The notes under the pieces were generated by a model. That model was not told where the DNA came from and made no database searches. It worked only from the letters and a program-made list of their open reading frames with translations. A program made the position numbers and the translations under genes. 64,000 nt of DNA from Bacteroidia bacterium (GTDB taxonomy: Bacteria > Bacteroidota > Ignavibacteria > SZUA-365), in NCBI GenBank assembly GCA_027493955.1, contig JAOSJT010000001.1:4574552-4638551 (forward strand), in the 5' to 3' direction. Below are positions 1 through 64,000 of this stretch, piece by piece (the stretch's first letter is position 1; every line of letters starts with the position of its first letter).

Positions 1-1785
1 TCCACGTTTTCCGTCAATCTCGGCGCGGTTGATTCCGAGGCGCAGCAGGTCTGGATCAGTCAGGGGATCGATGTGACCTTTAAGGAAAAGGACAATATCT
101 GGACGAACACGCTGATCACCCTGCTCCCGTGGGTGCTCATCATTGGTGTGTGGCTGTTTTTCATGAGGCGCATGCAGGCGGGTGCAGCGGGAGGGCCCAA
201 GGGGCTGTTCTCCTTCGGGAAGAGCCGCGCCAAGATGATCAATGAAAATTCGATCCGCATCAATTTTTCCGATGTCGCCGGAGCTGACGAGGCCAAGGTG
301 GAATTGCAGGAAGTAATCGAGTTTCTCAAGGAACCGGGAAAATTTCAGCGTCTCGGAGGAAAAATCCCCAGGGGTGTTTTGCTCCTCGGCCCTCCGGGAA
401 CCGGAAAAACGCTGCTTGCGCGCGCCGTCGCGGGAGAAGCGGGGGTTCCCTTCTTCTCCATTTCGGGCGCGGAATTTGTCGAGATGTTTGTCGGCGTCGG
501 AGCCAGCCGCGTACGCGATTTGTTCGAGAACGCAAAAAAGAACTCCCCCTGCATCGTCTTCATCGACGAAATTGACGCTGTCGGGCGTCAGCGCGGCGCA
601 GGTCTCGGCGGCGGACACGACGAGCGCGAACAGACGCTGAACCAGCTTCTTGTGGAAATGGATGGCTTCGAGCAGGGGAGCACTGTCATCATTATCGCCG
701 CAACGAACCGGCCCGACGTGCTCGATCCCGCCTTGCTGCGTCCCGGACGCTTCGACCGCCAGATCGTGGTGGATCGCCCGGACGTCAAAGGCCGTCTCGG
801 AATCCTGAAAGTGCATGTGCGGAATATTCCGCTCGATCCCGACGTGGATCTCGAAACGCTCGCGAAGGGGACGCCGGGCCTCGCCGGTGCGGAGCTGGCC
901 AACCTGGTCAACGAAGCCGCGCTCTACGCCGCCCGACGGAACAAGAAATCCGTTACCATGCTCGATTTCGAGGAAGCCAAAGATAAGGTTATGATGGGCC
1001 TCGAACGCAAGAGCCTCATCATATCCGAGGACGAAAAGCGGATGACCGCCTATCATGAAGCAGGCCATGTACTTGTCGCGAAAATGATACCCGAGGCGGA
1101 CCCGGTGCACAAAGTCACCATCATTCCTCGCGGGCGTGCACTCGGTGTGACAACGTATCTTCCCATTGACGAAAAACACACCTATTCGAAGCAATATCTC
1201 GAAGCCATGATCGCGTACGCCATGGGTGGCCGCGCCGCAGAACTACTGATCTTCAACCAATTTACTACCGGCGCCGGAAACGATATCGAGCGGGCCACGA
1301 CACTTGCGAGGAAGATGGTGTGCGAGTGGGGCATGAGCAATCTGGGGCCGCTGACGTTCGGGTCGAAGCAGGAAGAAATCTTCCTCGGACGCGAAATATC
1401 GCAGCACCGCGATTACAGCGAAAAAACGGCAATGGCTATCGACGAGGAAGTGCGGATGATCGTCACAAAAGGTATGGACCTTGCTTCGTCGCTGCTGAAT
1501 GAGCACAAGGAAGTGCTTGATCGTCTTGCCATGGCGCTGCTCGAACGCGAAATATTAGACAGCGACGAAATCGATCTGATCCTCCGCAATGAACCTCTGC
1601 CACCAAAGAAAATCTCCGACAACGGCATACAGGACCCGGTGAAAAAAACGGGCGAAGATATGCTGAAAATCGATCAGGAACGCGCGGAGAAAATTCGCAA
1701 GGCCGTAGAAGAAATTCAGCGACAGGAATCGGTCCAGAATCCACCGCAGCAGAGCGAGGGCCAGACACGGGAAGGTAAGGAATGA
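1..1785 (+). CDS. ftsH: ATP-dependent zinc metalloprotease FtsH (5' end outside window)
   Basis: Membrane-anchored AAA+ protease that extracts and degrades misfolded or regulatory proteins, as a hexamer in the inner membrane. The reading frame is open from base 1, so the N-terminus and first membrane segment lie upstream; 594 residues are visible. Counting from the GTG at 73, a membrane helix spans residues 12-30, Walker A GPPGTGKT lies at 106-113, the Walker B and SRH region (FIDEIDAVG, then RPGRFDRQ) follows, and the zinc site HEAGH is at 328-332, with the M41 peptidase domain behind it. The tail after about residue 510 is charged and probably disordered. The stop overlaps the next start (ATGA), so this is the head of a translationally coupled operon. 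The identification is secure. Confidence 0.97.
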
Positions 1786-2465
1786 CGGCGGATTCGTCCG
1801 CAAGCGGTGTATCCGGCGGCGAATCCGTGTCTTTTCGGTCGGAGCTGCTCCGCAAGAGTATTCACATGACCTCGCTGTCCATCCCGGTGGCCTATGCGAT
1901 GATCAGCAAAGACCTCGCGCTGCTGATACTCATTCCGATGACGGCGGCCTTTCTCATCGCGGACGTCCTCCGGACCTTTCATGCACCGAGCTTCCGGCTC
2001 TATGAGCGTATTTTCGGGCACATGCTGCGGGCGCATGAAAAAACACAGGAAAAAAAGACGCTCAACGGCGCCACATGGGTACTCATTTCAGCGACCTTCT
2101 GTGTGCTCGTCTTCCCCAAGCTGATTACCATTACGGCGTTCGCCATTCTGATCATTTCGGATACCGTCGCCGCACTCATAGGCCGGCGTTTCGGGACGAA
2201 AAAATACCGCGGGAAAACATTGGAAGGCTCGTCGGCGTTCGTGCTTTCGGCCATCATCGTCATTCTTTTCACGCCCAAACTGACGCACTCGCCCGGTGAA
2301 TATGCCATAGCGATCGTCTCCGCTGTCATCGGCGCCATCGCCGAGGTGTTTTCCTTCGACATCATTGATGATAACTTCGCCATTCCCGTCGCCATTGGTT
2401 CGGCGCTTTGGCTGTTGTACCTTGTGGTATTCCCTGAACTGAACGTCTATTCTCTGGACGGCTGA
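1782..2465 (+). CDS. Dolichol/phytol-kinase-like integral membrane protein (CTP-transferase superfamily)
   Basis: A 227-residue polytopic membrane protein of the diacylglycerol/polyprenol kinase type, which uses CTP or ATP to phosphorylate a lipid alcohol. Visible hallmarks are an N-terminal RKSIH motif, several hydrophobic helices, the signature [13 protein letters not shown] followed by GKTLEGS, and an acidic FDIIDDN segment near the end. The start codon overlaps the ftsH stop (ATGA). In many Bacteroidota the gene beside ftsH is the phosphatidate cytidylyltransferase cdsA; this protein belongs to the same broad CTP-handling superfamily but looks more like the kinase branch. The substrate (a polyprenol, diacylglycerol or phytol) cannot be told from sequence. 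Confidence 0.85.
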
Positions 2466-2466
2466 C

Positions 2467-3528
2467 ATGAAATATTCGCTTCTCGCAACGACACTCGGCG
2501 TTGCCATTTTGCTCTCCGCCTGCGGTCTCGAGAGTAAAGACACAGCGCTGGGTGAGTATGACGTGATCACCATCGTCTGCGACAGTGCCGATTACAACGA
2601 GCTGGAAGACGTGATAGAAAACGCTTTCGCGTCGCCGATATTCACCCCGCAGCCGGAGCGCTGGTTCCGCTTGCAGCGGCTCGATTTGGGTGATCTGCTG
2701 GACCGCAAACGGGAGCGCAACATCGTGATCATTGCGCCGATGGACGCAAAGAATTCCACCGGGGATTACATGCGCAGCGCACTCGACTCCGCGGTGCGCG
2801 GTCTGGTCAAAGAGGGGAAGGAAAACGTCTTCGTCCAGAAAGATTTATGGTACCGCGGTCAAACCGTCATGCATCTCACCGCGCGCACGATGACGGAACT
2901 GCGGGATTTCATGGCCGCCAATGCCAGCCGTCTCGAGTACTATTTCAAATCCGCCTGGGACGATTTCGAGCGCAAGCGCATGTTGGGGTTGTCGCGCGAG
3001 GAGACGATCGAGGAGCAGCTTCTTGAAGAGCATGCGTTCTCCCTTGCCGTTATTCAGGACTGGTTTGTCGCGAAAGACAGCAGCGACATCGGCTGCGTGT
3101 TGCTCCGGCGGCAGTCTCCTGTGGATACCGAACGCTGGCTGCTTGTGCACTGGATAGATACCGACAACACCGCGCTTCTGACGAATGATTTCGCCTTCGC
3201 AACGAGAAATCGTCTGACGGAAATACTCTACCGTACCTACAACGATTCCGCCTGGGTCGTCATCGACAGTGCGAATTATCTGCAGTTCGACGAAGTGAAT
3301 TTTCAGGGTCGTTTTGCCATACGGATGAAGGGTCTGTGGCGGATGAACGATTATTCCATGGGCGGACCTTTCACGAGTTACCTCTTTTATGAAGAGACGC
3401 AGAAACGCATCTACTTCATCGATGGCGCTGCCTTCGCTCCGAAATACGAGAAGAAGAAGCTTATACAGGACCTGGACGTCATGATCTCCACTTTCAAGCC
3501 CGGGTCCGCATCCTCCGGGCCGGCGTAA
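2467..3528 (+). CDS. DUF4837 family lipoprotein
   Basis: A 353-residue exported protein with a lipoprotein signal peptide; the lipobox LSAC places the acylated cysteine at residue 19. The rest resembles the DUF4837 family, whose members are widespread lipoproteins of Bacteroidota without an assigned function. It starts one base after the previous stop, so it is co-transcribed and probably coupled. The body is a mixed alpha/beta sequence without repeats or recognisable catalytic motifs. The family call rests on overall pattern (lipobox, then TPQPERWF, then a series of amphipathic strands) and its usual position beside envelope genes. Confidence 0.8.
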   Translation: MKYSLLATTLGVAILLSACGLESKDTALGEYDVITIVCDSADYNELEDVIENAFASPIFTPQPERWFRLQRLDLGDLLDRKRERNIVIIAPMDAKNSTGDYMRSALDSAVRGLVKEGKENVFVQKDLWYRGQTVMHLTARTMTELRDFMAANASRLEYYFKSAWDDFERKRMLGLSREETIEEQLLEEHAFSLAVIQDWFVAKDSSDIGCVLLRRQSPVDTERWLLVHWIDTDNTALLTNDFAFATRNRLTEILYRTYNDSAWVVIDSANYLQFDEVNFQGRFAIRMKGLWRMNDYSMGGPFTSYLFYEETQKRIYFIDGAAFAPKYEKKKLIQDLDVMISTFKPGSASSGPA

Positions 3529-3536
3529 CAACCGCG

Positions 3537-4484
3537 ATGGGAGAGCGCGGGCGTCACTTGCTGCTATGGGCGGGAAAATGTGTTCTCGCCTCACTGTTGT
3601 TGTATCTGCTGATACACAATGTTGACGCAGCCGCTATTGCACGTGCCTGGTCGGGCGCAAACCCCTGGTATATCGCTGCCGCGCTACTGCTGCTTCCGCT
3701 GAATTTGTGGTTGCAGTATCGGAAGTGGGCAGTGATGCTGCGCCGGGTCTATCCCGATATTCCCGTTGGCGACGTTCGGGGTTCGCTGCTCATCGGCTTC
3801 ACCTTCGGTCTCGTTACACCGGCGCGCATCGGCGAGTTCGGCGGTCGTGCTGTTGCGGTACGTGGCGCCAAACCGTCGGTTCTTATGGGTTTGACGGCAG
3901 CGGACAAGCTGTCGACGATGGCGGTGACGGTGGGTGTCGGGTTGCCGGGTGTACTGTTGTACGGCTTGCTGTACCCCTTCATGGACAGGGTGCTGCTGCT
4001 TGCCGTGTTCTCCGGTACAGTCGCGATGGGGCTTCTTGTCATCGGCATCCTGGTACAACTGCGCGGCAGGATCCGGAATGCGGAGCACTGGGTCGGCCGG
4101 ACCTACCGGCGCATAACAATGGTGGTGCAGGCATTGGATGCATCCACGGTCAGGATCATGCTGTGGCTGTCTGTCCTGTTCTATCTCACTTTTCTCGCGC
4201 AGTTTTTTCTGCTGCTCTCAGCGTTTGGTCCGGTGAGCCTGTTCTCCGCCCTTGCCGGAATAAGCACGATCATGCTCATCAAAACCATCGTTCCTCCCAT
4301 CACTCTGGGCGAACTCGGCATACGCGAGGGCACCGCGGTGCTTGTACTTGCACCCATCGGTGTACTGGCCGCAGCCGCTTTCAACGCGTCGCTGCTGTTG
4401 TTCGTGGTCAATCTTCTCATACCCGCACTAATCGGTGTGCCGCTGCTTGTGCGCACCCGGCGGACCGCACAACGCTCCTCTTGA
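3537..4484 (+). CDS. Lysylphosphatidylglycerol-synthase-TM / UPF0104 membrane protein
   Basis: A 315-residue polytopic inner-membrane protein of the UPF0104/LPG_synthase_TM family, the flippase-like membrane part of MprF without the aminoacyl-transferase domain. About seven to eight hydrophobic helices are visible. Family-typical segments are the loop after helix 2 with TPARIGEFGGRAV and the late stretch TLGELGIREGTAV. Stand-alone members have been suggested to move lipids or polyprenyl-linked sugars, but this is not established for this branch. The gene ends in a TGATG overlap with a glycosyltransferase, which supports a joint role in building or moving a glycolipid. Confidence 0.85.
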   Translation: MGERGRHLLLWAGKCVLASLLLYLLIHNVDAAAIARAWSGANPWYIAAALLLLPLNLWLQYRKWAVMLRRVYPDIPVGDVRGSLLIGFTFGLVTPARIGEFGGRAVAVRGAKPSVLMGLTAADKLSTMAVTVGVGLPGVLLYGLLYPFMDRVLLLAVFSGTVAMGLLVIGILVQLRGRIRNAEHWVGRTYRRITMVVQALDASTVRIMLWLSVLFYLTFLAQFFLLLSAFGPVSLFSALAGISTIMLIKTIVPPITLGELGIREGTAVLVLAPIGVLAAAAFNASLLLFVVNLLIPALIGVPLLVRTRRTAQRSS

Positions 4485-5614
4485 TGCTTTTCGCATTCTA
4501 TTCCTTTCTTTTTCTGCTGACCGGCGTCTACGCCCTGCTTTTGCTACGCCTCCGGTCGGGATTGCGCAATCTTGCAGAGGAGGAGACGCGCGACGTACCA
4601 TCCACACTCTCCGTCAGCATTGTGGTGCCGCTGCGTAACGAGCTTGCGGCGCTGCCCGAGTTATTGCGCTCTCTCAGTGGTCAGCACTATCCATCGGGGA
4701 CGCATGAGGTACTGCTCGTCGATGATCATTCGGAGGATGGCAGCGCGGAGGAACTGCGTCGTATCACTCATGGCCAACCCTCGTATCGCGTTCTGAGCGT
4801 ACCTGATGGAATGATGGGAAAGAAGGACGCGATAGCATTTGGTGTGCAGCATGCGAAGGGCGAGGTCATACTCACGACGGATGCGGATTGCACGCATCCG
4901 CCGGGCTGGCTGGCTGCCATGAGCGACACGTTTACGCCTGGCGTGGATGTCGTTGCGGGCCCCGTGGTGTATGCGGATCGCGGAAGTTTGTTCAAGCGTT
5001 TGCAGGCGCTTGAATTTCTGGGCTTGGTGGGTGTCGGTGCGGGATTTTTCGGCATCGGCTACCCGCGCATCTGCAACGGGGCAAATTTCGCCTACCGTCG
5101 TGAGGCCTTTCTGCGTGCAGGCGGGTATGCGGGCAACCGGGGCATTCACAGCGGGGATGACGAATTTCTCTTGCAGGACATCGTGTATCGTCAGGGCGGC
5201 GGTGCGCGATTCACGATTTCTCCCGATTCCGTTGTCACTGCGCAGCCCGCACCGGATTTCCTGAGTTTCATGCGGCAGCGCATTCGCTGGGTGTCGAAAA
5301 GCAGACATGGCAGTGATTCCCGCTTTGTCTCCTTTCTGGTGCTGCTGTTTGTCTATTTTGTTCTGCTCTCGTTGATGCCACTGGCTGTGCTGTATGCCCC
5401 GTACACGGTGCCGCTTGCGGTGGTGATCGCGGTCGCGAAGCTTGCGCTGGATACGAGCGTGCTGCTGCCTTCCGCCGCGCTGCTGCGCATGCCGGTACGG
5501 ATACCCGATATTATCATTGCGGAGCTTCTGCATCCATTCTATCTTGTGATTGCGTCGATTATTGGCAGTACAGGAGCATTTACATGGAAAGGCCGGCGGC
5601 TGAGGAATCATTGA
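4484..5614 (+). CDS. Membrane-bound family 2 glycosyltransferase
   Basis: A 376-residue GT2 enzyme that transfers a sugar from a nucleotide donor to a lipid or polysaccharide acceptor at the cytoplasmic face of the membrane. The ATG at 4484 overlaps the preceding stop (TGATG); the open frame runs upstream, but that part is only a shadow of the neighbour. Layout: one N-terminal helix, the GT-A core starting SIVVPLRNE, the nucleotide-binding VDDHSEDGS, the metal site TTDADC (DxD), the acceptor motif SGDDEFLL, the processive-type RQRIRW, then two to four C-terminal helices. The pattern matches carotenoid- or beta-glycan-type GT2 enzymes. Donor and acceptor are unknown. Confidence 0.9.
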   Translation: MLFAFYSFLFLLTGVYALLLLRLRSGLRNLAEEETRDVPSTLSVSIVVPLRNELAALPELLRSLSGQHYPSGTHEVLLVDDHSEDGSAEELRRITHGQPSYRVLSVPDGMMGKKDAIAFGVQHAKGEVILTTDADCTHPPGWLAAMSDTFTPGVDVVAGPVVYADRGSLFKRLQALEFLGLVGVGAGFFGIGYPRICNGANFAYRREAFLRAGGYAGNRGIHSGDDEFLLQDIVYRQGGGARFTISPDSVVTAQPAPDFLSFMRQRIRWVSKSRHGSDSRFVSFLVLLFVYFVLLSLMPLAVLYAPYTVPLAVVIAVAKLALDTSVLLPSAALLRMPVRIPDIIIAELLHPFYLVIASIIGSTGAFTWKGRRLRNH

Positions 5615-6504
5615 TTCCGGAGCGAAATCTCTGGATATACGATGGAGAGGTCCGCATTGTGTGGAAGCTCTCGGCCTATGTCGGGGTGTTCCTCTTTTTC
5701 AGCTTCCTGCTCCTGCTCGTTTCTTTGCTGCTTCATCAATCCACGACCCTCGTATACAGCATAGCACTCACCCTCGCTGCGTTTGCGGCTACGGTATTCT
5801 GCATGCTGCTGATAGAAAAACGCTCCGTTGTTGATATCGGTTTGTGGTTCCGGGCCCCGGCGCACCGGGCGTTCTGGATTGGCAACGGTTTGGCTGCCGG
5901 AATGATACTGCTGGTTTTCGCGGCGGAACTCTCCACCGGTTTGGCGCGTACCATGCTTCTGTGCCTCGAAATCGACAAAGCATTACACATCGTGGCGTTC
6001 GGGTTTGTGCAGTTTGGTTTCGTGGCGGTGGGCGAAGAAGTATTGACACGCGGTTATCCCTTTTACGCCCTGCAACGCAGGTTCAACGATCTCACAGCCA
6101 TTATTCTCACATCACTCGTGTTCAGCATCATGCACGCGACAAATCCCTCCGTAAGCATCTTCGCACTCGTCAATATTTTCCTGGCGGGCGTATGGCTTGG
6201 AGTTGCGCGCGTGCTCTCCGGCGGGCTGTGGCTGCCTATCGGCATGCATCTCTCATGGAACCTCGTCATGGGCAGTATTCTGGGCTTTCCGGTGAGCGGG
6301 ATCGTGGGTGAAGGCGTTATGAAGACGGAAGCCTTCGGCCCTTCATGGATCACAGGCGCGTATTTCGGGCCGGAAGGCGGCGTGCTAGTCACCGGCATAC
6401 TCCTTGCCGGCACAGTGGCGCTGCTGCATCCGGCGTTGCGAGGACGCTACGCTTTCGCGCAGAGCATGGAGACAGAGCAAAGATCACCAGAGGAATCATC
6501 ATGA
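5584..6504 (+). CDS. CPBP family intramembrane metalloprotease
   Basis: A 306-residue membrane protein of the CAAX-processing/bacteriocin-processing (CPBP, Abi) family. The conserved motifs are all present: E151-E152 in GEEVLTRG, H184 in SIMHATNP, and H222 plus N226 in GMHLSWN, so it should be catalytically competent. About eight hydrophobic helices surround them. The start at 5584 lies 31 bases inside the glycosyltransferase gene, and its stop overlaps the next start (ATGA), so all three are coupled. Substrates of bacterial CPBP proteins are mostly unknown; a link to lipid or envelope proteins is inferred only from the operon. Confidence 0.9.
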   Translation: MERPAAEESLIPERNLWIYDGEVRIVWKLSAYVGVFLFFSFLLLLVSLLLHQSTTLVYSIALTLAAFAATVFCMLLIEKRSVVDIGLWFRAPAHRAFWIGNGLAAGMILLVFAAELSTGLARTMLLCLEIDKALHIVAFGFVQFGFVAVGEEVLTRGYPFYALQRRFNDLTAIILTSLVFSIMHATNPSVSIFALVNIFLAGVWLGVARVLSGGLWLPIGMHLSWNLVMGSILGFPVSGIVGEGVMKTEAFGPSWITGAYFGPEGGVLVTGILLAGTVALLHPALRGRYAFAQSMETEQRSPEESS

Positions 6505-7652
6505 AAACATACACGCTTGCATACGCCTTTCTGCTTGTGCTCGTATCCGGCACGGTGCACGCTCAGTGGATCGAGGATGCGGAAATAAACGAACTGGTGA
6601 ATCAGGGCATACGCGACACCTACAATCTTCGCTTCGAGGAGGCCGATGCCGCCTTCACGAAAGTCGTGAAAGCCCATCCGGATCATCCCACCGGACATTT
6701 CCTTCTTGCCATGGTCGAGTGGTGGCGTATTCTTATCGACATCGAGAATGAGTCGCGCGACGACAGATTCTATGATATGCTGGACGACGTCATAGACTTG
6801 TGTGATACGCGCCTGAAGAAAAATGAAAAGGATCTGGCGGGTCTGTTCTTCAAGGGCGGGTCTATCGGATTCAAGGGGCGCTTGCTCGCAAACCGCAAGA
6901 GCTGGGTCAAGGCGGCCACGACTGGTAAGCAGGCCTTGCCGGTTGTTATGGATGCCGCCGAGGTGGCGCCTGACAATGCGGACCTCGCCTTCGGAACCGG
7001 CATTTACGATTACTACGCCGCCGTGTTGCCCGAGAAATATTCCGTTCTGAAGCCTCTCATGATGTTTCTTCCCGAGGGAAACCGATCACGCGGTCTGAAG
7101 GAACTCAAATTGGCTGCGGACAAGGGACGCTATGCGAATTGGGAGGCAAAGTACTTCCTCATGCAGACCTGGTACAGCATCGAAAACAAACCCTCCACTG
7201 CGCTGACCTATGCGCGCGAGCTCCACGAGGAGTTTCCGGCCAATCCCGTGTTCCACCGCTATCTCGGACGCATCAGCGTCAAGATGGGGAATTGGGAAGG
7301 TGCGACGAAAATATTCACCGACATCGCAACCTCGGCACGCAGCGGCAAGCGCGGCTACACCAAAGCTATGCATCGCGAAGCGCAGTATTATCTCGGCTAT
7401 GGCGCCATGTTGCGCAAGGAGTATGGAACAGCGATGAAGCATCTCGTCGAATGCGACAAAATGTCCCGCGGCATCGATGAGGATCCCTCCGGCTTCATGA
7501 TCATGGCCAACCTGCGCATGGGCATGCTGCATGACGTGATGAACGAGCGCAACTACGCGGTGAAGCAATACGACAAAGTGCTCAAACTGCCCGAGTTCAA
7601 CGGCTCGCGCGATCTTGCGAAGAAGTACAAAAAGTCGCCGTATTCGTTTTAA
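6501..7652 (+). CDS. Exported tetratricopeptide-repeat protein
   Basis: A 383-residue protein with a cleavable signal peptide (MKTYTLAYAF..., probable cleavage after VHAQ at about residue 21-22). The start at 6501 is chosen over upstream codons because it overlaps the CPBP stop (ATGA) and gives a proper signal peptide. The body is almost wholly helical with TPR-like pairs (for example NLRFEEADAAFTKVVKAHPDHPTG and YGTAMKHLVECDK), so it likely acts as a periplasmic or surface protein-binding scaffold. It is the last gene of the ftsH operon; a gap of 473 bases follows. The partner is unknown. Confidence 0.8.
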   Translation: MKTYTLAYAFLLVLVSGTVHAQWIEDAEINELVNQGIRDTYNLRFEEADAAFTKVVKAHPDHPTGHFLLAMVEWWRILIDIENESRDDRFYDMLDDVIDLCDTRLKKNEKDLAGLFFKGGSIGFKGRLLANRKSWVKAATTGKQALPVVMDAAEVAPDNADLAFGTGIYDYYAAVLPEKYSVLKPLMMFLPEGNRSRGLKELKLAADKGRYANWEAKYFLMQTWYSIENKPSTALTYARELHEEFPANPVFHRYLGRISVKMGNWEGATKIFTDIATSARSGKRGYTKAMHREAQYYLGYGAMLRKEYGTAMKHLVECDKMSRGIDEDPSGFMIMANLRMGMLHDVMNERNYAVKQYDKVLKLPEFNGSRDLAKKYKKSPYSF

Positions 7653-8125
7653 AGTGAAATGCTCGCCTGCAGGGTGGATCGGAGAAGCAGAGGTGTTGCG
7701 GATGTTCTCATGCCGATCTGTCGCGATCTTCTCCTCCCGCACCGCAATATTCTTCCCGTCACAGGTATTCTGATATCGCGGGATCGGTAACGGTCAGCAC
7801 CCAGCCCCCGAACATCTGAAACATTACGAACGTGAGTACACACACCGCGGTCCCCGGAGCAATTCGTGGACCGCGATGCTTTTCTCGGCAAGCTTCGGTC
7901 CCATCATGCCTGCGAAAATCGATAAAAAACGATTGGAGGCGGTCATGCGTGAATTTTTTATCGAATTGTATCGGAAATTCACCTTGCAGCGCATATATTA
8001 GATTCTGGCATTGTCCGTTTTTCCCTCGCTGGCATGCGTTGAGAAAGAAGGAGAGAGAAAAACGCTTGCTGCTCAGTCTCCATACCGCGTCTCCACGTAC
8101 CAAATTTTCATAAAGGAGCAGACAT
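7653..8125 (+). promoter_or_regulatory. Intergenic region upstream of kbl with two inverted repeats
   Basis: A 473-base region with no convincing gene; the short open frames lack ribosome sites and protein-like composition. It must hold the kbl-tdh promoter. Two inverted repeats are visible: CGCGGTCC at 7846-7853 with GGACCGCG at 7868-7875, and the AT-rich CGATAAAAAA at 7920-7929 with TTTTTTATCG at 7954-7963. Neither is followed by a T-run typical of a terminator, so operator-like or mRNA-structure roles are possible. A strong ribosome site AAAGGAG at about 8112-8118 precedes the kbl ATG. Confidence 0.45.
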
Positions 8126-9364
8126 ATGTACGGGAAAATGAAGGAGTTCCTCGCCGGGGAGCTTCAGTCGCTGAGAGATCAGAAACTTTACAAAAACGAA
8201 CGCATCATCGAAAGCGAGCAGGGAGCCGAAATCCTCGTCCGCGGGCAGAAAGTGCTGAACTTCTGCGCGAACAACTACCTTGGCCTTTCCTCGCATCCCG
8301 ACCTCATCAAGGCGGCGCATGAGAGCATCGACGCACGCGGTTTCGGCCTGTCGTCCGTGCGTTTCATCTGCGGCACGCAGGACATTCACAAGGAACTCGA
8401 AAAGAAAGTCTCCGAATTTCTCGGTACCGAAGACACGATTCTCTTCTCTTCGTGCTTCGACGCCAACGGCGCCGTGTTCGAACCGCTGTTCGGCGAGCAG
8501 GATGCCATCATTACCGATTCGCTCAACCATGCCTCCATCATCGACGGTATCCGCCTGAGCAAAGCCCAGCGTTGGATTTATAATCACGGACACCTCGGCG
8601 ATACCGAAACTGAAGATCCGGGCACGGGCAAAATGGCGAAAGGTCTCGAGCGCTGCCTGATTGAAGCAAAGGACTGCCGCTTCAAAGTTATCGTTACCGA
8701 CGGCGCGTTCTCGATGGACGGAGAGATCGCCAAGCTGGATCTCATCTGCGATCTGGCCGAAAAATATGACGCCCTCGTCCTTCACGATGAAAGCCATTGC
8801 TCGGGCTTCCTCGGCAAAACCGGCCGCGGCACGCATGAATACTGCGGCGTGATGGGTCGAACCGACATCATCACCACCACCTTCGGCAAAGCCCTGGGCG
8901 GCGCGTCCGGCGGTTGCGTTTCCGGAAAGAAAGAGATCATCGAATGGCTGCGGAACAAGGGTCGCCCGTATTTGTTCTCCAACACGGTTCCTCCCGGCGT
9001 CGTCGGTGCAACGCTGAAAGCGCTCGAACTGCTGACCGCCTCCACCGAACTGCGCGACAAGCTTGAAGCCAACACGAAGAAATTCCGCACGGAAATGACT
9101 GCCGCGGGCTTCGACATCATCCCCGGTGACCACCCGATCGTTCCGATCATGTTCGGCAAGTACGAGAACTGCTCCGCTCTCGCGGTGGAATTCGCCGATC
9201 GTCTGTTGGCCGAAGGCATTTACGTCATTGCGTTCAGCTTCCCGGTCGTGCCGCGGGGCAAGGACCGCATCCGCGTTCAGCTCAGCGCAGCGCATTCCAC
9301 CGAGCATGTGGACCGCGCCATCGCCGCCTTCACCAAGGTCGGTAAAGAACTGAACATGATCTGA
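8126..9364 (+). CDS. kbl: Glycine C-acetyltransferase (2-amino-3-ketobutyrate CoA ligase)
   Basis: PLP-dependent alpha-oxoamine synthase that cleaves 2-amino-3-oxobutanoate with CoA to glycine and acetyl-CoA. Family landmarks are NFCANNYLGLSSHP near residue 45, GFGLSSVRFICGTQ, SDSLNHASIIDG-type substrate contacts, DESHCSGFLG and the Schiff-base lysine K255 in TTTFGKALGG. At 412 residues it is about 15 longer than the usual 397-398; extra residues sit around DTETEDPGTGKMAKG before the PLP domain core, where most homologues have a shorter loop. A clear AAAGGAG precedes the ATG. It is followed by tdh, the enzyme that makes its substrate, so the two form the standard threonine-to-glycine pathway. 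Confidence 0.96.
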   Translation: MYGKMKEFLAGELQSLRDQKLYKNERIIESEQGAEILVRGQKVLNFCANNYLGLSSHPDLIKAAHESIDARGFGLSSVRFICGTQDIHKELEKKVSEFLGTEDTILFSSCFDANGAVFEPLFGEQDAIITDSLNHASIIDGIRLSKAQRWIYNHGHLGDTETEDPGTGKMAKGLERCLIEAKDCRFKVIVTDGAFSMDGEIAKLDLICDLAEKYDALVLHDESHCSGFLGKTGRGTHEYCGVMGRTDIITTTFGKALGGASGGCVSGKKEIIEWLRNKGRPYLFSNTVPPGVVGATLKALELLTASTELRDKLEANTKKFRTEMTAAGFDIIPGDHPIVPIMFGKYENCSALAVEFADRLLAEGIYVIAFSFPVVPRGKDRIRVQLSAAHSTEHVDRAIAAFTKVGKELNMI

Positions 9365-9457
9365 TAACGTGCGAGGCGTTCCGGATCAAAACGGTCCGGA
9401 ACGTCTTCCATTTCCTCACACACACACAACGCCATCGAGCACATTTCAGGAAGCTAC

Positions 9458-10426
9458 ATGAAAGAGATCAAAAAAATCCTGGTCACCGGCGCTGTCGGTC
9501 AGATCGGTTCGGAACTTACCCTCGCACTGCGCGACAAGTACGGCGCGGAAAACGTCATCGCTACAGGACGCAAGACACCTCCCAGCAAGGAGCTCGAGGA
9601 GTCGGGTCCTTTCCACTACATCGACGTCAACAGCGTCGAGAGCGTGGAAGAGATCATCGAGAAATACTCCATCGACACCGTCGTGCACATGGCCGCGATC
9701 CTCTCCGCCGTCGGCGAAAAGAATCCCACGCTGTGCTGGGACGTGAACATGAACGGCACACTCAACATCCTCAACCTCGGCCTCAAGTACGACATGGCGC
9801 GGGTCATCATCCCCAGCTCCATCGCTGTGTGGGGACCCGGCACGCCCGCGATCGCTCCGCAGGAAATCGCCCTGCATCCCACGACCATGTACGGCGTCAC
9901 CAAGGTATGCGGCGAAGTGCTGGCCGATTATTACGTGCGCAAGAAAGGCCTCGACAGCCGCGGCCTCCGTTACCCGGGCATCATCTCCTCGGAGACCCTT
10001 CCCGGCGGCGGCACCACCGATTACGCCGTGGCGATCTATTATGAAGCCGTCAAGAACAAGCATTACACCTGCTTCGTGCGCGAGGATACGCGTCTGCCCA
10101 TGATGTACATGCCCGACTGCATCAAGGCCACCATGGACCTGATGGAAGCCCCCTTCGCAAACCTGAAGCGCTACAACGACTACAACGTCGGTTCGATGAG
10201 CTTCACCGTGAAGGAACTTGCCGATTCCATCAAGAAAATCATCCCCGACTTCACCGTGGACTACGCGCCCGATTTCCGTCAGGACATCGCCGACTCGTGG
10301 CCCGATGCGGTGGACGACACGGCCGCCCGCGAGGACTGGGGCTGGAACCCCTCGTACGATCTCGACAGCATGACCAAGGACATGCTCGAGAAACTTTCCG
10401 CGCGTCATGCGGCAGGGTTGCTCTGA
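9458..10426 (+). CDS. tdh: NAD-dependent L-threonine 3-dehydrogenase, short-chain (epimerase-like) type
   Basis: Oxidises L-threonine to 2-amino-3-oxobutanoate with NAD+, feeding the adjacent kbl product. The 322-residue protein is of the extended short-chain dehydrogenase/epimerase type, as in Flavobacterium and archaea, not the zinc medium-chain enzyme of Escherichia coli. Evidence: the Rossmann glycine motif TGAVGQIG at residues 10-17, the catalytic Y145-x3-K149 in MYGVTKVCGE, and the RYPGIIS segment typical of this subgroup. The stop codon TGA lies within the start of a GAGCGAAGAG-type repeat. It shares the kbl transcript, and a strong hairpin 74 bases downstream probably ends it. Confidence 0.94.
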   Translation: MKEIKKILVTGAVGQIGSELTLALRDKYGAENVIATGRKTPPSKELEESGPFHYIDVNSVESVEEIIEKYSIDTVVHMAAILSAVGEKNPTLCWDVNMNGTLNILNLGLKYDMARVIIPSSIAVWGPGTPAIAPQEIALHPTTMYGVTKVCGEVLADYYVRKKGLDSRGLRYPGIISSETLPGGGTTDYAVAIYYEAVKNKHYTCFVREDTRLPMMYMPDCIKATMDLMEAPFANLKRYNDYNVGSMSFTVKELADSIKKIIPDFTVDYAPDFRQDIADSWPDAVDDTAAREDWGWNPSYDLDSMTKDMLEKLSARHAAGLL

Positions 10427-10462
10427 GCGAAGAGCTTAGAGCAAAGAGCTTAGAGCGAAGAG
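10425..10462 (+). repeat. Purine-rich GAGCGAAGAGC-type repeat (R1)
   Basis: About 2.7 copies of a 14-base unit of the form GAGCRAAGAGCTTA. It begins inside the tdh stop codon. It is purine-rich on the plus strand, and a pyrimidine-rich counterpart (R2) stands about 160 bases further on in opposite orientation. Confidence 0.75.
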
Positions 10463-10499
10463 TCGCTTACCGACGCTGACTCCGGCAGATTGAAACTTG

Positions 10500-10529
10500 A
10501 GAGGGATGAGTTGTTAAGCTCATCCCTCT
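10500..10529. terminator. Strong hairpin, probable bidirectional terminator
   Basis: An 11-base perfect stem (AGAGGGATGAG at 10500-10510 with CTCATCCCTCT at 10519-10529) and an 8-base loop, followed by a pyrimidine-rich TCTATTCT. It sits between convergent genes tdh (+) and the lipoprotein gene (-), so it may serve both; the T-tract is imperfect. Confidence 0.6.
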
Positions 10530-10623
10530 TCTATTCTGACGTATACCCGCCGCGTAGCTTCGATTTACGTTCCTTGCTTCCCGCTTCCCAATTAACGACC
10601 GTAATTCCGCTCACTACGCACAC

Positions 10624-10666
10624 CGCTCTCGGCTCTCCGCTATTCGCTCTCCGCTCTACGCTCTCC
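10624..10666 (-). repeat. GAGAGCGGAGAGC-type repeat (R2)
   Basis: A run of 6-8-base GAGAGCGG/GAATAGCGG units, purine-rich on the minus strand. It starts within the last codons and the TAG stop of the minus-strand lipoprotein gene. Twenty-six bases to its left is ATTAACGA (10591-10598), a motif that also precedes R4 at nearly the same distance. Confidence 0.75.
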
Positions 10667-11687
10667 TCCGCAGCGCGTAACGCAGCAGTACGCCGAGAGC
10701 GGCGAGGGCGAGCAAAGCGCACAGAATCACGAAACTCCAGTTCAGGCTGCGTGATTCCGCGCGCATGGAGTAATCGCCGATCATGATGGAGCCGATAAAA
10801 TCCTTCCATTCGCACATCGAGCCTTTCACGATGCGGGAGTTCGTTGATTGCAGCATCCCGGGCATGCGCAGCCGCGTTGTATACGAATGCTCCATGATAC
10901 TTTTGAGGTAAAACTTCTTTTCGTCAAACTTGCGGAGTTCATCCTCATTCGCGGCCAGCGCGGCTCTCGCCGCGGGCGTGGCGAGCAGGCCGCCGACGTT
11001 GTCCGGCAGAGTGGCTGACTGGCTTTCTTCCAAGGCGTCGATGCATTGCACGAAAAGCGTTTCTTTCATTGCGCGCAATCGCTCGATCGTTAGCTCCGGA
11101 TATGTCACACGGCGAATACCTTTCTCCAATATGAGATAGAAGCTCTCGAAGAGATTGCGTTGCCGCCATAATTCGAAGTGATTCTCCGCATTTTCCAACA
11201 TGAGACTGTCACTTCGACCGTGCTTGGCATCATCGTCGGTATCGGTGCGTTGCAACGCGTCGATTTCCTCCGGAGTCAGGAAGTCGCTAAGGGGAACGGC
11301 ATTGAACGGATCGAAGCGCTTCCACGTCTCTTCATAGCTGTGAATGGTATAGAACCAGTCAAAACGATTTTCGTAACGTGCATGGACTTCCAGCCTGTTT
11401 CCACGCCCGCGCAGTTTCTTATTCATGGCATCGGCGTTTGCGAAGCGCTTTTCGGCGCGTACTCGCTCGCGCCCGTCCCCAAGCGCTTTCCTGCTGATTT
11501 TCCAACTCTCATCGAAATGGAAAGGGAACGGACCAGTCCTCACTTTCGTAGAGTCTCCGGTCATGCTGATTGCACGGACAAGCGATCCATCTTCATACGC
11601 GATGGTTGAAGTGGTGACTTCCAGGCAGCCACTGAACAGTGCGGTACAGCCAAGGCATAATGCAATGGCGAAGAGGCGGTGTAGCAT
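10656..11687 (-). CDS. Hypothetical lipoprotein with C-terminal membrane helix
   Basis: A 343-residue protein of unknown function. It begins with a lipoprotein signal (MLHRLFAIALCLGCTALFSGC, acylated Cys about residue 21) and ends with one strong hydrophobic helix at about 320-340 followed by the basic tail RYALRRRA, so it appears anchored at both ends. The middle is largely helical and highly charged. It starts three bases after the anti-sigma gene stop and is transcribed in the same direction, so it is probably part of the sigma/anti-sigma operon and may be an accessory signalling protein. The last codons RRRA and the stop are built from a GAGAGCG repeat. Confidence 0.75.
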   Translation of the reverse strand: MLHRLFAIALCLGCTALFSGCLEVTTSTIAYEDGSLVRAISMTGDSTKVRTGPFPFHFDESWKISRKALGDGRERVRAEKRFANADAMNKKLRGRGNRLEVHARYENRFDWFYTIHSYEETWKRFDPFNAVPLSDFLTPEEIDALQRTDTDDDAKHGRSDSLMLENAENHFELWRQRNLFESFYLILEKGIRRVTYPELTIERLRAMKETLFVQCIDALEESQSATLPDNVGGLLATPAARAALAANEDELRKFDEKKFYLKSIMEHSYTTRLRMPGMLQSTNSRIVKGSMCEWKDFIGSIMIGDYSMRAESRSLNWSFVILCALLALAALGVLLRYALRRRA

Positions 11688-11690
11688 GGT

Positions 11691-12365
11691 TTATGCTCCT
11701 TGGTGTTGAATGCGTAGCGTGAGCATCGGAGTGATATCGACGTCGGAGGATACACGATCAAAAATCACGTCTTCGATCTGTCGGCGGCATCGCGGATGCA
11801 TTGCGGCGAAGCGGAGCAGCGATTCGGCTTCCACCCGTGAGATCTGCCGGCGTTGATCGAGCATCGTTGCTGTACCGGACGGGAGGCACAGACTGTCCAG
11901 CGAGGCGAGTTGGGCTGTCGTCGGATGGAGTTCGTAGCTGATGTCCACAGTGACAGGCGGCATGGCCGCGTCTGCGAGCGAGCGTGCCAACACCTCCACC
12001 CTGTTGTGAACAGTGATGAACTGCAACAGAAATCCTCCAGCGATGAGCACGAGGAGCATAGCGGCAGCGTAGGGCAGAAACATGGATTGTGCTGTTGAAT
12101 AGTGCGTGCGCTCGCGGGCTCTGCGTTGCTCCTGCTGAGTGATGCGCGCCAGAACCGAGCGTACAATAGCATCCTCCGAGTCCGCATTTGGCAGCGCCTG
12201 GCGAACGGTATTCAACAGCGAATCATACTCCGACATCCCTCCTGTGGCGCTCTCACGGCAGGAAGGGCAACCGCGCAAATGGCGGGCGAGACGGCGCTCC
12301 TGTCGATCGGTGCGTTCGCCATTTCTGTGCAGATGCAGCAATTGTTGAGCGGTGTTGCAGCGCAT
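11691..12365 (-). CDS. Anti-sigma factor with N-terminal zinc-binding motif
   Basis: A 224-residue single-pass membrane protein expected to hold the neighbouring ECF sigma factor at the inner membrane. The N-terminal domain carries a ZAS-like set C3, H29, C33, C36 (H-x3-C-x2-C in RHLRGCPSCRE). A membrane helix lies at about residues 100-120 and a periplasmic sensor part follows. The start at 12365 is chosen over an upstream ATG because it lies one base after the sigma stop and has a GGAAAGGAAG ribosome site within the sigma gene end. The signal sensed is unknown; the periplasmic domain matches no family I recognise. Confidence 0.88.
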   Translation of the reverse strand: MRCNTAQQLLHLHRNGERTDRQERRLARHLRGCPSCRESATGGMSEYDSLLNTVRQALPNADSEDAIVRSVLARITQQEQRRARERTHYSTAQSMFLPYAAAMLLVLIAGGFLLQFITVHNRVEVLARSLADAAMPPVTVDISYELHPTTAQLASLDSLCLPSGTATMLDQRRQISRVEAESLLRFAAMHPRCRRQIEDVIFDRVSSDVDITPMLTLRIQHQGA

Positions 12366-12366
12366 G

Positions 12367-12930
12367 TTACTTCCTTTCCTTTTCATGCATCGCCTGCAGG
12401 AGCGCACGGATGTTGCGGCGCGCGTTGCAGAGATGTGTCTTGATCGTATTCGCATTCATTCCGCTTATCTCCCGTACCTCCTCGACCGAAAGATCCTGCA
12501 GGTCGCGAAGGGTAAATACCAGGCGCTGGGCCTCGGTGAGTCGGCTCGACAGAGATCTGATCAGGTTGAGCAATTGCTCATTATCGTGACGTGCTTCGAT
12601 ATCCAGCGAATCAGGAAGCTCATCTACGGGGTACGGGACAAACAGCGCACGACTGCGTTTGCGGGCTCGCAAGGTATCGAGACAAATGTTCGTGACAATC
12701 GTGTACAGCCAGGTGGTGAATTTCACGCCTTCGTCGAAGCGCGGAAGATGCTGCCACACGCGGACGAAGGCCTCCTGTGTTGCCTCGCGCGCTTCCTCCT
12801 CGTCAAGCAGCAACCGGAGCGCAAGCGTCTGCGCATATTGCTGATGCATGCGGATCAGCCCGGCAAATGCGGTGCTGTCTCCCAGTTTGCTGCGCTCGAT
12901 AAGGTGGTGAAGATCCGTCGGTTCTGGCAT
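12367..12930 (-). CDS. ECF-type RNA polymerase sigma factor
   Basis: A 187-residue sigma-70 family factor with only regions 2 and 4. Region 2 runs from LIRMHQQYAQTLALRLL through EEAREATQEAFVRVWQHL and FTTWLYTIVTNICLD; region 4 is LTEAQRLVFTLRDLQDLSVEEVREISG with the HTH helix NANTIKTHLCNARRNIR. The start at 12930 (MPEPTD) is preferred: the longer frame upstream translates a GAGAGC repeat into SALRSPLSALRSP and is not protein-like. It is coupled to the anti-sigma factor gene. Like most ECF systems it probably regulates its own operon, but no promoter motif pair could be fixed by eye. Confidence 0.92.
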   Translation of the reverse strand: MPEPTDLHHLIERSKLGDSTAFAGLIRMHQQYAQTLALRLLLDEEEAREATQEAFVRVWQHLPRFDEGVKFTTWLYTIVTNICLDTLRARKRSRALFVPYPVDELPDSLDIEARHDNEQLLNLIRSLSSRLTEAQRLVFTLRDLQDLSVEEVREISGMNANTIKTHLCNARRNIRALLQAMHEKERK

Positions 12931-12999
12931 TGGCTCTGTATTGCGTGCGTGCTTCGGTTGCCAATGATACGACGAAGAATTTGAAAGGTAAACAGGCGG

Positions 13000-13066
13000 G
13001 GAGCGAAGAGCGGAGAGCGGAGAGCGGAGAGCAGAGAGCGAAGAGCCGAGAGCGTAGTGCGTAGCG
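13000..13066 (+). repeat. GAGAGCGGAGAGC-type repeat (R3)
   Basis: About eight units of GAGCGAA/GAGCGGA/GAGCAGA, purine-rich on the plus strand, in the upstream region of the sigma gene. Its end (GAGCCGAGAGCGTAGTGCGTAGCG) is nearly the reverse complement of the sequence leading into R2, so R2 and R3 belong to one family. With R4 it can form a long imperfect hairpin. Confidence 0.75.
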
Positions 13067-13135
13067 CTTCCGGTATGCTGACGTAGGAGCATTAAATCAG
13101 ATTAACGATTCCCGAATAATTTTCGAAATGCACTT

Positions 13136-13170
13136 GCTCTGCTCTCCGCTCTCTGCTCTCCGCTCTCCTA
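13136..13170 (-). repeat. GAGAGCGGAGAGC-type repeat (R4)
   Basis: About four and a half GAGAGCG/GAGAGCA units, purine-rich on the minus strand, beginning right at the TAG stop of the small membrane protein gene. ATTAACGA stands 28 bases to the left (13101-13108), as it does before R2. Confidence 0.75.
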
Positions 13171-13392
13171 CTCGAACTGCTTCTCGATTTTGTGCAGCGC
13201 GTCCTTGCCGACGGGCGGCAGTGTGTCCTCTCCCAGATAGTGCAGCACGATGGCCAGCGCGATGATGACGATGGCGATGCTCACGGCGAACTTCAGCAGC
13301 TTTTTCACGATCGCGATGATGAGCGACACTACAAGTGCCACGGCGATCATTGCGAGTATGGGATTTTCGAGTAGGGTGGTCAATATTTGCAT
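13168..13392 (-). CDS. Small hypothetical membrane protein
   Basis: A 74-residue protein starting MQILTTLLENPIL with two hydrophobic stretches (about residues 10-30 and 34-52) separated by KKLLKF, and a short polar tail. It resembles small two-helix inner-membrane proteins of unknown role. In-frame ATGs at 13416 and 13428 could give 82 or 86 residues; none has a good ribosome site, and 13392 is chosen because the hydrophobic segment follows directly. Its stop abuts repeat R4. It may be co-transcribed toward the sigma gene, though the repeat-rich gap of 237 bases makes that uncertain. Confidence 0.55.
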   Translation of the reverse strand: MQILTTLLENPILAMIAVALVVSLIIAIVKKLLKFAVSIAIVIIALAIVLHYLGEDTLPPVGKDALHKIEKQFE

Positions 13393-13598
13393 GAACGTAC
13401 CGCAACTGAGTGACATAGCTGCCAGCATTCAATGTAGAACATCCGGGCCGGAATTTCCAAGCGTCACTCACGCGCAGGAGGCAGGCTGCAATGCGCTCTG
13501 CGGTTCCCGCTTGCTGGCTCATTTCCGTGCTGCACTCGCCAAGCGCCCAGCCCTACGCGCTACGCGGCTTTTCACCGTGTCATTGCGTATTTTTGAAC

Positions 13599-14003
13599 AT
13601 GACAGATCCAATAGACGACATCAGCATACCGTTTCACAACGAAATCTATGAAGGGCTGGGAGAGATTCACGGCCGCTTGCGCCTTGGCCATGGCAACCTC
13701 GTGATCGAATACATGGCGAAGGATGCGGTGTTCGGTTTGCTGCGCGGGCGCGTGCGCGAGCTGCGGATTCCGTTGATCGATATCGAGGATATTGAGCTCC
13801 ACAATGGATGGTTCCGAAAACGGATTACTATTCGCTCGAACAGCATCACGAGCTTTGCGGACTTTCCCGGTGCGGAGAGCGGGGTGCTCGTGCTCCGGAT
13901 CAAACGCCGGGATATCGCCCGCGCACAGGTCGGTGTATCGCGGCTGCGTCTGCTGCAATCCGAGCAGAAGCTGAAGGCGCTGGATGAATGGGGAGAGAGT
14001 TAA
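13599..14003 (+). CDS. Small hypothetical protein, possibly PH-like fold
   Basis: A 134-residue cytoplasmic protein with no signal peptide or membrane helix. Alternating strands (GRLRLGHGNLVIEYMAK, VRELRIPLIDIEDIELHNGWFRKRITIRS, VLVLRIKRRDI) ending in a basic helix resemble a bacterial PH-like domain; this is a pattern-based guess. The start at 13599 (MTDPIDD) is taken because the upstream in-frame extension is cysteine- and proline-rich and not protein-like. It stands alone between a minus-strand gene and the LRR lipoprotein. Confidence 0.65.
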   Translation: MTDPIDDISIPFHNEIYEGLGEIHGRLRLGHGNLVIEYMAKDAVFGLLRGRVRELRIPLIDIEDIELHNGWFRKRITIRSNSITSFADFPGAESGVLVLRIKRRDIARAQVGVSRLRLLQSEQKLKALDEWGES

Positions 14004-14088
14004 GGATGGAACAAAGGCTTCGCTCTCATGACAATAGGTTGTCGCCATTCTACACGAGAGTTCTGTTCGCATATATCAGTGAGTATTC

Positions 14089-14736
14089 ATGATGAGAATG
14101 TACTTGTTTGTGCTTGCCATGGTATGTACCTGCTGCATATTTGGCTGCAGTGAAGGCCATACCTCCACGCCCATCGTGCCTCTGAAATTATACGAATCAC
14201 TTGATGAAGCACTAAAGGAACCGTCCCAGGTTAAGAAACTCAGTCTGAAAGACATCGGCGACAGTCTTTCCCCGGAGATAGGAAAACTTGTGAACCTGGA
14301 GTCTCTATTGATCGAACATAGCAGTGTCAAATACCTGCCGGACAGCTTCGTGAATCTCGTCCGATTGAATGCCTTGTATATCCGCGATTGCGGGTTCGAA
14401 AGTATTCCAAAGCAATTATTCGGACTTAAGAATCTACGTTCACTAAGCATTACCATGTGCAATATTGAAAGTATTCCTCCTGAATTAGCTTCGCTGCAAA
14501 ATCTTTGGGTGTTCTCTTTGCGGGCGAACAGATTGAAGGAGTTCCCGAGAGGTCGCGTACAGACGCGGGGCCTCAGTACGCTTTCTCTTGAATCGAACCT
14601 GCTTACTACGTTCGATTATACAAAAGAAGATTTTCCGGTGCTGACGTATCTTTCGTTGTCGTTCAACCCGCTTCCGGATTCGCTCAAGAAACGGCTCCGG
14701 CAGGAGTTTTCGTATGTGACCGTCCTGGGATTGTAG
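14089..14736 (+). CDS. Leucine-rich-repeat lipoprotein
   Basis: A 215-residue exported protein. The N-terminus has a lipoprotein-like signal with the candidate acylated cysteine in FGC (about residue 20). From about residue 45 there are some six to seven leucine-rich repeats of about 23 residues (for example LVNLESLLIEHSSVKYLP, LKNLRSLSITMCNIESIP, LQNLWVFSLRANRLKEFP) with the usual LxxLxLxxN/C core, so it likely binds a protein at the cell surface or in the periplasm. GC content by eye is clearly lower than that of the neighbours, hinting at separate acquisition. No operon partner; tex is 347 bases downstream. Confidence 0.8.
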   Translation: MMRMYLFVLAMVCTCCIFGCSEGHTSTPIVPLKLYESLDEALKEPSQVKKLSLKDIGDSLSPEIGKLVNLESLLIEHSSVKYLPDSFVNLVRLNALYIRDCGFESIPKQLFGLKNLRSLSITMCNIESIPPELASLQNLWVFSLRANRLKEFPRGRVQTRGLSTLSLESNLLTTFDYTKEDFPVLTYLSLSFNPLPDSLKKRLRQEFSYVTVLGL

Positions 14737-15083
14737 GAAATCGGGTACGGACAATCACTTCCCTCATCACACCAATTCGCATCTGCGAACACCGTCGGTG
14801 CGATCAGCTCGAAACCGCTTGCAAAAGCGTCCCGGGCTGGCACAGGGACGGTCTGTTGGGAGAACCCACACCGACGTGTCACATCGCTGCCCCGATTGAA
14901 CGGCTATTCGAATATCCCGCTGGAAGCTGGTACATCCTTCGTTGACCAAAGCGATGGAAAACGTCGTCGCATACGATTCATTCAACGTCTGTCCTTCAGC
15001 GACAATCGTGAAATGCAAATTGCCCCGCAGCGAACGGGCATGTATATTTTAAGGCTGTACGGATATTTCACACGGGAACCCCC
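14737..15083 (+). promoter_or_regulatory. Intergenic region before tex
   Basis: A 347-base region without a convincing gene; short frames on both strands lack ribosome sites. The AT-rich stretch around 15040-15070 just before tex (ATGTATATTTTAAGG) is the likeliest promoter area, but no clear -33/-7 pair could be fixed. Confidence 0.3.
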
Positions 15084-17318
15084 ATGCTCGACATCACCGC
15101 AACTCTTATAGCCGAATTTTCGCTTCAACCCTGGCAGGTGCAGAACACGCTTGCTCTGCAGGCCGAAGGCGCCACCGTGCCGTTTATCGCACGCTACCGC
15201 AAGGAAAGAACGGGAGAGCTGAACGAAATCCAGCTTCGCGATCTGTTTGAACGCTTCGCCTACCTCACGGAACTGGAAGAGCGCAAAGTCGCCATACTGC
15301 AATCCATCGAGGAGCAGGGCAAGCTCACCGACGAACTCCGCATGCGCATCGAGGCCTGCATGCAGAAGACGGAGCTTGAGGATCTGTATCTGCCGTTCAA
15401 ACCCCGCAAGCGCACACGCGCCACCATCGCGCGCGAGAAGGGCCTCGAACCCCTCGCCGACCTTATCACCGGCTGGAACTCCCCCGAAACGCACGACGCG
15501 GATCTGCTGGAAGCCGCCCGCGCCTTCATCAACGAGGAATTGGGCGTCGCGACAGCCGAGGAAGCCCTCGCGGGCGCATCTGACATCCTCGCTGAGCAGG
15601 TAGCAGAGAATGCCGACCTGCGTGCCTGGGTGCGTAAGCATTTCACCGAAACGGGGATGTTTCGATCGAAAATCAAGCCCGAATTTCCGGAAGGCAGCAC
15701 CAAGTACGAAATGTACCGCGACTACACGGCCAACGTCCGCGACATTGCCCCGCACAACATGCTCGCCATGCGCCGCGGCGAGACCGAGGGCGTGCTGTCC
15801 TTCGATCTGCTGTACGAAGAAACACCTGTGCTCACGCATATCGAGCAGAAGACGATGTTCAGCGGCGCCGAGAGCGTGCGCAGCTTCTGGCGCCCGATGT
15901 GCAAGGACGCCTTCGACCGCCTGATGAAGCACACCCTCATCGGCGAAGTGCGCTACGAAAAGAAAAATGAAGCCGATCTCGCATCCATCCGCACCTTCGG
16001 CGACAATCTCCGTGAGTTGCTCCTCGCCTCTCCCGCGGGTATGACCCCGACGCTGGGCATCGATCCGGGCTTCCGTACGGGCTGCAAGGTGGTGGCCATC
16101 GACAGGACGGGCAAGTTTCTGGAATACCGGACACTATTCCCTCATACCGGGGCGGGCGGACGCGCCGAAGCGGCGAAACACCTGCTCGACATGCTGCACC
16201 GGCATTCCATCGAACTCATCGCCATCGGAAACGGTACCGCAGGGCGTGAAACCGATGCTTTCGTGACGGAAGCGCTTGCGGGCACGGATATCCGGCCCGC
16301 GAAAGTTATGGTCAACGAATCCGGCGCATCGATTTACTCCGCCAGTGAGGTGGCCATCGAGGAATTTCCCGATCTTGACCTAACCGTCCGCGGCGCCATT
16401 TCCATCGGCCGCCGATTGCAGGATCCACTCGCCGAACTTGTGAAAATCGATCCCAAATCCATCGGTGTCGGACAGTATCAGCACGATGTGGATCAGCGGC
16501 TGCTGAAGAAGAAGCTCGACGAGACGGTAGAAAGCTGCGTGAATTACGTGGGCGTGGATCTGAACCTCGCATCGAAGGAACTCCTCAGCTATGTGTCCGG
16601 ACTCACACCGTCGCTAGCGCGTAACATCATACAGTACCGCAACGAGAACGGAGCGTTTCGCAGCAGGAAGGAGTTGCTCAAGGTACCGCGCTTCGGACCC
16701 AAGGCCTTCGAACAATGCGCCGGCTTTCTCCGCATCCGCGCGGGTGAGAATCCCCTCGACAATACCGGCGTCCATCCCGAAAGCTATCATGTGGTGGAGA
16801 CCATCGCCGGCGACTTGCAGCTCTCCGCCGATCGCATCGCCGAAATCTCGGCGCGCGTGAAGGAACTCGACATCCGTCGCTACGTCACGGATTCCATCGG
16901 CGAACCGACGCTGCGCGACATCCTGCGCGAACTCGAGAAGCCCGGACGCGATCCCCGTGAGAGTTTCAGCTACGCGAAATTCCGCGACGGCATAAACGAA
17001 ATCACGGATCTCACGCCTGGCATGGAGCTCGAAGGTGTGGTAACCAACGTCGCCAACTTCGGCGCCTTCGTCGACATCGGCGTGCATCAGGACGGTCTCG
17101 TGCACATTTCCCAGCTTGCCGATCGCTTCGTGGACGATCCGCGCAAAGTCGTGAAAGTAGGGCAGATCGTTCACGTGCGCGTCGTTGAGGTCAATGTTCA
17201 GCTCAAACGGATTGCGTTGAGCATGAAGAAGGAAGCAGGTGCGTCACGACCACAGCAGAAAAAAGCCGAGCCGTCGTATTCGCTGGATGATTTGAAGGCG
17301 AAATTCGGGTCGAGGTGA
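15084..17318 (+). CDS. tex: Tex-family RNA-binding transcription accessory protein
   Basis: A 744-residue cytoplasmic nucleic-acid-binding protein of the Tex/Spt6-like family, linked to transcription elongation and RNA handling. Domains in order: the N-terminal helical Tex region with the family motif ATVPFIARYRKERTG at about residues 31-45; a YqgF/RNase-H-like core beginning TLGIDPGFRTGCK at about 322; a helix-hairpin-helix pair around 500-560 (LTPSLARNIIQYR, LLKVPRFGPKAFEQ); and an S1 RNA-binding domain at about 648-715 (GVVTNVANFGAFVDIG). Length is in the usual range. It appears to be a single-gene unit. Confidence 0.96.
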   Translation: MLDITATLIAEFSLQPWQVQNTLALQAEGATVPFIARYRKERTGELNEIQLRDLFERFAYLTELEERKVAILQSIEEQGKLTDELRMRIEACMQKTELEDLYLPFKPRKRTRATIAREKGLEPLADLITGWNSPETHDADLLEAARAFINEELGVATAEEALAGASDILAEQVAENADLRAWVRKHFTETGMFRSKIKPEFPEGSTKYEMYRDYTANVRDIAPHNMLAMRRGETEGVLSFDLLYEETPVLTHIEQKTMFSGAESVRSFWRPMCKDAFDRLMKHTLIGEVRYEKKNEADLASIRTFGDNLRELLLASPAGMTPTLGIDPGFRTGCKVVAIDRTGKFLEYRTLFPHTGAGGRAEAAKHLLDMLHRHSIELIAIGNGTAGRETDAFVTEALAGTDIRPAKVMVNESGASIYSASEVAIEEFPDLDLTVRGAISIGRRLQDPLAELVKIDPKSIGVGQYQHDVDQRLLKKKLDETVESCVNYVGVDLNLASKELLSYVSGLTPSLARNIIQYRNENGAFRSRKELLKVPRFGPKAFEQCAGFLRIRAGENPLDNTGVHPESYHVVETIAGDLQLSADRIAEISARVKELDIRRYVTDSIGEPTLRDILRELEKPGRDPRESFSYAKFRDGINEITDLTPGMELEGVVTNVANFGAFVDIGVHQDGLVHISQLADRFVDDPRKVVKVGQIVHVRVVEVNVQLKRIALSMKKEAGASRPQQKKAEPSYSLDDLKAKFGSR

Positions 17319-17369
17319 TGTGCATCGGCTGTAAGCCGGAGCGCTTGCTTGATCCCGGGAACATGGAAA

Positions 17370-17385
17370 TCGATTCATGAATCGA
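17370..17385. repeat. 16-base perfect palindrome after tex
   Basis: TCGATTCATGAATCGA reads the same on both strands and lies 52 bases past the tex stop. It lacks a loop and a T-run, so it is more like a protein-binding site or chance palindrome than a terminator. The following 150 bases are strikingly C-rich and G-poor on the plus strand. Confidence 0.4.
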
Positions 17386-17586
17386 AATCCAGGCTTCCAC
17401 ATCCCGAAAAACTTCGCTTCTCACCCACCCCAGACCAAAATCTACCTCCCAAACCCCCACTCTCTCCCGACACTCCACATCGAAGTCCCCCTCTCACCAC
17501 GCTCCGCCTCTCCGCTCAGACCTCGCCGGCCCCGGAGTACACTCCGCTCTTACCAACCATCACGGGAAAAAAAACAAGGCTCCCCG

Positions 17587-18408
17587 TCAATATGCGTCCG
17601 AATCCCGCGGAAATATCCGACCGGGACCCACCGACCATATCAGAGGTACACGCGTGCGACCTCCCGGCGCACTCTCTCCGCTTCCGAATATTCCGGTCAG
17701 AGGACGCAGTAACGAATTGTTCAGAAACAGCACTTTGCCCATCAACATCGTGTCGCATGGCAACTCCACAGATGCCGACATCGGCACCACCACCTCGCCG
17801 CCGAACAGCGCGCCGAACACCGACCGCAACCCGCCCTTCATGGCCGATGAAAAGCTTTGCACCGGCGCCATCGATTCCGAACCGACCTCGGATCGCAGCG
17901 AGAAGCGCACGCGTCTGAACCGTACATCCAGACGCGCGCATACACGCTCGATTTCCCGCTGATCTGTGAGTACGCGATCCTTGTACCCAAGTGTCCAGAA
18001 ATGTTTTCCACTCGCATTACGCGCGGTGTTGATGCGCCGGCCGCTGTTCATTTTCACATATCCCGCGAACGCGGATATCGTCATCTGTCGACGATAAAGC
18101 CACCGGTCAAAAACTTTGGTGAAACACGAAATGAACGGCTTCCTTAATGATGTGATGGTAACGACAAATTCGACGCAGCGCGGACGAATGTCCATCGCAT
18201 CGATGCGCAGACAGGTGAAAACCTGCAGTGCCACACCGAGCACGCCGAGCAGCATCTCACCCAAAACGTTGAGCGTCATTACTCCGCCGCACATCGTGCC
18301 GAGCGTTGCGCCATGTTTGCCAACGTCGAAGCGCAAATGATACGTCCCCGGCTCCGAGTAATCGTGATCCGATAGACGCTTCTGATTGATTTGTCCTGTG
18401 CTGTCCAT
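17587..18408 (-). CDS. Hypothetical protein
   Basis: A possible 273-residue gene with no recognised family. Support comes from its length, a balanced amino-acid composition and a GGGAG ribosome-like site about 10 bases before the ATG. It has no signal peptide; the segment TLNVLGEMLLGVLGVALQVFTCL is moderately hydrophobic, and a glycine-rich part (GGLRSVFGALFGGEVVV) follows near residue 200. The frame is flanked by convergent tex on one side and a same-strand T9SS protein upstream. It may be a lineage-restricted protein or a chance open frame; confidence is therefore moderate. Confidence 0.45.
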   Translation of the reverse strand: MDSTGQINQKRLSDHDYSEPGTYHLRFDVGKHGATLGTMCGGVMTLNVLGEMLLGVLGVALQVFTCLRIDAMDIRPRCVEFVVTITSLRKPFISCFTKVFDRWLYRRQMTISAFAGYVKMNSGRRINTARNASGKHFWTLGYKDRVLTDQREIERVCARLDVRFRRVRFSLRSEVGSESMAPVQSFSSAMKGGLRSVFGALFGGEVVVPMSASVELPCDTMLMGKVLFLNNSLLRPLTGIFGSGESAPGGRTRVPLIWSVGPGRIFPRDSDAY

Positions 18409-18662
18409 GTAAGGCTCCCAGATTGAACATGGTCAGGTGATGGAAAAAGCTGGTTGCGGGCTGCAACCGGATAATTTCAAGAGCTATGCGTATCGCACTT
18501 CCTGTTTTTCCTGTGTATATGTGTACGAGCAGCTTTCAATGAGCGTGCACTGCTGCGCGCTTCGACAATTTCCGTGCGCAGGCGCGAATGTATGCTCGGA
18601 TCTCTCCGTCTGGGCCCCGATACCCCTCAAATGCTGCTCGTGTATCTCTTTCGTTCCGGGAG

Positions 18663-21254
18663 CTATTTCAACACCGCGAACTTCTTCGTCATTCGCTCTC
18701 CACCGCTCTCGAGCACGGCAAAATAGCTACCCGCGCGAAGTGCGCCAGTGCTGAATCGCATCGAGTGCCGACCTGACGGATAACGATTGTCGGCTGCAGT
18801 GGAGACGAGGCGCCCCGCAGCATCGTATATGCTGATGCGTACAGTACCCGGAACGGCCAGATCAAAATTGAACTGCGTAGAACCCTCAAGCACGGGATTT
18901 GGTGCGATGTCAAGCGTTGCGAAAGCGCTTATGGCGGAAGCGGGGGGACGCACGGACGTGACAGTGACGTCGGTAGACCAAATGCCACGTCCGAAGGTGC
19001 CCACGACAAGGGTGTTGAGTGGCGTAAGCTTCATGTCATAGCACACCACGTTCGGCAGACCGTTGCCAAACTGCTTCCAGTTGGTGCCGCCGTTTGTGGT
19101 ATACCATACACCAAGATCGGTGGCCAGGAAAATGGTGTTGGCTTCAGTTCTGGACGGGATGATTGCGTTGGCAGGGATGTCGGGCAGATCACCGCTGATA
19201 TTTTCCCAACTGGCGCCGAGATTCGTCGTTCGCCACGCGTGACCGACTCCATAGCCTGAGAAGCAAACATAGAGCGTCTGGCTGTCGGTCCAGTCCAGGT
19301 GGAGGTCTGTGATCCAACGTTTCGGGAGGTTTCCGCTGATATTCACCCACTCCACATCGAGCGCGATCAGATTGTCCGTCGTGTATACATCGCCCGTGCT
19401 TGATGCAGTATACAATTTTCTGACCTGTCCGGGCACGATCTCGATGTCCGTGATAATGCCGTTATTGGAGGCGAGTACGCCGTCAATCTTGCGCCAGGTC
19501 CTCCCGGTTTCAGGGTCGGTCAGATAATTGATTTGATTCGAGGCGGTGTAGAGGCGCTTGCCGTCGGCTGAGAGCGCCATCGGTCGGATCCAGTTAAAAC
19601 GCTGATTTTGCAGTCCCTCACCGATGTACTCGTAGGTCGTCCCGCCGTCGAAAGTCCTGAAGGGCGTACTGTTCATGTTGAAGTAGAAATAGTCCGAACG
19701 TGACGGATCCACCGCAATGCGACCACCGTCACCGCCGCCGACGAAGAGCCATTCCTTTTGACCGGGAAGAGATTGTCGCAAATTGCTGTTGTCCTGCGTC
19801 CCTCCGTAGAGAAGGCGTGGATTGGAGGGCGCATAGGTGATGCTGTAGAATTGCGTCGTAGCCAGATTACCTGTACGCTCTGTCCAGTTATTTCCTCCGT
19901 CGCTGCTGATGAATACGCCGCCGTCGTTCCCGACAATGACGACATTTGGTTCATCTGGTTTGAAAGTGATATGATGCTGGTCGGCGTGCACATACGCCGG
20001 ATTACTTCCGTCGCTTGTTCGTAATTCCCATCGCGATACTTTCGCGAAACCATCACCACCGTTACTGCTGCGGTACATGTCGATGCCGCCAAGCAGTACG
20101 TCGTTGGCATTAGCAGGGGATGCGGCAATACAAAGATCGTAATAGGCCTGTCCGCGGGTGAAGTTGTTGGGAACAGCGGAGCCTTTGCGCAGCCAGCTAT
20201 CACCGCTGTTTGTCGAGACGAAAACGCCTTTGAAATCGGCGTCGCCTGATGCCAACAGCGCACGGTTGAGTGCAACCGCAGCATAGATTCGATTCGGATC
20301 CGCTTCGGTCACAGCAAGGACAATACGTCCGCAGGAGTCTCCCGGAGCGAAGTTTACGTCAAGCTTTCTCCAGGAAAAACGGTCCCCTCCGCTGGTTGAC
20401 ACGTAAATTCCGTTAGCGCTTCCGCCGTTATTGCTTCCCACGGCTGCATAGACCGTGGATGGATCACCGGGCTTGTATTGGACATCGGTGATAACACCGG
20501 AGAGAACGTTTACCCAGTTCTGACCGCCGTTCGTACTTTTAAACAGACGGTCTATCGTGGCGACAAGAATTGTGTCGGATGAAACGGGATTCAACGCGAT
20601 GCGATGCACGGCGCTCGACGATGATGGCCAGGGCAGAAGTGTCCAGGATTGACCACCGTCGCCACTGCGGATGACCCCGACACCATCATAGAAGGGCGAG
20701 CCGTTGGATCGTCCAAAGCTGACGGAAATCGGTTCACCGGTTCCGGCATACAGGACATCAGGATTGTTCTTGTCAATAGCGATCGCGCCAACGGACAGCC
20801 GTGGTTGATTGTCCGAGAGTGGCATCCAGGTTCGGCCCAGGTCGCCACTTCTCCACACACCTCCCGAGGCCCCGCCGGCAATGAGCGTGTTCGTTTCCGT
20901 CGGATGTACCGCGACAGCGCGCATCCTCCCTCCGACGTTGATGGGGCCTTCCAGTACCCAGGTGTTCGATGCCGCGAAGGGCTTATACATTGCGCTCTGT
21001 GGCGAGGATGCGACAGATGCGTGTGCTTCCCACAGTTTCCTGTCGACGTTTATTCCCGCATTGCCTGAACTGCGTTGGAGGTAGTAGTACTCCAGCATCG
21101 CGGCGGCTTTTCGATATGGTTTTGATTCCTGAATGGGCGGTCCTGTCGGCGGCGCCATGAAACCCGGACGGGGATTGACCGTAAACAAAACGATCACCAG
21201 AGTGGTGAACAATAGTGTCAGGCTGAATGCGGGAACGCGGTGCAAAAGGTGCAT
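18663..21254 (-). CDS. T9SS-secreted BNR/sortilin-like beta-propeller protein
   Basis: An 863-residue secreted protein. After a signal-anchor-like N-terminus (VPAFSLTLLFTTLVIVLFTV) come many repeats with BNR/Asp-box signatures such as SGDLGRTWMP, SGDGGQSWTL, STNGGQNWVN and SSDGGNNWTE, as in sortilin/GH74-type seven-bladed propellers. The last 80 residues are a T9SS type A sorting domain starting DIAPNPVLEGS and ending ESGGERMTKKFAVLK, so it should be exported by the T9SS encoded at 50555-55790. The start at 21254 has a CGGAGAG ribosome site; the ATG 63 bases upstream is not needed. Glycan or protein binding at the surface is likely; no hydrolase active site can be assigned. Confidence 0.88.
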   Translation of the reverse strand: MHLLHRVPAFSLTLLFTTLVIVLFTVNPRPGFMAPPTGPPIQESKPYRKAAAMLEYYYLQRSSGNAGINVDRKLWEAHASVASSPQSAMYKPFAASNTWVLEGPINVGGRMRAVAVHPTETNTLIAGGASGGVWRSGDLGRTWMPLSDNQPRLSVGAIAIDKNNPDVLYAGTGEPISVSFGRSNGSPFYDGVGVIRSGDGGQSWTLLPWPSSSSAVHRIALNPVSSDTILVATIDRLFKSTNGGQNWVNVLSGVITDVQYKPGDPSTVYAAVGSNNGGSANGIYVSTSGGDRFSWRKLDVNFAPGDSCGRIVLAVTEADPNRIYAAVALNRALLASGDADFKGVFVSTNSGDSWLRKGSAVPNNFTRGQAYYDLCIAASPANANDVLLGGIDMYRSSNGGDGFAKVSRWELRTSDGSNPAYVHADQHHITFKPDEPNVVIVGNDGGVFISSDGGNNWTERTGNLATTQFYSITYAPSNPRLLYGGTQDNSNLRQSLPGQKEWLFVGGGDGGRIAVDPSRSDYFYFNMNSTPFRTFDGGTTYEYIGEGLQNQRFNWIRPMALSADGKRLYTASNQINYLTDPETGRTWRKIDGVLASNNGIITDIEIVPGQVRKLYTASSTGDVYTTDNLIALDVEWVNISGNLPKRWITDLHLDWTDSQTLYVCFSGYGVGHAWRTTNLGASWENISGDLPDIPANAIIPSRTEANTIFLATDLGVWYTTNGGTNWKQFGNGLPNVVCYDMKLTPLNTLVVGTFGRGIWSTDVTVTSVRPPASAISAFATLDIAPNPVLEGSTQFNFDLAVPGTVRISIYDAAGRLVSTAADNRYPSGRHSMRFSTGALRAGSYFAVLESGGERMTKKFAVLK

Positions 21255-21444
21255 GAGTTCTCTCCGGAACGAAAGCGGTGCGTCAGACAGTACCCGCACA
21301 TGACGGGATAGTATCACAAGTTCCGAAATCCTGACGCGTGAAACAATGCCATTCGCACTGACCCGTCCCTCGGCGTGCCCTTTTGCACAATGAATGGAAC
21401 CGTTACAAATTTGTTATAACAGAGTACATCAATCGGAGAATGCA
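21255..21444. promoter_or_regulatory. Divergent promoter region
   Basis: 190 bases between two divergently transcribed exported-protein genes. An AT-rich segment at about 21394-21420 contains GTTACAAATTTGTTATAAC, an imperfect inverted repeat that could be a promoter or operator for the plus-strand barrel gene. The exact promoter elements are not resolved. Confidence 0.4.
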
Positions 21445-22182
21445 ATGACTCGTTTACGTGTCCGTATCACCGCACTTGGTTTCGTGTTTGCGGTCTGTCT
21501 TTCCACCGCCGTTGCGCAGGAAGAGTACACCATCGGGCAATTCCAGGGAGGATTGAATTTCATGCTAGGATTTCCGCAGGGTGAGTTCGATGAAAACGTC
21601 GATCAGGTCGGCTTCGGAATTAATGCTGATCTCGGCTACGTTTTCCCCAACCTGCCCGTCGTCGCGGGACTGACGGGCGGTGTCGCGACCTATGGCGACC
21701 GTACCTACAGAGTACCGTTCAACTCTCAGATTCAGACAGTGTTCGTCGAGATGAACACGTCAAACAACATCGCTTTTGGACATCTCTTCCTGCGCTTTCA
21801 ACCGCAGGTGGGTGCATTCAGACCGTACTTCGAGGGATTGCTCGGCCTGAATTATCTCTGGACCGAATCCACTGTCAAGGATGAACGCTATACGGACAAG
21901 GAAATCGCGGGCTCGACCAATCTCGGCGATGTCGCTTTCAGTTATGGAGCGGGCGGTGGCATCATGTATCGTGTGTACAGAGGTCAAACCGACCAACCGG
22001 GGAAAGGTGTCGAGGTGTTTATTGATTTCCGGCTGCGTTACCTCTACGGTGGGGAAGCCAAATACTTCACCAAGGATTCCATTCGTGAGATCAATGGTGC
22101 TTTGGTGCTCGATGAGCGCTATGCGGACAAATCCGCCACCGACATGCTGCTCGGTATGCTTGGCGTATCTGTCCGCTTGTAA
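21445..22182 (+). CDS. Outer-membrane beta-barrel protein
   Basis: A 245-residue exported protein with a signal peptide (cleavage probably after VAQ at about residue 24). The mature part has alternating hydrophobic strands and glycine-rich turns (FQGGLNFMLGFPQGEF, VGFGINADLGYVF, HLFLRFQPQVGAF, FSYGAGGGIMYRV) and ends in a strand with a terminal LGVSVRL, as expected for an eight-stranded OmpA-like or porin-family barrel. CGGAGA precedes the ATG at 21445. A strong terminator lies 33 bases after the stop. Confidence 0.8.
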   Translation: MTRLRVRITALGFVFAVCLSTAVAQEEYTIGQFQGGLNFMLGFPQGEFDENVDQVGFGINADLGYVFPNLPVVAGLTGGVATYGDRTYRVPFNSQIQTVFVEMNTSNNIAFGHLFLRFQPQVGAFRPYFEGLLGLNYLWTESTVKDERYTDKEIAGSTNLGDVAFSYGAGGGIMYRVYRGQTDQPGKGVEVFIDFRLRYLYGGEAKYFTKDSIREINGALVLDERYADKSATDMLLGMLGVSVRL

Positions 22183-22214
22183 TTGGCGAACTCTGGAGCG
22201 GATTTTTCTGTTGT

Positions 22215-22244
22215 AAAAGCGGGCATGTTCTCATGCCCGCTTTT
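22215..22244 (+). terminator. Rho-independent terminator
   Basis: A perfect 13-base stem, AAAAGCGGGCATG (22215-22227) and CATGCCCGCTTTT (22232-22244), with a TTCT loop. The U-run is part of the stem. It ends the barrel gene and lies just before the metallophosphoesterase gene. Confidence 0.9.
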
Positions 22245-22266
22245 CATTATTACCTGTCGGAAGCCC

Positions 22267-23442
22267 ATGAGTGAGTCAAGCATATTCCTTCTTGTTCGAG
22301 TCTCGTTGCTGGTACTGGTGAGTGCTTTCCAATATGTCGTCTGGTTGCGCATACGCGAGAGGTTTTTACAGCGCGGAACAACGCGTCACCGTCTGGCGGC
22401 GGGAGTTGGCCTCCTCATGGTAATCCCTTCGTTGCATATTGCCCTCTTCGGAACACTCCCATTGCCAGGGTGGGTGGTGAATCTTCTTGCGTGGGCTTTC
22501 CTGATCTGGAATAGCGGATTGCTTATCCTGCTCCTCTCTACTCTCAGCTTCAAGGCGCGGTCAAATCCGGGGAGTACGCCTGCTGTTACTGATGTTGTAC
22601 CCGTCGATACAGGGCGCCGGGCGATGCTTAAGGGCGGAGCGGCAGGTTTCACCATCCTGGTGTTCACGAATCCGATCGGTAACGTAACGCGCGACGACGA
22701 ATTCGAAGTTGTGTACAAATCCGTCTCTATTCGCAATCTGCCCGAAAAACTGAAGGGATTTCGCATCGCGTTGATTTCGGATATTCATTCCGGTCCATTC
22801 ATGGCGAAAGAAGATATTGAACCATACGTAAAGCGTATCAATGCGCTGAAGCCCGATGTTATTCTGCTCCCGGGTGATTTCATTCAGAACAGGGATGAGG
22901 AGATCGAGGTCGTTTGTGATACGTTCAGGCATTTGCGTGCCCCTTTCGGAGTGTACGGAAGCACCGGCAACCATGATTATTTTGCGGATGCGGATCACGT
23001 ATCGAAGGAATTACAGCTCGCTGGTGTGCAGATGCTGCGCAATGAACACCGTATAATCGATCCAAATGGAGAAAACCTCGCCCTTATCGGACTTGATGAT
23101 ATACGCTCCGGCTTTCCGTTCCATTCGTTGTTCCGACAAGCCTCCCGCGGTCTCGATCCTTCCATACCCAATATCCTGCTCTGTCACAAACCGTATTATC
23201 TGGACGAAGCGGCGGAACTGGGACTGGATCTCATGGTAAGCGGCCATACGCATGGAGGACAAATTGTTCTCGCGCGTGTCTTTAATACCGTCGTGACTCC
23301 TGCCGCGCTGATTTCAGGGTATATCGAGGGACTGTACCAGCTGGACGCCACGCAGATGTACATCACGCGCGGTATTGGCATGGTCGGGATCCCGGTACGC
23401 ATCAACTGTCCGCCCGAGATCTCTATCCTGACCCTGACCTAG
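22267..23442 (+). CDS. Membrane-anchored metallophosphoesterase (YaeI-like)
   Basis: A 391-residue calcineurin-like phosphoesterase. Three or four hydrophobic helices cover the first 100 residues, then a linker, then the catalytic domain with the complete metal-binding set: ISDIHSG, LLPGDFIQN, GSTGNHDY, a later ILLCHKP and VSGHTHGGQ. This layout resembles YaeI/YkuE-type phosphodiesterases acting at the outer face of the membrane, for example on lipids such as UDP-diacylglucosamine, although the substrate here is unproven. The start at 22267 is chosen because it lies after the terminator and opens with a membrane helix; upstream codons overlap the hairpin. Confidence 0.9.
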   Translation: MSESSIFLLVRVSLLVLVSAFQYVVWLRIRERFLQRGTTRHRLAAGVGLLMVIPSLHIALFGTLPLPGWVVNLLAWAFLIWNSGLLILLLSTLSFKARSNPGSTPAVTDVVPVDTGRRAMLKGGAAGFTILVFTNPIGNVTRDDEFEVVYKSVSIRNLPEKLKGFRIALISDIHSGPFMAKEDIEPYVKRINALKPDVILLPGDFIQNRDEEIEVVCDTFRHLRAPFGVYGSTGNHDYFADADHVSKELQLAGVQMLRNEHRIIDPNGENLALIGLDDIRSGFPFHSLFRQASRGLDPSIPNILLCHKPYYLDEAAELGLDLMVSGHTHGGQIVLARVFNTVVTPAALISGYIEGLYQLDATQMYITRGIGMVGIPVRINCPPEISILTLT

Positions 23443-23534
23443 CTGTGAAATGAACCACGCATCGGTGGTGTCCAGAAGGAGCATTGCCTGTTGCACCGTT
23501 GCGTAACACAAGTGCGTATGGCGGTGCAGCAGTG

Positions 23535-26500
23535 TCATTGCGCTTCCCGAATCCCGCTAGTCGTATCCGGCACTTCGGGTGCAGGCGGAAGATCAACAAC
23601 GACACGGGTACCATGACCGGGTTCGCTTTGAATGTGTATGGACCCTCCCGTATCATCAAGAATTTTCTTGACGATAGCCAGACCAAGGCCCATCCCTTCT
23701 GTTTTCGTGCTGAAGTTCGGCTCGAAAATCCGCGGGAGGAGATCCGGAGGAATGCCACAACCATCGTCCTCAATGACAATACGAACGAGATCGTCCGCGA
23801 TGCTGACATGAATCCTGATCTCCCCTTCCGAAGCGATGGCCTGGACGGCATTTCGCAGCAGGTTGGTCACCGCGCGTGCGAGTTCTTCGCGGTCTCCAAG
23901 CACGATCGGCAGCGCGGGTGCGATGTTCAGATCGAAATGAATGTTTTCATGTGTACGGAATAAGCCAACGGCTTCCTCAAGCAGGCGGGAGATATCCACT
24001 TCACCCATCGTCCGACGAGGCATACGGCCGAACCGGGAGAACTCGTCGCTGATACGTGATAGACTGTCAATTTGATCGATGAGTGTTCGTGTTACCTTCT
24101 CGATGATACTCCCGATTTGCGGCGCTTTGTCACGCCATGCACGCTGCAGGTGCTGGGCGGAAAGTTTCATCGGGGTCAGTGGATTGCGGATTTCATGTGC
24201 CACTTGTCGTGCCATTTCCTTCCATGCGAGTTCGCGCTCCGCAGCCGCAAGCTCCTCCTTGCTTTGACGTAGTCTGTCCGTCATCGTATTGAACGCCGTC
24301 ATCAAATCCACGAACTCCGCCGAGCCACTCACCCGCACCTTGCGCGCGAGATTGCCGGCCGTGATGTCCCGGGTTGCATGAAGGAACTCGTCCAGTGGGC
24401 GGGATATCTGACGGGACATGGCTGTACTGACCAATAGGACAATCACACCCATCAGCGTTATCCATAACAGCACCGCGGCTGAAGCGCGCACGTAGACCTC
24501 CTCGGCTCTGTTGCGTTCGAACAATGTGGGTGTCGAAATTATCGCGGACAACGCACCGCGGCTGTCGCGTAAGGCCCGATACCCGACGTTGTACGGAAAC
24601 TCACCTATCTGTTCGCGTGTGAGATGAAGGTCTCTGTTCCCGATGACAAGGGCTTCCCAGGCTTCCGGATTCAATCTGTTGTTCAGCAGCCCTGTATGGT
24701 AGAGTTCGGGTTTGCTTGTGCCGACCAGTGTGGCACCGCGGAAGACATTGATGTCCTTCCCCGTGCGCAGACGGATATCCTGACAAAGCTGATCAGTGAG
24801 CAGATCGGGAACGTTGTCCCGCTTGATACTGTCGGGAAGGTGCTGAAGGATGTTCGAGCGCAGGATCTCAAGATTCTCCGTCACCTGCTGCTCCATATCA
24901 CGCGTGGTTGTGTCGAGGACAAAACCTCTTCCCGCAATCCAGATCAATAACAGGGGGATAGCGGCGACGGCGAGCAACGAGAGCTGCAACTTCCGCGCGA
25001 ACGTGCCACGCGTGTGAGGCACTGATCTCCGTGCTGTCAGCATCAGCAGTGTCACTGCTCCGAAGCTCAGTATGGCGAAGAAAAAGCCGATACGCAGCCA
25101 GCGATACAGAGACAGCAGAATGTCAGGGCTGCCTCGTGAAATGCTGAGTACAGCATCCTCGTCGGGAAGCGGGATGAAAAAGGTATGCAGCAGGGTTGAT
25201 CCACTCTGGAGAACACCCCATTGGCCTTGCTGATGAAGCGTAAGATTTTCTGCAATTTCGCGTGGAAGAGGCATACCGCGCCGCATCAGCGGATCCGTGG
25301 TCTGTACCAGACGATTCGCTGAGAACCGGCTGACTACGAAATGATCCTCGGGCGCGAGACTTCTCGCGGATGTTGTGTTCCGGAGGAGATCTACAGCATT
25401 GTGCGAGATTTGCATCGGATCGAGTGCTTCCAGCACCACCACGGCCTGGAAGCGGCCACTATCCGATGGCACATCTGTATAGCCCTTGTAGTAGCGTTTC
25501 TCACGGTCGTCAAAACGGCGATATGCGGATTGAACGATGCCCTCGGTTTTCTCTATCGTGGTGGACAGGGTGTGCATGGAAAGGAGGAAGGGATCGTTCC
25601 CCACGGCGAAACGCGACACCGGCTGTCCGCTGGAATCTATGAGCAACAATGCTGAATTGTTCTGCAAGCGGCTCAAGGGCGAAGCGGACCATACGCGGAA
25701 CGCTGTTTCATATGCGGGCCGGACGTCACCGAAGGTGGTGCGTTGCACGTGAATATGACCGATTTCCTGAAGTGTTTGCTCCAATAAAACGTGCGACCAG
25801 GCATCTACCGGGCGGGACAAATCGCTTGCTATCGCCTCGATTTCTGCGGAGCGCTTCGCCTCCATCGCATCGCGAAATGCGACCACGGTGAGCATCGATC
25901 CGAACATGGCGGCAAGGATAAAGGGTGCGGAAAGGGAGGACAGCAACACCCGACGCTGTGTCAAAGGGATGTACCCGAAGAGGAGAAAGACCACCGCACA
26001 GAAGACGAAAACCCACCAGGGAAATATCATATCGCCGCTGACCAGCAGGAAGACGACGATCGAGGTTGCCAGCGGAACGATAAGAAAAATATGCCGGATG
26101 GCTCCTGTCAACGGCCGCAATGCCCTTCGCATCCAGAGGGACATGGCGAGGAAGAGAAATGCCCAGGACAGTGTCAGCAACCACGCGTGACATATCATCA
26201 GCACATGCAAGGGATCATCGAACAGCGCACCGACGTCGTCGAAATTGAATGAGGAGTCGATGACGAAACTACGCAGGACTGCGGCGGCTGCGCGCAAAAC
26301 AACCGGAAACGATGCGGCGACAGCGATGAACCAAGCAAACGAAGCGAGAATGCCTATGGGACGTTCGTTGTCCCGTAATGATCGCACGTAGAAAAACGTC
26401 GTGTTCGCAAGGAGCGCGAAGGCGGAGAAAAGTACATCGCCCGCCGATGCGGCAATGCCGAATCCGAAAGAGGAGGCGAATGCGGACGGATCCAAGGCGA

Positions 26501-27413
26501 TGCTTGGCAGCAGCAGCGCGGGTGCGTCGGCCACCTGCAGAACGTATCGAAGTCCCCAGCAGTGGATGGTCGCGGCAAGCATGGAGAGTGGAGCCCAGGG
26601 GATGCGCAACTCCAATCTGAAGAGAGGAACGGAGATCGTAAGCAGCAAGACAAGCAGCAGGAACACCGCCGTACGGTTAAACCATGCAGCCACTTCGGCG
26701 GTATAGACGCTTGAAATCGCACCTTCGAATGACAATACTGCAAGCGTCCTGCCTCCCGGTGAAAATGCCACGTACACCCGCTCCGAAGGACGACGCGTGA
26801 GAGGAAGAGGTTCCGGACGCAGATCAAGCTCAAATTCCTGCGCAAGAGTTTCGACAAGTCCCTCCGCATTAAGAAACCGTCGATTCACTGGCACGGTAAC
26901 CCTGAACGGCAGGCCGAGTCGTAATGATCCGATCAATGAGCCGGATGCATCGTGAAGTGCGCGCTCGTGCACAAGCATGGCGAATGGTGTCGCATCGATC
27001 AGAGACAATCCGCCGTCTTGTGGCTGCTCGAAAGGAGGTAATGCATGGCCGGAATATCGCAGCAGGACCCCCTGGCTGTCTCGAAGCTCGAAGGAAATAC
27101 GCTGCTCGGTGCTCCCATGCAGATGCTCAACGATGCCGATACCGTGATGTTCCATTCCGTTCGCCAGTGTAGCGGCGGCTTTCGCGCCGGCATCGGCGAG
27201 TTGCAGCAGCGATCGTGCGGCGTCGTCGAGCCGCTGTCCGATTACTGCAGCTTCCGTGCTGTCCACCGCTGTCTTTCGTTCATCCCAGTGTGTGGTGATG
27301 TGATGAAGGAAAAAGCCGCGAACTGCCAACGTTACAAATAGCAGAAGCGCGGTGATCAGTGTCACGTACAGCCAGCGTCGTTCAACGATCATGGTGCTTT
27401 TCGTCTCCGGCAT
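23535..27413 (-). CDS. Very large multi-pass sensor histidine kinase (NtrY-like)
   Basis: A 1292-residue inner-membrane kinase, far longer than typical sensor kinases. Order: one N-terminal helix and a periplasmic loop of about 200 residues; a block of about eight helices (roughly 235-510); a second periplasmic domain; two more helices (about 785-840); a third periplasmic loop; a final helix; HAMP; then HisKA with H1073 in VAHEIRNPLTPMKLS and HATPase with NLLRNAVQA, DDGCGIPPDLL and GMGLGLAIVK. The H-box extended by PLTPMKLSAQ is typical of NtrY-like kinases. No response regulator gene is adjacent. An alternative start is 27392. It directly follows a DUF4783-like gene (12-base gap). Confidence 0.93.
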   Translation of the reverse strand: MPETKSTMIVERRWLYVTLITALLLFVTLAVRGFFLHHITTHWDERKTAVDSTEAAVIGQRLDDAARSLLQLADAGAKAAATLANGMEHHGIGIVEHLHGSTEQRISFELRDSQGVLLRYSGHALPPFEQPQDGGLSLIDATPFAMLVHERALHDASGSLIGSLRLGLPFRVTVPVNRRFLNAEGLVETLAQEFELDLRPEPLPLTRRPSERVYVAFSPGGRTLAVLSFEGAISSVYTAEVAAWFNRTAVFLLLVLLLTISVPLFRLELRIPWAPLSMLAATIHCWGLRYVLQVADAPALLLPSIALDPSAFASSFGFGIAASAGDVLFSAFALLANTTFFYVRSLRDNERPIGILASFAWFIAVAASFPVVLRAAAAVLRSFVIDSSFNFDDVGALFDDPLHVLMICHAWLLTLSWAFLFLAMSLWMRRALRPLTGAIRHIFLIVPLATSIVVFLLVSGDMIFPWWVFVFCAVVFLLFGYIPLTQRRVLLSSLSAPFILAAMFGSMLTVVAFRDAMEAKRSAEIEAIASDLSRPVDAWSHVLLEQTLQEIGHIHVQRTTFGDVRPAYETAFRVWSASPLSRLQNNSALLLIDSSGQPVSRFAVGNDPFLLSMHTLSTTIEKTEGIVQSAYRRFDDREKRYYKGYTDVPSDSGRFQAVVVLEALDPMQISHNAVDLLRNTTSARSLAPEDHFVVSRFSANRLVQTTDPLMRRGMPLPREIAENLTLHQQGQWGVLQSGSTLLHTFFIPLPDEDAVLSISRGSPDILLSLYRWLRIGFFFAILSFGAVTLLMLTARRSVPHTRGTFARKLQLSLLAVAAIPLLLIWIAGRGFVLDTTTRDMEQQVTENLEILRSNILQHLPDSIKRDNVPDLLTDQLCQDIRLRTGKDINVFRGATLVGTSKPELYHTGLLNNRLNPEAWEALVIGNRDLHLTREQIGEFPYNVGYRALRDSRGALSAIISTPTLFERNRAEEVYVRASAAVLLWITLMGVIVLLVSTAMSRQISRPLDEFLHATRDITAGNLARKVRVSGSAEFVDLMTAFNTMTDRLRQSKEELAAAERELAWKEMARQVAHEIRNPLTPMKLSAQHLQRAWRDKAPQIGSIIEKVTRTLIDQIDSLSRISDEFSRFGRMPRRTMGEVDISRLLEEAVGLFRTHENIHFDLNIAPALPIVLGDREELARAVTNLLRNAVQAIASEGEIRIHVSIADDLVRIVIEDDGCGIPPDLLPRIFEPNFSTKTEGMGLGLAIVKKILDDTGGSIHIQSEPGHGTRVVVDLPPAPEVPDTTSGIREAQ

Positions 27414-27425
27414 TGCTTGCGTATG

Positions 27426-27881
27426 TCAGCGAGCGGAAACGGTGATCTGACTGATGGACCAGCGATCACCCGCGCGAGTGAGTGAAAGAAAAAGTTCGGC
27501 CATGCCCCGGCGCCCGCGTCTTTCGAAATTCAACGGTCCGAAGCCATAGGGATTGGCGATGGAAAAATTCCTGCTGCTGAAAGAAAAACTGATAGGCCTC
27601 CATGATTCGAAAAATGAGACAAGAATGATGTACGCTTGCTCCCGACTGTAGTAGCCGTTGGTACCGTTGAGGAGATTCAGGTATACCCTGGTGGCCAGAT
27701 GCGTACGAAGATACCCGACGTTTCCCGAAGACAATGCGTCTTTTGCCCCCATGAGAATGGCACGGGCTTCTTCCTCTCGTCCTGTACCGCGTTCATGACC
27801 GAGCGGAGGCAGCGGCGCCGCGTGAAGAGTTGCGGTTCCGGTGTGAAGAAGCAGAATCAGAAAAAAGATAAGTGTGCGCAT
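27426..27881 (-). CDS. DUF4783-like exported protein
   Basis: A 151-residue protein with a signal peptide (MRTLIFFLILLLHTGTATLHA). The mature part (EARAILMGAKDALSSGNVGYLRTHLATRVYLNL..., then a YYSREQAYIILVSFFESW segment and a closing FLSLTRAGDRWSISQITV) fits a small NTF2-like fold such as the DUF4783 family found in Bacteroidota. The role is unknown. The start at 27881 is preferred over 27917 because it opens the signal peptide. It precedes and is surely co-transcribed with the histidine kinase gene, so it may help in sensing. Confidence 0.75.
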   Translation of the reverse strand: MRTLIFFLILLLHTGTATLHAAPLPPLGHERGTGREEEARAILMGAKDALSSGNVGYLRTHLATRVYLNLLNGTNGYYSREQAYIILVSFFESWRPISFSFSSRNFSIANPYGFGPLNFERRGRRGMAELFLSLTRAGDRWSISQITVSAR

Positions 27882-27901
27882 GATGCCCAACATACAGGAA
27901 G

Positions 27902-27967
27902 GGCGCCCGGAAATCAACCGGGCGCCGAAATGCGTGTATCAGTCAGAAAGAGCCGCCGTGAGGCGGT
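27902..27967 (-). terminator. Two consecutive hairpins after the DUF4384 gene
   Basis: Reading on the minus strand, CCGCC/GGCGG (27953-27966) followed by TCTTTCT lies about 37 bases past the stop of the upstream gene, and a second perfect 9-base stem GGCGCCCGG/CCGGGCGCC (27902-27926) follows. Either could attenuate transcription between the DUF4384 gene and the DUF4783-like/kinase pair. Confidence 0.5.
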
Positions 27968-28003
27968 TGCCTGGCGTCGCTTGCTGCGGCGCTGTCATGC
28001 ACG

Positions 28004-30370
28004 CTACCGCGCGCGACTGCGTCCATCATCGGAACGGCGTGGCGATGAAGGAGCGCGACCGGGGATGGCGGCGTTTCCCTGAGACCTCTCCGACCTCCCG
28101 CTACTCCGATCAACCGACGGATTACTGGACCGAGATGCGTCGGTCGATCGGCTCCTCATCCCTGCGTTCCCATCATCCAACAATTGCTCCCTGCCCCGCA
28201 TAGTCATTGTCGGTGTTGCGGCTCCGTTCGCACGGTCCTGGACGGGAGCCGTGTAACGCATGCGGGCGGCCTCCGCCTCGCGTCGCTGGCTGGCTTCGGT
28301 CTCGCGCTGCCGCGCAGCGTCCGCTTCACGTCGCTGGCTGGCTTCGGCTTCGCGTTGCCGCGCAGCTTCCGCTTCACGTCGCTGGCTGGCTTCGGCTTCG
28401 CGCTGCCGGGCAGCGTCCGCTTCGCGTCGCTGACTGGCTTCGGCTTCGCGTTGCCGCGCAGCGTCTGCTTCGCGTCGCTGGCTGGCTTCGGCTCTGCGTT
28501 GCCGCGCAGCTTCCGCCTCGCGTCGCTGGCTGGCTTCGGCTTCGCGTTGCCGCGCAGCTTCCGCCTCGCGTCGCTGGCTGGCCTCGGCCGCGCGCTGCCG
28601 CGCAGTTTCCGCCTCGCGTCGCTGGCTGGCTTCGGCTTCGCGCTGCCGCGCAGCTTCCGCCTCGCGTCGCTGGCTGGCTTCGGCTTCGCGTTGCCGCGCA
28701 GCGTCTGCTTCACGTCGCTGGCTGGCTTCAGCTGCGCGCTGCCGCGCAGCTTCCGCCTCGCGTCGCTGGCTGGCTTCGGCTTCGCGTTGCCGCGCAGCGT
28801 CTGCTTCACGTCGCTGACTGGCCTCGGCCGCGCGCTGCCGCGCAGTTTCCGCCTCGCGTCGCTGGCTGGCTTCGGCTTCGCGTTGCCGCAGTTCCTCAGC
28901 TGCGCGTCTCTGTGCTGTCTCGGCATTCTGCGTCTGCCGTATCTGTGCGTCGCGTTCCTGCACCGGGGGGGATAAGCGACCGTCGTCACGAACCTCATTT
29001 GCAGGCCGTGTGCTCTGGACAGCGCGTTCTCGCGTTGACGTGGTGGAACGGTTGTGTTCCGCTTCGCTCTCACGGTTCTGTATCGGCGGGGTGAGGCGAT
29101 CGGGCGATGTGCGTTCGCGATCCCGACGCGTATCGGTCGTCGGTTTCACATCCGGGAACACGTCGCGGCTGGTCTCTCTGTTGCGTTCACGCGATACGCC
29201 GGATGCTGCGGAGGAGTTGACACCGCTCGACGGAGTGTCGGTGGTTCTGCCGCGATCGCGGATGTCGCTCGCTGCGTCTCTCGATCTGGTGTTCCCGCGA
29301 TCAGTGCCGATTCTATCCCGCTCACTGTCTACTCTGCTGCGTCCTCCCGAAGAGGATATTCCGCGTATGGCGGTTCCGTCGCTCCTTGACACAGTGTAGT
29401 CACGGCTGCGATACTCCATGCGCGGATCCCGCGTCCGCCTGTCCCAGGTGTCGTTCGATCGAACGCGCGTGTAACTGCGCTCCCAGGATTTGTAGGTGCT
29501 GATGCGCCCGGGCCGATACACCACTCTATGATGCGGACGGTGAATGGGCCGCAGCGGAATGTAGTTCCAGTGACCATACGCGAAGTCCACATAGCGGTAA
29601 TGCGGTCTTCTGTGTGGCGGATGCGTTCGAATGGTGAATTTCCAGAACGGCCCGCCGAACACGAAATGCGTACGCACTGGGTGATAGTTGTATGCCCACC
29701 AGTAATCATAATGTGTCGCGATGCTCACGGTGTACCGGCTGCAGGAAAGATCGTAGGGATCGAAGCGCGGCGACCGGGCGTGGCAGTCGTAGCAGGCATA
29801 GCGAGGATACCAAACGCGGCCTCCGACGAAATACGATACCGTGGCGGTAGCCGCAATGTGCTGTACGCTAATGAGACGTCCGTTTATCGCGTTGATGGCG
29901 AGGAAGGGGTCGCCCACGACAGGTGAGATTCCCGTACGCCATCTGCCCCGATGTGAGGTGTAGAGAAACGCGCCCGGATCGCGCGTCGCCACCGCGTGCA
30001 GATACTCGACACCCCGGGGACCAGCAATGCGCAAACGCATCCCGCTGTAATATTCCGGCAGTTTGTACGTCACCCCGCCGTAGACGAAACCATCATCGGG
30101 AAACTCCGGGAAGATGATGCTGACATCACCCTCGGTGCCGATGGAGTAAATCGTGATGAAACAGTCGTCGCTTGCCCGAAAATACACGGCGATGGGATCA
30201 CCGGGGTAATAGACCTCATTCTGCCCCCGGTCCGTCCACAAATCCACGGCGATGCCGTAGTCTCCCGCGCGGAGAGGACCGATGCTGCTGACGGAACCGA
30301 TAGCCGCACCCGCGAAAAGTGTTGGGAGCAATGCGAGAGCTGTTGCGAGTGTGATGATGATGCGTTTCAT
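28004..30370 (-). CDS. DUF4384 exported protein with a long Ala/Glu/Arg/Gln repeat tract
   Basis: A 788-residue secreted or periplasmic protein. A perfect AGGAGGT ribosome site before 30370 fixes the start, and a signal peptide follows (LATALALLPTLFAGA). Residues 30-150 match DUF4384 (VYYPGDPIAVYFRASDDCFITIYSI, VSIIFPEFPDDG). Next is a His/Tyr/Trp-rich part (for example HYDYWWAYNYHP, HRRPHYRYVDFAYGHW), then an Arg/Ser/Asp-rich linker, then thirteen 16-residue repeats of the type EASQRREAEAARQREA predicted as one long charged helix, and a disordered Arg/Ser tail. The repeat leaves antisense frames open, but those are artefacts. Function unknown; the charged helix could span the periplasm or bind cell-wall polymers. 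Confidence 0.82.
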   Translation of the reverse strand: MKRIIITLATALALLPTLFAGAAIGSVSSIGPLRAGDYGIAVDLWTDRGQNEVYYPGDPIAVYFRASDDCFITIYSIGTEGDVSIIFPEFPDDGFVYGGVTYKLPEYYSGMRLRIAGPRGVEYLHAVATRDPGAFLYTSHRGRWRTGISPVVGDPFLAINAINGRLISVQHIAATATVSYFVGGRVWYPRYACYDCHARSPRFDPYDLSCSRYTVSIATHYDYWWAYNYHPVRTHFVFGGPFWKFTIRTHPPHRRPHYRYVDFAYGHWNYIPLRPIHRPHHRVVYRPGRISTYKSWERSYTRVRSNDTWDRRTRDPRMEYRSRDYTVSRSDGTAIRGISSSGGRSRVDSERDRIGTDRGNTRSRDAASDIRDRGRTTDTPSSGVNSSAASGVSRERNRETSRDVFPDVKPTTDTRRDRERTSPDRLTPPIQNRESEAEHNRSTTSTRERAVQSTRPANEVRDDGRLSPPVQERDAQIRQTQNAETAQRRAAEELRQREAEASQRREAETARQRAAEASQRREADAARQREAEASQRREAEAARQRAAEASQRREADAARQREAEASQRREAEAARQREAEASQRREAETARQRAAEASQRREAEAARQREAEASQRREAEAARQRRAEASQRREADAARQREAEASQRREADAARQREAEASQRREAEAARQREAEASQRREADAARQRETEASQRREAEAARMRYTAPVQDRANGAATPTMTMRGREQLLDDGNAGMRSRSTDASRSSNPSVDRSSGRSERSQGNAAIPGRAPSSPRRSDDGRSRAR
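28256..28890 (-). repeat. Tandem 48-bp repeat array (13 units) within the DUF4384 gene
   Basis: Thirteen imperfect copies of a 48-base unit, each coding for 16 residues (EASQRRE-A-[DE]-[AT]-ARQR-[AER]-A). Variation between copies is mostly at three amino-acid positions, and runs of neighbouring units are nearly identical in DNA, which suggests copy-number change by slippage or recombination. Confidence 0.93.
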
Positions 30371-30419
30371 GATGCACCTCCTGGAGTGCTGGTACTCAGT
30401 GCTTCGAGAGTCTGATTTC

Positions 30420-31247
30420 TTATCGTGTTGAGCCGCTGTGCCGCGAACCCGCGCGAACACGTTTCTTCATGGACGAGTCGCGTGCGACGATCAGTTCGGG
30501 ATTGCCGCGGTCGATCTGGTACGCCCAATCAAACACGACGGCATTCGGGGTGACGTCGATGATTCGTAGTTTGGCGAAGTGATTGTCAAAGGTTTTGATT
30601 ACATAGGTATGCCCGCGAACCGCCAGCGCATCGCCTGTGGGATTCCATCCTTCGATCGGTGCCCGCGAGATCTCATCGAGATTTTTCGTGAAACCCATGT
30701 CCTGAATATCGCTGTCGTCCCAGACCACAAGCCAGGGGACTCCACTATCCGAAATCTCGAAAAAGAAATCCGTCTCGTCTGTGTCATAATGCACGCTGCG
30801 GAAACGTGAAAAATCATAGCCGGCTCTGTCGGGCGCAATGAATCGGTCGAGCAACTGCACGTCCCGTCCCTCGGGTCTCGGTGTATCGTACACGACATCC
30901 TTGCTGAGTTCGCTCTCGTTTCCCGTGAAATCATACGCGGACACAGCATAGTAGTAGGTCCTGCCGTTCACTGCACCGTAATCGATGAACCGGGAACTTC
31001 TGCTGTTCCCGATATACGAGTAGCGGCCATCATAGCGATCACTCACGTAGATGTTGTACCCGTCGAGGTCGCGTTCCTGATTCTCAATCCACACCAGTTC
31101 AACGGCATTGTCGAGCGAGATGGAAATTATGCCGACTGGAGGAAGAGGTGCGACAACATCGTCGTACAGAACACGGTCGTGGTTGTCGTCGCAGGCAATG
31201 GTGAGGAGCGCGGCCGCGAAGAAGAGGAGAAAGTAACGGTGTGTCAT
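30420..31247 (-). CDS. Lipoprotein with fibronectin type III-like domain
   Basis: A 275-residue exported lipoprotein: signal MTHRYFLLFFAAALLTIAC with the acylated cysteine at residue 19. Residues 35-120 resemble a fibronectin type III domain (VELVWIENQERDLDGYNIYVSD, then YYYAVSAYDFTGNES), followed by a domain of unknown family. The start at 31247 is chosen because it directly begins the signal peptide. The stop lies 49 bases before the DUF4384 gene, so the two are probably co-transcribed. Likely an outer-membrane or surface lipoprotein; its ligand is unknown. Confidence 0.78.
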   Translation of the reverse strand: MTHRYFLLFFAAALLTIACDDNHDRVLYDDVVAPLPPVGIISISLDNAVELVWIENQERDLDGYNIYVSDRYDGRYSYIGNSRSSRFIDYGAVNGRTYYYAVSAYDFTGNESELSKDVVYDTPRPEGRDVQLLDRFIAPDRAGYDFSRFRSVHYDTDETDFFFEISDSGVPWLVVWDDSDIQDMGFTKNLDEISRAPIEGWNPTGDALAVRGHTYVIKTFDNHFAKLRIIDVTPNAVVFDWAYQIDRGNPELIVARDSSMKKRVRAGSRHSGSTR

Positions 31248-31661
31248 GGCAGTATCCTTGCTGTTTCTCCAGGTGTACATCAAACCCTGTGCCAAATTTG
31301 CGGTTGGTCAAAAACGGGGCCATGGAGGGCCTTTTCCCTGAATTGTTGTCACTTTTCAGCAACAGGTGTTGTCTTGATTGGACGTCCCCGTTTGATGATT
31401 CTGCGGATGAAGCGGGCAGAGCTGCGGCAGGCTGATCTGAACGAATCAGTAGTGAAACGGTCAGTGGTGATTGCCCGACCGCCGCATTTCACGACGGCCC
31501 GGGTGTTGTTCTGATCACTGTGTGATGAATGAATGCGTGTGATATGAACAGGCGGTTCCCAGTCAAGAGGCAAGCATCGCAAGGGGCCGGGCGCGATGGA
31601 CGATTCTCTATAACGAAAAAGCCCGCCGGAAGGCGGGCTTTCGCAGAGATTCGCAAGCGGC
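31248..31661 (-). promoter_or_regulatory. Intergenic region upstream of the FN3 lipoprotein gene
   Basis: A 414-base stretch without a convincing gene. It holds the terminator of the upstream minus-strand TPR gene (31616-31641) and must hold the promoter of the lipoprotein/DUF4384/kinase transcript. An imperfect inverted repeat around 31355-31372 (CAGCAACAGGTGTTGTCTTG) is visible; no clear promoter motif. Confidence 0.35.
31616..31641 (-). terminator. Rho-independent terminator of the TPR gene
   Basis: On the minus strand, AAAGCCCGCC, loop TTCC, GGCGGGCTTT, then TT: a 10-base stem with a U-run, 20 bases past the stop of the gene at 31662. Confidence 0.93.
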
Positions 31662-32360
31662 TTACTCGCCGATGAGCTCGAACTGGGCGAGCAGCTTGTC
31701 CGCTTCTTGATGATAACGGGTGGATTTCGCTTCCTTAACGAGTTCCAGCATCTTTTTCGCCATCTCCTTATCGCCGGACAGACCGTAGGCACGACCCGCG
31801 GAAAGCTGATGCCCGCTGCGGAGCAGGTCATTCTCAACCGCATTGGCGGCCTTTTCGAATAGCGGGGCTGCATCTTTGTAATTCTTCTTCGCTTCGTAGA
31901 CTGCGGCCTTGCCGGCAAGCGCGGCGGCATTCAGGATATCAGAATCCGGTGAGGCGTCGTCGAACGTTTCGTATGCCTTGTCCAACTCGTCGGTGTACAG
32001 GTAGGCGTTGGCGAGATAAATTGTTGCGGCCTGACCGGTCGGGGTGCCGCCGTATTTCTCGACGATGGTTTTGAGCCCGGGGATATTCTGGTTGGGATCG
32101 CCGGTGATTGCCAGCTTATACTGCTGTTGTCCGTACAGTGGCATGACTTGGCGGAGCATGCGGTTGGCTTCCACATCATCTGCAGCTTTGCCGCTGGAGT
32201 AGAAATACCAGACGACGATGATAGCGACGAGACCGATGACAACGCCTCCGACGATTTTGCCGTTTTGCTTCAGCCACTCCTGCGCATCATAAAAAAAATT
32301 CGCGGAGGCGGATTTTGGCACCGCCTCGCGGACGGAAATCTTTTTTTTCGCGGTTAACAC
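31662..32360 (-). CDS. Membrane-anchored tetratricopeptide protein (YfgM-like)
   Basis: A 232-residue single-pass protein: a short cytoplasmic N-terminus, a membrane helix at about residues 36-55 (IVGGVVIGLVAIIVVWYFY), then a periplasmic helical domain of TPR-like repeats (TGQAATIYLANAYLYTDELDKAYETF, AALAGKAAVYEAKKNYKDAAPLFEKA). This topology matches YfgM/UPF0070-type proteins that work with periplasmic chaperones and the Sec translocon; a specific role here is inferred. It is a single-gene unit with its own strong terminator, next to tRNA-Arg. Confidence 0.82.
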   Translation of the reverse strand: MLTAKKKISVREAVPKSASANFFYDAQEWLKQNGKIVGGVVIGLVAIIVVWYFYSSGKAADDVEANRMLRQVMPLYGQQQYKLAITGDPNQNIPGLKTIVEKYGGTPTGQAATIYLANAYLYTDELDKAYETFDDASPDSDILNAAALAGKAAVYEAKKNYKDAAPLFEKAANAVENDLLRSGHQLSAGRAYGLSGDKEMAKKMLELVKEAKSTRYHQEADKLLAQFELIGE

Positions 32361-32397
32361 AGATATCTCCGGTTTTCGATGTTATGAGTCTTCTTCG

Positions 32398-32471
<74 letters not shown>

Positions 32472-32624
32472 ACAATGCACCCATAAAGATGCAAACGATA
32501 ATATAGTACCTCTCCCGGTCAGGACCAAACCCCAAAAAGCCAGGTACGGGCTCAACCCGAATATCGATGCAAACCGTCTTCGCATCTCCTGTCTCTGTAC
32601 GAAGGGGACTGCATGCGATGTGCG

Positions 32625-33269
32625 TCAGAAGTGATCGAGGTAGTCCAGAATGAACGGATTATGTGCACGTTCGAAACCGATGGTGGTGTGGGGACCGTGC
32701 CCGGGATACACCACTGTTTCGTCCGGTAAGGTGAGCAGACGCTCCGTGATCGAGCGCATCAGTGCTTCGTAGTCACCACCCGGCAGATCTGTCCGTCCAA
32801 TACTGCTGTGAAACAAAACGTCTCCCGAGAAGAGAACGCCCTCGGTTTGCTCATACAGCGCGACATGCCCGGGTGTGTGCCCGGGTACATGGAGAACGCG
32901 CAGGTTGAGAGACCCGCATGGGACATTCTCCTCATCAGAAAGAAATCGGGTCGCACGCAGCCCGTCAACAACGACATCAAGTGAAGCAAACATCGCCATG
33001 GGGCGCTCGAGCAGCGCGGCATCGTGACTGTGTATGAGCACCGGGACGCCGAGAGTTTCCGAGAGCGCCCGAACTTCCCCGACGTGGTCGAAATGACCAT
33101 GGGTAAGCAGGATCATTTGAACCGACAGCGCATACTCGCGGATCAAGCCGAGCATGCGCTCCCTGGAATCCAATGGCACATCCACGATAAACGCGTTGCC
33201 TGCGCTGTCGCTTGCTATGTAGCCCATCGTCTGAAACGGGCCCGCTTCCAATGCTCGTATGTTCATCAT
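32625..33269 (-). CDS. MBL-fold metallohydrolase (glyoxalase II-like)
   Basis: A 214-residue metallo-beta-lactamase-fold hydrolase. The metal ligands are present: THGHFDHVGE (HxHxDH) at about residues 57-66, VPGHTPGHV, FSGDVLF and YPGHGPHT near the end. This compact form is typical of glyoxalase II-like thioesterases that hydrolyse S-acyl glutathione or similar thioesters; the substrate is not defined. The start at 33269 (MMNIRALEAGPFQTMGYI) is where the family's usual N-terminal strands begin; the frame is open for another 81 codons upstream, but these are arginine- and proline-rich and unlike the family. Confidence 0.88.
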   Translation of the reverse strand: MMNIRALEAGPFQTMGYIASDSAGNAFIVDVPLDSRERMLGLIREYALSVQMILLTHGHFDHVGEVRALSETLGVPVLIHSHDAALLERPMAMFASLDVVVDGLRATRFLSDEENVPCGSLNLRVLHVPGHTPGHVALYEQTEGVLFSGDVLFHSSIGRTDLPGGDYEALMRSITERLLTLPDETVVYPGHGPHTTIGFERAHNPFILDYLDHF

Positions 33270-33622
33270 GACGGAACCAATACTGTTGTAGACAAGAATA
33301 GGTCCGGTGAAGGGAAAATGCAATTTCCACTCCGCATACAATTGCCTGGACATTCGATCCCGCTCCGTACGGAGAGGGATCACCACGCGGAGCGCAGGCG
33401 GGGGGCGACGGATAATCCCGGGAAGGCAAACGGACTCCCGAAGTCCAGTCATGCTGATCCGGGTGCGGCCGCAGACACGGCGAACAGGTTCATCGGAAGC
33501 AACTGGTGGCACCGGGGAGCATGGCGACCAGTCTGGAGATTCACACCCTTACGGTCGCTTGATGACTACCGCGGGTGTGCGTATTATCATTTCGCAAGTT
33601 GCGCTATTTGACAGGTACGATT
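33270..33622. promoter_or_regulatory. Divergent intergenic region (MBL hydrolase / cupin)
   Basis: 353 bases between divergently oriented genes; it should hold both promoters. Open frames here are extensions of the MBL frame or its shadows and lack support. The AT-richer end at 33580-33615 is the likely cupin promoter. Confidence 0.3.
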
Positions 33623-33982
33623 ATGCACGTTGTGAATCTCCTTGAAAAACTCGCTCTCTTCTCCGATCACTGGAATCCGCGTATAGTAGGAGAGCTCAAT
33701 GGTCAGCAAGTCAAACTCGCCAAGTTCCGGGGCGAGTTTGTCTGGCATCGTCATGAGGCGGAAGATGAACTGTTTCTGGTGATCCGCGGCAGCTTCATTA
33801 TGGAATTCAGAGACAGCAGCACTGTCGTGCGCGAGGGAGAATTCCTGATCGTACCCCGGGGAGTGGAACATCGTCCCGTGGCAGAGAACGAGGTGGCGGT
33901 GCTTCTGTTCGAGCCCGTCGGCACGGTGAATACCGGTGATGCCGACGATGACCGCAAACGAAACACATTGGAGGCGATCTGA
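33623..33982 (+). CDS. Cupin domain protein
   Basis: A 119-residue single-domain cupin. Motif 1 is visible in FVWHRHEAEDELFLVIRG (ligands H, H and E) and motif 2 in VPRGVEHRPVA (H), so a metal is probably bound by three His and one Glu. The N-terminus MHVVNLLEKLALFSDHWNPRIVGELNGQQVKLAKF is the usual lead-in for this small cupin_2 group, often annotated as mannose-6-phosphate isomerase-like or sugar epimerase-like without proof. The start at 33623 is chosen because earlier codons lie in the promoter area. A gene for an exported DJ-1/PfpI protein follows 85 bases later. Confidence 0.85.
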   Translation: MHVVNLLEKLALFSDHWNPRIVGELNGQQVKLAKFRGEFVWHRHEAEDELFLVIRGSFIMEFRDSSTVVREGEFLIVPRGVEHRPVAENEVAVLLFEPVGTVNTGDADDDRKRNTLEAI

Positions 33983-34067
33983 ATACCAGGCAGGAAGCGA
34001 CGGTGTGGAAATCTTTACCGTCTCGCCCTCTCCTCACCGACATACAGTTCCTGGAGATTTTTCCACT

Positions 34068-34748
34068 ATGATGAAAAAAATGCAATTGACCGTACTCCTG
34101 CTCCTCGCCGCAGTGCTGCCGGGTGTGGCGCAGAACACGGCGCAGCAAAACACGAAGGATGGAGAAATGAGAACGGTGGCCGTGCTGATTTTTGAAGGCG
34201 TTGAGCTTCTCGATGTCGCCGGACCTGCAGAAGTCTTCATTATCGCCAAGGAGGGAAAGGCCTTCCGTGTCATAACTGTGGCAGCCTCGACGGCACCGAT
34301 CAAGACCATGGGTGGGGTGACGATCACACCCGATTACGACTATCAGAGCTGTCCAGAGGCAGACATCCTCGTACTGCCCGGCGGGGACATGCGCAATGTC
34401 GGCGACGACGGGATTGCATGGATCAGATCAGCATCGCACGACGCCGAGATTTTGCTCTCCGTCTGCATGGGGGCCTTTCTGCTCGCGCGGGCGGACTTGC
34501 TGGATGGGGTGAGGGCGACCACGCACAGCTGGGGACTGGAACGGCTGAAAACCGCGGCTCCCGGTTGCACGGTGGTCGAGGGAGTCCGCTTCGTGGATAA
34601 CGGAAAGATCATCACCACAGCGGGAGTTACTGCCGGCATTGACGGCGCACTGCACATCGTTGCACGGCTCCTGGGTGCTGAGGCCGCGCGTTGGGCTGCG
34701 GATGAGTGGATGGAGTATGACAGACCGAATGTTCAGAAGTCAGAGTGA
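34068..34748 (+). CDS. Exported DJ-1/PfpI family protein
   Basis: A 226-residue class I glutamine-amidotransferase-like protein. The core starts TVAVLIFEGVELLDVAGPAEVF, with the family's conserved acidic/Gly pattern; the nucleophile-elbow cysteine is C133 in LLSVCMGAFLLA, and the later TTHSWGLERL provides the usual His. The domain resembles the ligand-binding half of GlxA-type AraC regulators and isonitrile-hydratase-like enzymes. Unusually it has a signal peptide (MMKKMQLTVLLLLAAVLPGVAQ), so it should act in the periplasm or outside. GGAG lies about 13 bases before the ATG at 34068. Substrate unknown. Confidence 0.86.
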   Translation: MMKKMQLTVLLLLAAVLPGVAQNTAQQNTKDGEMRTVAVLIFEGVELLDVAGPAEVFIIAKEGKAFRVITVAASTAPIKTMGGVTITPDYDYQSCPEADILVLPGGDMRNVGDDGIAWIRSASHDAEILLSVCMGAFLLARADLLDGVRATTHSWGLERLKTAAPGCTVVEGVRFVDNGKIITTAGVTAGIDGALHIVARLLGAEAARWAADEWMEYDRPNVQKSE

Positions 34749-35211
34749 TTCACACTTCGTGACGGTTGCGCTGATCGCTGTCCGGACCTTTCTGGAACAC
34801 AGTTCGCCTGTCACTCACCGAATGAGGATCTTTCCGTCTTCGGGTCAGGTTCAGTGCAAAATTCAGTCGGTGTTCAGCGTGTCGCCGGATCGCGCTCCGT
34901 CAGTTCCGATCTGAATCGCAGCGTGAAGAAAACTGGAAGTAGGAATGAAATTTTCCGTCGAGGTGGGAGCAGGAAAGGACGGAGGCTCAGGAATGCATGA
35001 AAAATCCACCCCGAACCGCTAAGTTGTTCTCGGGGGTCGGGACAACAGGCGGGTGAACAGTTGTCAGCGCCGGGGTTCTTCCGACACTTTCCCGGACTAC
35101 CTCAATTCTGGAAGAAGCGTCCGAAATCTATCCCCCATACGAGAAATACCCGAACCCGGCATTGTGCGGCTTTTCATCATCATGTACTGCGACGTAGTTA
35201 ATGAGGTCTGA
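34749..35211 (+). promoter_or_regulatory. Intergenic region before the FkbM gene
   Basis: 463 bases with no convincing gene. A weak stem CCCCGA (35009-35014)/TCGGGG (35030-35035) is visible, and GAGG precedes the ATG at 35212. Otherwise nothing is recognised. Confidence 0.3.
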
Positions 35212-36078
35212 ATGAAACACACGGTCAAGCGCTTCATCGAGATGATACTCGGTCGACGGCTCATGTGGCTTATCGGGAAATCGATGTACCTGCACGCGCG
35301 CAGGGATGTTATCAACGAAGCGTCGGTCAACGGGGAGGAGGAACTTCAGCGTCAGTTGCTCCACGAGTTTTCACGAAATGGCGAACGACTCGTCGCCTTC
35401 GATGTCGGGGCGAATGTCGGCGATTGGACCATGTTTCTGCTTGATCATGCAACAGCGGAGCTGCGACAGCGCATGGACGTACACAGCTTCGAACCGGTGC
35501 CGCCAACCTTCGAAGTGCTTTCAAGGCGAGTAGGCGGACATGATCACTGCCAATGTGCGCATCTGGTTCCGCAGGCGATCTCGGACACACCCGGGCAGAT
35601 TGAAATGTTCATTTCCGAAGGGGCTGCGGGGACGAACTCGATTCATCGAGATGCGTTCATGAGTGACCAGCAGCGCATCCAGATTACGGCGACGACTCTT
35701 GAACGCTACGTCTCGGAAGCTGGTCTTTCTGTTGTACATTTTATCAAATGCGATACGGAAGGTCACGATTTGACTGTAATCCGCGGTGCCGCCGGGCTGT
35801 TTGCCCGCGAGTGCATCATGGCGCTTCAATTTGAGTACAACATCAGGTGGGTGTATTCGAGAACGTACCTGAAAGACGTGTTCGATCTGCTGGAGCCCAC
35901 GCTATACCAGATCGGGAAGGTAACCCCGAAGCATATCGAGCTTTACCCACGCTGGCATCCGGAGCTCGAGCGTTACTGGGAAGGGAATTTCATCATCATC
36001 CATCCCCGCGCTCTGCATTGTTTCCGGTCGGTTCGAGGTGATTTTGACGGGCAATTCATTTATCGGGAGGGTTTTTGA
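35212..36078 (+). CDS. FkbM family methyltransferase
   Basis: A 288-residue SAM-dependent methyltransferase. The SAM-binding motif FDVGANVGDWT lies at about residues 63-73, with further family signs FEPVPPTFEVL, the KCDTEGHDL motif near 180 (the DxEGxD/E hallmark of FkbM) and QFEYNIRW afterwards. FkbM enzymes O-methylate sugars or lipids, often in surface polysaccharide synthesis; the acceptor is not known here. No glycan gene is adjacent except the flippase 13 kb away. A bidirectional terminator lies 47 bases downstream. Confidence 0.9.
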   Translation: MKHTVKRFIEMILGRRLMWLIGKSMYLHARRDVINEASVNGEEELQRQLLHEFSRNGERLVAFDVGANVGDWTMFLLDHATAELRQRMDVHSFEPVPPTFEVLSRRVGGHDHCQCAHLVPQAISDTPGQIEMFISEGAAGTNSIHRDAFMSDQQRIQITATTLERYVSEAGLSVVHFIKCDTEGHDLTVIRGAAGLFARECIMALQFEYNIRWVYSRTYLKDVFDLLEPTLYQIGKVTPKHIELYPRWHPELERYWEGNFIIIHPRALHCFRSVRGDFDGQFIYREGF

Positions 36079-36125
36079 GGGAGGCAACATCTGAAATGAG
36101 GCAGCAGAGACGAGGCGCAAAAAAA

Positions 36126-36150
36126 AAGGCCGCTCTCGCGGCCTTGTTTT
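36126..36150. terminator. Bidirectional rho-independent terminator
   Basis: Stem AAGGCCGC (36126-36133)/GCGGCCTT (36138-36145), loop TCTC, followed by GTTTTT on the plus strand and by a run of T on the minus strand (A-run at 36119-36127). It can end both the FkbM gene and tRNA-Asn. Confidence 0.9.
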
Positions 36151-36153
36151 TCG

Positions 36154-36225
36154 CTCCCCGGGCAAGACTCGAACTTGCAACCCTGCGGTTAACAGCCGCA
36201 TGCTCTACCATTGAGCTACCGAGGA
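36154..36225 (-). tRNA. tRNA-Asn (anticodon GTT)
   Basis: A 72-base cloverleaf on the minus strand: acceptor TCCTCGG/CCGGGGA, anticodon stem TGCGG/CCGCA with loop CTGTTAA giving GTT, T-loop TTCGAGT, discriminator G. CCA is not encoded. Confidence 0.95.
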
Positions 36226-36677
36226 ATATTTAGATAACCAATATACGATCAGTCTCCTGTAATTGTCAAGGATTTTTCACCTTCTGTCGGAGAAAAAACG
36301 TTGATGGAGCCCGGACCAGGGAGAGAAAAAAAGTCACGGTTGGGGGCTCTCAGGGCGGGGATTGAGATTGAATTATCGTATATTTGACGGAGTGCTTCCT
36401 ACTTGCACGATCAACCGGGGCACCCCCCCCCGTGGAAGCGCTTACTTTTATTTTGTCAATGGTTGCATTTTATACATTGCAGTGTTATGTTCAGCGGTAC
36501 TGATTGACCGCGTGATTCACATGATCGTGGGCTCGAGATTTACTGAGACCGGTTGCTCTTCTCCCCTCCGCCCCCGGCGGTGGATGGATTTTTTTTCCAA
36601 TCGCAGAGATCATTTCCAGAAAGACACTCTTTAACTATTCCATCATTCCTATACCATCAACCTTCACAGGAGGACCT
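36226..36677 (+). promoter_or_regulatory. Upstream region of the DUF4397 lipoprotein gene
   Basis: A 452-base region without a convincing gene. TATATTTG at 36379-36386 matches the Bacteroidota -7 consensus TAnnTTTG, though a spaced TTG element is not evident. A C9 homopolymer occupies 36423-36431. AGGAGG at 36669-36674 is the ribosome site of the next gene. Confidence 0.35.
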
Positions 36678-37403
36678 ATGCACCAAAAGCTGCTAAGACA
36701 AGCCGGGTTGCTTGCCGTCGTTCTGCTGACCACGGGCTTCGTGCTCACGGGATGCATCGACGAACCGAACCCGCCTGTGCTGGATCGTATCACCTCGGAA
36801 ATCCGCTTTATCCACGCATCCCCCGACGCTCCGAGCGTTGACGTGTATGTCGATGAGATTAAAGTCGTTTCGAGCGTCGGGTACAAAGGATTCTCGAATT
36901 ATCTCGAGGTCAAATCCGGCAACAGGTTTCTGCGGCTCGTCCCCGCGGGAGGCGATACGTCTCAGGCCGTATTCCGCCGTCAGGTGAGTGTCCGCTCGTT
37001 CACCAAAATCACCATGGCGTTCCACGGTTCTGCGACCGATGTGCAGTTGCTCGCAACGCAGGAGCGTTTTACGTATGCAGATGAGACCAGCAAGCTGGTT
37101 GACAGCTGCGACGTCAAGCTCATCAACATCAACAGCGGCGGTGACGCCGTAAAACTGGCGGTGAAAGAAGGCGAAACCGGCGCGCGGGATATCATCCCGT
37201 CGGTGAATATGGCATCGCTCTCCTCATACCGCCGTGTTCTGTCCGAAAGCAACGAGTACTACCTCATCAACGCCAATAACCAGCGTGTCGTGACCATCCC
37301 CTTCGAATTCAAGAAGCCGGGATACCGTTACAGTGTGCTCTTTATCGGTACATCACTTTCCCGTGAGGCATTGGTACTGCAGGACGAGCCGTATCAAAAA
37401 TAA
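36678..37403 (+). CDS. DUF4397 domain lipoprotein
   Basis: A 241-residue exported lipoprotein. The signal runs to the lipobox LTGC (acylated Cys about residue 26). The DUF4397 start signature SEIRFIHASPDAPSVDVYVDE occurs at about residues 40-60 and a second, weaker copy of the fold fills the rest. DUF4397 proteins are surface or periplasmic beta-sandwich proteins of unknown function. AGGAGG precedes the ATG. It lies 125 bases before the TonB receptor gene in the same direction and may belong to that transcription unit. Confidence 0.87.
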   Translation: MHQKLLRQAGLLAVVLLTTGFVLTGCIDEPNPPVLDRITSEIRFIHASPDAPSVDVYVDEIKVVSSVGYKGFSNYLEVKSGNRFLRLVPAGGDTSQAVFRRQVSVRSFTKITMAFHGSATDVQLLATQERFTYADETSKLVDSCDVKLININSGGDAVKLAVKEGETGARDIIPSVNMASLSSYRRVLSESNEYYLINANNQRVVTIPFEFKKPGYRYSVLFIGTSLSREALVLQDEPYQK

Positions 37404-37528
37404 CCGACGGTGAGCGGGGCAGGATTGGTGGAAGAATTCGCCCCCGCATTCCCGTGTGAACCTACGCTCATCCTACAGTTCCGGTCCTGAGTTAATTCAC
37501 GGCCTTTCACGTTCTGACGGAGGATATT

Positions 37529-40500
37529 ATGCATAAACGGATCCTGATTACAGTGCTCTGTATGCTGTTTCCGGTGCTGGCGCATGCCCAGACGGGCAAG
37601 CTGGCCGGAAAGGTAACAGATCGCGAGACAGGAGAGCCTTTGATCGGAGCCAATGTTGTTATTGACGGCACCGACCGCGGTGCGGCCACCAATATCAACG
37701 GCGAATACGTCATCCTTAACGTACCGATCGGCAAAATCACTGTCGTATCGAGCTACATCGGCTATCAGGCGATCACCATTCGCGACGTGCTCGTGCGAAG
37801 CAACGAGACCGCAACGGTGGATTTCCAGCTCCCCAGCGATGCATTCAAAGTCGGCGAGGTTGAGATTGTGGCGGAGAAACCCCTCGTTGACAAAAACGTG
37901 ACCAACGCGAAATCCACGGTCACACAGGAAGAAATAGAAAACCTGCCGGTGCGCGGCGTGGAGAGCATCGTCGCTCTGCAGGCCGGTATCGTTCAGCAGG
38001 GCGGTACGATATACGTACGCGGCAGCCGTGGCGACGCCACTGGCTATGTGGTTGATGGTGTAGCGGCAAACGACCCCGTCTATGGCGGCCGCAACATTTC
38101 CGTCATCAACAATGCCATTGCCGAGGTGAGCTTCCAGGCCGGCGGCTACTCGGCGGAGTTCGGTGGCGCGAGCGGCGGACTTATCGCGACGACCACCCGT
38201 ACCGGTGGCCGGAAAATCCAGGTGGGCTTTGAAGCGTATACCGACAGCTGGTCGGGAGTCGGGGAAGAAAACTTCCTTGGATCCTATAATTATGGAAACA
38301 GCTTGTACGCTCTGACCGCCGGCGGACCACTTTTCGGTCCCGTCAAGTTCTTCGTCGCAGGCCAGAATACCTTCCTGCGCACACCGATCCGCTATCGTGA
38401 AGGATACGACCTTGCGAATGCGTATGACAGGCTGCTGCGGCAGACCGAGGCGCATGCGCTCCTCTCTCCCGCGGAACAGGCCAAGGTCGGTATTTTCGAT
38501 CCGCGTCTCGGCCCCGATGCCAAGAAGGTGGACTTCACCTATCCGGCGGGCTTTATTCACAACAATGCGACGGAAGGATACGTCCTTCAGGGAAATCTGA
38601 CCTTCGATCTCAACCCGATCAATGTCCGCGTAGGCGGTAGCTACGGGTATAATTCCGGTCGCAATGGCGCAGGCATTCTTTCCGCCTATCAGACAGGTCG
38701 CACGGCATCGCTTGAGAACGACGTCTATACCCTCAACGAGGGGAACGTCAGTTTCGCCAATCAGAATCGTGCATTGCTGAATCAAAACGAGAACTATGGC
38801 CTGAATCTGAAAATGACCCATCTCCTCAATCAGAACACTTTCTATGAAGTGTTCCTGGGTTACACGGGCTACTACAATCTGCAGATGGATAATGACCATC
38901 AGCATGACTTGTTCGCGTACGGAGATTCCGCAGCCAATGCGGCGTTCGGGTACATGTTCGATGGCGACGGAAACGGTCCTGATCCTTTAGTGGTGTTTGG
39001 ACAGCGCTTCCAGCCCTTTGGCTTCCCGGAAGAGGGTTACGCGTATCAGAAGGACCGCTACAGCTCCGTCAACGGAAAGATCAATTTCGTGCACCAGATC
39101 GGCCGCACGCATGAGGTGAAGGTCGGTGCCGAGGCAGCGATGTACAGCATCCGTCAGTACGACGTGATTCCGTACGCGCTGAAGAGCTTCCTGCGGAACA
39201 ACCCCGACGCGAACCCGACACAGCAGGCGGTGAATTCACGCACGAATTATATCGGATACGATATGTGGGGTGTGGAATCGGATGATGCTCTCACTGGTCC
39301 GAAATCTCCCGTCTTCGCTTCGGCCTACGCTCTTGATAAAATCGAGCTCGAAGACCTCGTGATCAACGTCGGTCTGCGCTGGGATTACATTGACACCGAT
39401 TCGAAAAAATTCGTCGATCCTTCGAATGTGAAATTCGACGACAACGGCATGATTCTGGACGATCCGAGCAATCTCGAAGAAGTGGATCCCACTTCCGCAT
39501 TCAGCCCGCGACTCGGTTTTTCCTTCCCGGTAACGGATCAGACCGTGTTCTATGCTCAGTACGGCAAATTCGTGCAGCAGTCTCGTCTGCGCGATGTCTA
39601 CCTGGGCTATGCGATGTCCGCGAGCAATATTCGCGGCGGCTACGCCATCGAGAATCCCGTCGGTTTCGGTCTCAAGCCGGAAACGACGATTCAGTATGAC
39701 TTCGGTTTCCGCCAGCAGATCGGTGACTTCCTGGCCTTCGATATCGGTGCCTTTTACAAGGATATCCGCGATCAGATCCAGGTGCGTCAGATCGTCGCCA
39801 CGCCGGGTGCGCAGCATCAGGCCTACGATGCGTGGGTGAACGGCGATTTCGCGACAACCACCGGTGTGTCGATGAAAATCGATCTCCGCCGTGTCGAACG
39901 CATCCAGGCATCAATCGACTACACGTATTCCGATGCACGCGGAACCGGCTCGTCTCCCTCGACCGCTTTCCGTACCATCTGGCTGTCGCCGACGGAAACG
40001 CCGTATCTTCCGAAATACACCACCCCGCTCGCGTTTGACCAGACGCATCGCGGCGCAGTGAACATCGATTACCGTTTCAGCGCGGACGACGGTCCCGAAT
40101 TCGGCGGAGTGCATCCGCTGGAGAATCTCGGGCTGAACATGCTGTTCACCTTCAACAGCGGCCATCCGTTCACCCTTGTTGACGACAATTCCTACGACAA
40201 TCGCCGCCAGCCGGTGGAAGTGCTGAACGAATCGCGTACACCATGGATTTTCCAGGTAGACGCGCGTCTCGACAAGACGGTGAACATCGCCGGTCTCAAC
40301 GTCAACTTCTACATCTGGGTCATCAACCTGCTCGACACGAGAAATGTCGAGGACGTCTTCATTCAGACAGGCAGCGCCTCCGATAACGGCTACCTCTCGA
40401 CCGATCAGGGCCGGCAGGAGCTCCTCACCTATTCCGCATACGGGAAGGTGTATGAGGATCTGTACCGCGATTTCTACTACCAGTACAACATTCAGAACGC

Positions 40501-40555
40501 CAACTTCTTCGGGCCGCCCCGTCAGGTGCGTCTCGGTTTGCGTCTGGATTTCTGA
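37529..40555 (+). CDS. TonB-dependent outer-membrane receptor with N-terminal carboxypeptidase-regulatory-like domain
   Basis: A 1008-residue outer-membrane receptor. Signal peptide (LCMLFPVLAHAQ), then a CarboxypepD_reg-like beta-sandwich (KLAGKVTDRETGEPLIGANV) at residues 24-105, a plug domain (EEIENLPVRGVESIVALQAGIV, GTIYVRGSRGDATGYVVDGV) at about 120-220, and a 22-stranded barrel ending VRLGLRLDF with a terminal aromatic residue. The layout is that of SusC-like receptors, but no SusD gene follows. Instead a large T9SS cargo protein and a PorV-like barrel come next, 55 and 66 bases apart, so the three are probably one transcript. Confidence 0.93.
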   Translation: MHKRILITVLCMLFPVLAHAQTGKLAGKVTDRETGEPLIGANVVIDGTDRGAATNINGEYVILNVPIGKITVVSSYIGYQAITIRDVLVRSNETATVDFQLPSDAFKVGEVEIVAEKPLVDKNVTNAKSTVTQEEIENLPVRGVESIVALQAGIVQQGGTIYVRGSRGDATGYVVDGVAANDPVYGGRNISVINNAIAEVSFQAGGYSAEFGGASGGLIATTTRTGGRKIQVGFEAYTDSWSGVGEENFLGSYNYGNSLYALTAGGPLFGPVKFFVAGQNTFLRTPIRYREGYDLANAYDRLLRQTEAHALLSPAEQAKVGIFDPRLGPDAKKVDFTYPAGFIHNNATEGYVLQGNLTFDLNPINVRVGGSYGYNSGRNGAGILSAYQTGRTASLENDVYTLNEGNVSFANQNRALLNQNENYGLNLKMTHLLNQNTFYEVFLGYTGYYNLQMDNDHQHDLFAYGDSAANAAFGYMFDGDGNGPDPLVVFGQRFQPFGFPEEGYAYQKDRYSSVNGKINFVHQIGRTHEVKVGAEAAMYSIRQYDVIPYALKSFLRNNPDANPTQQAVNSRTNYIGYDMWGVESDDALTGPKSPVFASAYALDKIELEDLVINVGLRWDYIDTDSKKFVDPSNVKFDDNGMILDDPSNLEEVDPTSAFSPRLGFSFPVTDQTVFYAQYGKFVQQSRLRDVYLGYAMSASNIRGGYAIENPVGFGLKPETTIQYDFGFRQQIGDFLAFDIGAFYKDIRDQIQVRQIVATPGAQHQAYDAWVNGDFATTTGVSMKIDLRRVERIQASIDYTYSDARGTGSSPSTAFRTIWLSPTETPYLPKYTTPLAFDQTHRGAVNIDYRFSADDGPEFGGVHPLENLGLNMLFTFNSGHPFTLVDDNSYDNRRQPVEVLNESRTPWIFQVDARLDKTVNIAGLNVNFYIWVINLLDTRNVEDVFIQTGSASDNGYLSTDQGRQELLTYSAYGKVYEDLYRDFYYQYNIQNANFFGPPRQVRLGLRLDF

Positions 40556-40610
40556 GCTGGTGGAGGCAGGATTCATGAACGAAGATAGAAGCAATACAAG
40601 GAGACTGAGC

Positions 40611-43600
40611 ATGAAGCTGATCGGAACATTGCTCCTGTTATTCGCTCTGCTGTGCCCCACCACCGCCGTTCAGGCAGGCGGGCATGTCAAGGGTGATAAG
40701 GACAAGAGCAGCATACAAAAGACGTCGAGTAACGACCTCTACGATTTCATCTCTATCAACCAGATCCTGATGTGGATTTCCAATAACGGGTCCACATCAT
40801 ACAATCCGTTTACCAAGGCCTCGGGGCTCGAATGGCCGCAAGGCAGCGGCAAGTACGCCATTTTCCAGGACGGTCTCGTCTGGGGTGGTAAAGTCGGCGG
40901 TGAAATCCGCATCGGCGGTTCCACCTACAGGCAGGGTCTGCAAGCGGGAAACATCAATCCCGACGGCTCTGCGGCAAACGCTGCCGATCCTATCCATCGC
41001 ATTTTCAAGGTGCGTAAGGTAACGCGTACGCAATACAACCTGATGGCCGCAACGGATCAGGCGCGTCTGAAAAAGGACTTTGAGGAATGGCCCGATGAAT
41101 TCGGTGCCCCGTACACCGATGCCGATAACAACGGTCAGTATAACGTGGATTTTGAAGCGTGGCTCGACGGCGGAGCGGTCGACACGCCCTGGTTCATCGG
41201 CGACGAGGTGCTTTGGTTCGTATCCAACGATCTCGATCCCTCACGCACGAGCAACCTCTACGGTTCACCTCCCATCGGTGTGGAAGTGCACACACTGGTT
41301 TGGGGATACAATCAGACCGGACCTCTGGGCAACATGGTGTTCGCGAAATACACCGTAATCAACAAGGGCACGGACGATCTCGAGGACGCGTACTTCGCCC
41401 AGTGGTCCGATCCGGATCTTGGCGACGCGGCTGACGATTTTGTCGGCATTGACACGAACCTCGTGCTCGGATTTTGCTACAACGGTCTGGCGGTGGACGG
41501 CGTGTACGGCGTCCCCCCCGCCGCGGGCTACGACTTCTTCCAGGGCCCGGTTGTACCCGGCGCACCGGAAGATGTAGCGCACTACAATTTCGGTTTGTTG
41601 CAGGGTTGGAAAAACCTCGGTGTTTCTGGCTTTGCCTACTACATCAACAGCGATGCCGTGTATCAGGACCCCGATCTCGGTACTCCGGCAGGCGGCGAGC
41701 AGATGTACAACTATCTGCAATCCCGCTTGTATGACGGCGGACCGTTCATCGATCCCACCACCAACCTCGAGGTGAAAGTCGCCCTTGCCGGTGATCCCAT
41801 CACCAAAACCGGCTGGATAGACGGTATCGTGAATGCGCCGGATGACCGCCGCATGATGATGGTCACAGGTCCTTTCACGCTCAACAAGGACAATGACATT
41901 CCCAACGGCAAGATCAACCGTCAGGAAGTCGTGGTCGCGCGCATCGTGGGACGCGGTTCCGACCGCATCTCCAGTTTGCAGGTGCTCAAGTACTACGACC
42001 GCTACGCACAGCTTGCATTTGACAATAACTTCGATCTGCCCGACGCTCCTCCCGCACCGAAGGTGACGGTCTCCATCAAGCCGAACACGGTGATGCTGAG
42101 CTGGGGCGAGCAGGCCGGCGTGAAAGCCACGGAAATGCACGAGGACGCTGGTTACGTGTTTGAAGGATATAACGTGTACCAGTTCCCGACGCGGAGTTCT
42201 TCCCTGCAGGATGCCAAGAGACTCGCGACGTATGATGTCATCAACAATGTTGCGACGATTTTCGACGAAGTTGTCGATGAGAAAACCGGTGCCGTCGTCG
42301 TGCTGCCTGTGCAGTTCGGCGGTGACACGGGAATTCAGCGACTGATCACCATCACCAATGACGCCATCACGGATCGTCCGCTGGTGAATAATCAACCCTA
42401 TTACTTCGCCGTTACCGCGTATGCCTACAACGACGATCCGGAAGCGGCACCGCGTCAGCTTGAATCCGCTCCGCAAGTCCTTGAAGTGTATCCTCAGACG
42501 GTGAATCCGGGATATCGCTTCGGCGCGGACTACGACGAGCTGATGCAGGTCATGCATACCCGTGGCAGCTCGACAGGGTACCCTGTCGTGAAGACCATTG
42601 ACCCGGTGCTTCTCACAGGTGATTCCTACGAGGTGACCTTCCGCTCCGTCGGCAAGGTTGAAGTCGATTTCCACGGAGAGGAATTACTCGAACTCGACAG
42701 TTACGCATGGACGCTGAAGAACGTCACGAAGAACACCACACTCGTTGCTGACGCGCTCGAGTATGGTGGTGTCGCGGACGGATCTTCTACCGGCTATCTT
42801 GCCGACGGTTTCCAGATCGGTATGGTCGGACAGGGCCATTACGAAGTCGGACACGAATTGCTGGAAGTGCGCTGGGAAGGCGGACCGCAGCAGTACGGTT
42901 CCTACGCGGATGTGTATTTCATCCCCGGTTACGATTTCTTTGGAAGCACGATCAAATCCTACGATGTGAAAAAGACTGTCGAAGTGCGCTTCGACAAGAC
43001 GAAACCATCAAAGGGTTACGTCTTTTTCCGCGGTTCCACACCCAATTACCAGTGTCAGGGATATCACGAATCCCCGATCAGCATCTGGGATGTGACGGAC
43101 AAGGCCAATCCGCGGCAGCTTTCCTGGACGCTTGTCGAGCAGGTGAACGGTCCGGCCCAGGACTTCCAGTTCACACCGACAGCGGCGCAGTCGGATCGCG
43201 AGTATCTGTTCATTCTCGATCATCCGTACAGCGACACGCCCAATCCGACATGGACGGATCCGACCTTCTCCCTCCTTAATCAGGCGGGTGAGATGCCCAT
43301 TCTCTATGCCTGGTGGCCGATAAAGACTGCCACAGCAGGACCGGGCAAGTTCCCCTGGCAGGATGGAGACAAACTGGTTTGGGTTCCGAACATACCGTTC
43401 GACCAGAACGATGTGTACACGTTCACGACAGCAGCACCGAAGTTTACGGTGGAGGCGGCACGCGAGGATATCAACGATATCCAGGTGTTCCCCAATCCGT
43501 ACCTTGGCGCCAGCGCACTGGAGTTAAACAAGTACCAGCGCTTCGTCACAATCAACCATCTCCCCGAGCGTGCAAAATTCCGGATCTACACTGTGTCCGG

Positions 43601-43787
43601 AACTCTCGTGCGTTCGTTCGAGAAGAACGATGCGACGCAGCTCGCTACCTGGGATCTCCAGAATGACAACGGCTTGCCCGTTGCCAGCGGCATGTACCTC
43701 ATCCACATCGACATGCCCGACCTCGGTGTCGAGAAAGTGCTGAAACTCGGTGTCGTCACCGAAGCGCAGTATCTCGACCGCATCTAG
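40611..43787 (+). CDS. Large T9SS-secreted protein of unknown function
   Basis: A 1058-residue secreted protein. The start at 40611 has an AAGGAG site and a clean signal peptide (MKLIGTLLLLFALLCPTTAVQA); an ATG at 40575 is the alternative. The first 550 residues (SNDLYDFISINQILMWISNNG..., GDEVLWFVSNDLD, VVVARIVGRGSDR) have no domain I can name. A fibronectin-like part follows at about 570-720. The C-terminal 100 residues are a T9SS type A sorting domain (IQVFPNPYLGAS, FRIYTVSGTLVRSF, LPVASGMYLIHI). Since it lies between a TonB receptor and a PorV-like barrel, it could be the receptor's surface partner. The function is inferred only from context. Confidence 0.85.
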   Translation: MKLIGTLLLLFALLCPTTAVQAGGHVKGDKDKSSIQKTSSNDLYDFISINQILMWISNNGSTSYNPFTKASGLEWPQGSGKYAIFQDGLVWGGKVGGEIRIGGSTYRQGLQAGNINPDGSAANAADPIHRIFKVRKVTRTQYNLMAATDQARLKKDFEEWPDEFGAPYTDADNNGQYNVDFEAWLDGGAVDTPWFIGDEVLWFVSNDLDPSRTSNLYGSPPIGVEVHTLVWGYNQTGPLGNMVFAKYTVINKGTDDLEDAYFAQWSDPDLGDAADDFVGIDTNLVLGFCYNGLAVDGVYGVPPAAGYDFFQGPVVPGAPEDVAHYNFGLLQGWKNLGVSGFAYYINSDAVYQDPDLGTPAGGEQMYNYLQSRLYDGGPFIDPTTNLEVKVALAGDPITKTGWIDGIVNAPDDRRMMMVTGPFTLNKDNDIPNGKINRQEVVVARIVGRGSDRISSLQVLKYYDRYAQLAFDNNFDLPDAPPAPKVTVSIKPNTVMLSWGEQAGVKATEMHEDAGYVFEGYNVYQFPTRSSSLQDAKRLATYDVINNVATIFDEVVDEKTGAVVVLPVQFGGDTGIQRLITITNDAITDRPLVNNQPYYFAVTAYAYNDDPEAAPRQLESAPQVLEVYPQTVNPGYRFGADYDELMQVMHTRGSSTGYPVVKTIDPVLLTGDSYEVTFRSVGKVEVDFHGEELLELDSYAWTLKNVTKNTTLVADALEYGGVADGSSTGYLADGFQIGMVGQGHYEVGHELLEVRWEGGPQQYGSYADVYFIPGYDFFGSTIKSYDVKKTVEVRFDKTKPSKGYVFFRGSTPNYQCQGYHESPISIWDVTDKANPRQLSWTLVEQVNGPAQDFQFTPTAAQSDREYLFILDHPYSDTPNPTWTDPTFSLLNQAGEMPILYAWWPIKTATAGPGKFPWQDGDKLVWVPNIPFDQNDVYTFTTAAPKFTVEAAREDINDIQVFPNPYLGASALELNKYQRFVTINHLPERAKFRIYTVSGTLVRSFEKNDATQLATWDLQNDNGLPVASGMYLIHIDMPDLGVEKVLKLGVVTEAQYLDRI

Positions 43788-43853
43788 CATGTGCGACGGA
43801 TCGATGCAAAACCGTTTTGTTGTGAATCAGATACATCATCAAGGAGATACACC

Positions 43854-44903
43854 ATGCGTACTACGCTTTCATCGTTCCTGGCGATTCTGACGGCGCTCGC
43901 GCTGATCAGTGCCACGGCGACAGCGGGAGGCGGCGGCCGGACCGGCACCAATGCCGGAGACCAGCTCCTCATCCCCGTGGGCGCACGCGGCATAGCGCTG
44001 GGAAGCTCATACAGCGCCGGTATCACCGGGCTCAATGCCATCTACTACAATCCCGCCGGTCTGTCGGCCAGCCGGGCCAGTGCCGAGGCAATGTTCTCGC
44101 ACATGTCCAGCTTCGGCGACGTCGGTGTGGATTACGCCGCGGTCGGCGCGCAATTCGGCGGCTTCGGCCATCTGGCCTTTACGCTGAAATCGCTGTCCTT
44201 CGGCGATATTGAAAAAACCACCGAACGCAATCCCGACGGTACGGGTGCGACGTACTCACCAAATTTCGTCGCGCTGGGTCTGACCTACTCGCGTGCGCTC
44301 ACGGACCGCATCCGCGCCGGCGTCACGGTGCAGTTGCTCAGTGAGACGATCGACAGGACCTCCGCTTCCAATGTCGCTTTTGACATCGGCGTGCAGTACC
44401 AGGGTCTTGCGGGGCTTCGCGGTCTCGCGTTGGGTGTAACGCTGCGCCATCTCGGCGGTAACATGCAGTACACCGGAGCGGGTCTCACGCGTCTGGTGGA
44501 CGAAGTTGACGGCAAGCGCGATCCGCAGCTGCTGCGTATCGAAGCTGCCGGTTTCGGTCTTCCTACCTCCCTGGAACTCTCGATGGCCTACACCCACACG
44601 TTGACAGACCTGCATAACGTCACTGTCGCGGGCGCTTTCGAGAACAACAACTTCCAGCTCGATCAGTACCGCATTGGATTGGAATATTCCTTCCGGAATT
44701 TCTTCTTCCTTCGCGGATCCTTCAACCTGGCAGGCGACGAGCCGAACAACAACTTCGACGAAGGGGTGTTCGAGTACGGCCCGGCCTTCGGTGCCGGTGT
44801 GAACTTCGATACCGGTGATCTTGCCATCGGCGTGGACTATGCCTACCGAACCATGCAGCAGTTCGACGGCAATCATGTATTCACCGTCAATCTCGGATTC
44901 TGA
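43854..44903 (+). CDS. PorV/PorQ-like outer-membrane beta-barrel protein
   Basis: A 349-residue barrel. AAGGAG lies before the ATG at 43854; a signal peptide ends at about TATAG. The mature start LLIPVGARGIALGSSYSAGITGLNAIYYNPAGLS matches the N-terminal family pattern shared by PorV, PorQ and FadL-like proteins (GARxxALG, then YYNPAGL). Fourteen or so amphipathic strands follow and the last is HVFTVNLGF with a terminal Phe. In T9SS, PorV shuttles cargo from the translocon to the sortase; this paralogue sits beside a T9SS cargo gene and may serve it. A strong terminator follows. Confidence 0.86.
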   Translation: MRTTLSSFLAILTALALISATATAGGGGRTGTNAGDQLLIPVGARGIALGSSYSAGITGLNAIYYNPAGLSASRASAEAMFSHMSSFGDVGVDYAAVGAQFGGFGHLAFTLKSLSFGDIEKTTERNPDGTGATYSPNFVALGLTYSRALTDRIRAGVTVQLLSETIDRTSASNVAFDIGVQYQGLAGLRGLALGVTLRHLGGNMQYTGAGLTRLVDEVDGKRDPQLLRIEAAGFGLPTSLELSMAYTHTLTDLHNVTVAGAFENNNFQLDQYRIGLEYSFRNFFFLRGSFNLAGDEPNNNFDEGVFEYGPAFGAGVNFDTGDLAIGVDYAYRTMQQFDGNHVFTVNLGF

Positions 44904-44924
44904 GACTGACCGACGGCATTGTCG

Positions 44925-44952
44925 AAAGGGCCCCGCAACAGCGGGGCCTTTT
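44925..44952 (+). terminator. Rho-independent terminator
   Basis: GGCCCCGC/GCGGGGCC stem (44929-44936 with 44941-44948), loop AACA, then TTTT; 22 bases after the PorV-like gene. It ends the receptor/cargo/barrel transcript. Confidence 0.92.
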
Positions 44953-45049
44953 CAGTTACCGTCGGAATCCGTTGGTATCTCCAGGTTCGGATCCAGCGGT
45001 GCTGCCGGAGTGCAGAAGCGCCAATACCTGAGAAAGGGACATCGGACGG

Positions 45050-45982
45050 CTATTCTCTGAAACGACCGTGAACGGATGCGTACGCATTTCTGTCCGCATC
45101 GGTAACGATGATGACGATCAGGGTTTCACCGGGAGCGATACTGTGAACGGTACCTTCATGCATGTCCCAATGGAGTTTGCGTGCGAAATTCGCCTCCCAC
45201 GCGAGCTTCGTACTCCTCCTTCTGTCGTTGCGAAGCTTTACCGTATACGTGCATCCGGCTTCCATGCTGTTGAGCAGTATCGTGGTACTGTCGGCGGTGA
45301 CCGTGGTCGAGTCGAACAGTCGCGCCGAGAACATGGCGCCACGTTCCAATGGAAGCCTGAGGAGCGCGTCGTGTGATGAATGGGAGTGTACGGTGTGCTG
45401 TACGAGTTTACGGAACTCGGTGCGAAGATTCGCCCGAAATCGGTCGGCTCCCGGTGCGATGTACAGCCAGGCGCCATCAAGAGCGTCGCCCGCATTCGAC
45501 GAACCGTCAACAAAGGTGACGGTATTGAACGAAAAATCCGCCGAGAGCCCCGTTCCGGTATTGCGATTGAGCTTGTAACTGACCGCACGCCGGGGAGACA
45601 GCGAAATGCTGTCGAGGAGATCGAGGTTCAGCTCGAACAGCGGCAGACCGTCCTGTCCATACGACCACTCATACTGCCACCAGAAACCCGGCTGCGAAGG
45701 CAGGAGGCGCCCGAGGGGATTCCAGCCCAAGGCCACGGCTTCGTTTGCTCTGTCGCGGGTTGGGCCCGCGCCGCTCACCGCATAGGCGTGCAGACCGAAC
45801 AGCCCTCGTCCGGAAAACGACGCGCCAGGCCAGGATTCCCGTTCAGGAAGCACCGAGAGTCGCAGTGGTGTGAAGCCGCGAAGACTCGCCGATGAATCCG
45901 CTGCGGAGGCATTCAGAAAGCGTTGCTGAGCGCGGAGGGAAGTCGCGGAAAACAGTATGCAGACGAAAATGAGAGTGCGCAT
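45050..45982 (-). CDS. Secreted hypothetical protein
   Basis: A 310-residue exported protein with a signal peptide (MRTLIFVCILFSATSLRAQQ, cleavage at about residue 20). The mature part is rich in beta-strand patterns and arginine; no family is recognised. Segments such as GFWWQYEWSYGQDGLPLFELNLDLLDSISLS and VSYKLNRNTGTGLSADFSFNTVTF suggest a beta-sandwich or a small barrel. The start at 45982 is chosen because it opens the signal peptide. It faces the PorV-like gene (convergent), and the terminator of the TPR gene lies upstream of it, so it is transcribed on its own. Confidence 0.7.
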   Translation of the reverse strand: MRTLIFVCILFSATSLRAQQRFLNASAADSSASLRGFTPLRLSVLPERESWPGASFSGRGLFGLHAYAVSGAGPTRDRANEAVALGWNPLGRLLPSQPGFWWQYEWSYGQDGLPLFELNLDLLDSISLSPRRAVSYKLNRNTGTGLSADFSFNTVTFVDGSSNAGDALDGAWLYIAPGADRFRANLRTEFRKLVQHTVHSHSSHDALLRLPLERGAMFSARLFDSTTVTADSTTILLNSMEAGCTYTVKLRNDRRRSTKLAWEANFARKLHWDMHEGTVHSIAPGETLIVIIVTDADRNAYASVHGRFRE

Positions 45983-46051
45983 GGCGTTACGATTGAATGA
46001 GAGGGGTGATGCGGCGCGCGTGCTTGGAGCTTCAATGCACGTCTGCATGAT

Positions 46052-46078
46052 AAAAAAAATCCCGCGCGAAGCGGGATT
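46052..46078 (-). terminator. Rho-independent terminator of the TPR gene
   Basis: On the minus strand, AATCCCGC, loop TTCGC, GCGGGATT followed by a run of T (46052-46059 are A on the plus strand). It lies 22 bases beyond the stop of the gene at 46100. Confidence 0.93.
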
Positions 46079-46099
46079 CAGTTCCGGGAGCGAGAGGAA

Positions 46100-46852
46100 T
46101 TACTTGAGCATCTTGAGTTCATAGTCCGCATTGCGGGCGTAGGTCGGATCCTTCTTGGCGTTGGTGAAAGCGTCCTTCGCTTTCGCCGTGTTGCCGAGGT
46201 TCCTGTACGCAAGGCCCATTTCGAAATACGCGGCTCCTTTCGGACCCTTGATATGCTTCAGGGCTTCGGTGGCTGCGGAGATGGCCTCATTGTACTTGCC
46301 GTCCTTGTTATAGGCCTGCGCCATGATGATATGCGCTTTGTCGAAATTGGGATCGTTCTCCAGAGCTCTTTTCGTCAACCCGAGCGCACCTTCGGTTTCA
46401 CCGTTATTGACGAGTTCCGCTGCACGAGCAACCAGCGCGGCGGCGAGTCCCTTCTTCGCGGGGCCAAGCGTAGGCGTTTCCTTGATTGCTTTCTCGTAAT
46501 TGTCTATCGCTTTCTGATACTCATTCTTGCTGAACCAGGAGCCTGCGAGCGCGACATACCCCGCGGCGAATTTCGGATTGATCTTCAACGCTTCGTCGAA
46601 CGAGGTTATGGATTCATCCACCTTGCGGGCCCGACGTTCGGCCAGACCCCGCTGGTAAAAATAGAATTCATGCTTTTCCAGCTTCAGTGCAGCATTATAT
46701 TTGCCGATCGCGCCGTCATAATCGCCCGATTTCAGCAAGGCGTTGCCTTCGTTGTAGAGCTTCTTGGCTTCGTTGTTGCTTTGCGCGTTGAGGACAGATG
46801 TGCTGACAACGAAGGAGAGCAGCAGGAGGAGGGACAGGTTCTTGAACATCAT
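46100..46852 (-). CDS. Exported tetratricopeptide-repeat protein
   Basis: A 250-residue protein with a signal peptide (MMFKNLSLLLLLSFVVSTSVLNAQ) and about six TPR units (for example AKKLYNEGNALLKSGDYDGAIGKYNAALKL, ESITSFDEALKINPKFAAGYVALAGSWFSKNEYQKAIDNYEKAI). It is probably a periplasmic protein-interaction scaffold. The ATG at 46852 has AAGGAG seven bases upstream; the much longer frame to 47101 only translates the tRNA-Leu and tRNA-Lys genes on the same strand and must not be used. The gene may be transcribed together with the two tRNAs. Confidence 0.87.
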   Translation of the reverse strand: MMFKNLSLLLLLSFVVSTSVLNAQSNNEAKKLYNEGNALLKSGDYDGAIGKYNAALKLEKHEFYFYQRGLAERRARKVDESITSFDEALKINPKFAAGYVALAGSWFSKNEYQKAIDNYEKAIKETPTLGPAKKGLAAALVARAAELVNNGETEGALGLTKRALENDPNFDKAHIIMAQAYNKDGKYNEAISAATEALKHIKGPKGAAYFEMGLAYRNLGNTAKAKDAFTNAKKDPTYARNADYELKMLK

Positions 46853-46926
46853 AGTTCTCCTTGCACCGTGGGTGTCGGTGGAACAGTGAAGAATTGTGAT
46901 CGGCGTGAAAACGCGGGGCTTTCTGG

Positions 46927-47010
46927 TGCGGAAGGCGGGACTTGAACCCGCATGCCCTTTCGAGCGCCACCCCCTCAAGATGGTGTGTCTGCCAATTTCA
47001 CCACTTCCGC
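46927..47010 (-). tRNA. tRNA-Leu (anticodon GAG)
   Basis: An 84-base class II tRNA on the minus strand: acceptor GCGGAAG/CTTCCGC, anticodon stem CCATC/GGTGG with loop TTGAGGG giving GAG, a variable arm GCGCTCGAAAGGGC, T-loop TTCAAGT, discriminator A. CCA is not encoded. Confidence 0.94.
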
Positions 47011-47025
47011 AGGGACTTTTTTTGG

Positions 47026-47097
47026 TGAGGCTGGATGGGTTCGAACCATCGACCCTCTGCTTAAAAGGCAGATGCTCTACCACTGAGCTACAGCCCC
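47026..47097 (-). tRNA. tRNA-Lys (anticodon TTT)
   Basis: A 72-base cloverleaf on the minus strand: acceptor GGGGCTG/CAGCCTC, anticodon stem TCTGC/GCAGA with loop CTTTTAA giving TTT, T-loop TTCGAAC, discriminator A. It lies 15 bases upstream of tRNA-Leu, so the two are probably one transcript. Confidence 0.95.
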
Positions 47098-47250
47098 CCA
47101 CAAAAAGTGGTCTTTAAAGCTAGGTATTTTTTTGTCCCGGTGCAAGTGCGGCCGATCACACTTCGTTATTTTTTTTCGCGCACCTTCACCGAGAGCACAT
47201 CATACAGTAACTTGCAAGTGGAAAAACTTGTTCCCCTGACGTCCGACTGT

Positions 47251-47922
47251 ATGCGCTATGATTTGCTTGTGTTCGATCTCGACGGGACGCTCGTCGATTC
47301 GTTTGCGGATATTCATTCCTCGATAAACGAACTGCTTCGGGAGTGCGGCGGGAGAGAACTTCCGGAATGCACCGTTCGCGACGGTATCGGACGAGGTGTG
47401 AGACATCTTGTGCGCAGCTGCCTCGCGGCCGCCGGTCTCACCGCATGTGATCTCGAGGACTGTTTGTCGACTTACGGGGAGATATATCAGCGAAATTGCC
47501 TTGGGCGCACCGAGTTATATGCCGGCGTGTCCGCCACGCTCCCGGCTTTCGCGCCCGTGCCGCTGGCGGTAGTAAGCAACAAGCCGGAGCACGCCTGCCG
47601 CGCCATCCTTCGCGGCTTGGGTGTGGAAGACTATTTTGTCCGTATTGCGGGAGGAGACAGTTACCCGGAGCTCAAACCCTCGCCGCTTCCGTTATTGCGT
47701 ATCGCGATGGAGCTTGGTGTCGCTGTCGACCGTGTGCTCATGGTGGGCGATTCCGTGTATGATCTGGCGGCCGCCCACGCCGCGGGCTGTCATGCCTGCG
47801 CCGTGACGTGGGGTTTTCAGGACGCGGAAACATTGAAGGCGCTCAACCCTGAATATATGGTGAGCGCCTTCGAAGACATTCTCGGAATCGCCGGCAGAGC
47901 CGCCACGTCCCCCGTTAGTTGA
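47251..47922 (+). CDS. gph: HAD-family phosphatase, phosphoglycolate phosphatase-like
   Basis: A 223-residue haloacid-dehalogenase phosphatase. Motif I is FDLDGTLVDS at residues 8-17, motif II VVSNKP near 109, motif III lysine in LKPSPLPL and motif IV VLMVGDSVYDL near 165. The helical cap domain (IHSSINELLREC...) and overall length fit Gph, which removes phosphate from 2-phosphoglycolate, although other small phosphates are possible. The start at 47251 directly precedes motif I; upstream codons are not protein-like. Its 3' end overlaps by 8 bases with the convergent barrel gene. Confidence 0.87.
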   Translation: MRYDLLVFDLDGTLVDSFADIHSSINELLRECGGRELPECTVRDGIGRGVRHLVRSCLAAAGLTACDLEDCLSTYGEIYQRNCLGRTELYAGVSATLPAFAPVPLAVVSNKPEHACRAILRGLGVEDYFVRIAGGDSYPELKPSPLPLLRIAMELGVAVDRVLMVGDSVYDLAAAHAAGCHACAVTWGFQDAETLKALNPEYMVSAFEDILGIAGRAATSPVS

Positions 47923-48412
47923 ACAGGTAACTGATTCCGACCTGCGGAAGAGGAAGGATGATGCCGTCCGTAAACCAGGTTACACCCAGCTCGGCGGAAA
48001 AGATAACCGTTTTCGAGATATCCCAATCATAGCCCGCGCCGAAGCCCGCACGGAATGGTCCTTTCAGCTCGTCCGGGTCATCCTTGCCGTTCTGATAAAA
48101 GCCAAGACCGACAAAGCCATAGAAGCGGTTTCGCCCCGACCAGTCAAAATCGTACTGCGCTTCGGCACCGAAGGATGCGAGCAGATTGTCGCCGCCCTTC
48201 CAGGCACCGGCGTTCAGTTCGAAGCCGTAGCGGGTGTGCGGATGAAAGCGCACGCTCACGCCCATTCCGCTTAACAGGCCAGCCTGAAGACCGACGCCCC
48301 AATGGGATTTCGTGAGATAATAATCGTCATGTTCCGTCAACTGCGCCTGCGCCGGAGAAACAACGCAAAGCGTCAGCATCAGTGTCAATGCCAAGATTCC
48401 GAATGCTCGCAT
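47915..48412 (-). CDS. Small outer-membrane beta-barrel protein
   Basis: A 165-residue exported protein with a signal peptide (MRAFGILALTLMLTLCVVSPAQAQ). The mature sequence is a series of amphipathic strands (WGVGLQAGLLSGMGVSVRF, YGFELNAGAW, ASFGAEAQYDFDW, FYGFVGLGFYQNG, RAGFGAGYDWDI, TVIFSAELGVTWF) ending in LPQVGISYLFN, as expected for an eight-stranded barrel. GAGGGC precedes the ATG at 48412. No specific function can be given. Confidence 0.8.
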   Translation of the reverse strand: MRAFGILALTLMLTLCVVSPAQAQLTEHDDYYLTKSHWGVGLQAGLLSGMGVSVRFHPHTRYGFELNAGAWKGGDNLLASFGAEAQYDFDWSGRNRFYGFVGLGFYQNGKDDPDELKGPFRAGFGAGYDWDISKTVIFSAELGVTWFTDGIILPLPQVGISYLFN

Positions 48413-48491
48413 AATTGTGCCCTCAATGTTGTTCGTATGCGTCAAGCTAGGTATTTTTCTCTGAATCGGCAACTCCCAGGAAGGACAGATC

Positions 48492-48992
48492 ATGAGTGAT
48501 GTGACCATACGACCCGATGCGACGCCCGAGGATATTATTCCTCAACTGCACGCCCTGTTGGACGAAAGCGATCCGCCGCTCACGGTCATGGCGAACGTCG
48601 CTTCGCTCTTGTACTGGTCGCTGGACGGAATCAATTGGATTGGATTTTATCTGCTCGACGGCGATACGCTGCGTCTTGGTCCCTTCCACGGCAAACCCGC
48701 GTGTTCCGAAATCGCGCGCGGACGCGGCGTGTGCGGCACCGCGGTCGAGAAAAGCAGCATGCTCAATGTTCCGGATGTAGAGAGCTTCCCGGGGCACATT
48801 GCCTGCGATGCCGCGTCGCGCTCCGAATTGGTCATACCGTTGCTCGTGCATGGCGTGGTCCGGGGGGTACTCGATGTGGACAGTCCGGTTCATAACCGCT
48901 TCGGTTTAGCGGAGGAGAAGTTGTTTCAGCGTGCTGCGGAGCTCATCGCGGAGCACATCGTGAAGTGGGATGGGCGGCTTTTTCCGTCTTGA
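48492..48992 (+). CDS. msrC: Free methionine-(R)-sulfoxide reductase (GAF domain)
   Basis: A 166-residue GAF-domain enzyme that reduces free methionine R-sulfoxide in the cytoplasm, using thioredoxin-type electrons. The family signature is complete: WIGFYLL, LGPFHGKPACSEIARGRGVCG and VPDVESFPGHIACDAASRSELVIPL. The three functional cysteines C71, C81 and C105 keep the same spacing as C84, C94 and C118 of the Escherichia coli enzyme. AGGAAGGAC precedes the ATG. It stands alone between a divergent barrel gene and the flippase gene. Confidence 0.95.
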   Translation: MSDVTIRPDATPEDIIPQLHALLDESDPPLTVMANVASLLYWSLDGINWIGFYLLDGDTLRLGPFHGKPACSEIARGRGVCGTAVEKSSMLNVPDVESFPGHIACDAASRSELVIPLLVHGVVRGVLDVDSPVHNRFGLAEEKLFQRAAELIAEHIVKWDGRLFPS

Positions 48993-49185
48993 CAGGCGAC
49001 CATGGAATCATTACATTGAATTTTCATATCCCACACAACCCGGAGCGGTGTATAGATATCTCGATACTGACTGAATTTCCAAATTCCCGGAATCCCCGTA
49101 TCAGATGTCATCCCCGCGCAGAATTTCCTCGCTGTTTCCGCGACAAGGTAACCGCTGCTTCCCGGCATTCCAGCCTGTTTCAGGT

Positions 49186-50463
49186 ATGTCTCCGGAAATG
49201 ACGGCATCTCCCCCTCTGTCCGCTTTGCGTGCGGCCTGGTCGTCTCCACTTGCACGCAAGACGGTGTTGTATTCCACCGCGATGGCAACGAATGCGCTGC
49301 TGGGCGTCTTCGTGTACAGTGTGCTCACGCGGAGGCTTCCGGTCGAGGATTTCGGTACGTACTCCTTCGTGATCGCTTTTTTTCTGTTTACCGGCATGTT
49401 CTTTGATTTCGGTATCGCTCCCGCCGGGATGCGCCTGATGGCGACTACGAAAGACGACACGGAGCGAGCGTCCACACGCGGTGCATTATTTGTTCTCTCT
49501 TCCGGTTTGGGACTGTTGTATATGCTGGCCGTCGTTGTTGGATCATTTGTCGTGGAGCGCTTCGTTCATCCCGGTGCAGGACAGGTCTTGCTGATCATGG
49601 CGCCGCTGGCCGCGGTGTATCCATTACAGGAAATGGTATTCTCTGTCGCGCAGGGGGAGAGCCGCATGGCGCTGCTCTCTGCGGCCACCGTGATGCCCCG
49701 CATACTGCTCGCCGTGGTGCTGCTTCTGTTTACCGGAGCTGCAATGACGCTTACGGGAGCGGTGTTTCTCACGTTGCTCGGTATGATGCTGTCCACCGCG
49801 TTCGCCATCATGTTGCTGCGGCCGGGTTTTTCGGACCTTCGCGCTTCCATCGCCGCGGTGCTGCAGGAGGTCAGAGAGTACGGACGTGATATCTATGCCG
49901 GGCGGCTCGTGGACGGACTAACAGTGGGATTGGATAAAATGTTGCTGAGCCTGTTCCACGGCATGAGCATCACCGCATACTATTCCATCGCGATGACGAT
50001 GAGCACGCCGATTGCCATGGGCAGCAAGGCAGTGTCGCACAGCGCATACAAGGATTTCGCAAGCGAACAACGCATTCCGTCCCGTATTCTGATGGTGAGT
50101 TTTGGCTGGAGCGCCTTCATCGGTTTGTGTATCGGTCTTGGCGGTTTTGTGCTTGTCCCGCTATTCTTCACCGATTCTTATGCGGAGGCGCTGTCGGTAC
50201 TTCCGCTGCTCGCTCTGGGCGGTATACTGCTCGGTGCCAACCATCCCTTTCACGCGTTCCTTGCGGCGCGGCGGCAGGGGAGAGCAATCCGCATCATGTC
50301 CATCACAACATCATGCCTCAACGTGGTTCTGAATATCACGCTGATCCCGCTGATTGGGATGACCGGAGCCGCTTTGGCGTTCATTACGACGTATGCGGTC
50401 AATATCGGAATGAATCTGTGGTTTTATCGAAAGGTGGTCAACCCGGAGGCAACCGGTCTGTGA
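49186..50463 (+). CDS. Polysaccharide flippase (Wzx-like, MOP superfamily)
   Basis: A 425-residue inner-membrane protein with about twelve hydrophobic helices and the N-terminal pattern of lipid-linked oligosaccharide flippases (STAMATNALLGVFVYSVLTRRLPVEDFGTYSFVIAFFLFTGMFFDFG). These proteins move undecaprenyl-linked sugar units to the periplasmic face for polymer assembly. Starts at 49105, 49186 and 49198 are possible; 49186 is a compromise since none has a strong ribosome site. No glycosyltransferases are adjacent, which is unusual for a Wzx gene. PorU lies 91 bases downstream in the same direction. Confidence 0.85.
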   Translation: MSPEMTASPPLSALRAAWSSPLARKTVLYSTAMATNALLGVFVYSVLTRRLPVEDFGTYSFVIAFFLFTGMFFDFGIAPAGMRLMATTKDDTERASTRGALFVLSSGLGLLYMLAVVVGSFVVERFVHPGAGQVLLIMAPLAAVYPLQEMVFSVAQGESRMALLSAATVMPRILLAVVLLLFTGAAMTLTGAVFLTLLGMMLSTAFAIMLLRPGFSDLRASIAAVLQEVREYGRDIYAGRLVDGLTVGLDKMLLSLFHGMSITAYYSIAMTMSTPIAMGSKAVSHSAYKDFASEQRIPSRILMVSFGWSAFIGLCIGLGGFVLVPLFFTDSYAEALSVLPLLALGGILLGANHPFHAFLAARRQGRAIRIMSITTSCLNVVLNITLIPLIGMTGAALAFITTYAVNIGMNLWFYRKVVNPEATGL

Positions 50464-50554
50464 AACCCATGGTGCACCAGAAATTGAATTGTTTTCGACA
50501 CGGCGTCTCACAAGTTTACACGTTGTATTTGTCGTTTTCCCGGAGATCCGAAAC

Positions 50555-53500
50555 ATGCGTCCATTAATTCCGGCGATTTTGCTGCTGATTCTCATGTGCG
50601 CGCCCTTCGCGGCTGCGCAGGAACTTCGCGTGCTGTCATCGGATGCGGGCGGTTGTGTGGTCGAGTACACACCGGCCGTTCAGAAAGTCTACGTCGGGAA
50701 CGGCGAGTCACGCTTCGAAATCGAGCGAGGTGTCAGCTTCTATTCCATCGGAGCGCCTCATCTGTTTGTCCGGACAGAATTGCTCGGACTTCCCTCGACG
50801 ACGGGGAATGCCGTGACGGTGCTCGAAATGGATTATCGCGACGAGAGCGGTATCCGATTAGCCATGGTGCGGGAAGGACGTGAAAGCGACGATCAATGGC
50901 AGCCCGAGCGCAGCGTGCTCTATTCCGAGAACGGTTTTCTGCCGGCGGAAAGCGCCATGCTGCGCAATATCGGCGTCGCACGGGACCGCATTCTCGGAGA
51001 TCTGCTGCTCGTACCCGTGCAGTGGAATCCGGCCACACACGTTGCACGCATCGTTACACGGATGCGCGTGCGCATTGATTACGGCGGCGCAACGCAACGA
51101 TTCGATCCGGGTGCCGGCGATGCGACGGCGAATGCGCTTCTCAACGCGGAACAGGCACAGAAGTGGGTGCTCGCACGTCCGACGCGCTTGAATAAAGCCA
51201 CCGGCGCGACAATGGAGAGCGGGAATTGGTATCGTCTCGCCGTACCGCAAACTGGTATGTATCGCTTGACACGGTCCTGGTTCGCCTCCGCGGGTATAGA
51301 CGTCACGACGCTGGATCCTCGCACGATCAAAATGTATGGTGGTGGTGGCCGCGAGTTGCCCCGTGATGTGGATGTCGCACGGGCGCAGCCGTTGATGGAA
51401 ATCGCCATCGAGGTTGTGGGCGGAGAAGACGGCCGTTTTGACGAAGGGGATTATGTGCAGTTTCACGGGATGGGTACCTCCGGCTTTACCTACAATCCCG
51501 CTTCGAAGACGTACTCACATTACATCAATCGCTATACTTCCGAGAACGCCTATCTCCTGACCTTCGGAGGAAGTGCGGGGAAGCGCATGGCGCGCGAGGC
51601 CTCCCTTTCGGAACCGGACGCCTTCCGTCCGGCGTGGTTTCGCGGACGTGAGTTTGAGGAGGAGGAAGTCAACAGTATGCTCAACTCGGGCCTGATGTGG
51701 TTCGGGAAACGGCTGGTCGCGAACGCCGGAAGCGCGGCTGCCATCACCTTTACGCGGAAACTGCACGGTCTGGTGAAGACGGAGCCGGTGTTGTACCGCA
51801 TACAGGTTGCCGGAAGCTCGGAGGTTGATCATGGCTTTAAAGTGCGGGACAGCGAACGCGAAATAGGTACCATCTCTCTCGGTATCGTCAATTTCAATTC
51901 CGATACGGACGATGTGGGAAAAATATCCGGAGCCCGGGAATTCACCGGAACCGCACAGCTCGCCGATGATCGTTCCACGATAACCCTCACCTACTCGTCG
52001 GCAAATGCGGACCGCACACGCGGCGGCTATGTGGACTGGGTGGAGTGGCAGTACGCACGGCGTTTCGAGCCGTTGAACGACGAATTATTGTTCTCCGCGC
52101 CGGACACCAACGCGGTGGTGGAGTTCGTTCTGAATGGCTTCACCATGAGTGATATTCACGTCTATGATGTGACGGACCATACCAATGTCCTCAAGATGGA
52201 CGGAGTGACCGTGAGCGGCGGTACCGTGCGATTTCAGGCGCGAAACGACGCAGGTCGGCCGCGACAGTTCCTCGCCGTGGCAAGTCCGGCGATGAAAGCT
52301 CCGGGTCAGGTTCGCACACTGCCGAATTCCGGTCTCATCGCGTCGACCGGAGCGGAATATCTCATCATAACGCACGACGATCTGGCTTCTGCGGCGCAAC
52401 GGCTTAAGGCGCACAGGGAGCGAGCGGGCGAGGACCAGATCAGCAGCATGGTGGTGCGCACGAGCGAAATCTTCAATGAATTCGCGAGTACCCTGCCCGA
52501 CCATACAGCCATACGGGACTTTCTTGCCTGGTCGCTCGCGAATTGGCAAACACCGCCCCGATACGTGCTCTTTCTCGGAGATGGTCATTTCGACTATCGA
52601 AACATCACCACGAACGAAACCATACTCGTACCGGTGGCCCAGTCCGAGAACTCCATCAACAAAATAGATTCCTATGTTTCCGACGACTACTACGTCAAGC
52701 TTCGTGGTATAGGCAGGAACGACGAGCGCGTGGATGTCGCAAGCGGACGCATCCCGGTACAGACGCTTGAGGAAGCAAACGCTGTTGTGGATAAAATAAT
52801 CGGTTATGAGACAGCTGCGACCTTCGATCCCTGGAAAAACCGTATTACGCTCGTCGCCGATGACGGGTGGACGTCGTTCAAGGACACCGATTTCATCGAA
52901 CATACCTGGCAGTCCGAACGCATGGCGGGGGTGCTTCCGCCGGAGATGGAACAGAAGAAAATCTACATCGTCTCGTACCGGACAGAGAATACCGCTTCGG
53001 GGCGACGCAAACCGGAAGCGGCCAGCGACATCATCGATCAGATAAACAGAGGGACGTTGCTGGTGAATTATACCGGTCACGGTTCTCACGACGTATGGGC
53101 GCACGAGCGCATCTTCATCAATGATGTGACCATACCCCTGCTTCGGAATGCACATCGCCTTCCGTTCATCAGTGCGGCGACGTGTACCTTCGGACTATAC
53201 GATGCCCCCGGGGTACGCAGCGGAACCGAGCAGCTTCTGCTCAAACCCGACGGCGGCAGTATCGGCGGACTGTCCGCCCCGCGCGTGGTCTTTTCCCATG
53301 AGAACAGTGCTTTCAATCGGGAATTTCTGGATCAGTTGCTGTTGAAAGGCCGCGAAAGCGACGGACGCGCAAAACGCATAGGCGAAGCCCTGTACACCGC
53401 CAAGCAGCGGTATAACAATTCTCCCGGCTATGAGAAATTCCATCTCTTCGGCGATCCCGCGCTGCGCATCGCCCTGCCGCGCTACACAGCCGCCCTGGAA

Positions 53501-54553
53501 CGGGTACAAATCAATGGACAGCAGGCCTCCGCCGACACCGTGCAACTCCGCGCGTTGAGCAAAGTCACTCTCGAGGGAAGTGTGCGGAAATCCGACGGCA
53601 GCGTGTGGGAGGATTTCAACGGTGTGACACAGGTCAGTCTTTTCGACGCGCAGCGCGCAGTAGTTGTCGACGAGGCGGGATGGAACAACTTTACCTATCC
53701 ACTCGACGGGGGATTGCTGTATCGCGGGAAGGCGACGATCAGCGGCGGGCGTTTCGCGGTCAACTTTATCATCCCCAAGGATATTTCCTACGAAAACGCC
53801 ACCGGCCGCATCTCGCTGTACTTCGACAACAACGCGGTGGACGGTGCGGGATATTTCACCAGTCTGCGTATCGGCGGATCGGACAGCGCCGCTGTACCTG
53901 ACGACAAGGGGCCCGTCATCGCGTTGTACATGGATACGCGCAACTTCCAGCCGGGAGATCTCGTCAACAGCGACGCTTTGCTCATCGCGGATTTATTCGA
54001 TGAAAGCGGAATCAACACCACGGGCCTCGGCATCGGACATGACATAGAGGCGTGGCTGGACGGTTCCGGCACAAGCATCATTCTGAACGAATTCTACACC
54101 GGAGATGTTGATTCCTATCAAAAGGGCACAGTCGAATACCGATTCCGCGGTTTACAGCCCGGCACACATACGCTGCGATTGCGCGCGTATGACATATTCA
54201 ACAACTCCAGCACTGCCGAGACGTATTTCACCGTCGCCGGCAGTTCGCAACTCACGTTACAGGACGTGTACAATTACCCCAATCCCATGAAGGAGCAGAC
54301 AGCTTTTACCTTCCGACACAATCTGGGCGATCCGGTGAATGTGGACATCAAGGTGTACACCTTGAGCGGACGACAGGTACGTACCATTTCGGCGATGCAT
54401 GTCGCCGAGCGTTTTGTGATGGTACCTTGGGACGGGACGGACGAGGATGGCGATAAACTCGCAAACGGGGTGTATTTGTACAAAGTCATCTGTCGAACGG
54501 TGGACGGCGGCATGGGCAGCGAAGTGCTCGGGCGTCTGTCTCTCCTTCGCTGA
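50555..54553 (+). CDS. porU: Type IX secretion system sortase PorU (C25 gingipain-like peptidase)
   Basis: A 1332-residue surface peptidase that, in characterised T9SS, cleaves the sorting domain of secreted cargo and attaches cargo to lipopolysaccharide. Signal peptide (AILLLILMCAPFAAAQ), a long N-terminal beta-rich region, and a C25 catalytic domain with H842 in LVNYTGHGSHDVW and C877 in FISAATCTFGLYD, so the catalytic pair is intact. The end is itself a T9SS sorting-type domain (YNYPNPMKEQTAFTF, KVYTLSGRQVRTI), as known for PorU. The start at 50555 gives the signal peptide; porV lies 67 bases downstream, the classic gene order in Bacteroidota. Confidence 0.94.
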   Translation: MRPLIPAILLLILMCAPFAAAQELRVLSSDAGGCVVEYTPAVQKVYVGNGESRFEIERGVSFYSIGAPHLFVRTELLGLPSTTGNAVTVLEMDYRDESGIRLAMVREGRESDDQWQPERSVLYSENGFLPAESAMLRNIGVARDRILGDLLLVPVQWNPATHVARIVTRMRVRIDYGGATQRFDPGAGDATANALLNAEQAQKWVLARPTRLNKATGATMESGNWYRLAVPQTGMYRLTRSWFASAGIDVTTLDPRTIKMYGGGGRELPRDVDVARAQPLMEIAIEVVGGEDGRFDEGDYVQFHGMGTSGFTYNPASKTYSHYINRYTSENAYLLTFGGSAGKRMAREASLSEPDAFRPAWFRGREFEEEEVNSMLNSGLMWFGKRLVANAGSAAAITFTRKLHGLVKTEPVLYRIQVAGSSEVDHGFKVRDSEREIGTISLGIVNFNSDTDDVGKISGAREFTGTAQLADDRSTITLTYSSANADRTRGGYVDWVEWQYARRFEPLNDELLFSAPDTNAVVEFVLNGFTMSDIHVYDVTDHTNVLKMDGVTVSGGTVRFQARNDAGRPRQFLAVASPAMKAPGQVRTLPNSGLIASTGAEYLIITHDDLASAAQRLKAHRERAGEDQISSMVVRTSEIFNEFASTLPDHTAIRDFLAWSLANWQTPPRYVLFLGDGHFDYRNITTNETILVPVAQSENSINKIDSYVSDDYYVKLRGIGRNDERVDVASGRIPVQTLEEANAVVDKIIGYETAATFDPWKNRITLVADDGWTSFKDTDFIEHTWQSERMAGVLPPEMEQKKIYIVSYRTENTASGRRKPEAASDIIDQINRGTLLVNYTGHGSHDVWAHERIFINDVTIPLLRNAHRLPFISAATCTFGLYDAPGVRSGTEQLLLKPDGGSIGGLSAPRVVFSHENSAFNREFLDQLLLKGRESDGRAKRIGEALYTAKQRYNNSPGYEKFHLFGDPALRIALPRYTAALERVQINGQQASADTVQLRALSKVTLEGSVRKSDGSVWEDFNGVTQVSLFDAQRAVVVDEAGWNNFTYPLDGGLLYRGKATISGGRFAVNFIIPKDISYENATGRISLYFDNNAVDGAGYFTSLRIGGSDSAAVPDDKGPVIALYMDTRNFQPGDLVNSDALLIADLFDESGINTTGLGIGHDIEAWLDGSGTSIILNEFYTGDVDSYQKGTVEYRFRGLQPGTHTLRLRAYDIFNNSSTAETYFTVAGSSQLTLQDVYNYPNPMKEQTAFTFRHNLGDPVNVDIKVYTLSGRQVRTISAMHVAERFVMVPWDGTDEDGDKLANGVYLYKVICRTVDGGMGSEVLGRLSLLR

Positions 54554-54620
54554 AATGGTTGCGAAAACAAAACGATTACAATAACTTACTGTTCTGTCAC
54601 TGTTCATACGAGGAAATTCA

Positions 54621-55790
54621 ATGAATTGGAAAAGCACTCACGTCGTCAGCGCGATCGCAATCGCGGTGCTTCTGATCGGCCAGGCGCAGGATGTCGCGGC
54701 GCAGACCAGCACGGCGGTTCCGTTTTTGCTGATATCGCCGAGTTCGCGCAACAGCGCGATGGGCGAATCCGGCGTTGCCATCGCCGATGACGTGTCCGCG
54801 ATTTTCTGGAATCCTGCCGGTCTCGGGTTTCAGAAGGGCATGGAGCTGAGCCTGAATCACTCCAACTGGCTGCCGCAGTTTCAGCAGAGTGATCTGTTTT
54901 TCGAATATGCCGGATATCGTATGGATATCCCCTCCATCGGAGGAACCATCGGTACCGCGCTCACTTTTCTGAATCTTGGTGAATTCGAGCGTCGCGACGA
55001 AGGAAACAATTCGCTCGGCACTTTCAAGAGCTTCGAAATCGCCTTCACCGGAAGTTACGGTACGCAACTCGACGAAGACCTCGGTGTGGGTCTGGGATTG
55101 CGCATCATTCACAGCAGCTTGTCTCAGGTCGGCACGGCGCGTGAGCAGGGTTCGGGCACGGCGACGGCGGTTGCGGGTGACGTCGGTATTCTCTATCGCC
55201 CGTCGAAATTCGTCATTCCGTTTACCAATACGGACATTGGCAATCGCTTCGCCATCGGCGCGTCCATCACCAACATCGGTCCATCCATCAGCTACATCGA
55301 TGAGGATCAGGCGGATCCGTTGCCGACGGCCTTGCGCCTTGGCTACCGCTACGACCTGGTGCGCGAGAAGTACAACACCCTGACCTGGACCACCGACGTC
55401 ACGAAGCTGCTCGTCAGTCGTACCGACAAGAAAGCCGACCCCTTCTACGAGGCGGTATTCAAGAGTTGGGATACACCCGGCAACGTATTCAATACCTTCA
55501 CGCTCGGCACTGGCATCGAATACTGGTATTCGCAGCTCGTGGCGCTGCGTTTCGGTTTCTTCCACGAGGATCCGAGCCAGGGCAACCGCCGCTTCCTGAC
55601 CTTCGGTGCGGGCGTGCGTTACGACATTTACGGCTTCGATTTCAGCTACATCAGCACAGCCATTTCCGACGACGACACGGTCAGCCCGCTGTCCGAGACC
55701 TTGCGCTTTACCTTGACGGTCAACTGGGACCGCGGCTCCGGTCCGGCCGACGACGGCACACGCATCCCCGCGGACGACGCCGCGAATTGA
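54621..55790 (+). CDS. porV: Type IX secretion system outer-membrane protein PorV
   Basis: A 389-residue outer-membrane barrel that acts as cargo shuttle between the SprA translocon and PorU. Signal peptide ends at about VAAQ. The mature N-terminus FLLISPSSRNSAMGESGVAIADDVSAIFWNPAGLGF is the PorV hallmark, followed by GMELSLNHSNWLPQF. Strands continue to LRFTLTVNWD, then a short hydrophilic tail ending DDAAN. It lies directly after porU and ends in a strong hairpin, so porUV form a unit. Other T9SS core genes (sprA, porK-N, porT) are not in the window. Confidence 0.95.
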   Translation: MNWKSTHVVSAIAIAVLLIGQAQDVAAQTSTAVPFLLISPSSRNSAMGESGVAIADDVSAIFWNPAGLGFQKGMELSLNHSNWLPQFQQSDLFFEYAGYRMDIPSIGGTIGTALTFLNLGEFERRDEGNNSLGTFKSFEIAFTGSYGTQLDEDLGVGLGLRIIHSSLSQVGTAREQGSGTATAVAGDVGILYRPSKFVIPFTNTDIGNRFAIGASITNIGPSISYIDEDQADPLPTALRLGYRYDLVREKYNTLTWTTDVTKLLVSRTDKKADPFYEAVFKSWDTPGNVFNTFTLGTGIEYWYSQLVALRFGFFHEDPSQGNRRFLTFGAGVRYDIYGFDFSYISTAISDDDTVSPLSETLRFTLTVNWDRGSGPADDGTRIPADDAAN

Positions 55791-55867
55791 TGCGTATCGG
55801 TGGATCTGCGGACAGCGCAGTTTCTCCGCTACCACGGCGCGATACGGAAAACGATTACGGAAATCAT

Positions 55868-55894
55868 GTCCCGCAGGGCGATCCCCTGCGGGAC
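55868..55894 (+). terminator. Hairpin terminator after porV
   Basis: A perfect 11-base stem, GTCCCGCAGGG (55868-55878) with CCCTGCGGGAC (55884-55894), loop CGATC, followed by CCGTTTCGG; the U-run is short. It lies 78 bases past the porV stop. Confidence 0.75.
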
Positions 55895-56004
55895 CCGTTT
55901 CGGTGCAGCCCGGTGGCCTGCAGCTACGGGACTACGCGCCGAACGAAGCACGGTGGTGAACACCTGACCATGTCCTTCTTAATTTTCAGCACGGAGCGGC
56001 CCAC

Positions 56005-59000
56005 ATGCAGCGCGCAGGGATTCTCGCGATACTGGTACTACTGACCACAACCTGTCTTCAGGCACAGACGCCGTCACGTTCCGGGGCATTACTCCCCAAA
56101 CTCTCACATGCGTTTGCTCCGCATGCCGGAGATGATGCCGTGCGTGCTCTGCCGGATACCGTGCGGCTGCTCGCGGTGATGGTGGATTTCCCCGAGGACA
56201 CGGATAACCGTACCAGCGGCACGGGGAAGTTCGGATCCATCTATGAGTATGATTACGGCACCGAGATACTCGATCCCATGCCCCATAACCGCGCGCATTT
56301 TCAGCAACATCTGCAATTTCTCGAGAACTATGTCCGGAAGGTGTCGGGACGAAGGACCATCCTCAAGGGCGAGGTGCTCGACGGAATCGTAACGGTGGAC
56401 GGGCCGATCAGTGATTATTCTTTCAGGAAAAACGAGTCCGAAGCGCCGGTGGCGAAGCTGGCCGTGGAAGCGTGGGAGAAAGCGGTCCAACAGTTCAGTA
56501 CAGTGGATTTTTCGCGTTACCACATGTTTGTTGTCTTTCATGCGGGACGCGGGCGCGACATTGATTTGGTGAGCATACAGGGCTTCGATCCCACTCCATT
56601 TGACCTTCCGTCGTTATCATTCACCCATACAGCGTTTCGCCGACTGCTCGGAAACGATTTTCAGGGCGTCGATGCGGGCGGCGGATTTCGGATCACCAAT
56701 TGCGCCGTATTGCCCACCACCAACAATCGCGAGATTTCCAACATCGACGGATCACGGAGTCTCCTGGAGTTGACCATCAATGGTTTGCTCGCCGCCAGCT
56801 TCGGTACCTGGGCGGGTCTGCCAGATCTGTTCGATACCAGGACCGGAAAAACCGGAATCGGGCGCTTCGGCCTGATGGATGGTGAAGGCATTTTCGCCTA
56901 CGGCGGAATATGTCCGCCCGCGCCATCCGCATGGGAGAAACAGCGGCTTGGCTGGACGAGCCCGCGCATTGCCGCTTCCGGTACGCGGAATTATCTCATC
57001 ACCGCTGGCGACTCACTCTCCACCGCGGATGTGATACGTGTGCCGATCACCGACATCGAATATTGGCTGGTGGAGAATCGTCAGCGCGATCTCGGCGGCA
57101 ACGGTCAGCTCGTCACCTTCGTCTCCGGCGGACAAGTACAGCAGTTGCGCTTCCCGAAGGACACCCTGGGTTTCGACAACGGCAATGTATCGCAGCTCAA
57201 GGGCGTGGTGATCGACGTGGAGGATATCGACTGGAGCCTGCCGGGCGGACGCGTGCTCGTAGACGACAAGGAAACCCGCATCAATGGCGGTATTCTCATC
57301 TGGCATATTGATGAAACAGCACTGACGGAGCGCATCGCGCTCAACACCGTCAACGTAACCATGCCGGGGGTGTCCCGTGCAGTGGATCTGGAGCAGGCTG
57401 GTGGGCCGCAGGACATTGGCGTGGATATTCAGACAGTTTTCGGCACGCAGACAGGGAGCGGATCCGCCATCGATTACTGGACAAAGGACAACATCTCGCC
57501 TGTGTACACCAATATGTTCGATCTGCGCAGTTCTCCGAACAGCAGAGCCAATTCGGGCGCCGACGCGCGTGTGGCGATGAAGAATTTTTCCGTCAGCGGA
57601 CCGATCATGACATTGGATATTGCCGTGGGCGATGATGGCTATGCACCGCTTGCGGGTTTCCCGGTGGACTTCGGCGAACAGCTGCAAAGCGGACAGACGT
57701 TGCGCTACATCCGCTCCGCGGATTTGGATGGCGACGGTGTGGACGAGTTGCTGGCGGCCGCAAGCGGAGTGCAGCACGGTTTTCGCCTGCTCGTCAGCCG
57801 TCTCGATGGAACACCGTATCTTCCGACAGGCTACGTCGCAGGAGCGGAGAATTGGGAACTGTCGGACGCACCGGCTGTCGGCGACGTGGATGGCGATGGC
57901 AAGGCTGAGACGGCGGTTATCCTTGAGCAAGGGACTGCACGTGAGGTATACGTCCTCCGTGCAGCCGACAGCGATGCCGATGGAATGCTGGACGTACTGT
58001 ACCGGCAGCGCTTCGAGGGATCGGGCGGCTATCCTGCCCTCGCAAGCACGCTGCCGCAGATTATTCATGGTGCGTTGCTGCTGTACGTACGCGGCTCCGC
58101 CGCCGACAGCATCATTGCAGTCGGCAGCACCGTGCGGAGTTTTTCTGTAGGAACGCCGGGCTTTGAGCCATACGCCGATGTGCGCTTCCTGCCTCTGGAC
58201 GAAGCGGGGATGGTCTACGCGCATACCCCGCAGAGCGGCCTCGCTTTTTCGCTCTCCGGCATGGTACAGCCGCTCCATTTTACATCAATCGTCACAGCTC
58301 CCATTTCTGACGGTACGGCTGCTTTGTCCGCCTCCGCCGACGTTGACGGCGATGGAAAGCGGGAGCTGATAGTCTCCCGCGTCGACGCGACTTCTTCCGG
58401 GACCTCGCAGATCCTGGTCGCTTCTTACGCGCTGGGAGAGGGGACCGATGCGGACGTACGGCCTATCGCGGAGCGGCTGCCGGGGGATCCGGTGATCACT
58501 TCCGGTGCGGTGGCGTGTGCGGACGTGGACGGAGACGGACGTGCGGAAATTCTGTTGCGGAGCGGCGACGGTCTGCTCATGGCATATAACCACACGCTTG
58601 CCCCCGTGGATAACTATCCCGTGTATGCCCGTGCGAAAAAACTGCGCTCGTATCGCGGCGATGCAACGGGAGACGTGGTCGTCTCTTCGGGGTTCGAAAC
58701 GCTGCGCTTTCTTCAGGACAAGGCAGGTACGCGGGAAGGATTTCCGGTCGCTTTCCCGACCGTCAACGACCAGGCGTTGTTGCGCACCGACCGCGGCCGG
58801 CTTGGCATTGCCGCTGTATCGGATCGTGCGCTGTTCGTCTTCGAGCATGCTGTGAATATCGCTATCGGAGATCTGCTGTGGTCAACCGCGAACGCGGACA
58901 GTCGCAACAGCGGACAGACACCCTTGCCGACGCAGAATGTGAGCCCGGGTACCGAGTTTTTCCCGCAGCAGCTCTGTTATAACTGGCCGAATCCCGCTTA

Positions 59001-59238
59001 TGACGGAGTCACCCGCATTCGCTTTTTCGTGTCCGACGATGCGGATGTGACGGTGAAGATTTACGACCTGGCCGGCGACAAGGTGGATGAGCTCAGTACG
59101 CGTGCACGCGGCGGTGTGGACAACGAGATCGTCTGGGATGTCAGCGGCATTCAGAGTGATGTGTACCTCGCGAAGGTCGAGGCAATCGCTCCGGGTAAAA
59201 AAGGCGAGAAAATCATAAAAATCGCCGTGGTGCGCTAG
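56005..59238 (+). CDS. M6-metallopeptidase-like T9SS cargo with destroyed zinc motif
   Basis: A 1077-residue secreted protein. Signal peptide MQRAGILAILVLLTTTCLQAQ; an M6 (immune inhibitor A)-like domain up to about residue 540 (LLAVMVDFPEDTD near the start, later GLPDLFDTRTGKTGIGRFGLMDGEG and SAWEKQRLGW); FG-GAP/VCBS-like repeats with calcium-type loops DLDGDGVDELL, DVDGDGKAETA, DVDGDGKRELI and DVDGDGRAEIL at about 575-860; and a T9SS sorting domain from NWPNPAYDG to the end. Where M6 enzymes have HEFGH, this protein has A264-S265-F266-G267-T268, so all three zinc/catalytic residues are missing while the flanking GLPDLFD and LMDG are kept. It is therefore probably an inactive, binding version. 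Confidence 0.87.
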   Translation: MQRAGILAILVLLTTTCLQAQTPSRSGALLPKLSHAFAPHAGDDAVRALPDTVRLLAVMVDFPEDTDNRTSGTGKFGSIYEYDYGTEILDPMPHNRAHFQQHLQFLENYVRKVSGRRTILKGEVLDGIVTVDGPISDYSFRKNESEAPVAKLAVEAWEKAVQQFSTVDFSRYHMFVVFHAGRGRDIDLVSIQGFDPTPFDLPSLSFTHTAFRRLLGNDFQGVDAGGGFRITNCAVLPTTNNREISNIDGSRSLLELTINGLLAASFGTWAGLPDLFDTRTGKTGIGRFGLMDGEGIFAYGGICPPAPSAWEKQRLGWTSPRIAASGTRNYLITAGDSLSTADVIRVPITDIEYWLVENRQRDLGGNGQLVTFVSGGQVQQLRFPKDTLGFDNGNVSQLKGVVIDVEDIDWSLPGGRVLVDDKETRINGGILIWHIDETALTERIALNTVNVTMPGVSRAVDLEQAGGPQDIGVDIQTVFGTQTGSGSAIDYWTKDNISPVYTNMFDLRSSPNSRANSGADARVAMKNFSVSGPIMTLDIAVGDDGYAPLAGFPVDFGEQLQSGQTLRYIRSADLDGDGVDELLAAASGVQHGFRLLVSRLDGTPYLPTGYVAGAENWELSDAPAVGDVDGDGKAETAVILEQGTAREVYVLRAADSDADGMLDVLYRQRFEGSGGYPALASTLPQIIHGALLLYVRGSAADSIIAVGSTVRSFSVGTPGFEPYADVRFLPLDEAGMVYAHTPQSGLAFSLSGMVQPLHFTSIVTAPISDGTAALSASADVDGDGKRELIVSRVDATSSGTSQILVASYALGEGTDADVRPIAERLPGDPVITSGAVACADVDGDGRAEILLRSGDGLLMAYNHTLAPVDNYPVYARAKKLRSYRGDATGDVVVSSGFETLRFLQDKAGTREGFPVAFPTVNDQALLRTDRGRLGIAAVSDRALFVFEHAVNIAIGDLLWSTANADSRNSGQTPLPTQNVSPGTEFFPQQLCYNWPNPAYDGVTRIRFFVSDDADVTVKIYDLAGDKVDELSTRARGGVDNEIVWDVSGIQSDVYLAKVEAIAPGKKGEKIIKIAVVR

Positions 59239-59404
59239 GGGCGGCGTGTTGCGGAAAGCAGGCGCGGTCGAAGCCGTTTGTTCACTGATGGATCAGGGAA
59301 CACAAAAGATGCACCCGGGCACCGTTCTGCGATCCCCGAGGCATCAGGAATTCTGTCATAAGCGACGAGCATTCTTTCATCTCACTCTATCGGAAAATCG
59401 TATC

Positions 59405-62400
59405 ATGATGATGACGATGCGTGCCATACCGGCGCTCCTTCTGCTTTTCGTGTTTGGATCTGTTCTTCATGCGCAGCCGGACAGCTATTCCGCTCCGGAG
59501 AAGGATTGGTTTACCATTACCACGAAGCATTTTCACGTGCATTATCATGAAGGCGCGGAGCGTACAGCGCGTGTGGTGGCAAAGATCGCCGAAGATGTGT
59601 ACGGTCCGATCACCTCGCTGTACGATCACGAGCCCGATCAGCGCATCAGTTTTGTGATCAAGGACATCTCGGACTACGCGAACGGCGCGGCGTATTTTTT
59701 CAACAACAAGATCGAGATTTGGGCCTCGCCTCTGGATTTCGAACTGCGCGGAACGCACAACTGGCTGCGTAATGTGATCACGCATGAGTTCACGCACGTG
59801 ATTCAGATCCAGGCCGCGATGAAATTCGGACGTGGCATTCCCGCGCTGACATTTCAGTGGTTCGGGTATGAAAAGGAACGCCGCCGCGACGTGTTGTACG
59901 GATATCCCAACACACTGGTGTCGTATCCCTTTCCCGGCGTGGTGGTACCGCCCTGGTTCGCCGAAGGCACGGCGCAGTTCCAACGCGACAGACTCGGGTA
60001 TGAGAACTGGGATGCGCATCGGGACATGATATTGCGTAGTTACGTGCTTGCCGATTCCATGCTCAGTTGGGGTGAGATGAGCGCGTTCGGAAAAACCAGC
60101 CTCGGCAACGAGAGCGTGTACAATTCCGGCTACAATCTCACGCGCTATATCGCGCGGAAGTACGGCGAGGACAAGCTGGCGGATATCACCCGCGCTTTGA
60201 GCAAGCCGTTCACATTCACGATTGACGCCGCCGTCAAAGATGTACTCGGCATCAGCGGCCGTGCCCTGTACGCAGAATGGGCCTCAGCCCTCAAGGACGA
60301 GTATGCGGCACGCACCGCGCCCATACGAAAAAATCGCATCGAGGGTGATATTATCGCGGGTGTCGGTTTCGCCAATTTCTATCCGCGCTATTCACCGGAC
60401 GGAAAATGGATCGCCTATGTCTCGAACAAGACCTCCGATTACATGGGGCAATCCGCGCTGTACATTCGGCGGGCGGACAGCACCGCAGAGCGCATGGCCG
60501 TTCCCGGTGTGCGTTCCGCCATTTCCTGGTCACCGGACGGCAAGAAAATCGTGTACTCGAAGTACAACACACCGACCGTGCAGGGCCATATCTACTACGA
60601 TCTGTACGTGTATGATGTGGAAAAAGAAGAGGAGAAGCGTCTGACCCGCGGATTACGCGCGTTCAATCCCGCCTGGTCTCCCGACGGATCACGCATCGCG
60701 TTCGTGCACGGCGCGGACGGAACGATCAATCTTTCCACTGTGGACGCACAGGGAGGGAACCGGGTACAGCTCACCAAGTATGCGCATGGTGAGCAGGTGT
60801 TCACCCCAACCTGGTCTCCCGATGGTGCCTGGATTGCGTTCGCCTTTGCTCCGCGCACGCATCGTGGGCTGGCGCGCATCCGGCCCGACGGCAGCGGGTT
60901 CGAGACCATTCTCCATGAGCCCGCGAATGATTGTCGCGATCCGCGCTACACTTCCGACGGAAAACATCTCCTCTATTCCAGCGATCGGACGGGCATTTTC
61001 AATATCTATCGTCTCGATCCCGGATCCGGTACACGGACGCAGCTCACCAACGTTTTGGGTGGTGCTTTCATGCCTGATCAGGATGCAGCCGGGAATCTCG
61101 TCTATGCCGCATACACTGCGGGCGGATATAAAATTGCGCGGCTCGCCACCGGCGGGACGGTTGAGCCCGGGATGTACGATTACCTGCCTCCCGTGCAATA
61201 TTCCTCGCCCATCGCTTCGGCGGATGCGGAATGGGATTGGGACGCGTTGAACAATTTCGATGACACACGTATCGAGGAGAGCACACCGTCCGTGTACGAA
61301 CGCCTGTTCATGAGCATGATGTATTTCCCGACGATACGCGTTGACGGCTTCAATCCCGACAACAGCGGTCTCGAGCTGCTCAAACCCGGTTTGATGATGT
61401 ACTCGTCCGATATGCTGTCGCGCCTGGAGTTCCTGGCCAGCGCGTCGATCAACATCAAGGCCGAGCGCGATCTGTATCTGAATGTGACGTATCGCGACAA
61501 GCTGCCTATTTTCAGTAGTCTCGGCCTGTTTCCCGACCTGTCCCTCGAGGTGTTCAATGTGACCCGCGGCACTTCGACCAGCATACCGCTGCCGCTCGAT
61601 ACGGTGGGAGTGGATGTGGATTTCAATCTGCTGGAATTCGCCGTGCGTCTGGGGCATAACATCGCCAACGATCACATGCGTCTGGAGGTGGGGTATTCCC
61701 ACAGCCGGTACACGTCGACGCTCGGGAGTTTCCGAAATCCGGACAATGATATGCTGATACCCGCGCGGGACAACCTGTATCTCGTCGGCAATGACCTCAG
61801 TGTGGTATTCCGGTACAGGAACATCGTCCCGACCCGCGATCATGAAATCAGTCCGATCGGTACGCGCTTCACCCTCCGGTATGATCATGAATTCAACAAT
61901 TACAATCCCGACGGCGATTTTGAAATTGACCGCAACAGCGGTCTGCTCATTCCCCTGTACCGGGATTTCAATTTCCACCGATTTGATGCGCATCTCAGCA
62001 TCGGTGCGCGGTTGCCGTGGCTCGAGCATGCTCTGAGCGTGCGCTTGCGCGGCGCGACAATCCTTGGCGAGCCCGTGGACGATTTTTTCAATTTCTATGC
62101 GGGCGGCATCACCGGCATGCAGGGGTACACGTATTACTCGCTCGGAGGCAATGAACTCGCCGCGGCACAGATCACGTATCGTTTCCCGATCATTTCCAGC
62201 ATGGATTTCCGCCTCGGACATGTACTGTTCGACAAGCTCTACGGGGGCGTGTTCATGGACATCGGCGACGCTGTGATGGATCCGGAGCAGTTCACGGTAG
62301 GGAATTTGAAGAAGAACGTGGGTTTCGAATTACGGCTGGAGACATTCTCCTTTTCCATGTATCCGACCCGGATATTCTTCAGCGGCGCGTACGGATTGGA

Positions 62401-62503
62401 TGAGTTCACCCGGACGTTTCAGTTCACCGATGTGACCTACGGCAAAGAGTGGCGCTGGTATTTCGGTATGCTTTTCGGCTTCGATCTGAGCGACGGATTT
62501 TAG
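59405..62503 (+). CDS. Gluzincin peptidase fused to a PD40 beta-propeller and an outer-membrane barrel
   Basis: A 1032-residue exported protein with three parts. A signal peptide ends at VLHAQ. The peptidase-MA-like domain (about 30-310) has H127-E-F-T-H131 in VITHEFTHVIQIQ and a downstream E187 in PPWFAEGTAQF, the gluzincin zinc set, so it looks active. A TolB/WD40-like propeller (about 315-640) carries PD40 motifs YSPDGKWIAYVS, WSPDGKKIVYSK, WSPDGSRIAFVH and WSPDGAWIAFAF. The last 350 residues form an Omp85/surface-antigen-like barrel (GGITGMQGYTYYSLGGNELAAAQITYRFP) ending FGFDLSDGF. The start at 59405 has GGAAAA upstream; earlier codons are not signal-peptide-like. Probably cell-surface or periplasmic proteolysis. 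Confidence 0.88.
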   Translation: MMMTMRAIPALLLLFVFGSVLHAQPDSYSAPEKDWFTITTKHFHVHYHEGAERTARVVAKIAEDVYGPITSLYDHEPDQRISFVIKDISDYANGAAYFFNNKIEIWASPLDFELRGTHNWLRNVITHEFTHVIQIQAAMKFGRGIPALTFQWFGYEKERRRDVLYGYPNTLVSYPFPGVVVPPWFAEGTAQFQRDRLGYENWDAHRDMILRSYVLADSMLSWGEMSAFGKTSLGNESVYNSGYNLTRYIARKYGEDKLADITRALSKPFTFTIDAAVKDVLGISGRALYAEWASALKDEYAARTAPIRKNRIEGDIIAGVGFANFYPRYSPDGKWIAYVSNKTSDYMGQSALYIRRADSTAERMAVPGVRSAISWSPDGKKIVYSKYNTPTVQGHIYYDLYVYDVEKEEEKRLTRGLRAFNPAWSPDGSRIAFVHGADGTINLSTVDAQGGNRVQLTKYAHGEQVFTPTWSPDGAWIAFAFAPRTHRGLARIRPDGSGFETILHEPANDCRDPRYTSDGKHLLYSSDRTGIFNIYRLDPGSGTRTQLTNVLGGAFMPDQDAAGNLVYAAYTAGGYKIARLATGGTVEPGMYDYLPPVQYSSPIASADAEWDWDALNNFDDTRIEESTPSVYERLFMSMMYFPTIRVDGFNPDNSGLELLKPGLMMYSSDMLSRLEFLASASINIKAERDLYLNVTYRDKLPIFSSLGLFPDLSLEVFNVTRGTSTSIPLPLDTVGVDVDFNLLEFAVRLGHNIANDHMRLEVGYSHSRYTSTLGSFRNPDNDMLIPARDNLYLVGNDLSVVFRYRNIVPTRDHEISPIGTRFTLRYDHEFNNYNPDGDFEIDRNSGLLIPLYRDFNFHRFDAHLSIGARLPWLEHALSVRLRGATILGEPVDDFFNFYAGGITGMQGYTYYSLGGNELAAAQITYRFPIISSMDFRLGHVLFDKLYGGVFMDIGDAVMDPEQFTVGNLKKNVGFELRLETFSFSMYPTRIFFSGAYGLDEFTRTFQFTDVTYGKEWRWYFGMLFGFDLSDGF

Positions 62504-62636
62504 CGCAACGCGCAGACAAGAGCATTTTCCCCAAAGCTGCATGGCGCTGTCGGTTCCGACGCGCCATTTGTTTTTCCAGCGGTGAAATTCTATACTTCGT
62601 CGCTGTTTCGACACAACCATAGCTTGATGCTGACGC

Positions 62637-64000
62637 ATGCGCACCAGTCTGCTCAGGTATCTTTTCCGTCTTGAATACGTCCTTGCCTCGGCACTCGTGC
62701 TGGTGCTGGTGTGGTGTATGATCGTCATTTCGGACAATCTTCCCGAGACGGACGATACGTCCTTCCTCAATCCCATCTTTGACCGTATCGATTTTCTGAA
62801 CATCGCCGACGTCAGTCTGGACGCCGTATTCGCCGTCCGCGACGCCGAGTTTCCCGATCCGAGGATAAAGGTGGTGAACCTGGGGGAAGTAGCTCCTACG
62901 CCCGATGGCAAAATCGCCATGCTGTTGTATAAACTGCACGCCAGCGGGGCCAGAGTTATCGGTCTCGATGTGTTTCTCGATGCGCTGCACGTGGAGCGCT
63001 TTCCGGAGGAGCGCCTGTCGGAGTTCGATGCGCTGGTCCAGGCCCTGCGGGATGTTCCCAACGTCGTTGTGGTATCCGGTTTCGACAAGGAGAGCATGGA
63101 GCCTGAGATTGAATTGCATCCTCTCGTGCTGGAGGCCGATCCCGCGCAGGGATTCGCAAATCTGTGGCCCGATGCCGACGGTGTGGTGCGCCGCTTCCTC
63201 CCCCGCGCGACGGTGGCTGGAGAGGAATGGTATGGACTGCCGGTACGCATGCTGCAGTTGTATGACAGCGGACTCGTCAGCAAGCTGCTGCGTTTACCCG
63301 CGGAACCACAGATCATTTACTACACAGGGACGTATCACCAGTTCGAGTCCGTCCCCATTGATGATGTCGTGTTTGGCACGATGTACGATGACGAGTATTT
63401 CCGGGACGCGATCGTTCTTATCGGTTTTGTGAACGAAGGAGGATTGTTCTATCTCGGCGACACACACAAGACGCCGATGGGGAAAAAGATTGAGGTGGAG
63501 GGGCCGGACATGCCCGGTGTGCTCATCCATGCGAATGTAATCAACATGCTGTTGCGCGACCGCTTCATCGTCCCCGTTCCGGAATGGGTGGATTGGTTGT
63601 TGGTATTCGTCCTGTCATACCTCAGTCTCGCTCTCTACAGAGTGTTGCGCACAAAGGCGCGGAACAGATTTCATGTCGGGCTGCTCATCAGCACGATGCT
63701 GCTGACAGAGGCAGTCATGGTGTTTTTCCTGCCGTTGATCGCATTTTTCTATTTCGATTTGAAGATCAGTTACAACCTGATGGCGACGGGCGCACTGTTG
63801 TTCATCCCCGCCGGCGCCGCGGTGACGAAGATGCAGTACCATCTGGAGCGGCGCAGGTTTGCGCGCAGTATTGGTATCGGGAAGGAGGGAATGCCCGCCG
63901 TGCTTCGCGAGGCCTTCGCCGACGACGAGCCGTTTGTGTCCAACATCCGCCTGCTGCATGCCTGTCTGTGTGGTGTACAGTTTGCCTGGGCATGCGAAAA
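62637..64000 (+). CDS. CHASE2-domain sensor protein (3' end outside window)
   Basis: The frame is open from the ATG at 62637 to the window end (454 residues seen). An N-terminal helix (YVLASALVLVLVWCMIVI) is followed by an extracytoplasmic CHASE2 domain (VSLDAVFAVRDAEFPDPRIKVVNLGE, ARVIGLDVFLD, GVVRRFLPR, DAIVLIGFVNEGGLF, MPGVLIHANVINMLL) and three further helices at about 320-400, the standard CHASE2 topology. The output domain, often an adenylate cyclase, kinase or GGDEF domain, lies beyond the edge. It follows the barrel-fused peptidase gene by 133 bases in the same direction. Confidence 0.88.
   Translation, partial: MRTSLLRYLFRLEYVLASALVLVLVWCMIVISDNLPETDDTSFLNPIFDRIDFLNIADVSLDAVFAVRDAEFPDPRIKVVNLGEVAPTPDGKIAMLLYKLHASGARVIGLDVFLDALHVERFPEERLSEFDALVQALRDVPNVVVVSGFDKESMEPEIELHPLVLEADPAQGFANLWPDADGVVRRFLPRATVAGEEWYGLPVRMLQLYDSGLVSKLLRLPAEPQIIYYTGTYHQFESVPIDDVVFGTMYDDEYFRDAIVLIGFVNEGGLFYLGDTHKTPMGKKIEVEGPDMPGVLIHANVINMLLRDRFIVPVPEWVDWLLVFVLSYLSLALYRVLRTKARNRFHVGLLISTMLLTEAVMVFFLPLIAFFYFDLKISYNLMATGALLFIPAGAAVTKMQYHLERRRFARSIGIGKEGMPAVLREAFADDEPFVSNIRLLHACLCGVQFAWACE

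Follow-up and report, generated by a model that had tools for sequence, protein, structure and literature searches.

We identified a strict pairing, across the sampled Bacteroidota genomes, between a gene for an inactivated M6-like metalloprotease (M6i) and the gene that follows it in the window (the whole 64,000-nucleotide stretch of DNA analysed here), which encodes an apparently live outer-membrane peptidase (MA). The pairing has survived some ten gains or losses, and it holds where the two genes have become separated. Homologous sequences indicate that M6i is an ancient pseudoprotease that has been under selection. We put at about even the chance that M6i is delivered by PorV, binds a ligand in its dead cleft and is the obligate partner of the MA peptidase; we infer the contact between the two proteins, the ligand and the activity.

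The family to which M6i belongs is named in NCBIfam (NF052323, "T9SS-dependent M6-like inactivated metalloprotease"). Thus, the inactivated peptidase is already known and is not in itself new. The new part is the pairing with MA, and the NF052323 entry states neither this partnership nor constraint on the dead site. No paper on the family was found in literature searches, which is weak evidence of absence as most subscription journals were outside their coverage. The initial annotation of this DNA overlooked both the family name and the downstream gene for an apparently live peptidase.

Domain layout and dead active site of M6i

M6i (56005..59238, + strand; 1077 aa) matches NF052323 with 678.5 bits (cut-off 600) and is present in a single copy in its genome, which has a T9SS (SprA and PorU are present). 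Pfam matches and an AlphaFold2 model give the order, after the signal peptide, as pseudoprotease, FG-GAP propeller and T9SS C-terminal domain (CTD). The signal peptide reported by the initial annotation reads as a Sec signal peptide at residues 1-20 (56005..56064, + strand), with cleavage before Gln21; it was read by eye from the sequence MQRAGILAILVLLTTTCLQA|Q, where the junction is ...TTCLQA|QTPS. The pseudo-M6 (metzincin-like) domain covers about residues 45-543 (56137..57633, + strand; pLDDT mostly 80-97). The FG-GAP beta-propeller, at about residues 544-952 (57634..58860, + strand), was identified by a Pfam FG-GAP_3 match (7e-15) and by structural matches to propellers (Z 12-14). The pseudo-M6 domain and the CTD are modelled with high confidence, and much of the propeller with low confidence. 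Four DxDGDG repeats had been taken as calcium-type repeats; all four are exact (at residues 573, 627, 779 and 840), and there is an additional DSDADG at residue 655, but they are loops of the FG-GAP propeller rather than a separate calcium module.

The T9SS type A-like CTD (about residues 988-1077; 58966..59235, + strand) is real, although weak against generic models: it scores under the cut-off for both Por_Secre_tail (25.4 bits; cut-off 27) and TIGR04183 (18.5 bits; cut-off 23). The NF052323 model spans it and its pLDDT is high. In a profile search, a CTD profile built from M6i picks up the CTDs of PorU (median 34 bits) and PorZ (27-31 bits), a resemblance that holds for the loci read and for a comparison that included few cargo CTDs.

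The initial annotation proposed a peptidase fold, and superposition of the predicted structure bears this out. Residues 19-545 of the model align on the zymogen of the M6 enzyme InhA2 (4YU5) with Z 22.3 over 397 residues (rmsd 4.3; VIA-align), and the propeller matches of the same model score lower (Z 13.9 and below). The relation to solved M6 structures appears by fold only. Searches of PDB sequences gave no M6 match with the single protein, nor with the M6i profile, whose hits were confined to PorZ, propellers and the CTDs of gingipains and were not significant; propellers also dominate the results of a plain Foldseek search. M6i shares with MEROPS M6 and immune inhibitor A2 (4YU5, 4YU6) the fold, the GLPDL[FY] motif and the Met-turn region. 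It differs from them in lacking HExxH and in carrying a propeller and a T9SS CTD.

The hallmark of metzincins is HExxHxxG/NxxH/D together with a Met-turn (PMC12237041). As first annotated, residues 264-268 of M6i read ASFGT in place of HExxH, within LLAASFGTWAGLPDLFD...GRFGLMDGEG. In an alignment with M6 proteins of the same phylum that score over the TIGR03296 cut-off, ASFGT falls column for column under HE[FYLM]GH. In these bona fide M6 proteins, the motif is HEFGH, HEYGH, HELGH or HEMGH, with GLPD or GMPD after it. The active relatives thus read HExGHxxGxPD where M6i reads ASFGTxxGxxD. Both zinc histidines and the glutamate are missing, and G271, D274 (at the position of the third ligand) and the Met-turn residue M291 are retained.

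The dead active site (residues 264-293; 56794..56883, + strand) is highly conserved. HExxH occurs at the site in none of 143 distinct full-length homologues, in which the first residue of the motif is A, S, G or N, the second S, N, T, M, Q or I, and the fifth S, N, T or G. N259, G260 and D274 are invariant in this set; G271 is retained in 141 of the 143 and M291 in 137. No other 30-residue window of M6i is as conserved as residues 264-293 (0.74, compared with a mean of 0.20 for the propeller), and mean pairwise identity is 68% in residues 255-320, 45% in the pseudo-M6 domain and 20% in the propeller. In comparisons of close pairs, the whole of M6i gives a dN/dS of about 0.04-0.13, and the value is lowest (<=0.064) in residues 255-320, with some dS values near saturation. 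These data strongly support the proposal of a selected, non-catalytic module, and mutation of this copy alone, the finding that would have pointed the other way, is excluded. Recent inactivation was therefore rejected.

Survival of catalysis through another metal site, or loss in this genome only, is very improbable. Conserved acidic residues and His179 do remain in the pseudo-M6 domain. However, His179 and its context are common to active M6 proteins, the domain has a single His column that is at least 95% conserved, and the residues missing from the zinc motif are missing from every homologue. The strongest constraint falls on the former catalytic part despite the loss of catalysis, which points to ligand binding there; the dead cleft is a candidate ligand-binding site.

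The porU-porV-M6i-MA operon and the downstream peptidase

Matches to NCBIfam models verify the initial placement of M6i directly downstream of porU and porV. PorU, the C25 sortase (50489..54553, + strand; likely real start about 50555), scores 993 bits against NF033707 (cut-off 420), and PorV, the outer-membrane shuttle (54621..55790, + strand), scores 256 bits against NF033710 (cut-off 250). The catalytic His864 and Cys899 of PorU are present in 95 of 95 aligned PorU sequences. The gene order porU-porV-M6i-MA is widely conserved among loci with sufficient flanking sequence: PorV adjoins M6i in 97 of 98 loci, PorU is present in 87 of 98, and MA lies downstream of M6i in 97 of 111, although some of the loci counted may share one species. 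Record titles of the relatives include Ignavibacteria, Melioribacteraceae, Kryptonia and Thermochlorobacter.

The MA gene (59246..62503, + strand; likely real start about 59405) encodes a protein with Pfam matches to Peptidase_MA_2, PD40 and Omp85. No NCBIfam equivalog model scores over its cut-off for MA. A zinc motif, HEFTH, is encoded at 59783-59797, and Glu240 is also present; H180, E181, H184 and E240 are found in 100 of 100 homologues. The structural model (pLDDT 81) comprises a gluzincin domain at residues 88-362, a TolB-like propeller of six blades at 366-633 and a barrel of 16 strands at 692-1077, with structural matches of the propeller to TolB (Z 28) and of the barrel to BamA (8xnb, Z 21.9). 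With its zinc residues intact, MA is apparently a live outer-membrane gluzincin peptidase. The even-stranded, BamA-like barrel predicts that its peptidase side faces the periplasm.

Co-occurrence of M6i and MA in relation to the T9SS

The distribution of the two genes was determined in 296 genomes of Bacteroidota, the phylum of the window, that are at least 90% complete. M6i was identified in 114 of them (109 over the cut-off, and five under the cut-off that match the M6 region). MA orthologues were also identified in 114, at E about 4e-94 or better; this call uses a gap in E-values between the weakest orthologue (about 4e-94) and the next match (1.9e-42), which is the best non-orthologous match and comes from an M6i-negative genome. 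The two sets of genomes are identical: both genes are present in 114, neither in 182, and none has one without the other. M6i and MA are on separate contigs in about a dozen genomes, most of which are draft assemblies. Cases in which the genes are unlinked yet retained together include G005, where they are 0.86 Mb apart on one contig, G271, where they are on two large contigs, G133 and others.

A FastTree phylogeny of SprA from 77 genomes, a single-gene tree that may depart from species history in places, requires 10 changes to account for the distribution of M6i, and nine of these fall on supported branches. In all nine supported independent changes, MA is concordant with M6i (sign test p 0.0039). 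The corresponding values are about 1.1 of nine for PorU and about 1.5 of seven for PorZ. Three or so joint losses fall in family f31, whose M6i and MA genes lie side by side, and may be single deletions without a functional tie.

These results bear on two other explanations. It is improbable that M6i, on its old peptidase fold, is one of the ordinary adhesins or binding proteins that the T9SS places on the surface, co-occurring with MA through a shared niche. Cargo proteins typically have a signal peptide, a propeller and a CTD, and the M6i propeller is as variable (20% mean identity) as might suit such a protein, but the concordant changes and the co-retention of unlinked genes argue otherwise, as do the single copy of M6i in this genome and the 42% mean identity of its CTD among homologues. 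The second possibility, quite unlikely in our view, is that MA processes M6i or anchors it at the surface, making M6i its substrate or passenger rather than a partner subunit. The perfect co-occurrence, the shared operon and the presence in MA of both an outer-membrane barrel and an intact peptidase would all fit, yet this gives no reason for the dead cleft to be under stronger constraint than the rest of M6i.

We also compared the distribution of the pair with those of T9SS components. PorU was not identified in 13 of the 35 genomes of family f31 (CTD-type matches only), and nine of these 13 keep M6i, in loci where PorV-M6i-MA is intact; PorZ was sought in two of the nine, and neither has a full-length match. 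SprA is present in all of these genomes, and PorV is over its cut-off in 24 of 24 genomes tested, including those that have lost M6i and MA. SprA and PorV are thus retained in genomes without the pair, and many genomes with PorU, PorZ, SprA and PorV have no M6i, so that M6i does not follow the core or attachment components in its presence. Loss of M6i and MA with SprA and PorV kept, together with the PorU-less carriers, identifies M6i and MA as an accessory pair to the SprA-PorV core, neither part of that core nor a substitute for PorZ. PorU is dispensable for the M6i-MA module. The porUV link suggested by the initial annotation therefore stands as far as gene order is concerned, but in presence and absence the partner is MA and not PorU.

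PorZ of the T9SS attachment complex (5M11) resembles M6i in having a propeller and a similar CTD and in being a T9SS-dependent surface component; unlike M6i, it has no M6 domain. M6i and PorZ occur together in 34 of the 36 M6i genomes tested (scores at or just under the cut-off excluded). M6i as a replacement for PorZ was rejected, because nearly all of these genomes have PorZ over the cut-off. M6i as a partner of PorU2 (NF052324) was also rejected, as there is no association and the porU-less genomes lack PorU2 as well.

It is rather unlikely that M6i is a resident subunit of the attachment complex, acting with the PorU sortase and PorZ in CTD cleavage and anchoring, its dead cleft holding a cargo CTD or the PorU prodomain. 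In favor of such a role, porU and porV share the operon with M6i in most loci, and in the sequences examined the M6i CTD is closest to the component-type CTDs of PorU and PorZ, although few cargo CTDs were in that comparison. Against it are the nine genomes that have M6i, PorV and MA and lack PorU (the two tested lacking PorZ too) and the many genomes with PorU and PorZ that lack M6i.

Possible function of the pair

Proteins with type A CTDs use, and are collected by, the PorV shuttle (PMC12618676). Thus, M6i is most likely a PorV client. After Sec export, M6i would pass out through SprA and be taken by PorV to the cell surface. There its former substrate cleft may bind a peptide or a protein as ligand and leave it uncut, and M6i could serve as a recognition, docking or regulatory subunit for the MA peptidase. 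In the T9SS-secreting outer membrane, the pair may act as an accessory module for processing or quality control. It is uncertain whether the two catalytic folds are in direct contact, because the MA peptidase is predicted to be periplasmic and a T9SS substrate ends up outside. Contact could run through the MA barrel, could occur during transit, or could be indirect. A PorU-related role of M6i is also conceivable, since PorU is present in most M6i genomes.

More speculatively, and with considerable doubt on our part, M6i and MA may constitute an undescribed T9SS accessory module of Ignavibacteria-like, Kryptonia-like and other Bacteroidota. In such a module, a PorV-delivered dead metzincin cleft would present substrates to, or regulate, an Omp85-barrel gluzincin, and, in genomes that have lost PorU, could stand in for sortase processing or add to it. 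The alpha and beta subunits of mitochondrial processing peptidase are a pair of inactive and active proteases. The likeness is that a dead protease-fold subunit always occurs with a live protease; in contrast to the homologous subunits of that enzyme, the dead fold here is of the metzincin type and its partner is a gluzincin carried by an outer-membrane barrel. Through the pairing, two genes of the porUV operon that are uncharacterised acquire a function open to testing, and the porU-less, porV-positive genomes provide a natural setting in which to study the handling of T9SS cargo without the sortase.

Other genes in the window were also identified. A gene at 18666-21317 (- strand) encodes an 884-aa, partly glycosylhydrolase-like protein whose T9SS type A sorting domain scores 30.7 bits, over the cut-off; it is an ordinary T9SS cargo protein whose CTD resembles that of M6i. 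Downstream of a SusC/TonB-like receptor (37529-40555), a gene at 40344-43787 encodes an 1147-aa protein whose C-terminus matches the PorZ/PorU-type CTD (43.5 bits to NF052228). The operon is followed by a gene for a CHASE2-domain protein (62637-64000, continuing past the end of the window), which lies outside the conserved cluster in the loci read.
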